The notes under the pieces: model-generated
The model's database searches: none
The model's input: the letters and a program-made list of their open reading frames with translations, nothing else
What the model was told of the DNA's origin: nothing
In this document: positions 1 through 36,152 of the stretch, one piece after another
Layout: each line of letters starts with the position of its first letter
Numbering within the stretch: the first letter of the stretch is position 1
Position numbers and translations under genes: made by a program
Source of the DNA: Candidatus Fermentibacteraceae bacterium
Lineage (GTDB): Bacteria; Fermentibacterota; Fermentibacteria; Fermentibacterales; JCC-6
Length of the DNA stretch: 36,152 nt
Reading direction: 5' to 3'
NCBI GenBank assembly: GCA_030592635.1
Contig: JAUVIS010000007.1
Location: forward strand, 1 to 36,152

Positions 1-140
1 AGGTTACCGCCGGGATCCAGTCTGAGCCAGTACATGGAATCCCCCAGATCGTCTGAAGGAGAGTATTCGTCAAAATCATCAGAGAAGCTGGCTGCAATAA
101 GGACGCAGGGAAAAACGCAGAGAAATAAAATTGTTTTCAT
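1..140 (-). CDS. Secreted protein, N-terminal fragment (runs off window)
   Basis: The first 46 codons of a minus-strand gene are visible, starting at the ATG whose complement is 138-140. A purine-rich GAAAGG lies about nine bases upstream as a plausible ribosome binding site. The protein begins MKTILFLCVFPCVLIAASFS, a short signal peptide with one lysine, a hydrophobic core and an Ala-Ala-Ser cleavage region. An acidic stretch with several Asp and Ser follows. The rest lies outside the window, so no function can be given. It is downstream of the TPR gene on the same strand, with a 109-base gap. That gap holds only a short direct repeat (TCGAGA twice, around 197-213) and no convincing terminator. 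Confidence 0.6.
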   Translation of the reverse strand, partial: MKTILFLCVFPCVLIAASFSDDFDEYSPSDDLGDSMYWLRLDPGGN

Positions 141-249
141 GGTGGGTTGCCTTTCACCGGGTAATTGTTGAGAGTGTGGAGCCTTTATGCCGTAATCGAG
201 ACTTTGTCGAGATCCCGCCTTAGCGGATGCTTCATTCTCGGTCACGCTC

Positions 250-1596
250 CTAGTTCATTCTCTGATTGTAGTTTTTGCCGAAAAGCTTTACTGCGCATTC
301 GGGGCAGATTCCATGGCTGAATCTGGTGTCGGAGTGATCGGAGATGTAGGACTCAATCTGCTGCCAGTAACCGTCATCATCCCTGACTTTTTTGCAGTTG
401 GCGCAGATGGGAAGCATGCCCTGAAGTTTCTTCACATGAGCCAGGGCCTCGCGAAGCTGTTCGTTCTTTTTGGAAAGATCCACATTCTTCAGACGATAGA
501 TTTCGGCTTCTTTTTCCTTCTTCTCGGTCTCGAACTGAACCTGAAGCAGAGCGATTTTCTCCATGCTTTTTTCATTCGTGTATTCTTCCAGGTCTGTATT
601 CAGTTCCCGGGAGTACATCAGTGCTTTCTTTGGATCTCCCTTTGCGTCGTACAAGTCAATCATCTTGCCCAGGCAGTGTATTTCCATATCTTTCAGTTTC
701 AGCTTCCTTGCAATTCCCAGGGCTCTTGTGATAAATTCTTCAGCTTCATCAAGATGCCCCAGTGTGGTGTATATCGCGCCGATGAAGCTGCATACATATG
801 CTATTCCTCTCCTGTTGCCGATATTCTCATTAAGTTCAAGGCTTCTGTTGAAGCAGCTCAGAGCTGTTTCAATATCATTGAGTTTTTCATGCATGATTCC
901 CAGATTGGCCAGTGTGCTTGCCGTACCCGTTTTGTCTCCCATGTCCTCTCTGATATCAAGGGCCTTTTGGAAATACTCACGGGCACTGTCCAGTTCTTCC
1001 TTTTTCCCGAACAAAGAGCCGATGTTGTGGTAGAGGTATGCCAGTTTCATGCGGTCGCCGGACTCCTCCCAGATCTTTTGCGCGTATTCATAGGAAGACT
1101 GCGCCAGATCAAGGCGTTGCATTGAACTGTAGCATGCGCCAATATTGAGGTGGCATCGTGCGAGTTCATCTTTGTCAGCACCGCATTCCTGTTTCCGCCT
1201 GAGAGACTCGTGGAAGTGCTCAAGAGCCTTGTCAATCATGCCATGAGCCTTGTACGCAGCAGCTATCGTGCCGTGTACGGATGCTGCGCCGTCCTTATCT
1301 TCGAGTTTTTCATAGATTTTCATGGACTTCCGGCAGCATGACAACGCTTCGGGGAAATTTCCAGCCTCGAGATTGATGGTTCCAAGCGTAGTAAAGCCTT
1401 TTGCCTGCTCAACAGGAAGCCCCAGTTTTTCCGCAAGATTCTGTGCTTCCAGAGCGAGGGCTTCAGATTTTCCCGGATCGGAGTGCAGTTTGGCAAAAGC
1501 AAGTCTGTTCAGTGCTTCCACAAGGTCTGAACACGCGGAACCGGATCTGAGTTTTTCCAGCTCCTTCTCCAGGGCTATAATTTGTTCAGCGGGCAT
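250..1596 (-). CDS. TPR-repeat protein with coiled coil and four-cysteine C-terminal tail
   Basis: A 448-residue protein with no signal peptide, so probably cytoplasmic. Residues about 20-350 are tandem tetratricopeptide repeats of the kind seen in TPR sensor proteins (repeated A..Y...A, G..Y...G and L.NIG patterns). Residues about 350-395 form a charged coiled coil rich in Glu and Lys. The tail carries LPICANCKK, then GYWQQIESYI, then SHGICPECA: two CxxC pairs about 30 residues apart (C398/C401 and C431/C434), likely a metal site. The same tail ends many bacterial signalling proteins with PAS, kinase or receiver domains; no kinase or cyclase domain is present here. I chose ATG 1596 because GAGGTG lies six bases upstream; GTG 1605 is the alternative and adds three residues. 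A scaffold or sensor role is inferred; the partner is unknown. Confidence 0.8.
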   Translation of the reverse strand: MPAEQIIALEKELEKLRSGSACSDLVEALNRLAFAKLHSDPGKSEALALEAQNLAEKLGLPVEQAKGFTTLGTINLEAGNFPEALSCCRKSMKIYEKLEDKDGAASVHGTIAAAYKAHGMIDKALEHFHESLRRKQECGADKDELARCHLNIGACYSSMQRLDLAQSSYEYAQKIWEESGDRMKLAYLYHNIGSLFGKKEELDSAREYFQKALDIREDMGDKTGTASTLANLGIMHEKLNDIETALSCFNRSLELNENIGNRRGIAYVCSFIGAIYTTLGHLDEAEEFITRALGIARKLKLKDMEIHCLGKMIDLYDAKGDPKKALMYSRELNTDLEEYTNEKSMEKIALLQVQFETEKKEKEAEIYRLKNVDLSKKNEQLREALAHVKKLQGMLPICANCKKVRDDDGYWQQIESYISDHSDTRFSHGICPECAVKLFGKNYNQRMN

Positions 1597-1688
1597 GTCA
1601 AGCACCTCGTAACTTCCTGAGAGGCTACTCTCGTCGCAGTGCTAAAAGAAAGGCTGTTCCCAATCCAGTAATTCGATCAACCAAATGC

Positions 1689-1717
1689 ATTATATCCGTT
1701 GATATTGCGACTGTCAA
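1689..1717 (-). promoter_or_regulatory. Perfect consensus sigma-70 promoter for the TPR gene
   Basis: Read on the minus strand, TTGACA (complement of 1712-1717) is followed after exactly 17 bases by TATAAT (complement of 1689-1694). Both hexamers match the consensus fully. Transcription would start near 1682, giving a leader of about 85 bases before the ATG at 1596. Confidence 0.8.
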
Positions 1718-1738
1718 TCAACAGGGAATACTGACGAA

Positions 1739-1754
1739 ACCTGCTATCGCAGGT
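1739..1754 (-). terminator. Possible weak terminator hairpin after the XRE gene
   Basis: ACCTGC and GCAGGT form a perfect six-base-pair stem around a four-base loop. On the minus strand it is followed by TTTCGTC, a poor U-tract. It lies between the end of the XRE gene and the TPR promoter, a sensible place for termination. It could instead be an incidental inverted repeat. Confidence 0.3.
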
Positions 1755-1802
1755 CAGTAATTACTTCGGGTAAGAGCCGGGATGAGATTCCCCGACAGCA
1801 CC

Positions 1803-2063
1803 TCAAAAGGCGGGTGTGTCAATTTGCTCACGAAGCTCTTCACTCATGGGTTTCATTCTGGTGGTGGAGAAAATGAATTCGACGGGAAAGCCGAAGTACT
1901 CGCTTATTCTGAAGGCAAGGTCGAGACTTGGATTGTAATCCTGTCGTTCCAGATATCCCACTGTCTGGGGATTGACTCCTATCTGCTCCGCCAGCTGTTT
2001 CCTGGAAATACCCTTCTCCACTCTGAGATTCTTTATCCTGTTGTACAGTTTTCTGGCTTTCAT
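1803..2063 (-). CDS. XRE/Cro-family helix-turn-helix regulator
   Basis: An 86-residue DNA-binding protein that is almost entirely one HTH_3 domain (residues about 6-62). The recognition region reads RKQLAEQIGVNPQTVGYLER, then NPSLDLAFRISEYFG, as in small regulators of the Bacillus YozG type. The ATG at 2063 overlaps the stop of the upstream membrane-protein gene by four bases (ATGA), so the two are probably co-translated. Pairs of a small XRE regulator and a small DERE-motif membrane protein are common in bacteria, and the regulator usually represses its own operon. A candidate operator lies upstream of the pair. Family is confident; target and signal are unknown. Confidence 0.9.
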   Translation of the reverse strand: MKARKLYNRIKNLRVEKGISRKQLAEQIGVNPQTVGYLERQDYNPSLDLAFRISEYFGFPVEFIFSTTRMKPMSEELREQIDTPAF

Positions 2064-2509
2064 TCGATATCTCCCGGAATGTCCTTTCGTATCTTCTTTT
2101 TCCAGGCAATCATGGTGCCGGGAAGGGTGTGGGAAAAGTAGATCAGACTTGCGACAAGAGGCATGGAGATGGTGTACTGCGGGCAGATGTTCAAGCGGCT
2201 TGAAAGAGACAGAGCAAGCATAATCACAAGGCAGATCACGGCGAACCAGCCGTAGGACTCACTGAGTGCCCAGTGAGTCAGGGAAAGCTCTCTTTCGTCA
2301 AGATCCTTTGATTTGGTGTGAGTGAGTTTCCATATCCCCGATTTCCAGTGAAGAGGGATGAATGTAACTGCTACAGCAATCAGGCTGGCGAGGCCCGCTG
2401 CATCGTAGATGTGTGAAGTGCTTCTGTCTCTGTAAACAAAATAGAAGGCGATATTCATGATGAGGAGAGCCGCGTAGTTAGTAACTGCCAGAGTTCTCAA
2501 CTTGTTCAT
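2060..2509 (-). CDS. Four-helix membrane protein with DERE motif (DUF2178-like)
   Basis: A 149-residue protein with four predicted transmembrane segments: residues about 9-26, 38-55, 91-108 and 115-135. Between helices 2 and 3 is a cytoplasmic loop containing KDLDEREL. That motif recalls DUF2178-type membrane proteins usually found beside XRE regulators; the match is by eye. The start at 2509 has an AAGGAG ribosome binding site (complement of 2517-2522). It is the first gene of a two-gene operon with the XRE regulator. It may sense membrane state or modulate the regulator, but its biochemical function is not known. Confidence 0.75.
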   Translation of the reverse strand: MNKLRTLAVTNYAALLIMNIAFYFVYRDRSTSHIYDAAGLASLIAVAVTFIPLHWKSGIWKLTHTKSKDLDERELSLTHWALSESYGWFAVICLVIMLALSLSSRLNICPQYTISMPLVASLIYFSHTLPGTMIAWKKKIRKDIPGDIE

Positions 2510-2520
2510 ACTTATACTCC

Positions 2521-2559
2521 TTGCGTATGATAGTTACTGAATGTTGTAAATATACGCAA
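2521..2559 (-). promoter_or_regulatory. Candidate operator: 8-bp inverted repeat around the transcript start
   Basis: TTGCGTAT (2521-2528) and ATACGCAA (2552-2559) are a perfect inverted repeat with 23 bases between arms. The distal arm overlaps the -10 box of the predicted promoter and the proximal arm runs into the ribosome binding site. This suits autorepression by the XRE protein encoded in the same operon, although binding is inferred only from position. Confidence 0.5.
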
Positions 2560-2577
2560 TGTGTTGTGAACAAGCAA
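2549..2577 (-). promoter_or_regulatory. Promoter of the membrane protein/XRE operon
   Basis: On the minus strand, TTGCTT (complement of 2572-2577), a 17-base spacer and TATATT (complement of 2549-2554). Predicted start of transcription is near 2542, about 33 bases before the ATG at 2509. Confidence 0.6.
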
Positions 2578-2610
2578 TAGTTGAGCGGGTTGGCTCAGTC
2601 TTACTGCATA

Positions 2611-3126
2611 TCAATCAATGAGGTGTGTTATTCGCCAGGTGTCTGTGCTGTCCGGTCTGCATACTATGGTGTATTGCCCTGTCTCAGTGATTATTGAGTC
2701 GGGATTGATCTGCAATTCCATTGTGTAAGATCCGGGGTATGCAATGGACTCACCTGAAGGATCAGAAGGCCAGGGGTAATACCATATGCCTTCGAGAGTG
2801 AGGTCTATGGAGTCGTAAGTTGAGAAAAGCGACTGGGCCAGTGATATTTCCAGATCATAACTCCACGTGCTGTCAATGGTTCCATCACCGTTGTAGTCAG
2901 CCCAGTCCGCTTCCTGAAGATGGTGCAGGAATTCAGTATCGAGTGTGGTTGAGAGAAGACTCAGATCTCTGGTGTCATAGGCATACTCGTAGTTATCGAT
3001 GGTCTTCCAGTCTTCATTTACAGGATTGTGAGGCAGCACCGGAGTTGTTATTCCTGTCGCACTGCTGCCGCATGCTGCTGTCAGTACCAGAGTCAGGACG
3101 GCGATTGCGGTTTTTGCTCTTGACAT
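2611..3126 (-). CDS. Lipoprotein of unknown function
   Basis: A 171-residue protein starting at ATG 3126, which has GGAG six bases upstream. The frame is open for 51 more codons toward 3279, but that stretch has no secretion signal and the lipoprotein signal begins exactly at this ATG. Residues 1-19 are a type II signal peptide with lipobox LTAAC, so the mature protein is probably lipid-anchored from Cys19. The mature part has a short aspartate-rich patch (DYNGDGTID), several Trp and Tyr, and ends with a TGQYTIVCRPD...WRITHL pattern. The overall layout resembles NTF2/SnoaL-like lipoproteins, but this is only a visual impression. It follows the SH3-like gene on the same strand after 119 bases. 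Confidence 0.7.
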   Translation of the reverse strand: MSRAKTAIAVLTLVLTAACGSSATGITTPVLPHNPVNEDWKTIDNYEYAYDTRDLSLLSTTLDTEFLHHLQEADWADYNGDGTIDSTWSYDLEISLAQSLFSTYDSIDLTLEGIWYYPWPSDPSGESIAYPGSYTMELQINPDSIITETGQYTIVCRPDSTDTWRITHLID

Positions 3127-3245
3127 TATTTCTCCATTTCTGTCTCTTGAATGCGTCGTTCTCTCGCAAAAGTTCCTTGAGATGATAGCTGGAACAACGA
3201 CTGGAGTTCCCGCTTCAATGCAAAAAGCATTTCCCCGCGATATGT

Positions 3246-3761
3246 TCAGTTGATGGAAACTGCTTCGCTGAGTATCCATCCCTGAATATCAACACTGTCC
3301 GGGCTGTCGCTCAGATCAACCTTTAGCCAGCCTGAGGTTATGCCGATAAGGGCAGCAGCGGAATTGGCGGGAATGATTGCGAGCGGTGCGGTTGTTGTGT
3401 CCCGTGCGGGAAACACCGGGGTTTCCACCTGTATCATCGCGTAGGATTCATCGGGGCGGGGAGCCCAGACTACAGGGAGTGAATCCGCTGCTGTTATGCC
3501 GGTGTCAGGCGCCAGCCATCTGTATCTGAAGCTGCAGGTGTTGGCAGCCTGCGCGACACCGGGGTCAAAACCCAGCCAGCCTGATCGTGTTCTGACTGTC
3601 AGGGTTACGGTGTCTCCCGGTGTGATCGTTGACCAGATGCCGGAGCGAAAGTCCGGCCTCGTGTAAACATTCAATGTATCCGATGCTGTGAGTGTTGCAG
3701 AGGCGGCAGTTGTTGAGAGAAATGCTGTTACCAGCAAAGTCCGTATGCTTCTAAATCTCAT
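3246..3761 (-). CDS. Secreted protein with two SH3-like segments
   Basis: A 171-residue protein with an N-terminal signal peptide (MRFRSIRTLLVTAFLSTTAA) and no further membrane span. Two segments look like bacterial SH3 (SH3b) folds. The first is at about residues 27-75 (LNVYTRPDFRSG, then SGWLGFDPG). The second is at about 105-170 (TPVFPARDTTTAPLAIIPAN, then SGWLKVDL, then QGWILSEAV). SH3b domains in secreted bacterial proteins often bind cell-wall material. No catalytic domain is attached. ATG 3761 has a strong AAGGAAGGAG about nine bases upstream. The gene is divergent from the glycan operon at 3888. Confidence 0.65.
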   Translation of the reverse strand: MRFRSIRTLLVTAFLSTTAASATLTASDTLNVYTRPDFRSGIWSTITPGDTVTLTVRTRSGWLGFDPGVAQAANTCSFRYRWLAPDTGITAADSLPVVWAPRPDESYAMIQVETPVFPARDTTTAPLAIIPANSAAALIGITSGWLKVDLSDSPDSVDIQGWILSEAVSIN

Positions 3762-3783
3762 GAGAACTCTCCTTCCTTGTCTC

Positions 3784-3804
3784 TGTAATGTAATTCGTAT
3801 TACA
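3784..3804. promoter_or_regulatory. Palindrome in the divergent intergenic region
   Basis: TGTAAT (3784-3789) and ATTACA (3799-3804) are inverted copies. Nested inside is a second palindrome, GTAAT-TCGT-ATTAC (3790-3803). The site lies between the divergently read SH3-like gene and the glycan operon, about 20 bases upstream of the operon's -35 box. It could be a regulator site; no regulator is identified. Confidence 0.3.
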
Positions 3805-3822
3805 CGGGTGGTAAAGAACCCT

Positions 3823-3851
3823 TTGACCTGAAGTCGAAAATATGCGATTAT
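3823..3851 (+). promoter_or_regulatory. Promoter of the glycan operon
   Basis: TTGACC (3823-3828), a 17-base spacer ending in TGC, and GATTAT (3846-3851), giving an extended -10 (TGnGATTAT). Expected transcript start is near 3858, about 30 bases before ATG 3888, with GGGGGAAG as ribosome binding site. Confidence 0.6.
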
Positions 3852-3887
3852 TGCCGGACAGGAAAACCGCTTTCAGGATGGGGGAAG

Positions 3888-5306
3888 ATGAGAGTTACAC
3901 TGGTATATCCCAGCTATGGAACCGAACAGCATTCGCTGTATTTCCCCTTTGGTCTGGCCTATGTGGCGTCATCGTTACTGAATGCAGGACACGAAGTTAC
4001 GGTGGTTGATATGGAGGGAGACCGGCTTTCTGTATCTGAAGCTGTGCGTCGTACTGTGGATTCTTCCCCCGGAGTTGTGGCATTCGGCGGCATGGTAACC
4101 AGATTCCGCTATGTGAAGGAACTGGCAGGTCTCATTCGCGGTGAGATGCCTGGTGTTTTTATGGTTGCCGGTAACAGCGGGGCTACTACTGTTCCTGAAA
4201 TCTATCTCAAATCATGCGGCCTTGACTGTGTTGTGCTGGGCGAGGGAGAAGTCACCGCCGCTGAGCTTGTCTTTGCGGTGGAAGAGGCCGGAGACTGGCG
4301 ACAGGTACCGGGGATCGCCTGGCTGGACGATGACGGTCTGGTTCAGAAATCAGCGCCCAGAGAGCCTGTTGCTGATCTGGATTCACTGCCATGGCCCGCC
4401 TGGGATCTGTTTCACATTGAAAACTATGTGTCCAGCATGGATCACCGTCAGAAAAAGGTCAGACACCTGGAAGCCCTTGCAAGCAGAGGCTGCCCGTTCA
4501 ACTGTGTGTACTGCTACAGGATTTACGGCCGGAATGTCCGAAGAAGATCCCCTGAAGCAATAGTGGCAGAGCTTGTGGAACTTGTTAAGCTTTACGATAT
4601 CCGGTATACGGGTTTTCCCGACGACCTTTTTACAAGCGATAAGAAATTTGTCATGGAGATCTGCGCTCTGATGAGGGAGAAGTTGCCGGGAATCAAGTGG
4701 TCCTGTCTGGGTAGAGTGAATACTGTTGACCGGGAGATGCTTGAAACCATGAAGAACGCAGGATGCGACTGGATATCCTACGGCATTGAATCAGGCTGCG
4801 ACAGAATGCTTGAGAAAATGAAGAGAGGGGTAACCGCAAAGCAGTGTCTTGACGCGATTAAACTTACGGAATCCGTTGGGATACACGCGGAGGGAAGCTT
4901 TATTATCGGGATGTACGGAGAGACCAGAGACTCGGTGAAGAGGACTGTTGAGTTCTGCCGGGAAGCGGATATTACAGCTCCCATGCTTTTTGTTACACCG
5001 TACCCTGGAACTGCCATATTCAGTATGGCCCTGGAAAGGGGCTTGATTAAGGATGTTGAAGAATTCCTCATGAGAATGAACGCGGCGGATGAACTGCTTG
5101 TGAACCTTACTGATTTTACAGACAGTGAACTTATTGAACTTCGCGACTGGGCGCAGGGAACAATAGGAAGAAGCTACCTTTTCAAGAAGCCGTTCACCCG
5201 GATTCCCGATCTTTTATGGAAGCATTTCAAGCTTCGCGGCGCGAGGGGTTTGTTCCACGACATGAGGGCTTTTCTCGCATCTGTACTGTTCAGGAACAGG
5301 GCTTAA
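3888..5306 (+). CDS. B12-binding-type radical SAM protein 1
   Basis: A 472-residue cytoplasmic enzyme. Residues 1-140 form a Rossmann-like cobalamin-binding domain of the BchE/P-methylase class (LVYPSYG at the start, HEVTVVDMEGD, VVLGEGE). The usual DxHxxG histidine motif is absent, as in many members of this class. The 4Fe-4S/SAM motif GCPFNCVYC has C202, C206 and C209, followed by a radical SAM barrel (SYGIESGCDRMLEKMKRG, GSFIIGMYGET). Members methylate unactivated carbons or rearrange lipids and natural products; the substrate here is unknown. It is first in the operon. The next gene starts one base after its stop, so it is co-transcribed with envelope glycosyltransferases. A lipid or sugar substrate is inferred from context. 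Confidence 0.88.
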   Translation: MRVTLVYPSYGTEQHSLYFPFGLAYVASSLLNAGHEVTVVDMEGDRLSVSEAVRRTVDSSPGVVAFGGMVTRFRYVKELAGLIRGEMPGVFMVAGNSGATTVPEIYLKSCGLDCVVLGEGEVTAAELVFAVEEAGDWRQVPGIAWLDDDGLVQKSAPREPVADLDSLPWPAWDLFHIENYVSSMDHRQKKVRHLEALASRGCPFNCVYCYRIYGRNVRRRSPEAIVAELVELVKLYDIRYTGFPDDLFTSDKKFVMEICALMREKLPGIKWSCLGRVNTVDREMLETMKNAGCDWISYGIESGCDRMLEKMKRGVTAKQCLDAIKLTESVGIHAEGSFIIGMYGETRDSVKRTVEFCREADITAPMLFVTPYPGTAIFSMALERGLIKDVEEFLMRMNAADELLVNLTDFTDSELIELRDWAQGTIGRSYLFKKPFTRIPDLLWKHFKLRGARGLFHDMRAFLASVLFRNRA

Positions 5307-5307
5307 C

Positions 5308-6615
5308 ATGACTGGAAACAATGTCTGCGCTGTAAACAGGTATTTGGCTCCCCTGCTTCCCGGAGCAATTCTCATAATATTTGCCGCAGTTATTCTTCCC
5401 CGAATGCTTCTTTTCTTTTACCTGGGCGGCGAGTTGCCGGCGCCCCCGAGGGATCAGCCTCTTTACATCCGCGTTGCCGGCAGAATCGCCCAGGGCGAAG
5501 GTTTTTCTTTTTCCGCAGATGAGGGGATGCTGAGAGATCTGCACATGAATGATCGTGAGTCTTCTCCCTGGATTTCCAGGAGCGACTATGTGTTTGGACT
5601 GACTCCAGTTGAAACTCCAACAGCGGTTATGGAGCCGGGGTATCCTATCCTGCTGGGTATTTTCTTCAGGCTTTTCGGGGCTGTGAGCGGGTCGGTTTTT
5701 ACCATCAATCTTCTTTTTGCTCTGGGCGGGGCATTCGCGGTCAGAAAACTTGTTATGGATGTGTGGGGAGCTGAGTCCGGACTTATGGCAGCCGTTCTGT
5801 GGTCATTGTATCCCCCTTATGTGTATTACTCTGCTTATGCCATGACTGAAACGGCCCACTTTGCTCTGCTTATGATCTCTTCCATGCTGCTTTTATCCGC
5901 AGGCAGAGGAGAGGGGAAAGGGCTGCTGGCAGGTATTTCTCTGGGCGCTTTCTTTCTGATCCGGGCCACCGCAATCTTTCTGATTCCGCTGGAGCTGCTC
6001 TATCTGGCCTGGAGGAAACGCTGGAAAGCTCTTCTTTTCATTTCAGCCGGATTCGTTATTGCGGTATCTCCATGGGTAGCGCGAAACTGGATATCAATGG
6101 GAGAACCGCTGCTGATGCCCACAAAAGGGGTACTCAATTTTCTTACAAGAAATGACCCGGCGACACTGGCTCTTGAGGGCGTCTTTGTGCCCGAAGATAT
6201 ACCTGTTTACAACACTGAGCTTCTGGAGTTTCCCACTGTTGACTCAATACCCGGAGAGCTTGCTAGAAGCAGAGCCCTTGGCGAAGCAGGCAGAACCTAT
6301 GTTTTGAGCAATCCCAGGCTTATGGCGTGGCTTGCCTGGAACCGCGCAACTGGTTTTCTGGCACCCGGCGGCAGTACCCTCGGCACTCGGGGAATGCTTG
6401 CCGGTCTTATTATTTATCCGCTGATGCTGCTTGGAACAATTGGTCTGTGGCGCAATCGATCTCATCCGGAAGCAGTTTTTCTTTTTGCTCTCTTTGTTTT
6501 GTATTTTTTTATACATGTCATGGCACACGGCGGCGTCAGGTACAGACTGCCTGTTGATGCTGTGTTCCTAATGGGAGTGGTACTGGGAACCTGTTGCGGG
6601 AGGGGAAAATCGTGA
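5308..6615 (+). CDS. GT39/ArnT-like membrane glycosyltransferase 1
   Basis: A 435-residue polytopic membrane protein with about ten hydrophobic segments. The first helix (about residues 13-37) is followed by a periplasmic loop with RDQPLYIRVAGRIAQGEGFS, in the place where GT39/PMT enzymes carry their catalytic acidic residue. Further family-like features are SLYPPYVYYSAYAMTE around residue 170 and a conserved SPWVARNWISMG around 252. Such enzymes move a sugar from a polyprenyl-phosphate carrier to a lipid or protein on the periplasmic face. The neighbours argue for glycolipid or polysaccharide decoration. Its stop overlaps the next start by four bases (GTGA). Donor and acceptor cannot be read from the sequence. 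Confidence 0.8.
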   Translation: MTGNNVCAVNRYLAPLLPGAILIIFAAVILPRMLLFFYLGGELPAPPRDQPLYIRVAGRIAQGEGFSFSADEGMLRDLHMNDRESSPWISRSDYVFGLTPVETPTAVMEPGYPILLGIFFRLFGAVSGSVFTINLLFALGGAFAVRKLVMDVWGAESGLMAAVLWSLYPPYVYYSAYAMTETAHFALLMISSMLLLSAGRGEGKGLLAGISLGAFFLIRATAIFLIPLELLYLAWRKRWKALLFISAGFVIAVSPWVARNWISMGEPLLMPTKGVLNFLTRNDPATLALEGVFVPEDIPVYNTELLEFPTVDSIPGELARSRALGEAGRTYVLSNPRLMAWLAWNRATGFLAPGGSTLGTRGMLAGLIIYPLMLLGTIGLWRNRSHPEAVFLFALFVLYFFIHVMAHGGVRYRLPVDAVFLMGVVLGTCCGRGKS

Positions 6616-7985
6616 ACAGGCTGAAACGAATTCTTTTCGTTTTTCCGGAGACCCGCTATCCATCAGGGCAACCGCCTCTGGGGATAGCGATGCTCTCCGC
6701 AGTGGCGTCGCTCTGCGGCGCGAAGACCGCTCTCTGTGATATGTCTTTTCAGAAAAAGCCATTTGAGCATCTGAGTCACCTGCTGAGGGAGTTCAAGCCC
6801 GATGCTGTGTCCATTACTGTAGTTACCCCGCAGATCAGGTCAACTCTCACCGCCTGCGAGATTATCCGGGAAATGTCCCCGGAAGCATACCTTATGATCG
6901 GCGGTCCTCACGCAACAGTGCTTCCAGTGGAAACTCTTGAGACTTCGGGCGCTGACCTGGTTTACTCCGGTGAGGGCGAGATCGCATTCAGAAAGCTTGT
7001 TGAAGGAACTAATCCCGGCGACATTCCCGGAGCCTGCTTCATGAAAGACGGGGAGGCGGTTCTAGTCCCGGGCAGACTGCTGGTAGAGAACCTGGACACT
7101 CTTCCCCTGCCGGACAGAGATATTTTTGACATGAAAAAGTACTTTCAGACATGGTATTCAATGGACAGGGTAGACCCGGGTTTGAAAGGAACTACTATCA
7201 TGGGTACTCGCGGATGCCCCTACACCTGCACATTCTGCCAGCCGACCCTTTCGAGGATATTCGGAAAAAAGATGCGCAGGCGTTCTCCGGAATCAATAGT
7301 GAACGAGCTGAAGCATCTGGTTGAGAAGTATTCCATCAGCGGCTTTATGTTCGAGGACTCCACCTTCATTGTGGATCACAGGTGGGTAACCGATATTTGT
7401 CAGCTGATGAACAGCGAGGGGCTGAAGCTCAAATGGTGCTGCAATGTCAGGGCTGATCTTTTGACAGAGGAACTTCTGGATACAATGGTAATCGCCGGTC
7501 TCTCAAAGGTGAATATGGGAGTAGAATCGGCATCACAGAGAGTTCTTGACGATATTTACAGGAAGGGAATCACTGTGGAGGGTGTTAAGAGAGCACTCCG
7601 GATGTGCCGTTCCCGTGGTATATTTGTTCAGGGCTATTTCATGCTGGGAGCGCCCGGAGAAACAGTGGAGGAGATGAAACAGACCATTGACTTTGCCGCA
7701 CGGGAACCATTTGACGACGCTCTTTTTGATATTACCACTCCGTTTCCCCATACAGAGCTCTGGGAGATGTCAAAAGAGCTGATAAATGCTGATTACTCTG
7801 ATTTCGACTGTTTTCACAAGAGTGTGTATGTGCTGGAAGGGATTACTCCGGAGCAGATAGAGAAACTGAAAAGGAATGCCTTCTGGAAATTTTACGCCCA
7901 CCCGGCAAGAATATTGAAGACCATGCGTACGGTTCTGGGTCCCAGAAACTTCAGAAGAACCCTGCTGAAGGTGAGGAGAGTATGA
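6612..7985 (+). CDS. B12-binding-type radical SAM protein 2
   Basis: A 457-residue enzyme of the same class as the protein encoded at 3888. The cobalamin-binding-like domain covers about residues 1-145 (FPETRYPSGQPPLGIAMLSA, IGGPHATVLP, VYSGEGE). The radical SAM motif GCPYTCTFC has C202, C206 and C209. It is followed by VNMGVESASQRVLDDI and GYFMLGAPGET, typical of the barrel. I start it at GTG 6612, which forms a GTGA overlap with the previous stop and has GGAGG eight bases upstream; TTG 6594 is a weaker alternative. It overlaps the deacetylase gene by four bases. It differs clearly from protein 1 and so probably acts on a different position or substrate. Confidence 0.88.
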   Translation: MNRLKRILFVFPETRYPSGQPPLGIAMLSAVASLCGAKTALCDMSFQKKPFEHLSHLLREFKPDAVSITVVTPQIRSTLTACEIIREMSPEAYLMIGGPHATVLPVETLETSGADLVYSGEGEIAFRKLVEGTNPGDIPGACFMKDGEAVLVPGRLLVENLDTLPLPDRDIFDMKKYFQTWYSMDRVDPGLKGTTIMGTRGCPYTCTFCQPTLSRIFGKKMRRRSPESIVNELKHLVEKYSISGFMFEDSTFIVDHRWVTDICQLMNSEGLKLKWCCNVRADLLTEELLDTMVIAGLSKVNMGVESASQRVLDDIYRKGITVEGVKRALRMCRSRGIFVQGYFMLGAPGETVEEMKQTIDFAAREPFDDALFDITTPFPHTELWEMSKELINADYSDFDCFHKSVYVLEGITPEQIEKLKRNAFWKFYAHPARILKTMRTVLGPRNFRRTLLKVRRV

Positions 7986-8713
7986 GAGAACTTACCGTTA
8001 CAATTGACGACGCAGGGATGCACCCTGCAATTAACGCCGCGATTCAGAAGTGTATAGAGTCCGGGAATGTGGACAGAGTGAGCATAATGGCAACCGGCAG
8101 CAATTTCGCTGAAGCCTGCATGATGGCCATGATGAGAAGTATCCGTGTGGCCGCGCATCTGGATTGCTGCCGAGGTCCATTTCTGCTTGAAGAGAGTAAT
8201 TTCCCTGAGTCATTCGCTGCCTGGATCAAATCAGCTGATTCACTCGCGGATTCTGTTCATAGAGAGTGGTCGGCTCAGATAGAGAAGATACTTTCCTCCG
8301 GAGGTGTTGTTACCGCCCTGGACAGTCATCGCCATCTGCACAATCTGCCTGCTTTGCGGAAAGTTATCATTTCTCTCGCGAAAGACTATGGTATAAGAAC
8401 TGTAAGATCCGCAGTGCTGCCGGACAAATACATGAGATTCCCCGCAGGAATCAAATTGAATTCTCTTGGCTGTGAGCTGAAGACCAGCCTGGAATCCTCG
8501 GGACTTGTTACTACAGACAGGATGCTGGGGTTTGGTAAAGCGGGAAAAATCAACCGGAAGTATTTAAGCAGATTTACTTCTTTATGCCGTGATGGTACGA
8601 CTGAGATTGTGATGCACCCGGCTACCGAAAAGGTTTGGTCCTCCGGACAGCCTGGAGAGCTCGAATTGATCACCTCTGAATGGTTTGGTGACTGGTGCAG
8701 AGGAACAAATTAG
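7982..8713 (+). CDS. ChbG/HpnK (YdjC-like) carbohydrate deacetylase
   Basis: A 243-residue protein of the YdjC fold, a TIM-barrel-like metal-dependent deacetylase family that includes chitooligosaccharide deacetylase ChbG and hopanoid-linked HpnK. Visible metal-site motifs are TIDDAGMH (D9, D10), RVAAHLD (H59), DSHRHLHN (H116, H118, H120) and EIVMHPA near the C-terminus. It has no signal peptide, so it probably acts on a cytoplasmic or membrane-facing substrate such as an N-acetylated sugar on a lipid. The start ATG 7982 overlaps the radical SAM stop (ATGA). It is somewhat short for the family (usually about 250-290). Confidence 0.85.
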   Translation: MRELTVTIDDAGMHPAINAAIQKCIESGNVDRVSIMATGSNFAEACMMAMMRSIRVAAHLDCCRGPFLLEESNFPESFAAWIKSADSLADSVHREWSAQIEKILSSGGVVTALDSHRHLHNLPALRKVIISLAKDYGIRTVRSAVLPDKYMRFPAGIKLNSLGCELKTSLESSGLVTTDRMLGFGKAGKINRKYLSRFTSLCRDGTTEIVMHPATEKVWSSGQPGELELITSEWFGDWCRGTN

Positions 8714-10038
8714 TTTTAAATGTCCTTGGCCTGGCTTTACTGGCAAGACTGGCAGTATTTTACCTGGCGGCAAACGGCTTCTTTCTTGTTGGCGAGGGGC
8801 AGGTGCAGGCCAACATTGCTGAGAACATTCTCTCCGGCAGAGGATTCATGCTCTCCGAGTCCATGTTCCATGATCCCGATCCCAGGCGTGATGCTCATCT
8901 GGAGTTTTTCAGGGAAACCGGCGGGTTCTACGGAGTATTGATTCCGGGACAACCTACCACTTTTCTTGTACCGGGTTGCGCTTTGTTCCAGGCTTTCGTT
9001 TTTATGGTTACTTCTCCGGGAAACCTTCTGGCGGTTATCGGTGTTCAACTTGCTCTGGGGCTCCTCACTGTCTTTCTTGGAATGCGTCTCGCCTCCCGAT
9101 TTCTTTCCGGGCGCTGGTATGCAGCTGCAGGAATATTTATGGCTCTTGATCCATTTGAACTTTACTACCAGGCAATTCCCGCGACTCAGGCTCTTTTCTC
9201 ACTGCTGTTCGTGGCCGGACTGCTTTTTTCTTTGCGCTTTCTTGAGAAACCGTGTCTATCCGGAGGAGTCCAGGCAGGTCTTCTCTGGGGTGTGACATTC
9301 ATGGTCCGTCCTGCGGCGCTCCCAATGGTTCTGTGGCTGGCACTGATTGCTCTTGCCGCATGGAAATTCTCAAAGAAAATGATACCTTCTGTTCTTCTTA
9401 TGATTCTCGTTTTTGGAGCTGTTTTAACACCGTGGGTATTACGCAATAAAAGCACAATGGATCGCTACCAGCTTCTGCCTCTGCAGGGCGGAGTGCAGAT
9501 GTGGGAATTCAATGGCCGAGTGTTTTCTGACAGATTTCTAAACGAGATGGAGGGTGCCAGACTTCTCTACGGACCGGTTCGGGATACCTGGATATCCAGG
9601 CTGAACAGTCCGGAACTCGCGGAATTTCCCGTGTTTACTACAGAATCGGAGTTTGAGAGGGACAGTATCCTGTATTCTCGTCAGAGTAAGTTTCTGAAGT
9701 CGAATCCCGTTGTTTTTCTTCACCTCTCAGCATGCAGATTCGCTGAGTTTTTTAAACCGTTTCCCCTGAATCAATATTCACCGGTACACACCCTGCTCGG
9801 GCTGCTGTCCTTTGCATGGGTTGGCGTTTTCTTTCTCAGCGGAGTTCTCCTCATGCTGCGCAGGGGCTGGTCAGGTGTGTTTATGGCCGGTGTGATAGCG
9901 GGATACATACTTATGCATCTGCTCACGGCTTCCGGAACGCCTCACAGAGTCGCGCTTGATATTCCTCTGGTTACAGCGTCGCTGATTGCGGTAAAGTACT
10001 GCCTTGAAAGGTTCAGAGCCGGGAGAACTTCAGAATGA
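8695..10038 (+). CDS. GT39/ArnT-like membrane glycosyltransferase 2
   Basis: A 447-residue polytopic membrane protein, the second GT39-like enzyme in the operon. The first helix at residues about 7-27 precedes EGQVQANIAENILSGRGFM; a glutamate sits where GT39 enzymes usually have the catalytic aspartate. Other family signs are ALDPFELYYQAIPATQALFS around 148 and TPWVLRNKS around 242. It probably transfers a sugar from a polyprenyl phosphate donor in the periplasm. The GTG at 8695 overlaps the deacetylase gene by 19 bases and has no clear ribosome binding site, so the start is uncertain by a few codons. The next gene overlaps by ATGA. Confidence 0.75.
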   Translation: MQRNKLVLNVLGLALLARLAVFYLAANGFFLVGEGQVQANIAENILSGRGFMLSESMFHDPDPRRDAHLEFFRETGGFYGVLIPGQPTTFLVPGCALFQAFVFMVTSPGNLLAVIGVQLALGLLTVFLGMRLASRFLSGRWYAAAGIFMALDPFELYYQAIPATQALFSLLFVAGLLFSLRFLEKPCLSGGVQAGLLWGVTFMVRPAALPMVLWLALIALAAWKFSKKMIPSVLLMILVFGAVLTPWVLRNKSTMDRYQLLPLQGGVQMWEFNGRVFSDRFLNEMEGARLLYGPVRDTWISRLNSPELAEFPVFTTESEFERDSILYSRQSKFLKSNPVVFLHLSACRFAEFFKPFPLNQYSPVHTLLGLLSFAWVGVFFLSGVLLMLRRGWSGVFMAGVIAGYILMHLLTASGTPHRVALDIPLVTASLIAVKYCLERFRAGRTSE

Positions 10039-10979
10039 AGACCCTTGTAGTGAAGACTCATGCTTTTGGAGACTCACTGCTTGCCACACCTGCCGTGGCT
10101 GCTCTGATTGCGGGCGGGGACAGAGTCACAGTTCTTACAGGTCCTTCTTCGCTGCCGGTGTGGAAGCGTCTGCCCGGGGTTGAGGGGCTTGTTGAATCAC
10201 CGGCTCCCTGTTCCGCGGTAGAACTTCTGTGGTGGTCTCTGCTGAACAGGCAGAGAGGCTTTGACAGAGTTATTCATTTCGGGTCTTCTAATTCCGTTTT
10301 CCGGTGGCTTGGTTTTCTTACCGGGCGGAAGGTGGTCAGCGGCGGTGACCGGGTAACCGGTTTTGGTGTGGTCAGACCGGCGGCCCTTGATTACTGCAGG
10401 ATCGCCGGAGTACAGTGTTCCTCCCTGAAACCTTTGTTTCCTGTAACTCCATCGGAGCTTGAAGCTTCCGGGCGATATACAGGTGAAGACCCTTATGTGG
10501 TTCTTGCACCGGGGGGTGCCCGGAACGCACGGGATTTTGTTCCGCAGAAAAGGTGGCCCATGTCCCGGTGGGCGGAAGTATCTCTTTACCTGCAGGCAGA
10601 GGGTTACAGGATTTTTCTGGCGGGAGGAATGCTTGACAACGCTGAGATATCTTCAGTGAGCGGGATCAATCTGGCCGGTAAGCTTTCCTGGGGTGAAACA
10701 GCGGCTCTGATTTCCAGGGCATCTCTGTTTGCCGGCAATGACAGCGGCCCGGCTCACCTTGCTGTAGCGGGGGATACCCCGGCACTTGTTCTCTTTGGTC
10801 CGACAGACCCCGGCTCCCTCTATGAGAATGGCAGTATTGTCCCCGTTTGTGGAACTGTCTCCTGTTCACCATGTTATGCAAACAGTATTTTCCCCGGTTG
10901 CACAGGAGATGAAGACTGTATGATTTCTATTGACACTGAAAGGGTACTTCATACCCTCGAGGGGATGCTTCAAAAATGA
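10035..10979 (+). CDS. GT9-family (heptosyltransferase-like) glycosyltransferase
   Basis: A 314-residue cytoplasmic GT-B enzyme of family GT9, which includes LPS heptosyltransferases WaaC, WaaF and WaaQ. The N-terminus HAFGDSLLATPAVAAL is the family start. VLAPGGARNAR and KRWPMSRWAEV follow at about 157-180, and the donor-site signature NDSGPAHLAVAGDTPALVLF lies at about 236-255, followed by GPTDP. It would add a heptose or related sugar to a lipid core at the inner membrane. No ADP-heptose synthesis genes are present here, so the sugar is uncertain. ATGA overlaps join it to both neighbours. Confidence 0.88.
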   Translation: MKTLVVKTHAFGDSLLATPAVAALIAGGDRVTVLTGPSSLPVWKRLPGVEGLVESPAPCSAVELLWWSLLNRQRGFDRVIHFGSSNSVFRWLGFLTGRKVVSGGDRVTGFGVVRPAALDYCRIAGVQCSSLKPLFPVTPSELEASGRYTGEDPYVVLAPGGARNARDFVPQKRWPMSRWAEVSLYLQAEGYRIFLAGGMLDNAEISSVSGINLAGKLSWGETAALISRASLFAGNDSGPAHLAVAGDTPALVLFGPTDPGSLYENGSIVPVCGTVSCSPCYANSIFPGCTGDEDCMISIDTERVLHTLEGMLQK

Positions 10980-12427
10980 AAATAACAGCTCTCAACCCGC
11001 CGTTCATTCCTCTTTACAGCAGGGGGCAGCGAAGCCCCGCGGTGACAAGAAGCGGAACGCTGTACTTTCCCATCTGGCTCTCTTATGCGGTAGGAGCACT
11101 TGAGCAGGCCGGGCATACTGTTCAGTTTATAGATTCCCCTGCCATGGATCTGGATTATTCCGAAACCCGGAAGAAGATCAGGGAATTTTCTCCGGATGTC
11201 ATAGTGCTGGACACATCCACACCTTCAATAATTTCCGATACTCAGACTGCGGACATGCTTTCTGATCCGGGAGTCGCGGTTTTTATCGCGGGTACTCACC
11301 CGTCAGCGCTTCCCGGGGAAACAGTACTGCTGGGCCAGCGGTTCCGCGGCGCTGTCCTCGGAGAGTATGAAAAGCCCATTCTCGCAGTGGTGGATGCTCT
11401 TGAGAGGGGTCTTCCACTTGAAGGCATACCCGGAACCGCAATTCGTTTGAAGGATGGAACCGGGGTTGAGGTTACTGCTCCGGACGGCTACCTGCAGGAT
11501 CTGGATTCTCTGCCATTTGTCAGCTCGGTATACGCAAGACATCTTCCTGTTAAGAAATACAACAATCCCAACGCACTGCATCCCCAGGTAATGATTGTGG
11601 GCGGAAGGGGCTGCCCGAATCAGTGCAGTTTCTGTGTCTTTCCTCAAACCCTTACCGGCCGCTGCTACAGAAGCCGTTCGGTGCAGAATGTGGTTGCTGA
11701 AATGAAATGGGTACAGGAGAACATGCCGGAGGTGCAGGCGGTTTTTTTCGAAGATGACACCATTGCCGCAGACATGGAAAGACTGCGACTGCTCTCCGCT
11801 GAAATTGTCAGGGCGGAAGTCACAATTTCATGGACATGCAACATGAGGGCTTCTGCGGATGTTGAGACTCTGCGTCTGTGCCGCGCGGCAGGCTTGCGGT
11901 CGGTGTGTGTGGGTTTTGAAAGCGGATGCAATGAAATTCTGGAATCCATGCGAAAGGGACTCAAGGTGGAGCAGATGGTGGAGTTCATGGAAAATGCCCG
12001 GAAGGCAGGCATTCTTGTCCATGGCTGCTTTCTCTTCGGGATTCCAGGAGAAACCAGAGAGACTGCTCAGCGGACTCTGGACTTCGCGCTGAAACTGAAT
12101 CCGGACACAGCACAGTTCTACCCGCTTATGGTCTATCCCGGAACTGACGCGTATACCGATGTTCAGAAAGCCGGGTTGCTGGTTACATCAAGCTGGAGGG
12201 ACTGGCTGAAGGAAGACGGCACCCATGCCTGTGTGGTAAAAACTCCGGATATGGAGCCGGAGGAGCTGGTTGAATTCTGCAATCACGCAAGAAGGAAATT
12301 CTACCTTAGGCCGGGGTATATCGTTAAAAAGGCGTGGCGCAGTCTTTTTGACAGGGGCGAAAGGCACAGAACTCTGCTCGCATTCAGAACATTCAGGAAA
12401 TACATTTTCTGCCGGAAAAATGGCTGA
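10976..12427 (+). CDS. B12-binding-type radical SAM protein 3 (HpnJ-like layout)
   Basis: A 483-residue protein with an N-terminal cobalamin-binding-like domain (residues about 1-150; LNPPFIPLYSRGQ, IAGTHPSALPGE, VLGEYE). The radical SAM motif GCPNQCSFC has C213, C217 and C220. The barrel continues with VCVGFESGCNEILESMRKG and GCFLFGIPGETRETA. The opening LNPP followed by FPIWLSYAVGALEQAGH is the layout seen in HpnJ-type proteins, and an HpnK-like gene lies nearby. No hopanoid cyclase or other hpn gene is visible, so I do not assign a hopanoid role. ATGA overlap upstream; eight-base overlap with the GT2 gene downstream. Confidence 0.88.
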   Translation: MKITALNPPFIPLYSRGQRSPAVTRSGTLYFPIWLSYAVGALEQAGHTVQFIDSPAMDLDYSETRKKIREFSPDVIVLDTSTPSIISDTQTADMLSDPGVAVFIAGTHPSALPGETVLLGQRFRGAVLGEYEKPILAVVDALERGLPLEGIPGTAIRLKDGTGVEVTAPDGYLQDLDSLPFVSSVYARHLPVKKYNNPNALHPQVMIVGGRGCPNQCSFCVFPQTLTGRCYRSRSVQNVVAEMKWVQENMPEVQAVFFEDDTIAADMERLRLLSAEIVRAEVTISWTCNMRASADVETLRLCRAAGLRSVCVGFESGCNEILESMRKGLKVEQMVEFMENARKAGILVHGCFLFGIPGETRETAQRTLDFALKLNPDTAQFYPLMVYPGTDAYTDVQKAGLLVTSSWRDWLKEDGTHACVVKTPDMEPEELVEFCNHARRKFYLRPGYIVKKAWRSLFDRGERHRTLLAFRTFRKYIFCRKNG

Positions 12428-13382
12428 GGCAGCTGTCGTTATTCCCTTCAGAGGCACATGGGACAGTGTGCTTCCCACTCTGAGGGCACTGAACGCGCAG
12501 ACGATCAGATCCCGTCTGGAGATAGTTCTCAGTATTGACGGACAGGAGAAACCGCTGGCGGATGTTACCGGGCTGGTGGATGTGTATGTTAACGGAGAAC
12601 AGGCCGGACCGGCTTCTGCCAGGAACCGGGGCTGGCGGATTACTGATGCGCCGTTTATTCTGTTCACCGACTCCGACTGTATTCCGGAGACTGTCTGGGC
12701 ACAGCGGATGGTTTGCGGGCTGATGGATGATTATGAGGCAGTGAAAGGGGTATATTCTTCTGGAGGCAGCAGGCTGATACAGAGATTGGCCCAGGTGGAG
12801 TTCGAAGAGAGATACAGGCTTATGGAACGGGCTGAAACCATTCATCTTGCTGATACATATTCTGCGGGTTTCCGCAGAAACTGGCTTGAGAAACTTGACG
12901 GCTTTGATGAGAGCTTTCCCCTGCCGGAGCACGAGGATGTTGATCTTTCCTGGAGGCTGACCCGGGCTGGAGGCAGGATAGGGTTTGTACCGGGTGCCAG
13001 GGTGGCTCATACTCACCAGTCCGGCTGGGTTTCCTATTTCCGGATGAAGTTTCGCCGAGGAAAATGGAGGATAATGCTGGTAAGGAAATTTCCCGCCAGG
13101 GCTGTGAGCGACGGATACACCCCTCAGACTCTGAAGCTGCAGATGCTGCTCGCTGTTCCGGTCGTCTTATCTCTGCTTATTCTTCCCTTTTTCCCTGCTG
13201 TTGCAGTCTCCCTGGTGTTTCTTTTTCTGCTTCTCTGTATTCCTCTTCTGCTTGCAGCCGCAGCTACTGATCCTTCCACTTTACTTCTTGTTCCGTTTTT
13301 TGCGCTCTGGAGGGGCACAGCCCTCTTCGCGGGAGCCGTCCGGGGCATGGCGGGAGGAAAAGACCAGTGTTTGCTCCCATAA
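12420..13382 (+). CDS. GT2-family glycosyltransferase with C-terminal membrane helices
   Basis: A 320-residue protein starting at ATG 12420, which overlaps the radical SAM gene by eight bases (ATGGCTGA). An open extension back to 12270 lies wholly inside that gene and is not credible. The GT-A domain spans residues about 1-225: AAVVIPFRGTWDSVLPTLRA, then GPASARNRGWR, the DxD-like metal motif LFTDSDCIPE around 80, and the acceptor/base region PEHEDVDLSWRLTRAGGRIG around 172. Two or three hydrophobic helices at about 240-305 anchor it to the inner membrane. It probably extends a lipid-linked glycan. The next gene starts inside its 3' end. Confidence 0.88.
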   Translation: MAEAAVVIPFRGTWDSVLPTLRALNAQTIRSRLEIVLSIDGQEKPLADVTGLVDVYVNGEQAGPASARNRGWRITDAPFILFTDSDCIPETVWAQRMVCGLMDDYEAVKGVYSSGGSRLIQRLAQVEFEERYRLMERAETIHLADTYSAGFRRNWLEKLDGFDESFPLPEHEDVDLSWRLTRAGGRIGFVPGARVAHTHQSGWVSYFRMKFRRGKWRIMLVRKFPARAVSDGYTPQTLKLQMLLAVPVVLSLLILPFFPAVAVSLVFLFLLLCIPLLLAAAATDPSTLLLVPFFALWRGTALFAGAVRGMAGGKDQCLLP

Positions 13383-14755
13383 GAAGACAGCAGAGGATAT
13401 TTATTATCTTTCTGGCAGCTGCCGATCTTGTCACAGTTCCTCTTTCACTCCTGGCAACCTGGTATATAAGAACCTGCTGGTTGTCCGGAGTTCTTCCGGA
13501 GTTCGCCCATACAATCGGCACTTACCTTGCCACCATTCCTGTTCTTTCAGTACTCTGGATCGCTTCCTGGTGGTCAACCGGGATGTATATTCACTCTGCT
13601 CAGCAGGGTGCTTTCCCGGGTCTTGCCGGGCGGATGCGCGCTGTTTTTTATCTGGCTGTGTCCATCATGGCAGCAAGCTATCTCGTAAAGATGGATTATT
13701 CAAGAATTATGCTTCTGATTTTTCTGGCGATCTCTCAGCCGGTAAATATTCTACTCCGAAGTATCTTCAGCTCCGCGGCTGGAAAGGTTGCTCCAATCAA
13801 GGAATCACCCGCTACCATTGTGATCGGTTCCGGGGAATTCGCTGAAAGAGTGATTACTTCACTGGGCAAATTTCCGGAGCCCAGACATCAAATAAAAGGT
13901 GTTCTCGCGGAGCAGCCCGGGATTGCTGAAGAGGTCTGCGGGGTAAAGGTTATCGGGGAAATCCGGGATCTTCCGCGTCTTGTTGAAAGCCTTTCAATCG
14001 ATGAGGTTTTCTTCGCCAGCGGCTCCATGAACAGAACGGATATGCTGAAAATTGTAAACTCCGTTGAAAAGGAAGACATTGTTTTCATGCTTGTAACTGA
14101 TCTGTTTGAGATTGCCGCGGGAGTCAGTGATCTCAGCAGTATATCCAGAATGCCCGTGGTGGAAATCGGGTCTTCCGGAAAAGGCACATTCAACAATCTG
14201 ACAAAGCGGATCATGGATTTGTTCATTTCCCCGGTGCTGATTATTATTCTGACACCGCTGATGGCTGTCATCTGGGTAATTCTGGCACTGAGGGGCAGGG
14301 GTACTCCCATATTCAAGCAGACTCGGGTTGGCAGATACGGCAGGGAGTTTACTCTCTACAAATTCAGAACCATGAGGCCTGAAGCGGACGAATATGAAGT
14401 TGCGCCGGTAGCCGGCAATGATCCCAGGGTGACCGGCACAGGCAGGCTTCTGCGGAAAACGAGCCTTGATGAACTGCCTCAGCTGTTTAACGTTCTCAGG
14501 GGACACATGAGTATGGTCGGTCCAAGACCGGAGATGGATTTTATCGTTCGCGACTACAATGCCTGGCAACGCAGGCGGCTGGATGTAAAACCGGGTATTA
14601 CAGGTTTGTGGCAGATTATGGGCAGAAAAGATCTTCCTCTTCATGAGAATCTTGAGTACGACTTTTTTTACATGAGAAACCAGTCTCTCATGCTTGATAT
14701 GGCGATACTCGCCAGAACGGTTGTCACCGTTCTCAAAGGAAGGGGAGCATACTGA
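13367..14755 (+). CDS. Polyprenyl-phosphate sugar-1-phosphate transferase (WcaJ/WbaP type)
   Basis: A 462-residue enzyme that primes glycan synthesis by loading a sugar phosphate onto undecaprenyl phosphate. Four N-terminal membrane helices (about residues 9-130) precede a Rossmann-like CoA-binding domain (TIVIGSGEFAERVITSLGKF, about 147-260). The catalytic bacterial sugar transferase domain follows, with its re-entrant helix near 285-310. Its signatures are KFRTMRPEAD, TSLDELPQLFNVLRG with the catalytic Asp-Glu pair, MVGPRPE and RLDVKPGITGLWQ. GTG 13367 has GGAGG nine bases upstream and overlaps the GT2 gene by 16 bases. It is a complete long-form member. The sugar is probably a hexose or HexNAc derivative. 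Confidence 0.93.
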   Translation: MFAPIRRQQRIFIIFLAAADLVTVPLSLLATWYIRTCWLSGVLPEFAHTIGTYLATIPVLSVLWIASWWSTGMYIHSAQQGAFPGLAGRMRAVFYLAVSIMAASYLVKMDYSRIMLLIFLAISQPVNILLRSIFSSAAGKVAPIKESPATIVIGSGEFAERVITSLGKFPEPRHQIKGVLAEQPGIAEEVCGVKVIGEIRDLPRLVESLSIDEVFFASGSMNRTDMLKIVNSVEKEDIVFMLVTDLFEIAAGVSDLSSISRMPVVEIGSSGKGTFNNLTKRIMDLFISPVLIIILTPLMAVIWVILALRGRGTPIFKQTRVGRYGREFTLYKFRTMRPEADEYEVAPVAGNDPRVTGTGRLLRKTSLDELPQLFNVLRGHMSMVGPRPEMDFIVRDYNAWQRRRLDVKPGITGLWQIMGRKDLPLHENLEYDFFYMRNQSLMLDMAILARTVVTVLKGRGAY

Positions 14756-15501
14756 CAGTTCTTCTCGCACTTTCAGCAGTTCTGAGCGCATGGAACCTTA
14801 CCGGTCCTGTCCGGGCAGGGCTCGGAGTATTCCCGGCAGCCTGGAGCAATGATCCGGTTTCCTGTATGGCTGCACCGGCCGGTATGGGAAGAATTGAATT
14901 TTTCCAGGTATCAGCCGCTGGAGGGTTTTCCGACAACGAACCCTCAGGATGTGTGGCGGCAGTTCTGCCCCTTGGAGGATCCGGATTCGATCTTGGCACA
15001 GGCGCGGCGTGGGACAACAGACTGAATACCGGTACCGCTCAGCTTTCGGGCAGCTATGTAGTTGCCGGAGATCCCATCGGGTTCATGGAAGGACTCTTCG
15101 GCCCCAGCATAACAACCGGAGTGTCCGCGAGGTATCAGTACGCTGACAGCACCGGGGATAACTCGTTTGATGTGGACGCCGGATTTCAGTTTTCTCTGTT
15201 TCCTTCTTTTGCTCTGGGGATGACTTACACGGATATCATTGAAGATCGCATAATCACCGCAGGGTTCAGCCATGTTTTCAACAGGAATCTGAAGGCTCAC
15301 GCAGCCGTTAGAGACCACAAATGGGAGGTCGGTTGCGAGCTGACTGTTTCAAGATCTCTTAAAATTTATTCCGGCACGGACAGTCACACAGTGAACGCCG
15401 GTCTGGGTATCTCCGCAGGAGAGTGGGAGTACGGTTACGGAGCAGTGCTGCATAAGAATGGTATTGAACACAGGCTCGGCATCTCAAGGAGGCTCCCTTG
15501 A
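14752..15501 (+). CDS. Outer-membrane beta-barrel-like protein, probable CTG start
   Basis: A 249-residue exported protein. The first conventional start, ATG 14866, would leave no secretion signal. Translating upstream gives LTVLLALSAVLSAWNLTGPV, a hydrophobic signal-like segment, ending in CTG at 14752. That codon forms a CTGA overlap with the previous stop and follows AGGGGA after five bases, so I start it there. ATA 14749 is a less likely alternative. The body alternates hydrophobic and polar residues with Gly and aromatic positions (TTGVSARYQYAD, FALGMTYTDIIEDRIITAGF, HRLGISRRLP at the end), as in PorV/PorQ-like or UPF0164-like barrels. Function is unknown. It sits between the priming transferase and another exported protein. 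Confidence 0.65.
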   Translation: MTVLLALSAVLSAWNLTGPVRAGLGVFPAAWSNDPVSCMAAPAGMGRIEFFQVSAAGGFSDNEPSGCVAAVLPLGGSGFDLGTGAAWDNRLNTGTAQLSGSYVVAGDPIGFMEGLFGPSITTGVSARYQYADSTGDNSFDVDAGFQFSLFPSFALGMTYTDIIEDRIITAGFSHVFNRNLKAHAAVRDHKWEVGCELTVSRSLKIYSGTDSHTVNAGLGISAGEWEYGYGAVLHKNGIEHRLGISRRLP

Positions 15502-16667
15502 CAGCACTATTTCTCGCTCTTTTACTTCAGGGACAGCAGATTGATTCCGTGGAGACCGGCCTGAACCTGGGATTACTCTTTCATTCTACAGCGTCTGCGG
15601 ATTTGAAAGTGGGGCTGAAAACCCTCTCTGCGGATACTCTAACCGTTTTTCCCGGGGGATGCTACAACGGAGACTGGGCTCAACTCAGTGCCACAGCCGC
15701 CCTGGAATATTCCGCGGATTCGACATGTTCGGGCCTTGAACCGGTAAGTGCCGGCGCATTTTTCAGATGGCCGGGCTCACCCTGGATTGCGACTGGAGTT
15801 TCCATGGGACTTGTTGATCCTTTTCTTGCGGGGTTTGATGTTCCCGTTAAGGAGTGGAACGACTATGATGTGATGGATTCCACAGTGGTTACAGTTGAAG
15901 CGGGAGGTCTGCTTGGATTTGACAGCTTCTGGAATCAGTTCGGGGACTCGCTTTCCTGGTATGGTATAAAATCTCCCTGGCTGGGATTCGGAACTGTGAG
16001 CTGGAACGGGATTCAGGAGAATTCGACTGAACTGGAAACCTTCAGCGGCTTTCTTGATCTGAGAAGAGCACAACCATGGTTTCTCTTTGTTAAGGAAAAT
16101 TCGCAGTGGACTTACCTCACGGAGATCAGGGGCTGGCAACCTGTACGGAACCGCTGTATTTCCATTGAGGCGGTTCCCCGTTTGTTCTTCGTGGAAGATT
16201 CCAGCACTGTGGGGCTCACTGGACTTCTTCGAGGAGAAAACAGAACATTAAGCGCTTCTTTCACTGCCGTGATGGATGTTGATAATGGCTCGGAACCTTT
16301 TTTATCTGCCGGGCTGGATGTTCTTTCGGAGACAGGTATTGCATGGTCTCTGGACGCTGAGCTTGATCATTTAAAAGATTTTCATGGTCTCGTATCCGGA
16401 TTCTACAGGATATCGCCAGCTGGATGCGGCGGTTCTCTTGAAATGTTTGATGACAGCCTGAGAGTTACGGCAACGGCACTGTACTCACCGGTCAGGGGTG
16501 TTTCAACAGAACTGTCCGTGATGTCTGACCTGAGTACTGAATCGCCCGAACCCGAGTGTCTGCTCCGTGTATTCGGAGCCCGGGATGACTTTATTGGCGC
16601 GATCACTGTTGAGTGGGGAGAGGGTTCCACCACTATGGGGATGGAGGTGTCTGCATGGATAGACTGA
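15498..16667 (+). CDS. Exported protein of unknown function, probable beta-rich
   Basis: A 389-residue protein starting at TTG 15498, which has AAGGAGG five bases upstream and forms a TTGA overlap with the previous stop. The N-terminus MTALFLALLLQGQQ is a very short hydrophobic signal. The rest is rich in Ser, Gly, Trp, Phe and acidic residues with alternating strands (AGAFFRWPGSPW, SWYGIKSPWLGFGTVSWNG), suggesting a barrel or beta-sandwich exposed at the outer membrane. I recognise no named domain. Translational coupling to the barrel-like gene before it suggests the two work together, perhaps in export or assembly of the glycan. That role is inferred from position alone. Confidence 0.65.
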   Translation: MTALFLALLLQGQQIDSVETGLNLGLLFHSTASADLKVGLKTLSADTLTVFPGGCYNGDWAQLSATAALEYSADSTCSGLEPVSAGAFFRWPGSPWIATGVSMGLVDPFLAGFDVPVKEWNDYDVMDSTVVTVEAGGLLGFDSFWNQFGDSLSWYGIKSPWLGFGTVSWNGIQENSTELETFSGFLDLRRAQPWFLFVKENSQWTYLTEIRGWQPVRNRCISIEAVPRLFFVEDSSTVGLTGLLRGENRTLSASFTAVMDVDNGSEPFLSAGLDVLSETGIAWSLDAELDHLKDFHGLVSGFYRISPAGCGGSLEMFDDSLRVTATALYSPVRGVSTELSVMSDLSTESPEPECLLRVFGARDDFIGAITVEWGEGSTTMGMEVSAWID

Positions 16668-17011
16668 TTGCATTATCTTTACTGCTCTTTTCCTGCGCTG
16701 TCTTCGTGCCGGCTGAAAGGATTGATACCGACCAGCTGGTGTTTCACTATCCGGCGGCTGGCAGGGTTCAGCTCGTCGGGGACTGGAACAGGTGGGGGGG
16801 AGTTACGGGTGCTACCGGTATAGTGAATCCTTCCTGCGGCATTATGGAGAATGATAATGGCGTCTGGACGGCATCACTTCCGGACAATCTGGACAGGGGA
16901 AGGTACAGGTACGCCTTCCTTGTAAACGGGTCGCAATATTTTCCGGATCCCGCGAATCCGGAGCGAACCATATTTATTGAGCATGAGGTTTCGGTTCTTC
17001 TGATTGACTGA
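16655..17011 (+). CDS. Small secreted glycogen-binding-like (CBM48/AMPK-type) domain protein
   Basis: A 118-residue protein starting at ATG 16655 with GGAGG seven bases upstream; the open frame back to 16613 is inside the previous gene. Residues 1-20 are a signal peptide (MDRLIALSLLLFSCAVFVPA). The remainder is a single E-set domain with the pattern of CBM48/AMPK glycogen-binding modules: VQLVGDWNRWGG, then IMENDNGVWTASLP, then GRYRYAFLVNGSQYFPDPAN. No enzyme domain is attached. Such modules bind alpha-glucan in known proteins. Here the secreted form inside a glycan operon suggests a periplasmic carbohydrate-binding or structural role, which is inference. It is followed 17 bases later by a MalK-type ATPase. 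Confidence 0.75.
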   Translation: MDRLIALSLLLFSCAVFVPAERIDTDQLVFHYPAAGRVQLVGDWNRWGGVTGATGIVNPSCGIMENDNGVWTASLPDNLDRGRYRYAFLVNGSQYFPDPANPERTIFIEHEVSVLLID

Positions 17012-17028
17012 GACGAGAGGGGAACAGG

Positions 17029-18078
17029 TTGGCTGCAGTAAGGTTTGAGGCTGTTAGCAAGGTCTACGGCGCGGATTCCAGAGCACTTTCAGATTTTTCG
17101 CTTGATGTTGAAGACGGAGAGCTTCTTGTTCTTGTTGGGCCAAGCGGTTGTGGAAAATCAACAACATTGCGGGTTCTGGCAGGTCTTGAGGAAGCAACAT
17201 CCGGAAGGGTTTTCATTGATGACACTGACATAACCGACGAAACGCCATCAAAGCGTGATATCGCCATGGTATTTCAGAACTACGCTCTCTATCCTCACAT
17301 GACCGTGTTTGACAACATGGCCTTTTCTCTGAAAATGCGTAAGCTGCCTAAAGAGGAGATAAAGCGTTCCGTTACAGAAACCGCTGAGATTCTCGGGATT
17401 TCCGAGTATCTGGAGCGAAAGCCCAAAGAGCTTTCCGGGGGCCAGAGGCAGAGAGTAGCCGTTGGACGGGCGATTGTTCGTCATCCCAGAGTTTTTCTTT
17501 TTGATGAGCCACTTTCCAATCTTGACGCGAAGCTCAGAGTCCAGATGAGAAACGAATTGGCCCGGCTTCACTCACAACTGAAAGCCACAATGATTTATGT
17601 GACACATGACCAGGCGGAAGCCATGACCCTGGGTGACAGAATTGTTGTTCTTAAAGACGGCTTTATTCAACAGGTGGCTCCACCACTGGAAGTCTATAAC
17701 AATCCGTGCAACAGGTTTGTCGCCGGTTTCATTGGAAGTCCAGCCATGAATTTCTTCAAGGCTGAGATAACAGATGGACAGATTCTATCGGCAGGTGGTC
17801 GCCTTGAGATAAACGGAGTGGCTGACGGGATGTACACACTGGGAATCAGACCTGAGGACATTCTTGTGAGGGAGCGGGGACAGTTCATCTGTTCAGTGGA
17901 GGTCGTGGAGACACTGGGCAACGAAAAGGTTGTTATCGGGATCGCCGGAAGCGGCGAGCAGGTCACAGCCAGGTGCAGACCCGAGATTGATATTCATCCG
18001 GGGGGTGAGTTAAGATTCGATATAGACATGACCAATGCTCACCTTTTTGCTGCTGACGGGGTTGAGAGTAAAATATGA
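17029..18078 (+). CDS. ABC transporter ATPase, MalK/UgpC/MsmK type
   Basis: A 349-residue ATPase of the carbohydrate uptake (CUT1) class. It has Walker A GPSGCGKST (37-45), Q-loop VFQNYALYPHMTVFDNM (81-97), signature LSGGQRQRVAVGRA (135-148), Walker B VFLFDEP (155-161), H-loop VTHDQAEA, and a C-terminal TOBE-type regulatory domain from about 235. It is full length for the family. The start is TTG 17029 after AGAGGGGAACAGG. No permease or solute-binding protein is in the window. Either it energises a transporter encoded elsewhere, as MsmK does for several systems, or it has been recruited to this glycan operon. ATGA overlap with the next gene. Confidence 0.92.
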   Translation: MAAVRFEAVSKVYGADSRALSDFSLDVEDGELLVLVGPSGCGKSTTLRVLAGLEEATSGRVFIDDTDITDETPSKRDIAMVFQNYALYPHMTVFDNMAFSLKMRKLPKEEIKRSVTETAEILGISEYLERKPKELSGGQRQRVAVGRAIVRHPRVFLFDEPLSNLDAKLRVQMRNELARLHSQLKATMIYVTHDQAEAMTLGDRIVVLKDGFIQQVAPPLEVYNNPCNRFVAGFIGSPAMNFFKAEITDGQILSAGGRLEINGVADGMYTLGIRPEDILVRERGQFICSVEVVETLGNEKVVIGIAGSGEQVTARCRPEIDIHPGGELRFDIDMTNAHLFAADGVESKI

Positions 18079-19139
18079 TCCTGCTCACCTCGCTGGTCAT
18101 CGCTCTTGTCGTTTCTCTCATAATGACTCCTCTGATGAGTCGTCTGGCCGGTAAGTGGGGTTTTATTGACCGCAAGGGTCAGACGGAAAGCGCGGGCACG
18201 CCTGTAATGGGAGGCATTGCTATTTTCCTGGGGTTTGCCTGTGCCATTGTGGCGGGGATGCTGATTTTTCCCGTTCTTCCGGGTGAAAGCATTGTGGATA
18301 CTGCTTTATCCTGGCGATCCATTTGTATTCTAATGCTGCTGTCCGGTTTTCTAATGGCCCTCACAGGATTTCTTGATGATAAATATGAACTTTCACCGAG
18401 GATGAAGCTCTTTCTTCATTCCGTTGTAGCCACAGTCGCGGGCACCCTGTTTGTAATGAATGGCGCTCAGGTACGGCTTTTTCTGGAAGGAAGCCATCTG
18501 GCATGGCTGGCTGCGCCTGTTACTTTGATCTGGCTTCTTGGAATAACCAACTCGATAAACCTTCTTGATCACGCGGACGGCGTTACAGCGGGCGTATCAG
18601 CCATTTCCGCATTATTCTTCGCTGCACTGAATTTCATGCACGGTAATCCGGCCATAGCATTCATCAGTGTTGCTCTGGCTGGCGCGTCACTTGGGTTTCT
18701 TTTTTTCAACTTTCCACCGGCTTCAACATTTATGGGCGACTGCGGTTCCAATTTTCTGGGTTTTATGCTGGGCATCATAGCCGTTCTCGGAGTATATACG
18801 CCCCGTGGATCAATTCCATATCTGGCAATCCTCTCTCCACTTCTCATTCTGGCGGTACCCATTATTGATACTGTTATGGTTCTTGTTTACCGGAAGAGGC
18901 GTGGAGCTCCTCTTTTTCAGGGAGACAAGAATCACCTGGCGCACAGGCTCATGCGAATGGGGTATTCAAGGAGAACAACCGTGATAATGCTGTACATATT
19001 TTCTGTAATACTGGGAACAATGGCCCTTCTTCTTCCTACCCTGCAGCCTTACCAGGCAATTCTTGCGTTTGTGAACGCCATTGGAGTGATCGGCGTGTTC
19101 ACAATATTCATTGCCCACGGAGAGAAAGGCAACTTCTGA
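18075..19139 (+). CDS. WecA/MraY-family polyprenyl-phosphate HexNAc-1-phosphate transferase
   Basis: A 354-residue polytopic inner-membrane enzyme of the PNPT family, with about ten or eleven helices. It moves a HexNAc-1-phosphate from a UDP-sugar to undecaprenyl phosphate. Visible motifs are GTPVMGGIAI (41-50), FLDDKYELSPRMKLFLH with the DD pair at 101-102, NSINLLDHADGVTAG (159-173), FMGDCGSNFLG, and the cytoplasmic HLAHRLMRMG loop. The last motif and the absence of a peptidoglycan gene context favour WecA/TagO over MraY. It overlaps the ATPase gene (ATGA) and the ligase gene (TGATG). It is the second lipid-carrier priming enzyme in this operon, of a different fold from the one at 13367. Confidence 0.9.
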   Translation: MILLTSLVIALVVSLIMTPLMSRLAGKWGFIDRKGQTESAGTPVMGGIAIFLGFACAIVAGMLIFPVLPGESIVDTALSWRSICILMLLSGFLMALTGFLDDKYELSPRMKLFLHSVVATVAGTLFVMNGAQVRLFLEGSHLAWLAAPVTLIWLLGITNSINLLDHADGVTAGVSAISALFFAALNFMHGNPAIAFISVALAGASLGFLFFNFPPASTFMGDCGSNFLGFMLGIIAVLGVYTPRGSIPYLAILSPLLILAVPIIDTVMVLVYRKRRGAPLFQGDKNHLAHRLMRMGYSRRTTVIMLYIFSVILGTMALLLPTLQPYQAILAFVNAIGVIGVFTIFIAHGEKGNF

Positions 19140-22006
19140 TGAGAACAAAGGTCTCTATGTCATTCACGGTACTGCTGATTGCTGTAATGGCCGGTGTTGT
19201 ATTTGGAATTCTCACAAACAGCAGAAACAGCATTCTTGTTAAAGAGATGTTTTATGTAGCAGGGGGAAGCCTCGCTTCAATGATGGCCGCAGTGTTTCTT
19301 TTTCTTGGAAAGCCATGCTTTAAGCAACGGATTCCAGCAGTTTCCCTTGGCGCGATTGGTGCCGTGCTGGTTCTTATGGTGATAACGCATTTTGCGGGAA
19401 TCGGTTCAACCAACGGGCCTCTCGTTGTTCTCATGCTTCTCTCTCTTGTCGCTCTTACTGTTTCATCACTGCTGTTCATCGATGAATCCCATATCAGGCT
19501 GTTTACAATGATTACGCTTGGATCAGCTGCTGTTATGTTTGTTTACGCCATAATGCAGTGGCAGGGAATCAATATTTTTACCTGGGATGCCGCTCTTACC
19601 AGAAGCGGCAGGAGCACCGGAAGCCTGGGTAATCCCAACCTTCTTGGCGGTTTTGCGTCAGCGATTATTCCTCCTGGCGCAGCATATCTGCTTTCTTTGA
19701 AGAAAATCTCCGCAACTCTCAGATCAGGTATAGCAATCCTGTTTGTCGCACTGGCCACAACCGCTGTTGTCGCGAGCGGAACCAGAGGAAGTGTGATAGG
19801 TGTCACGGCCGGATGCACTGTTCTTTTCATATGGTACTTCAGGAACAGCAGGCAACCTGTCAGGAAACTCATTCCATTTCTTCTTCTCCTTCTGGTGGTG
19901 ATTGCCGCTGTTGCTCTTCCCATGGCCTCCAGACTTTCCGAACTGGATCCAACCGCTGAGGATCAGGGTACCCTTCAGGTGAGAAAAATAATCTGGTCCG
20001 GAGCGTTCATGCTTTTTGCCGATAGCCCTCTGATCGGCCACGGACCTGGATCTTTTCAAATACTTTTTCCGGAATACAGGAATCCGTCCTACAGTATTCT
20101 GGGCGTGAGTCACAATACCCTTCATGCCCACTGCGAGTATCTGGAGATTCTTGCGGATATTGGCATACTGGGGCTCATACTCTGGGGCGCAGCAGCATGG
20201 GGAATGACAGCTCGACTGAAAAAGGCCGATCTGTTCCGGGCAGGTGCCTTTGCCGGAATGGTCGCCATGCTGGCGGAAGCAGTGGTTTCGGTTCATCTGA
20301 GGTGGCCGCCCACAGCTTGGCTGTTCGCAATTCTGGCCATGATTTTTCTTTCCGGAAAAAGTGACCCCGTCCAACCCGGAAGGAAAACCAGAATCAGCGC
20401 TGTGTGCCTGGCAGTGGTGAGTCTTATCCTCGCATCAGGATTTTTTGTGCACTATCTGCCCATGTTACGGTCATCCGAGCTTGTATTCAAAGGCAAGGAC
20501 ATGTTCCTTGCCAGAACAGAGATTGCTATGAAAGGTGCTTATTCGGCTGCTGCTCAATGGGTAAACTCCGGAGATGAAGCAGCTCTTAATGCTGCTGTGG
20601 CTCAATGGCGGAACGCATCGGTTTTTGCGGACAGCGCGGTAATTTATTCAAGACAGGCAACAGAGGTATACCCATACGATCTTGGAGGATGGTATGCTCT
20701 GGGCAGTGCTCATCTAACACGCTACATGGTGATGGAGCCGGTGGTTCCAGCCATGCGCTCGGCTCTGGCGGCGGCAGGGTTATCCCGGCGTTTTACCCGG
20801 CTGGAATTGAGAGAAGAACTGCTCAGGGGAATGGCGGCTTATGACAGTCTTGTAACCATGGCGCCGAACTATGCCGAGGTTCACAACAATCTTGCTCTGG
20901 GTTACTCCAATCTCGGATTGCTGGACGAGTCCATGGAGGAACTGTACGAAGCATACAAGATCCATGCTCACAGGCGGGATGACTATTTTAATCAGGTTTC
21001 CTCTCTTCTCTCCATTCGCCCGAATTCCCGGCACGGTGCCATTCTCTATTTTCATCATGTACTGGCGGGATTCGATATTGAAGCCACCGGAGTGAGGTTA
21101 GAGAAGAATTACCAGAGCATCACGACAAACGCCTGGTTTCTGGTATCAATCCAGCCGGAAAACAAAGCGACTTTGAAGGACGAATTCATCACACTTATTG
21201 AACATTTACTTCCGGCAGAACACCGTGCTGTTCTCAGTGAGAGAATAAGAAACATTGAGAATTATTCTCCCTTCGCCAGCTGGGAGAGTGGTGAAATTCC
21301 TCAAATGAATAATGAAGAGGCCGCTCTGGAATTCCAGCATATGTCGGTCTGTATCGCTTATTCAGGCGCGGCTTTTCCCACAGTATTGCCGCAGGACGCA
21401 AATTACTACAGTTATCCCGCTCTGCTCCTTTTCAGATCAGACTGGAACCTGGAGTTGTATGACCATGTACTGACAACGCTGCTTTATCAGATCGCGATTG
21501 ATCGGAATCTTGATGCCGTAAATACTCTTATACAAAGCGACCGATTTCACGCATCCGTGGAGTCGGGTGTCGCAGAACGGGTAAGGGATATCAGAATTGC
21601 CCTTGGAGGAAGCAGAACGGCCATGAGGGAAGGCTTTGGAATGCCATGGCTCTCAGGCAGTCTTCCGGCACTTATTTCCGACAGTCTCCACTCAAGGATT
21701 GCCTCTGATTCCTTGAACAGCAGGTGGTATCAGATGGAACTGAGAATGACCTTTCTTCTGGTGACTTCTTACTGGTGGGACTACAACATTTTCGCACCGG
21801 AGCAGAACCAGTATCTGCTTGATCGTATCTTCTATTGCAGAGATATGATACGGGAACTTGAGCCTTCTTCATGGCAGAATACCGTATCAGGGATTCTCGC
21901 TGACGAGATCGAGAGGATTGGCTCGCAGACCAATTTTATCTGTCCGTCTACGGTAGGGCTGCTCAGGGATGATCTTGTAAGCGGCGCGGCAAGAGTCTTC
22001 GATTAG
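19139..22006 (+). CDS. O-antigen-ligase-like membrane protein fused to a large TPR-containing region
   Basis: A 955-residue protein. The N-terminal half (about residues 1-440) has roughly a dozen membrane helices and Wzy_C/WaaL-type signatures. These are GSLGNPNLLGGFASAIIPPG near 160, RGSVIG near 215, the periplasmic-loop pattern DSPLIGHGPGSFQ near 297, and HNTLHAHCEYLEILADIG near 325. The C-terminal half is soluble, probably periplasmic, with at least one or two clear TPR units around 570-620 (YAEVHNNLALGYSNLGLLDE) and a long helical region beyond. WaaL-family proteins join a lipid-linked glycan to lipid A core or to protein. The fused TPR part could recruit the acceptor. Last gene of the operon, followed by an intrinsic terminator. 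Confidence 0.85.
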   Translation: MRTKVSMSFTVLLIAVMAGVVFGILTNSRNSILVKEMFYVAGGSLASMMAAVFLFLGKPCFKQRIPAVSLGAIGAVLVLMVITHFAGIGSTNGPLVVLMLLSLVALTVSSLLFIDESHIRLFTMITLGSAAVMFVYAIMQWQGINIFTWDAALTRSGRSTGSLGNPNLLGGFASAIIPPGAAYLLSLKKISATLRSGIAILFVALATTAVVASGTRGSVIGVTAGCTVLFIWYFRNSRQPVRKLIPFLLLLLVVIAAVALPMASRLSELDPTAEDQGTLQVRKIIWSGAFMLFADSPLIGHGPGSFQILFPEYRNPSYSILGVSHNTLHAHCEYLEILADIGILGLILWGAAAWGMTARLKKADLFRAGAFAGMVAMLAEAVVSVHLRWPPTAWLFAILAMIFLSGKSDPVQPGRKTRISAVCLAVVSLILASGFFVHYLPMLRSSELVFKGKDMFLARTEIAMKGAYSAAAQWVNSGDEAALNAAVAQWRNASVFADSAVIYSRQATEVYPYDLGGWYALGSAHLTRYMVMEPVVPAMRSALAAAGLSRRFTRLELREELLRGMAAYDSLVTMAPNYAEVHNNLALGYSNLGLLDESMEELYEAYKIHAHRRDDYFNQVSSLLSIRPNSRHGAILYFHHVLAGFDIEATGVRLEKNYQSITTNAWFLVSIQPENKATLKDEFITLIEHLLPAEHRAVLSERIRNIENYSPFASWESGEIPQMNNEEAALEFQHMSVCIAYSGAAFPTVLPQDANYYSYPALLLFRSDWNLELYDHVLTTLLYQIAIDRNLDAVNTLIQSDRFHASVESGVAERVRDIRIALGGSRTAMREGFGMPWLSGSLPALISDSLHSRIASDSLNSRWYQMELRMTFLLVTSYWWDYNIFAPEQNQYLLDRIFYCRDMIRELEPSSWQNTVSGILADEIERIGSQTNFICPSTVGLLRDDLVSGAARVFD

Positions 22007-22068
22007 TCGCGGCACTTGATATACTAATAATTATGCCGTAGATTAGCGGTACTTGTGCTGTCTTTGGC

Positions 22069-22091
22069 ATGGGCGCGTTGCGCCCATTTTT
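22069..22091 (+). terminator. Intrinsic terminator of the glycan operon
   Basis: ATGGGCGC (22069-22076), loop GTT, and GCGCCCAT (22080-22087) form a perfect eight-base-pair GC-rich stem. Its last T runs into TTTT (22088-22091), a short U-tract. It lies 62 bases after the stop of the ligase gene. Confidence 0.8.
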
Positions 22092-22099
22092 GCTATACT
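22091..22099 (+). promoter_or_regulatory. Extended -10 promoter of the rimP-nusA-infB operon
   Basis: TGCTATACT matches the extended -10 pattern TGnTATAAT with one mismatch. No good -35 is seen at the proper distance because the terminator stem occupies that place. The transcript would start near 22106, about 30 bases before the rimP start. Confidence 0.45.
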
Positions 22100-22134
22100 G
22101 CTGGTCTAACATCAGCATTTACGGAGGTTTGCCC

Positions 22135-22554
22135 TTGGCTCATGATGATGTACTGGAACATGTTGAAGGAATTGTGAAAGAATCCGATCTTCTTCTCGTA
22201 GACATGAATCTATTTCAGGCCGGAAGAAGAAGGGTTCTTCGTGTGCTTGTTGATAAAGTCGGCAGAGTAGGCCTTGACGAGTGCGCCCGACTGTCCAGAA
22301 CCATTGCCAATGCCATAGAGACACTTGATTTAATCAACGGTGCTTATACCCTTGAAGTAAGCTCCCCGGGTATTGGAAGACAGCTGTCCACTGAAAATGA
22401 CTGGATTCGCTGTGCAGGAAGAAAACTGGAAGTAAAAACAGAGTCCGAAGAATTTGTGAGCATTCTCGCGAATTATTCAGAAGGGCTTTTAACATTTGAG
22501 GACGGCAGAGTCACCGATGCTGGAAGTGTACTTGCTGCCCGGGAAGTCATTTAA
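22135..22554 (+). CDS. rimP: Ribosome maturation factor RimP
   Basis: A 139-residue cytoplasmic protein needed for 30S subunit maturation. It has the two-domain RimP layout: an N-terminal alpha/beta domain with LLLVDMNLFQAGRRRVLRVL, VDKVGRVGLDECARLSR and YTLEVSSPGIGRQL, then a small SH3-like C-terminal domain ending AAREVI. The start is TTG 22135 with GGAGG seven bases upstream. The open frame back to 22069 would begin inside the terminator stem and is not used. First gene of the conserved rimP-nusA-infB cluster; nusA begins 13 bases later. Confidence 0.93.
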   Translation: MAHDDVLEHVEGIVKESDLLLVDMNLFQAGRRRVLRVLVDKVGRVGLDECARLSRTIANAIETLDLINGAYTLEVSSPGIGRQLSTENDWIRCAGRKLEVKTESEEFVSILANYSEGLLTFEDGRVTDAGSVLAAREVI

Positions 22555-22567
22555 CAGGAGGGATCAA

Positions 22568-23947
22568 TTGGCGGATTTTGAGAGAATAGACGCTCTCGCC
22601 AGTCTGGTGAGGGAAAAAGGGGTGAACAGGGAGATTCTTCTCAGGAGCCTTCACGCGGGTCTTGCCAGGGCTTCTCTGAAAGAATACGGGGAAGAACAGG
22701 AAATCAAGGTCACCTGGGAGCAGGGCAGCGGTGATATTCGCATGGAAGCCTTGAAGACAGTAGTGGAGAAAGTCGCCAGAAGAAAAACTCATCTGGAGAT
22801 CGATCTGAAGAAGGCACGAAAGCTTGATCGAAACTGTGAACTGGGTGATCAGGTCGCGGTTCCCATCAGCATTGCCGACTTTGGAAGAGCTGCTGTAAAC
22901 GAGTTCAGATCAGAGTTTCTTCTGCTGGTAAAGTCCGCGGAGAGAAATCAGGTCTGGAAAGAATACGAAGACAGGATTGGATCAATCATTCCCCGGTGCA
23001 GAGTTCAGCAGGTTTACAGGAACAGAATTCTTATCCAGGTTGCCGGCAGTATTGAGGCCGTTGTTCCCGCGGATGAGAGAGCCAGGGGTGAGAGGTACGA
23101 TCAGGGTGATTCCATTACTCCTGTTCTCATCAGAGTGGAAAGACCTGAGAGTCTTGAACCTCAGCTTGTTCTTTCCAGAGCAACTCCTGAGCTTGTCAGG
23201 AGGCTTTTTGAAAGAGAAGCTCCCGAGATTGAGGAAGGCATAGTCAACATCAAAGTTATTGCCCGCGAACCCGGAGTCAGATCAAAAATTGCAGTTTCCA
23301 GTACAGATATGCGAATTGACGCTGTAGGTGCCTTTGTGGGCATGAAGGGAACCAGAGTTCAATCGGTGATGAGAGAACTGAACGGTGAGCGTATTGATAT
23401 TCTCCCATGGACCAGAGACCGGTATGTACTTGCCTCCCAGGCGCTGGCGCCGGCCACTGTGTTGAATATAGAGTCTGAACAGTCTTTCAACCGCGAAACC
23501 GGAGAAATGGAAGATATTCTCGTAGCTGTTGTTCCTGATGATCAGCTCTCCCTCGCGATAGGCAGGAACGGGCACAATGTGCGACTTGCCGGACAGCTTG
23601 TCGAGCGCAGGATTGATCTGAAGACCCGGAGTCAGTGGGAAGAAGAGAATCGCTGGGAGAACATGCTCAGGGTTGATGTGAGCGAACTGCCCGGCGTGAA
23701 TGAAAAACTTGCTGAGAGGCTGAGCAGATCAGGTTATGATTCAGCACAGATAATACTGGAATCAACAGAGGAGGAATTGCAGGAAGTTCAGGGTGTTGGT
23801 CCTGTGAAACTTAAGCAGATATTGAAAGAGGCTGCTGAGCTTGTTGATCAGAGAGTGCATCAGATAGAGGCAGCAAAAAAACTTGAGCAGAATAATTCAT
23901 CTGAGTCTGAAAATGAAGCAGAGGAAGCCACTGAGGACAAAGAATAA
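22568..23947 (+). CDS. nusA: Transcription termination/antitermination factor NusA
   Basis: A 459-residue RNA polymerase-binding factor. It has an N-terminal NusA domain (about 1-125), an S1 domain (about 130-200) and two KH domains (about 225-365, with VGAFVGMKGTRVQSVMRELN and LSLAIGRNGHNVRLAGQL). A helix-hairpin-helix region follows at about 385-430 (LPGVNEKLAERLSRSGYD, VQGVGPVKLKQIL), then an acidic tail. The start TTG 22568 has AGGAGG six bases upstream; an open extension to 22496 lies inside rimP and is rejected. All expected domains are present. Expressed with rimP and infB. Confidence 0.95.
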   Translation: MADFERIDALASLVREKGVNREILLRSLHAGLARASLKEYGEEQEIKVTWEQGSGDIRMEALKTVVEKVARRKTHLEIDLKKARKLDRNCELGDQVAVPISIADFGRAAVNEFRSEFLLLVKSAERNQVWKEYEDRIGSIIPRCRVQQVYRNRILIQVAGSIEAVVPADERARGERYDQGDSITPVLIRVERPESLEPQLVLSRATPELVRRLFEREAPEIEEGIVNIKVIAREPGVRSKIAVSSTDMRIDAVGAFVGMKGTRVQSVMRELNGERIDILPWTRDRYVLASQALAPATVLNIESEQSFNRETGEMEDILVAVVPDDQLSLAIGRNGHNVRLAGQLVERRIDLKTRSQWEEENRWENMLRVDVSELPGVNEKLAERLSRSGYDSAQIILESTEEELQEVQGVGPVKLKQILKEAAELVDQRVHQIEAAKKLEQNNSSESENEAEEATEDKE

Positions 23948-23973
23948 ACGAGGCCTGGAAGAAGGTGATTTCC

Positions 23974-26121
23974 TTGACGAAAGAAAATACAGTACAGAAA
24001 CGAAGAGTGTACGAGCTGGCCCGGGAGCTTAACATCTCCAGCGAAGCACTGCTCAAGGTTCTGGAAGAACTGAAAATCGAAACGAAAAGCCACATGAGTA
24101 CCGTGAGCAACGAAGATACAGCCAGGGTAGTTGCGCAGTTTGAGAAGCAGAAGGCAGAGGCGAAGACACGCGCTACAAAAAAGCGTAAGCGCAGACGCCG
24201 GAAGAAAAAAACTGTTGTATCCGCCGAAACGGTGAAGAATGTTAAGAAGATTCTTGCCAAGATAGACTCCGGCGGTGCCAGAAGTCGCAAGAGTAAAAAG
24301 GTCAGATACCGCAAGGAAAAGCAGGAGAGACACGAAGAACAGCGGACATTCACAGACGAAGACGAGACAATCGTAAAGGTTGCCGAGTTCACCAGCCCGG
24401 CGGAACTGGCTCAGCAGATTGGTCAGCAGGTGAATGTTGTTATCGCCGCCTGCATGAAGCTCGGTGTTATGGCCACGGCAAATCAGAGACTTGATGTCGA
24501 TACAATATCTCTTGTCGCAGAGGAACTTGGATTCAAGGTGAGAGAAGTCAGCGAGTACGGCGCCGAGGCTCTTGAAGAAGCCAGGATAGCCGATGCTGAT
24601 GTACTTCAAGAGGAAAGACCGCCTGTGGTGACAATAATGGGTCATGTGGATCATGGGAAAACCGCTCTTCTTGACCGGATCCGCTCTGCTAATGTAATAG
24701 CCACTGAATCCGGCGGAATTACACAGCATATAGGCGCATATGTCGCAACCCTGGGAGACGACAGACAGGTTACATTTATTGACACTCCCGGTCATGCAGC
24801 CTTCACGGCAATGCGAGCCCGCGGCGCAATGGTAACTGACATAGTGGTTCTTGTTGTGGCATCGGACAGCAGAGTGATGCCACAGACAAAAGAATCAATT
24901 GAGCATGCCAGAGCTGCTGGAATTCCCATAATTGTCGCAATCAGCAAGATGGATCTTCCCACAGCCAACCCGGACTTTATCAAGCAGGATCTTGCCAAGA
25001 ACAATGTTCTTGTCGAAGAGTGGAGCGGCAGCATTCAGTGCGCTGAGGTCTCAGCCATGACAGGAGTGGGTGTGGATGAACTTCTGGAAATGATTCTGAT
25101 CCAGGCTGAAATGCTTGAGCTGACTGCTGTTCCCGACAGACTTGCCAGGGGAACTGTACTGGAAGGACGGGTTGATTCCAGGAGGGGTTCCATTGTAAAT
25201 ATTCTTGTCCAGGACGGTACTCTTCGCGAGGGGGACTGTTTTGTAGCCGGGCGGTATTCCGGCAGGGCCAGGGCTCTTTTCGATGAAAATGATGTGCCGA
25301 TCGTGGAGGTTCCGCCCGGTTATCCGGTGCAGCTTCTCGGTTCTCCCGGAGTTCCGTCCGCCGGTGACTCATTCATTGGAGTTGAGAGCGAACAGGAAGC
25401 CAGGAAGGTCGCTCTTCGCCGGCAGATGGTTGCCAGAGAGAAGCTCCTCCATTCCAGACACAGGGTTTCCCTTGAGGATTTCTGGGCTACAACAGCCAGT
25501 GAAGAAAGAGTTCTCAATATCATCATAAAATCAGATGTATCCGGCTCTGCCGAGGCTATTATTGACTCTCTCGCAAAACTTCAGACTGACGAAGTGGGGG
25601 TCAATGTAATACTCAGTGGCGCTGGCGGAATCACTGAGAGCGATGTTGATCTTGCAGCTGCCTCAAACGCTGTTATTCTGGGCTTTAAGGTGCGCCCGGA
25701 TCAGAGAGCCCGCGAGAGAGCTTCTGAAGAAGGCGTGGACATAAGCACCTACAGTGTTATCTATCATCTTGAGGATACAGTAAGAAAGTCTCTGGGCGGT
25801 CTGCTTAAACCGGAAGAGAAGGAAGAATTTCTGGGTTCCGTGGAAGTCAGAGACACATTCAAGGTTCCCAGGATCGGTGTCATCGCGGGCTGCTACATTG
25901 TCGCCGGGAAAATCAAGCGTAATGCCCGTGCCCGTCTTGTGAGAAATGGTATTGTACTCTGGGAGGGTGAGATTTCCTCTCTGAAACATCACAAAGATGA
26001 TAAGCGCGAAATGGTAGCGGGATTTGAATGCGGTATTGGCCTTTTCAAGTATAATGACATCAAAGCAGGCGATACCATTGAAAGCTTCGAGATAATCAAG
26101 ATTGCGAGAGAACTGGAGTGA
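23974..26121 (+). CDS. infB: Translation initiation factor IF-2
   Basis: A 715-residue GTPase that brings initiator tRNA to the ribosome. It has an IF2_N domain ([20 protein letters not shown]), a basic linker, and a second IF2_N-like domain before the G domain. G-domain motifs are [14 protein letters not shown] (G1), TPGHAAF (G3), ISKMDLP (G4) and SAMTG (G5). Domains II-IV follow, including [20 protein letters not shown] and the C-terminal [19 protein letters not shown]4 reads SKMD rather than the usual NKxD. I prefer TTG 23974, with AAGGTGA upstream; GTG 23965 would add three residues. Overlaps rbfA by four bases. Confidence 0.95.
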
Positions 26122-26468
26122 ATTCAAGAAGAACAGAGCAGATAGCCAACAGGATCCAGATGCTTGTATCTGGTATTCTGCAGCGGGAAGTATCCGATCC
26201 CAGGCTGAACTCCATTGTGATAAACAGGGTCGAGCTGGCCGGAGACGGTTCATTCGCCAGAATTTATGTCTCTTCCTGGCTGCCGGACGCAGAGGCAGAC
26301 GAGATAAAAAAGGTGCTGAAAAAAGCCTCCGGGTTTATACGAAGGAATCTTGCCGGAAAACTGGATCTCAGAATAGTTCCAACCCTCCGATTTCAGTGGG
26401 ATGATTCGGTTAAAGAGGGGGAAGAGGTGCTTTCTGCCCTTCGCATGCTTAATGTGGAGGAAGACTGA
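26118..26468 (+). CDS. rbfA: Ribosome-binding factor A
   Basis: A 116-residue KH-fold protein for 16S rRNA and 30S maturation. It has typical RbfA features: RRTEQIANRIQMLVSGILQR at the start, SDPRLNSIVINRVELAGD, ARIYVSSW, and RRNLAGKLDLRIVPTLRF before a short acidic end. The GTG start at 26118 overlaps the infB stop as GTGA, so it is translationally coupled. Length is normal. Confidence 0.95.
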   Translation: MNSRRTEQIANRIQMLVSGILQREVSDPRLNSIVINRVELAGDGSFARIYVSSWLPDAEADEIKKVLKKASGFIRRNLAGKLDLRIVPTLRFQWDDSVKEGEEVLSALRMLNVEED

Positions 26469-26471
26469 CAG

Positions 26472-27332
26472 GTGACAGTGACAGGCGGGGTTTACCTTCT
26501 TGACAAGGCTGCCGGAGTTACATCCCGCCGTGCCGCCATGGCGGTGGCAAAGGCCAACGGCTTTAAAAAGTACGGGCACTGCGGAACACTTGACCCGGAT
26601 GCTACCGGGTTGCTTGTTGTAATCCTTGGCAGAGCCACGCGACTGGCTCCCTACATATCCGGCGATACAAAGCGTTACTCATTTGATATGGTCACAGGTA
26701 TTCTCACAGATACCCTTGACATGTCCGGTAAGATATTAAAAAGAATTGACTGCTCTCATCTTACAACTGGCACGGTGGTTGCGAAACTGCCTGAGTTTAC
26801 AGGAACCCTTCTTCAGAGAGTTCCGCTGTTCAGTGCTGTAAGAATTGACGGTGAAAGGGGATACAAGCTTGCCAGACAGGGTGATACTCCGGAGATGCCC
26901 GAGAGAGCCATCACAGTTACAGACTGGAAATCCGGAGAGCTTCTGAACAACAGAATCCCGCTGGAAGTTACAGTCTCCGCCGGCACATACATCAGGGCTC
27001 TGGCCAGGGATATCGGAGAGGCTCTTGGCGTTCCCGCGGTGGCGGACAACATACGACGAACAATGGCAGGACCATTCAATATCAGTGAAGCTTCAAAGCT
27101 TGATGACCACAAAGGGTCTCTTCTCTCAATGACGGAAGCTATGCGCGAGTATCCCCGGATTACAGTCACGGTCTCCCAGGGTCAGGGTATTCTCAATGGA
27201 AACCCTTTTCCCGCGGAAATCAAAGGCACGGCTGTCGCGGTTGACAAGGCCGGTAATCTGCTGGCTGTTGGTACTGGCGATGGTGTTCTCTTTCAACCCA
27301 GAGTAGTCCTGGTCAGCGAGATACAGCGGTGA
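26472..27332 (+). CDS. truB: tRNA pseudouridine-55 synthase TruB
   Basis: A 286-residue enzyme making pseudouridine 55 in tRNA. It has the N-terminal GVYLLDKAAGVTSRRA pattern and the catalytic motif GTLDPDATGLLVV with the essential aspartate at about residue 41. KRYSFDMVTGILTDTLD and the second conserved block GTYIRALARDIGEALG follow. A PUA-like end is short. The start GTG 26472 has GGAGGA ten bases upstream; GTG 26478 is the alternative. It overlaps ribF by GTGA. Confidence 0.94.
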   Translation: MTVTGGVYLLDKAAGVTSRRAAMAVAKANGFKKYGHCGTLDPDATGLLVVILGRATRLAPYISGDTKRYSFDMVTGILTDTLDMSGKILKRIDCSHLTTGTVVAKLPEFTGTLLQRVPLFSAVRIDGERGYKLARQGDTPEMPERAITVTDWKSGELLNNRIPLEVTVSAGTYIRALARDIGEALGVPAVADNIRRTMAGPFNISEASKLDDHKGSLLSMTEAMREYPRITVTVSQGQGILNGNPFPAEIKGTAVAVDKAGNLLAVGTGDGVLFQPRVVLVSEIQR

Positions 27333-28171
27333 GGCTCGCGGCTCTGGGTGCGTTTGACGGCCTGCACAGGGGGCACATGAAGGTCATTGAGACTGCCGGT
27401 CCCGATGCCGGCATAGTCTTCTTTGAGCCTGTTCCCCGGCAGGTGTTCGGCGGGCTTGCCTGGAAAAAGCGGCTGACAACGCCTGCCGAGCGTTATGAAT
27501 TGTTGCGGGACAACGGAATATCTAGTATTATTACGCTTCCGTTTGACGGTGTTACTGCGGCCTCCACACCGCAGCGTTTCAGCAGGTTACTGGCTGAAAT
27601 CGGGCTGTTCAGCGGGTTTGCAGTCGGGTACGACTTCCGGTTTGGCAGTGATGCTTCCGGCACCACCGTTACACTGAAGGAGTGTCTCCGTCAGTTCGGG
27701 CTCACTGTTACGGTGGTGGAGCCCGAGAATGCTGGGGGAGTGCCAGTTAAAAGCGGGAAGATAAGAGAGCTTCTGCTTGAAGGTGATTTGAGCGGAGCTG
27801 CTGATCTTCTTGGCCGGGCCTACGGAGCAACCGGTGTTGTTTCCAGAGGCAGGGGATTTGGTAAGACTCTGGGGTTTCCAACTCTGAATATCAGAGTCCC
27901 GGAGTCCAAGCTGCTTCCCCCGCATGGAAGCTACGCGACCTTCGCCGGGATAGGTTGCAGGAAATATGAGGCCGTGGCGTATGTGGTTCCGCAGAGGAAC
28001 CTTGTTGAGGTGCATGTGCCCTCTTTTGAAGGGGATTTCTACGGTGCGGAGGTATCTGTTGAATTCGTATCCTTCATAAGAGGATCTGAAATTGTTAATT
28101 CGGAAGAGATGTTGAGAAAACTGATAAAAAACGATCTGGAAAGATCAATGGAGGTATTGAGAGAATGGTAA
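27329..28171 (+). CDS. ribF: Bifunctional riboflavin kinase/FAD synthetase
   Basis: A 280-residue cytoplasmic enzyme that phosphorylates riboflavin to FMN and adenylates it to FAD. The N-terminal nucleotidyltransferase domain shows LGAFDGLHRGHMKVI and VGYDFRFGSDASG. The C-terminal kinase domain shows SRGRGFGKTLGFPTLNI and ends with the helix EMLRKLIKNDLERSM. The protein begins directly at the first beta strand, about 15 residues shorter at the N-terminus than many homologues. Start GTG 27329 (GTGA overlap with truB). FMN from this enzyme would feed the ApbE reaction encoded at 34105. Confidence 0.94.
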   Translation: MRLAALGAFDGLHRGHMKVIETAGPDAGIVFFEPVPRQVFGGLAWKKRLTTPAERYELLRDNGISSIITLPFDGVTAASTPQRFSRLLAEIGLFSGFAVGYDFRFGSDASGTTVTLKECLRQFGLTVTVVEPENAGGVPVKSGKIRELLLEGDLSGAADLLGRAYGATGVVSRGRGFGKTLGFPTLNIRVPESKLLPPHGSYATFAGIGCRKYEAVAYVVPQRNLVEVHVPSFEGDFYGAEVSVEFVSFIRGSEIVNSEEMLRKLIKNDLERSMEVLREW

Positions 28172-28431
28172 CCAGTGAACGCAAGAAAGAGCTTGCAATC
28201 CAGTTCGGCGGCGGCGAAGCAAACACAGGCAGAACAGAAGTGCAGATCGCTATTCATACAGAGAGAATCAAGCAGCTCACAGAGCATGCGAAGGCAAATC
28301 CCAAGGATAACAACTTCCGCAGGGGCCTGCTGATGCTTGTGGGCAAGAGACGCCGCCTTCTGAACTACCTGATAGCCAGAGATGTTGACAGATACAGAAG
28401 TGTTATAAAGGAACTCGGTCTAAGAAGATAA
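28165..28431 (+). CDS. rpsO: 30S ribosomal protein S15
   Basis: An 88-residue ribosomal protein of standard length. It shows [40 protein letters not shown] and the terminal [15 protein letters not shown] 28165 overlaps the ribF stop by seven bases. The 74-base gap to pnp contains no strong hairpin, so read-through into pnp is likely. Confidence 0.97.
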
Positions 28432-28505
28432 CTTATCTTTCAGAACCACAGTTTAATTCGTATAAGTCCGCGGGCAGACGGCCTGAAGACAGACATAAGG
28501 AAAAT

Positions 28506-30608
28506 ATGAAAACAATTATTGAAGAGATGATCGCAGGAAGAAAATTAACAATTGAGACAGGACGCATGGCCAAACAGGCTCACGGATCTGTTTACATTCA
28601 GTATGGGGACTCCGCAGTTCTTGTCGCCGCTTGCAGTGAGCCTGCAACCCGTGAACTTGGCTTTTTTCCTCTTACTATAGAGTACCGGGAAAGAACATAT
28701 GCCGCCGGCAAGATACCCGGTGGTTTTTTCAAGAGAGAAGGACGCCCCAGCGAGAAGGAAGTTCTCACTGCCCGTCTTATTGACAGACCTCTCAGACCTC
28801 TGTTCCCCGAGGGCTTTAAGGATGAGACGCAGGTTTACTGCCTTGTTCTCAGCTCTGACGGTGTGAACGACCCGAACCTTCTGGGTCTGATTGGCGGATC
28901 AGCCGCCCTGATGATATCAAATATTCCATGGGATGGACCGGTAAGCGCCATCAGAGTCGGTCGTGTGGACGGAGAGATTGTTCTTAATCCAACAGTTGAA
29001 CAGCTCGCGGAAAGCGACCTTGAGCTTGTTGTCGCGGTAAAAGACCGCGATGTAGTCATGCTTGAGGGGCATTGCGATGAGCTTTCAGAAGAAGTTATAG
29101 CAGAGGCCATCGCAACTGCCGCCGCAGAGGCCGCGAAGATCAATGATCTTCAGCTCAGGCTTCAGCAGCTTGTGGGAGTGCAGAAGAAGGAAGTTGTCAT
29201 TCCTGAACTCCCCGAGGGTCTGTATGACATAGTTCTAGGCATTATGTCCGAGGAGCTTGGTGCAGTATACGGCAAAGGCAATAAGGAAAACATGGCAGCC
29301 GCAATGGCAAACACGAAAGAGCGCTCCGCAGTTATTGTCGCGGAGAAATTCGATGTTGAGGTTGATGACGCCGAGTGGAAGGGATACATCAAAAAGGCTG
29401 TCTACAAAGCCGAGAAGGAATATGTCCGCTCAAGACTTCTAACTGACGGCATCCGTTATGATGGCCGTGAGCGCACCGAGGTAAGAGAGATTACCTGTGA
29501 AGTCGGTATTCTTCCCAGAACACACGGTTCAGCCCTTTTCACAAGAGGAGAGACCCAGGCTCTTGTCACAACCACTCTCGGTGGCGACAGAGATGAGCAG
29601 CGTATAGATGCTCTTCTTGGCGAGTACAAGAAAAACTTCATGCTTCACTACAATTTCCCGAGCTTCAGTGTTGGCGAAGTAAGACCTGTAAGAGGTCCGG
29701 GCAGACGCGAGATCGGTCATGGCCACCTTGCTGAAACCGCAGTTGAGAGTACTATTCCTGAGGATTTCCCGTATACCGTCAGGGTAGTTTCAGATATTCT
29801 TGAATCAAACGGATCGTCCTCGCAGGCGACAGTATGCGGTGCGTCACTCTGCCTTATGGACGCAGGAGTGCCCATCAAGTCCAATGTGGCCGGAATCGCT
29901 CTTGGTCTTGTTACAGACGGGGAGAGATCAGTAGTTCTTTCCGACATCGCCGGTGTTGAAGATCACCTTGGCGATATGGATCTCAAGATAGCCGGAACAT
30001 CAAAGGGTGTTAACGCCATTCAGATGGATCTCAAGGTTGAGGGCGTATCCCAGGAGCTTCTTGTCGATGCATTTCATCAGGCCCGCAAGAACAGACTCCT
30101 TATTCTTGAGAGTATGGACGCTTGTATTGACAAGCCCCGCGAGGAGCTCAGTCAGTATGCACCCCGCATCATTACTGTTCAGATCGACAAGGAAAAGATC
30201 GGCAAACTTATTGGCCCGGGCGGCAAGAACATCAGGTTTGTCACCGAGGAATCCGGTGCGGAGATCAACATTGATGACAGCGGCATAGTTACCATTTTGA
30301 CCAATGACGGAGAGAAGGCTGATCATGCCCTCAAGCTCATTGATCAATTCGTGGGAACCGCTAAAATCGGCAAGATCTACGAAGGTACCGTTGTAAGCAT
30401 ACAGACATTCGGTGCTTTTGTTGAAATCATGCCGGGAACTGACGGTCTCGTTCACATCAGCAACATCAGCAAAGAACGGGTGAATGATGTTTCCGATGTC
30501 CTCAAACGCGGACAGAAGGTCAGAGTCAAGGTAAACAAGATAAGAGATGACGGAAAGATCGATCTCAACATGAAGGATGTTGATCAGACCGGAGACTCTG
30601 AAGAATAA
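28506..30608 (+). CDS. pnp: Polyribonucleotide nucleotidyltransferase (PNPase)
   Basis: A 700-residue phosphorolytic 3'-5' exoribonuclease. It has two RNase PH domains (about 10-140 and 310-540) joined by a helical domain. The second core has the active-site region [18 protein letters not shown] and the [16 protein letters not shown] phosphate-binding block. A KH domain ([20 protein letters not shown]) and an S1 domain ([25 protein letters not shown]) complete it. AAGGA precedes ATG 28506. The rpsO-pnp order is widely conserved. Confidence 0.97.
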
Positions 30609-30614
30609 ACTGCC

Positions 30615-30636
30615 GGGGCGGCCGCAAGGCCGCCCC
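30615..30636 (+). other. Strong GNRA-tetraloop hairpin between pnp and dut
   Basis: GGGGCGGCC (30615-30623), loop GCAA (30624-30627) and GGCCGCCCC (30628-30636) form a perfect nine-pair GC stem with a stable GNRA-type loop. No U-tract follows, so it is not a classic intrinsic terminator. It may stabilise or process the pnp 3' end, or end transcription inefficiently. Confidence 0.7.
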
Positions 30637-30654
30637 TCACTGTATAGGGGCTCT

Positions 30655-31098
30655 ATGGCAAAAGTACTTGTTAAGACCCTCCCCGGGTGCGGGGATATTC
30701 CTCTGCCCGAGCCGGCTACCCGTCACTCTGCCGGAGTAGACCTCCGCGCGGCCGTTGAGAAGCCGGTAGTCATTCTTCCAGGGGGAACACTAATGATTCC
30801 GGCTGGGATAAAAGTCGCAATTCCAGTGGGTTTCGAGTGGCAGATAAGACCCAGAAGCGGTCTTGCTTTAAAACACGGGGTAACTGTTTTGAATTCTCCC
30901 GGTACTGTAGATTCTGACTACAGAGGACCAGTGGGAGTCATTCTGATTAACCACGGCGTGGAACCTTTCACTGTAAAAAGAGGTGACAGAATAGCACAGG
31001 CTGTTCTGGCATCGGTGGAGCCTGTTGAAATGGAAATTGCTGCCGAGTTGTCTGATACCGCAAGAGGGGAGGGTGGATTTGGCCACACGGGGATATAA
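30655..31098 (+). CDS. dut: Deoxyuridine 5'-triphosphate nucleotidohydrolase (dUTPase)
   Basis: A 147-residue trimeric dUTPase converting dUTP to dUMP and pyrophosphate. All five motifs are visible: SAGVDLRA, RPRSGLALKHGV, GTVDSDYRGPVGVILIN, RGDRIAQAVL, and the C-terminal ARGEGGFGHTG. In the last motif His replaces the common Ser. ATG 30655 follows AGGGG; the open extension to 30577 runs back through the hairpin and into pnp and is rejected. lptE begins inside its 3' end. Confidence 0.95.
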   Translation: MAKVLVKTLPGCGDIPLPEPATRHSAGVDLRAAVEKPVVILPGGTLMIPAGIKVAIPVGFEWQIRPRSGLALKHGVTVLNSPGTVDSDYRGPVGVILINHGVEPFTVKRGDRIAQAVLASVEPVEMEIAAELSDTARGEGGFGHTGI

Positions 31099-31567
31099 AA
31101 TTGCAGCAGTCCTGTCAATTCTGTTTCTTCTGTCCTGCGCGTACAGTTTCAAGGGCTCCCTTCCTGATAATATTAAAACAGTGCAGGTGGAACAGTTCAG
31201 GAGCAATGTTACAGAGTACGGGCTGGAACAGGAAATTACATCCCTTGTTACGGAATCCATTGTAAGGGACGGGCGGCTGTCTATTGACAACGAATCGCCG
31301 GATGCCCGCATCAGCGGTTCTGTAACACACTTCGCGCGCACAGCGGTTACATACACCGGCGGCGAGGAAGTAGAACAGTACAAGCTCGAACTCAGAGTAT
31401 CGGTATCTATGGATAACACTGCGGATAATGAGTACATTATAAGGGACGAGACTGTGTCGGAGTGGCTGTTGTATGACCCTTCATCGGAAACTCTGAACTC
31501 AGCCAGGGAGAGACTGATTGTTCAGGTTTCAGATGCGATTGTTCGAAGGAGTCTTTCCGGCTGGTAA
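31079..31567 (+). CDS. lptE: LptE-like LPS-assembly lipoprotein
   Basis: A 162-residue lipoprotein starting at TTG 31079 with GGAGG six bases upstream; it overlaps dut by 20 bases. The signal peptide ends in lipobox LLSC (Cys about 20). The mature protein shows the LptE/LptE-like pattern: YSFKGSLPDNIKTVQVEQF, EQEITSLVTESIVRDGRL, DARISGSVTHFAR and an extended C-terminal strand region. LptE plugs LptD in the outer membrane and helps insert LPS. lptD is not in the window. Its presence supports a diderm cell with LPS. Family call is by pattern, since LptE sequences diverge widely. Confidence 0.8.
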   Translation: MATRGYKIAAVLSILFLLSCAYSFKGSLPDNIKTVQVEQFRSNVTEYGLEQEITSLVTESIVRDGRLSIDNESPDARISGSVTHFARTAVTYTGGEEVEQYKLELRVSVSMDNTADNEYIIRDETVSEWLLYDPSSETLNSARERLIVQVSDAIVRRSLSGW

Positions 31568-31630
31568 TGGCGTAATTATTTCCCCGGGAGCTGATGGCAT
31601 ATATCGGATCAAGGAAGAAGGGAATGAGGA

Positions 31631-31969
31631 ATGCGAAAAGGAAAACTGGGCTGTCTTCTCTGGCTGGCGTTGTTCTTGATAATAGTTCTCTGGGGATGGA
31701 AACTTGTTGATTTTTATGTACTTGGCCCGGCTGCTGTTAAAAAAGGCATGAATGAAACTGCCAGCCAGATAAGCGCGATGAACAATACCGCAGCCAAGAA
31801 GGTTGAATTCCTTGTACTGTGGGCGGACTGGAGAGCTGACTGTCCGACTGACTTCACACAATGTTCGTTTGAGGGAGATGTATTTGTGGTGAAATGGATT
31901 GACACTCTGCATGTGCCGGCATTTCCATCAATATGTTATACATTCAGACTTGCAAAGGCGGTGAATTAG
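31631..31969 (+). CDS. Small single-pass membrane protein of unknown function
   Basis: A 112-residue protein with AGGA just upstream of ATG 31631. One transmembrane helix at about residues 7-28 (LGCLLWLALFLIIVLWGWKL) is followed by a roughly 80-residue domain, probably periplasmic. That domain contains three cysteines (WRADCPTDFTQC and ICYTF) and several aromatic residues. No family is recognised. It ends one base into the next small membrane-protein gene (TAGTG), so the two are likely made together. Confidence 0.6.
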   Translation: MRKGKLGCLLWLALFLIIVLWGWKLVDFYVLGPAAVKKGMNETASQISAMNNTAAKKVEFLVLWADWRADCPTDFTQCSFEGDVFVVKWIDTLHVPAFPSICYTFRLAKAVN

Positions 31970-32154
31970 TGAGTCTGTCCGACGACTGGCGGGGGCGCCA
32001 CGGTCAGAAGCACTCAGACAGCAGGGTAATAATCTACATTATTCTTCTGCTGGCAATTCTTCTCTTTATCTCACAGGCAGGAGATTTTTCAAGACAGTTT
32101 ACGCAGATATTTATGAGCCCCCGGGACTCTACAACAGTTGAATCAACCGAATAG
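31969..32154 (+). CDS. Tiny single-pass membrane protein
   Basis: A 61-residue protein starting at GTG 31969, which overlaps the previous stop by one base and has AAGGCGG upstream. The longer open frame from 31933 lies inside the preceding gene. A charged N-terminus (DDWRGRHGQKHSDSR) precedes one helix at about 20-38 (VIIYIILLLAILLFISQ) and a Ser/Thr-rich tail. No family recognised. Retained because of its ribosome binding site, tight spacing to both neighbours and clean membrane topology. Confidence 0.55.
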   Translation: MSLSDDWRGRHGQKHSDSRVIIYIILLLAILLFISQAGDFSRQFTQIFMSPRDSTTVESTE

Positions 32155-32161
32155 GGAGCGA

Positions 32162-33031
32162 ATGAGCAGAAAGATTTTTGACGCGCATTGTGATACCCTG
32201 CTTGGAAGCCTTACCCATGATGACTTTACCAGAGGCACCGGACAGTTGCATGTCGATCTGCCCGCCCTTCTCGAGTCCGGAGTCCACGATCAGATTATGG
32301 CCGTGTGCATTGAGCCCTACACCGGCAGAGAGAAGGAAATGTGGGAAAGGGGTCTGAAGAACTTCGAGGAGATCAGAATTACTGAAAAGCCCCGCCTTCA
32401 CTTCGCGATTGAAGGCTGTCTGGCTCTTTCAAAAGGCTGGGAGCTTCCATTTCACCCGATTGTCGCCAGTCTTACATGGAATGGTGATAATCCCTATGCC
32501 GGTGGAATCGGCTCTCAGATGGATCTGACGGAAGATGGCAGGAGGCTTGCGGAAAAGTTTACCCGGGACGAAACCGTGCTTGATGTCTCTCATCTGAATG
32601 ACAGATCCCGGAAGAGCGTGCTCAAGCTGGGATTTCCCGTGTGCGCCACCCACTGCAACGCGAGAAGGCTCTGCAATGGACACAACAGAAATCTTCCTGA
32701 CGAAGACATTACAGAAATAGCAGAAACGGGTGGTATTATCGGGGTTACTTTTGTTCCTGATTTTCTTGAGAAGGACGGCTCAAAAGCTACTATAGAGTCC
32801 ATAGTTAATCACATGGAGTACATCGCCGAGAAAACTTCCATTGACAGCGTTGGTTTCGGCAGTGACTTCGATGGCGTAAAAAATCTGCCTTCCGGAATAG
32901 AAGGAGCACGGAGCTGGCACCGCGTGATAGATGCCCTGGAGAACCGGGGCTGGTCCACCGTGGATATTGATAAAGCAGCAGGCAGCAACTGGAGAAGATT
33001 CTTCAAAATAGACAAGGAGATTTCAGGTTGA
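32162..33031 (+). CDS. Membrane dipeptidase family (peptidase M19) protein
   Basis: A 289-residue zinc hydrolase of the renal dipeptidase fold, cleaving dipeptides, often with a C-terminal D-amino acid. Metal-site motifs are FDAHCDT (H9, D11), HFAIEGC (Glu), VLDVSHLND, VCATHCNARRLC (His) and VGFGSDFDGV (Asp). No signal peptide is seen, so it is probably cytoplasmic. It is shorter than many members (usually 310-360). ATG 32162 follows AGGGAG; the frame upstream to 32138 overlaps the tiny membrane protein gene. Its TTGA overlap couples it to the next gene. Confidence 0.9.
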   Translation: MSRKIFDAHCDTLLGSLTHDDFTRGTGQLHVDLPALLESGVHDQIMAVCIEPYTGREKEMWERGLKNFEEIRITEKPRLHFAIEGCLALSKGWELPFHPIVASLTWNGDNPYAGGIGSQMDLTEDGRRLAEKFTRDETVLDVSHLNDRSRKSVLKLGFPVCATHCNARRLCNGHNRNLPDEDITEIAETGGIIGVTFVPDFLEKDGSKATIESIVNHMEYIAEKTSIDSVGFGSDFDGVKNLPSGIEGARSWHRVIDALENRGWSTVDIDKAAGSNWRRFFKIDKEISG

Positions 33032-33804
33032 AACTCTCTCTCTTGGCAGTGGTGATTTTTGCAGCAGTCATGATGGCACAGACTCCTCTGGAGTTTGGTA
33101 TAGTCCGGGATCTGGTGGGGGGAACACCCAGGGTAAGCGTGTTCAGTATCAAGACCAGAAATATTGATGGTGAAAACACACTTCAGATTGCAGTCAGGGC
33201 CGGAATTCAGTTTGACTGCACACGGCATACCATGTTCACAGACAGCATGACAGGTACAGAGGTGCTGGTAGATGGTCAGATATGTTACACCGCCTCAATC
33301 GCGAAACCGACTGTTGAACATTTTTTTACTGTTATCCGGGAAAACATGGCTGCTCACGGCAGTGGGGGAATTACCCGATTTCAGGTTGATTTAATAACAC
33401 TTGATGAAATGGGCTGGATATCGGCCACGATTCCTCTTTCCAGAGCGGACAGTCTTCTGGAGGGCAGACTGACGCATCTGGAGTTCTGGGCAATGACCCC
33501 TGTCAACGAGGTGGAGGTTGGTACAGGCGGCTTTTCTGTTATCAACGCAAGCCCGCTTCCGGCTCTTCACGGTGCCCCGGAAACCGCGGTATTTACAGAA
33601 GCGGCTCAGTATGAGAAGAACCACGCCTGGAAGTCCCTTCTCCTTCCCGGATGGGGGCAGATATCTTCAGGTACAGGCATTCCCATTATTAATATTCTGG
33701 CTGAAACAGGAGGGATCGCTCTTCTGTTTACCGATGATTACAGAGAGGCGGGTATTGGAGTCCTCGCTCTCAATCACCTGATCAGTTTTTCCGACCTCCT
33801 TTAA
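33028..33804 (+). CDS. Exported protein with DUF5683-like C-terminus
   Basis: A 258-residue protein starting at TTG 33028 (TTGA overlap with the dipeptidase gene). Residues 1-18 are a signal peptide (MKLSLLAVVIFAAVMMAQ). Residues about 20-185 look like a beta-rich domain (RVSVFSIKTRNIDGENTLQI, FFTVIRENMAAHG). The C-terminal part has AWKSLLLPGWGQISSGTGIP and two short hydrophobic stretches, the pattern of DUF5683-type proteins. It is probably envelope-located. No enzymatic motif is seen. Confidence 0.65.
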   Translation: MKLSLLAVVIFAAVMMAQTPLEFGIVRDLVGGTPRVSVFSIKTRNIDGENTLQIAVRAGIQFDCTRHTMFTDSMTGTEVLVDGQICYTASIAKPTVEHFFTVIRENMAAHGSGGITRFQVDLITLDEMGWISATIPLSRADSLLEGRLTHLEFWAMTPVNEVEVGTGGFSVINASPLPALHGAPETAVFTEAAQYEKNHAWKSLLLPGWGQISSGTGIPIINILAETGGIALLFTDDYREAGIGVLALNHLISFSDLL

Positions 33805-33817
33805 GAAAGGGAGCAGT

Positions 33818-34108
33818 ATGAGATCTCTGGAAGGCACTCTGATACTGATTGGCGCAGTTCTCTGGGGAGTAGCATTCTACTTCGGAATCAATGCGGGTAC
33901 CTGGGTACTGGGCAAGTGGGGGATATTCCTGATTGCTCTGGCTGTTGTTCTCCGGGTAATTGAATTCCTTATCCCCAACAGGAAGCCCCAGCCTATACGG
34001 CCCAAGGCTCCTTCCCGCAAGTGTCCAGTGTGTGGTAAACCGGCGGTATCAGGTTCACAATACTGCAGTTACCATACCCGTTACGGTCCGGAGGAGGATC
34101 GACGCTGA
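33818..34108 (+). CDS. Two-helix membrane protein with C-terminal zinc ribbon
   Basis: A 96-residue protein with AAAGGGAG upstream of ATG 33818. Two membrane helices (about residues 4-24 and 30-50) are followed by a basic linker and a cytoplasmic metal-binding motif CPVCGKPAVSGSQYCSYHT, a CxxC...CxxH ribbon. Function is unknown. Its stop is shared with the CTG start of apbE (CTGA). Confidence 0.65.
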   Translation: MRSLEGTLILIGAVLWGVAFYFGINAGTWVLGKWGIFLIALAVVLRVIEFLIPNRKPQPIRPKAPSRKCPVCGKPAVSGSQYCSYHTRYGPEEDRR

Positions 34109-35091
34109 GCAGTGCGAAAGTTCTTGCAGTAATTCTTTCCGTAACGCTTGTGCTGGCGGTTGGATACCGGATTGTCAGTGGATTGCATACCGTTGAGGCC
34201 AGTCGTACATTCCCTGTCCTTGGCACATTTGCTACAGTAATTATTACAGTGGAAGAGGAGGAGGCGCAAATGCTTCTCCACAAAGCTGATTCGCTTCTTA
34301 CTTATCTGGATACCCAACTGGGCAGGTTCAGTGAAGCCGGACAGCTTCACACCCTGAACACCACCTGCGTCATTTCAACAGACACTGAGCTTGCGGAGAT
34401 AGTCCGCAGGTCGGATGCCCTGGTTCAAGCTACAGAGAACGGTTTTAACCCCGCGCTGGGAGTTCTTTCCGAGGTCTGGGGTTTTCCTGAAGCGGATGCG
34501 GTACCCGACTCCAGTGCCATTCAGCAGGCACTGGCATACACCGGCTGGGACGCAGGGGTGCACATAAACGCTGACTCGATAACTATTGATCAGAACACAG
34601 TTCTGGACTTCGGCGCGATTGCCAAGGGATATGCCGTTGATCGGACATATGACATGCTTATTGAGCTCGGAGCAACCGAGTGTCTTGTTGAAGCGGGCGG
34701 TGAAATCAGGTGCGGCAGCTCAACCGGCAGAATCTGGCACATAGGAGTTCGCCATCCCAGAAATGAAAGCCTTACGGGTATTCTGGCAATAACTGCGGGG
34801 GCAGTCGCCACGAGTGGTGACTATGAGTGTTATTTCGTAGAGGATGATGTGAGATACAGCCATCTTCTTGACTCTGAAACAGGTTATCCTTCCCGGAATG
34901 CCGCCAGCGCAACGGTTATAGCCGGAGACTGCGCCACCGCTGACGCAATGGCTACTGCCGCCGCGGTTGCCGGGCCACTTAAAGCACGAAATTTTCCACT
35001 GGAAACATATACCGCTATGATTATAATAACGGCAGACGGGAATAATCACTGCGAAACGCATGAATTCGGGGAGATCCCATGGGCAGAGTAA
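34105..35091 (+). CDS. apbE: FAD:protein FMN transferase (ApbE), probable CTG start
   Basis: A 328-residue flavin transferase that attaches FMN covalently to a Thr or Ser of exported redox proteins. Motifs are FPVLGTFATVII near the N-terminus, LDFGAIAKGYAVDRTYD, CLVEAGGEIRCG, HLLDSETGYPSRNAA and CATADAMATAAAVAG. A conventional start at GTG 34150 would cut into the N-terminal membrane segment. CTG 34105 forms CTGA with the previous stop, has AGGAGG seven bases upstream, and gives a full anchor or signal (SSAKVLAVILSVTLVLAVGY). The protein is then exported, as ApbE proteins usually are. Followed by amrS-like and NusG-II genes. Confidence 0.9.
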   Translation: MSSAKVLAVILSVTLVLAVGYRIVSGLHTVEASRTFPVLGTFATVIITVEEEEAQMLLHKADSLLTYLDTQLGRFSEAGQLHTLNTTCVISTDTELAEIVRRSDALVQATENGFNPALGVLSEVWGFPEADAVPDSSAIQQALAYTGWDAGVHINADSITIDQNTVLDFGAIAKGYAVDRTYDMLIELGATECLVEAGGEIRCGSSTGRIWHIGVRHPRNESLTGILAITAGAVATSGDYECYFVEDDVRYSHLLDSETGYPSRNAASATVIAGDCATADAMATAAAVAGPLKARNFPLETYTAMIIITADGNNHCETHEFGEIPWAE

Positions 35092-35900
35092 CGCAAAGAA
35101 GAGAACAGTGCCGTATCTGTCCCCATGCATGCATTTTTACTGAAGAGCACCCGCTTGGCAGATGCAGGGTAAGGGGGCTTGGAAACCCCGGTTACGGAAT
35201 GTGTGTGGGTCTGGCGGTTGACCCCATAGAAAAGAAACCCATAAGAGACTTCCACAGGGGGGCAACACTTCTTTCCACTGGCCCGAACGGATGCAACCTC
35301 ACATGCCTTAACTGTCAGAACTGGCACATAAGTCAGCAGGAATCTACTTCTGTACAGTACCTGAGTCCCACAAACCTCGCTGCTGTCGCCATGAAAAAAA
35401 GCGATGGCCTGGCATTCACTTATACAGAGCCCACAATCTGGTATGAGTACATAATGGACACAGCTCCACTGGTAAGAGAGAAAAACGGAATTGTCATCAT
35501 GGTCTCCAACGGTTATGTGAACAGAGAACCCCTTCAGGATCTTATCACTGTTACAGATGCCTGGAACATTGATCTGAAGGCATGGAGTAATGATTTCTAC
35601 AGAAAGATATGCGGGGGAGACCTTGCTACGGTAAAGAATTCCATTGAAACGGTAGCTGCGAGCAGTTGCCATCTGGAACTCACCTGGCTTCTGATTCCCG
35701 GTCACAATGACGATCCGGATCAGATTACAGATGCCGCGAAATGGATAAAGGCAGCAACAGGAGAGAATACAACTCTTCATGTATCAAGGTACTTCCCAAG
35801 GTACAAAATGAGTATCCCCGCAACGCCGATTCCCGCACTGAACAACGCTGTAAGACTTTTCAGAAGGTATCTTAAGAATGTCTACCCGGGCAATATTTAA
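35079..35900 (+). CDS. AmrS-like radical SAM protein lacking the C-terminal tail
   Basis: A 273-residue radical SAM protein of the AmmeMemoRadiSam (AmrS) family, formerly annotated as pyruvate-formate-lyase-activating-enzyme homologues. The N-terminal cysteine-rich part has CRICPHAC and GRCRVRG, then DPIEKKPIRDFHRGA. The SAM-cluster motif is NGCNLTCLNCQNW (C72, C76, C79), followed by FTYTEPTIWYEYI and HVSRYFPRYKM. The protein ends at YPGNI, where typical members continue for about 60 residues with further cysteine pairs. GGGGAG precedes ATG 35079, which overlaps apbE by 13 bases. Partners Memo and AMMECR1 are not in view. Confidence 0.88.
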   Translation: MGRVTQRREQCRICPHACIFTEEHPLGRCRVRGLGNPGYGMCVGLAVDPIEKKPIRDFHRGATLLSTGPNGCNLTCLNCQNWHISQQESTSVQYLSPTNLAAVAMKKSDGLAFTYTEPTIWYEYIMDTAPLVREKNGIVIMVSNGYVNREPLQDLITVTDAWNIDLKAWSNDFYRKICGGDLATVKNSIETVAASSCHLELTWLLIPGHNDDPDQITDAAKWIKAATGENTTLHVSRYFPRYKMSIPATPIPALNNAVRLFRRYLKNVYPGNI

Positions 35901-36152
35901 AAAGGGAGATATTCTGCTTGCGGCAGTTGTCTTTGCCGTAGCTCTGTTATGGAGTCAATGCAACAGAAAAAACAACTCTGAACCTCAAAGCCTCCGTATT
36001 GTTACAGCGCACACGGATGACACCATCAGTCTCTTCCGGGACACAGTAATAACGATGGAACACCTTGTCATTGAAGTCAGAAACGGGAGCGCAGCAATAA
36101 CCGGTTCGGACTGTCCAACACAACAGTGCGTCCGAACCGGTTACATTTCCGC
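35878..36152 (+). CDS. NusG domain II-containing membrane protein (cut by window end)
   Basis: The first 91 residues of a protein that starts at ATG 35878 inside the previous gene (23-base overlap). A basic N-terminus and one membrane helix (about 10-27, ILLAAVVFAVALLW) lead into an extracytoplasmic domain. That domain has VEV-type strands and the family motif SDCPTQQCVRTGYIS of NusG_II proteins (PF07009). Such domains occur beside ApbE and Gx-type transporters in many bacteria. The ribosome binding site is weak (AAGG ten bases upstream), as may suit a coupled start. Confidence 0.8.
   Translation, partial: MSTRAIFKKGDILLAAVVFAVALLWSQCNRKNNSEPQSLRIVTAHTDDTISLFRDTVITMEHLVIEVRNGSAAITGSDCPTQQCVRTGYIS

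Follow-up and report, generated by a model that had tools for sequence, protein, structure and literature searches.

Closest described systems

The HpnI-HpnK-HpnJ route to a hopanoid, bacteriohopanetetrol cyclitol ether, has been described (PMC12583986; PMC5462960). In Paraburkholderia, the gene for HpnJ adjoins that of the GT2-type HpnI. HpnJ itself is not a methylase. AprD4 (PDB 6fd2) is a radical diol dehydratase that acts on paromamine, an aminosugar glycoside, with which its structure has been solved, and OxsB and AlsB are sugar ring-contracting enzymes. Further, in loci of the WcaJ/WbaP type a polyprenyl-phosphate glycosylphosphotransferase (PGT) occurs together with Wzy; to our knowledge, these loci have no conserved B12-radical-SAM genes between their glycosyltransferases.

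In the window, the whole stretch of 36,152 nucleotides that we analysed, three genes for B12-binding radical SAM proteins (RS1, RS2 and RS3) lie in one run with a TIGR03025 PGT, glycosyltransferases, a Wzy_C protein and a WecA-like gene, as found in WcaJ/WbaP-type loci. AprD4 is the best solved match by sequence to all three and by fold to the predicted model of RS3, but its identity to RS3 is about 22% and it comes from an antibiotic pathway. OxsB and AlsB have the same B12-radical-SAM fold as RS3 (OxsB: TM 0.71 by query) and likewise perform sugar ring chemistry; they differ in their low identity to RS3 (15%), in their nucleotide substrate and in being larger.

We consider it fairly likely that the product of the run is a polyprenyl-linked surface glycan whose sugars are altered by B12-dependent radical chemistry while bound to the carrier. 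The glycan is probably O-antigen-like or another envelope polysaccharide. If this is true, B12-radical chemistry would be added to surface-glycan assembly, for which we know of no described case. The earlier note knew of no described pathway with this gene set, and we found no paper describing it in open-access text.

Architecture of the run

Nine tightly packed genes, all on the forward strand and each at the position given in the earlier note, occupy 3888-14755. RS1 (3888..5306, from profile and tree) is followed after a single base by GT39a (5308..6615), a PMT_2-family glycosyltransferase dependent on polyprenyl-phosphate sugars, and then by RS2 (6612..7985, from profile and tree), a YdjC/HpnK-like carbohydrate deacetylase (YdjC, 7982..8713, from profile and conserved residues) and a second PMT_2-family glycosyltransferase, GT39b (8695..10038; both GT39 enzymes from domain and synteny). 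A heptosyltransferase-like GT9 (10035..10979, from profile and synteny) precedes the HpnJ-related RS3 (10976..12427) and its partner GT2 (12420..13382), an MftF-like membrane glycosyltransferase for which a fold search matched general GT2 folds and was non-specific. The last of the nine is the PGT (Bac_transf, 13367..14755). Neighbors overlap by 4 to 19 bases at each junction from GT39a to the PGT, and both domains and junctions bear out the overlapping run of two GT39-like transferases, a ChbG/HpnK-type deacetylase, GT9, GT2 and PGT that had been read from the sequence. With 370 bits against a TIGR03025 cut-off of 295.6, the PGT is, as judged from this profile, the predicted enzyme that starts the glycan.

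The run probably extends past the PGT, where a gap of 110 bases is followed by more packed genes on the same strand, up to Wzy (22006). They encode two conserved unannotated proteins (14866-15501 and 15498-16667) and a CBM48-like protein (16613-17011), all syntenic across the taxonomic order, a MalK-like ABC transporter ATPase (17029..18078, syntenic), a WecA/MraY-like polyprenyl-phosphate sugar-1-phosphate transferase (GT4, 18075..19139, from profile and synteny) and a Wzy_C-domain polymerase/ligase-like protein of 955 aa (19139..22006, from domain and synteny).

The window's genome has about 13 B12-binding proteins above the cut-off in 2.35 Mb, and the probability of finding two further ones within 8.5 kb of any one is about 0.004. 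In view of this value, and of the conservation of the gene order in related contigs, we conclude that the three radical SAM genes are not clustered by chance.

Conservation within the taxonomic order

The gene order GT39a-(RS2)-YdjC-GT39b-GT9-RS3-GT2-PGT, together with the genes up to Wzy, is kept across the taxonomic order, being found in 19 related contigs to the extent that they cover it, and RS3 lies within the run in every contig examined. Of the run of three radical SAM and several glycan genes that the earlier note described, the gene order is kept in related genomes, but RS1 adjoins the run in the window's genus only. RS1 is not specific to this genus, as orthologs are found across the taxonomic order at other places; in the other genera their neighbors are mostly non-glycan genes. 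Since RS1 has also decayed in situ in the two closest species (G002 and G012), the proposed modification at up to three positions is weakened and must be regarded as unproven.

In another genus (g2), several genomes have RS2 outside the run, often adjoining another B12-radical-SAM gene, which corrects an apparent loss of RS2 from this genus. A second copy of RS3, RS3b, is found across the taxonomic order; it adjoins a PGT, without a GT2.

Families of the three radical SAM proteins

RS1, RS2 and RS3 exceed the Pfam cut-offs both for the B12-binding domain (PF02310, cut-off 32.1 bits; 66, 61 and 43 bits, respectively) and for the radical SAM domain (PF04055, cut-off 29.5 bits; 89, 88 and 85 bits). 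The CxxxCxxC motif is present in each, at residue 202 in RS1, 208 in RS2 (counted from the TTG at 6594) and 213 in RS3, confirming the identity of the genes at 3888, 6612 and 10976. The GTG start of RS2 at 6612 is preceded by GGGAGGGG.

None of the three reaches the cut-off of a named NCBIfam equivalog. The scores were 347 bits for RS3, 173 for RS2 and 163 for RS1 with HpnJ (TIGR03471, cut-off 577.6), 187 for RS1, 171 for RS2 and 142 for RS3 with BchE (TIGR02026, cut-off 481), and 107 for RS1, 116 for RS2 and 80 for RS3 with AprD4 (NF033070, cut-off 500). BchE gives the best or second-best score for RS1 and RS2, but forms a separate branch of the tree. There, RS1, RS2 and RS3 fall into three separate clades, which rules out that they are recent duplicates of each other, and none groups with a named family, in agreement with the view that they are three different proteins outside the known families. 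RS3 comes nearest to HpnJ: the RS3-type clade (35 rows, support 100/99) is set apart from the true HpnJ clade (6 rows, 100/100), and the two are joined in one clade with 97/89 support. Eight residues are common to RS3 and HpnJ and mostly missing in RS1, RS2 and BchE. Among 385 bacterial genomes sampled, the window's taxonomic order included, 96 (about a quarter) contain HpnJ-like proteins, and in only five is the HpnJ cut-off passed.

The three proteins could be radical C-methyltransferases acting on the sugars or on the polyprenyl chain, methylation being the commonest B12-radical-SAM reaction (PMC11659888; see also PMC13331322). The appearance of TsrM and MgmA among the best structural matches would agree with this. 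Yet the closest fold to the RS3 model (pLDDT 92.5) is that of AprD4, a diol dehydratase, the nearest relative of RS3 in the tree is a non-methylase, and a methylase equivalog cut-off is reached by none of the three, making this explanation possible but rather unlikely. As a first guess by analogy, RS3 may instead rearrange or deoxygenate a sugar ring without methylating it, as HpnJ and AprD4 act on aminosugars.

Comparison with the HpnJ and HpnK pair

The earlier note had been reminded of hopanoid loci by the HpnK-like and HpnJ-like pair, while seeing no other hpn gene. This agrees with our searches for squalene-hopene cyclase (PF13243), which gave no match in the window's genome (G000, 89% complete) and, in the other searched genomes of the taxonomic order, none but one weak match of 24 bits in G001. 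Since the cyclase is not detectable in the window's genome, hopanoids are unlikely, and we rejected the run as a hopanoid locus.

The deacetylase contains a YdjC domain (PF04794, 128.7 bits), in which D9, D10, H59, H116, H118 and H120 are invariant in 12 orthologs, so that the metal ligands are kept. It scores higher with HpnK (TIGR03473, 94.3 bits, cut-off 232.6) than with ChbG (58.8 bits, cut-off 227), below the cut-off in both cases.

The run might replicate the HpnI-HpnK-HpnJ route step by step on a different lipid: GT2 would add GlcNAc, YdjC would deacetylate it and RS3 would contract the glucosamine ring to a cyclitol. The described hopanoid route would be the precedent, and RS3 has the domain layout of HpnJ in addition to the common residues and clade; both have a GT2 partner gene, and RS3 has the HpnK-like gene in its run. 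We nevertheless find this improbable. RS3 scores 230 bits under the HpnJ cut-off and belongs to its own clade, and GT2 is MftF-like and not HpnI-like, a kinship with HpnI being unsupported: the HpnI profile (cut-off 310 bits) gives 21 bits to the module GT2 from a different genome. The YdjC gene is placed between RS2 and GT39b, in the RS2/GT39 part, and is found near no RS3-type locus outside the run; any YdjC protein occurs in 3 of 20 RS3-type genomes outside the taxonomic order, whereas 4 of the 5 true-HpnJ genomes have one. Given this placement of the YdjC gene and its rarity in the outside genomes, the HpnJ-like and HpnK-like proteins do not look like a working pair here, and from the counts we rejected the idea that RS3-type proteins are generally accompanied by an HpnK-like one.

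Proposed function

We return to the synthesis of a polyprenyl-linked glycan with radical-modified sugars. What we observed are the domains, the gene order, the clades, the partner genes and fusions recurring in distant genomes and the lack of a detectable cyclase; substrate, order of steps and chemistry we infer. The run would then consist of two joined modules, A (GT39a-RS2-YdjC-GT39b) and B (GT9-RS3-GT2-PGT). In module B, the PGT would put a sugar-1-phosphate onto polyprenyl phosphate and GT2 and GT9 would elongate it, one of these sugar units being rebuilt by RS3. In module A, polyprenyl-phosphate sugars would serve the GT39 enzymes as donors for transfer outside the membrane; RS2 may alter either the donor or the sugar that it carries, and YdjC would take off an N-acetyl group. 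RS1 may have an accessory and dispensable role in tailoring, and the polymer would be completed by the Wzy-like protein and the downstream envelope genes. This suggests that surface sugars undergo a radical modification not described so far. Of the surface glycolipid modified at its lipid or sugar that the earlier note proposed, the glycan operon is supported, whereas the neighbors indicate the sugar or the polyprenyl carrier, not a separate membrane lipid.

Relatives and partner genes outside the taxonomic order

RS3-type proteins are encoded in numerous bacterial phyla as well as on at least one archaeal contig. Of 26 RS3-type loci outside the taxonomic order, 13 encode the same type of GT2 no more than two genes away, compared to 3 of 139 other B12-radical-SAM genes (Fisher 7e-10, with relatedness of genomes left uncorrected); roughly half of the outside loci lack an adjoining GT2 of this kind, some of them on short contigs. 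Repeatedly, this GT2 adjoins a PGT or is fused to one: GT2-PGT fusions adjoin RS3 in four genomes and stand apart from it in three more, in two of which they adjoin a GT9. The archaeal contig, from Diapherotrites, has RS3-GT2-GT9 together with an STT3/AglB-like and a WecA-like protein. The link of the RS3-type clade to genes starting polyprenyl-linked glycans, in many phyla and this contig, points to a concrete substrate class. RS2 relatives adjoin a GT2, DPM1-like by eye, in 5 of 6 outside loci, and the two closest of these also have a PMT_2 (GT39-like) protein. One family has both the outside RS3 and the outside RS2 closest to those of the window.

A lipid substrate would be compatible with the Lip_A_acyltrans, DUF362 or AMP-ligase genes of some outside RS3-type loci, and LpxC is present in the window's genome. 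That the radical enzymes act on a membrane glycolipid or lipid A instead of a polymer precursor is nonetheless doubtful, as the window's run has none of these three kinds of genes, its PGT, WecA-like and Wzy-like genes indicate polymer assembly, and the archaeal contig has an AglB-like gene instead. The idea that unrelated radical SAM genes came to lie in a glycan locus without sharing a task, which the confinement of RS1 in the run to one genus and the location of RS2 elsewhere in many g2 genomes might favor, is very improbable given the invariant position of RS3 and the glycan partners that RS2 and RS3 keep in distant genomes.

Extending the proposed modification of polyprenyl-linked glycans, we tentatively put forward, as a speculation, that RS3-type proteins form a cross-domain family that rebuilds a sugar ring in glycans attached to polyprenyl or dolichyl carriers, for instance by contracting it to a cyclitol. 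A radical-made carbocycle would then occur in the surface polysaccharides of bacteria and in the glycoproteins of archaea, and the same glycan would be the target of additional radical modifications by RS2 and RS1. RS1 relatives adjoin a CTP_transf_3 gene (CMP-sugar cytidylyltransferase) in three of five outside loci, one of them with NeuB.

The gene run and its conservation within the order

The window is the complete contig C127 (36,152 bases) of a 2.35 Mb metagenome-assembled genome that is 89% complete. Nine genes read in one direction occupy positions 3888-14755, in the order RS1, GT39a, RS2, YdjC, GT39b, GT9, RS3, GT2 and PGT, the last being a polyprenyl-phosphate glycosylphosphotransferase. 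Adjacent genes share 4 to 19 bases at every junction but the first, where RS1 and GT39a lie 1 base apart. RS1, RS2 and RS3 each contain B12-binding and radical SAM domains above the Pfam cut-off and a CxxxCxxC motif. Beyond a 110-base gap 3' of PGT lie two proteins without an assigned family, followed by CBM48-like, MalK-like ATPase, WecA-like transferase and Wzy_C proteins. Next come housekeeping genes, recognized by eye from the sequence, among them apparent rimP, nusA and infB. Upstream of the run, on the opposite strand, lies a TPR-repeat protein (250-1605) whose C-terminal stretch contains cysteine. The contig end carries a further radical SAM protein (PF04055, 35079-35900) resembling the AmmeMemoRadiSam or activating-enzyme type.

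An earlier note had described three different B12-type radical SAM proteins interleaved with glycan synthesis genes; this observation holds up and applies across the order. GT39a-(RS2)-YdjC-GT39b-GT9-RS3-GT2-PGT and the genes up to Wzy have the same order in 19 contigs of families f1 and f3, as far as the contigs reach, L049 being the only one without a GT39 match in the synteny search. In f2, the third family, GT39a-RS2-YdjC-GT39b is present on a small contig. Nearly all genomes of the order have RS3 orthologs (54-90% identity), and nearly all also carry RS3b (about 43-48%), another HpnJ-like copy. At the RS3b locus of the window's genome (L059, contig C223, 9100-13122), the gene adjoins another PGT and a DegT aminotransferase, with genes resembling SLBB export and Wzz chain-length genes nearby.

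RS2 lies inside the run in the window's genus, f2, f3 and some f1 genomes; several genomes of genus g2 have it elsewhere, often adjoining another B12-radical SAM gene. In five such g2 loci (L280, L281, L282, L283, L285), hydrogenase-subunit-like proteins are found near this pair in most cases. RS1 adjoins the run in the window's genus only, and its orthologs elsewhere in the order (61-77%) are at other loci or absent. The two species with the RS3 closest to the window's (G002, G012) retain only remnants at the RS1 place (L039, 16325-16560; L040, 3119-3822), spread over several frames and with an internal stop in G012: RS1 was naturally lost there.

Relationships of the radical SAM proteins and comparison with HpnJ

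None of RS1, RS2 and RS3 reached an NCBIfam equivalog cut-off: RS3 scored 347 bits to HpnJ (cut-off 577.6), RS2 173 to HpnJ and RS1 187 to BchE. An IQ-TREE analysis of 71 proteins placed RS3, RS3b and 23 proteins of other genomes in one clade (100/99), here called RS3-type, which joins the separate clade of six true HpnJ (100/100) at 97/89. RS1 and RS2 form separate 100/100 clades outside this grouping, their exact placement being unsure because of long branches at the base. An HpnJ-like protein was found at E<=1e-75 in 96 of 385 genomes, only 5 of which passed the HpnJ cut-off.

In the hopanoid pathway, HpnI attaches GlcNAc to bacteriohopanetetrol, HpnK removes the acetyl group and HpnJ forms the cyclitol ether (PMC12583986; PMC5462960). 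The window's genome, at 89% completeness, gave no match to squalene-hopene cyclase; LpxC is present. YdjC keeps its metal ligands, which makes a deacetylated sugar likely somewhere in the glycan. As a general partner of RS3-type proteins YdjC is ruled out: it was near none of the 33 RS3-type loci examined apart from the run, and outside the order only 3 of 20 genomes with an RS3-type protein had any PF04794 match, versus 4 of 5 true HpnJ genomes.

The predicted RS3 model (pLDDT 92.5) came closest to the structure of AprD4 with paromamine, followed by TsrM, MgmA and OxsB. Judged from these matches, RS3 may catalyze dehydration, methylation or ring contraction; methylation, ring contraction and other reactions are known for B12-radical SAM enzymes (PMC13331322).

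Genomic neighborhoods and proposed function

Loci were picked on radical SAM protein similarity, not on neighborhood. Leaving out the run itself, the 33 RS3-type loci comprise 7 of the order's own RS3b and 26 others. The same GT2 lies within two genes of the RS3-type gene in 13 of these 26, versus 3 of 139 other B12-radical SAM genes (Fisher 7e-10, which overstates the evidence because related genomes were counted separately). The window's arrangement RS3-GT2-PGT recurs in G307. GT2 and PGT are fused in four genomes, the PGT being short in G169 and G306 and full in G189 and G327. A search with a GT2 alignment recovered further GT2::PGT fusions away from RS3 (G118, G075, G260), as well as GT2-PGT neighbor pairs. 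The pair GT2-PGT is thus the broader unit, frequently accompanied by GT9, and RS3 is often added to it. In two fusions (L130, 6259-8529; L137, 10946-13249) the PGT part looks degenerate: the stretches that normally read KFRTM and DELPQ are different there, and this half may therefore be inactive.

The closest outside relatives of RS2 are in G189 and G327 (44-45%), whose RS2 loci contain GT2 genes (DPM1-like by eye), another B12-radical SAM gene and a PMT_2 protein; a similar GT2 adjoins RS2 in three more outside loci. Both genomes also carry RS3 proteins that group with the window's RS3 (89/95). Next to the closest outside relatives of RS1 (37-41%), a CTP_transf_3 cytidylyltransferase is found in three of five loci, in one together with NeuB.

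The most probable task of the run is radical tailoring of polyprenyl-linked sugars in surface-glycan assembly, for which we infer both substrate and reaction. RS3 would be the core tailoring enzyme, RS2 would be tied to polyprenyl-phosphate donors and the GT39 enzymes, and RS1 would be accessory. The enzyme kind is known; searches of NCBIfam, PDB and open-access papers yielded no description of this genomic setting.

Among the matches listed, RS3-type carriers include a Nitrospirae bacterium, a Fibrobacteres bacterium, an uncultured Terriglobus, a Diapherotrites archaeon and a Thaumarchaeota contig, with binning errors possible in the metagenome records. The Diapherotrites contig (L152, 5098-13531) combines STT3/AglB, a WecA-like gene and RS3-GT2-GT9, a hint that archaeal glycans may undergo radical tailoring. 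Lawsonia intracellularis carries an RS3-type gene (L145, 9531-10994) on a 27-kb plasmid, amid glycosyltransferase and heptose-type genes; GalE, SIS, HAD and GHMP kinase genes are among its neighbors. Three genomes (L120, 2405-10832; L113; L151) have another multi-radical-SAM cluster, in which RS3-GT2 and two more B12-radical SAM genes occur with a lipid A acyltransferase-like and an alpha/beta hydrolase-like protein, GT9 and DUF362.
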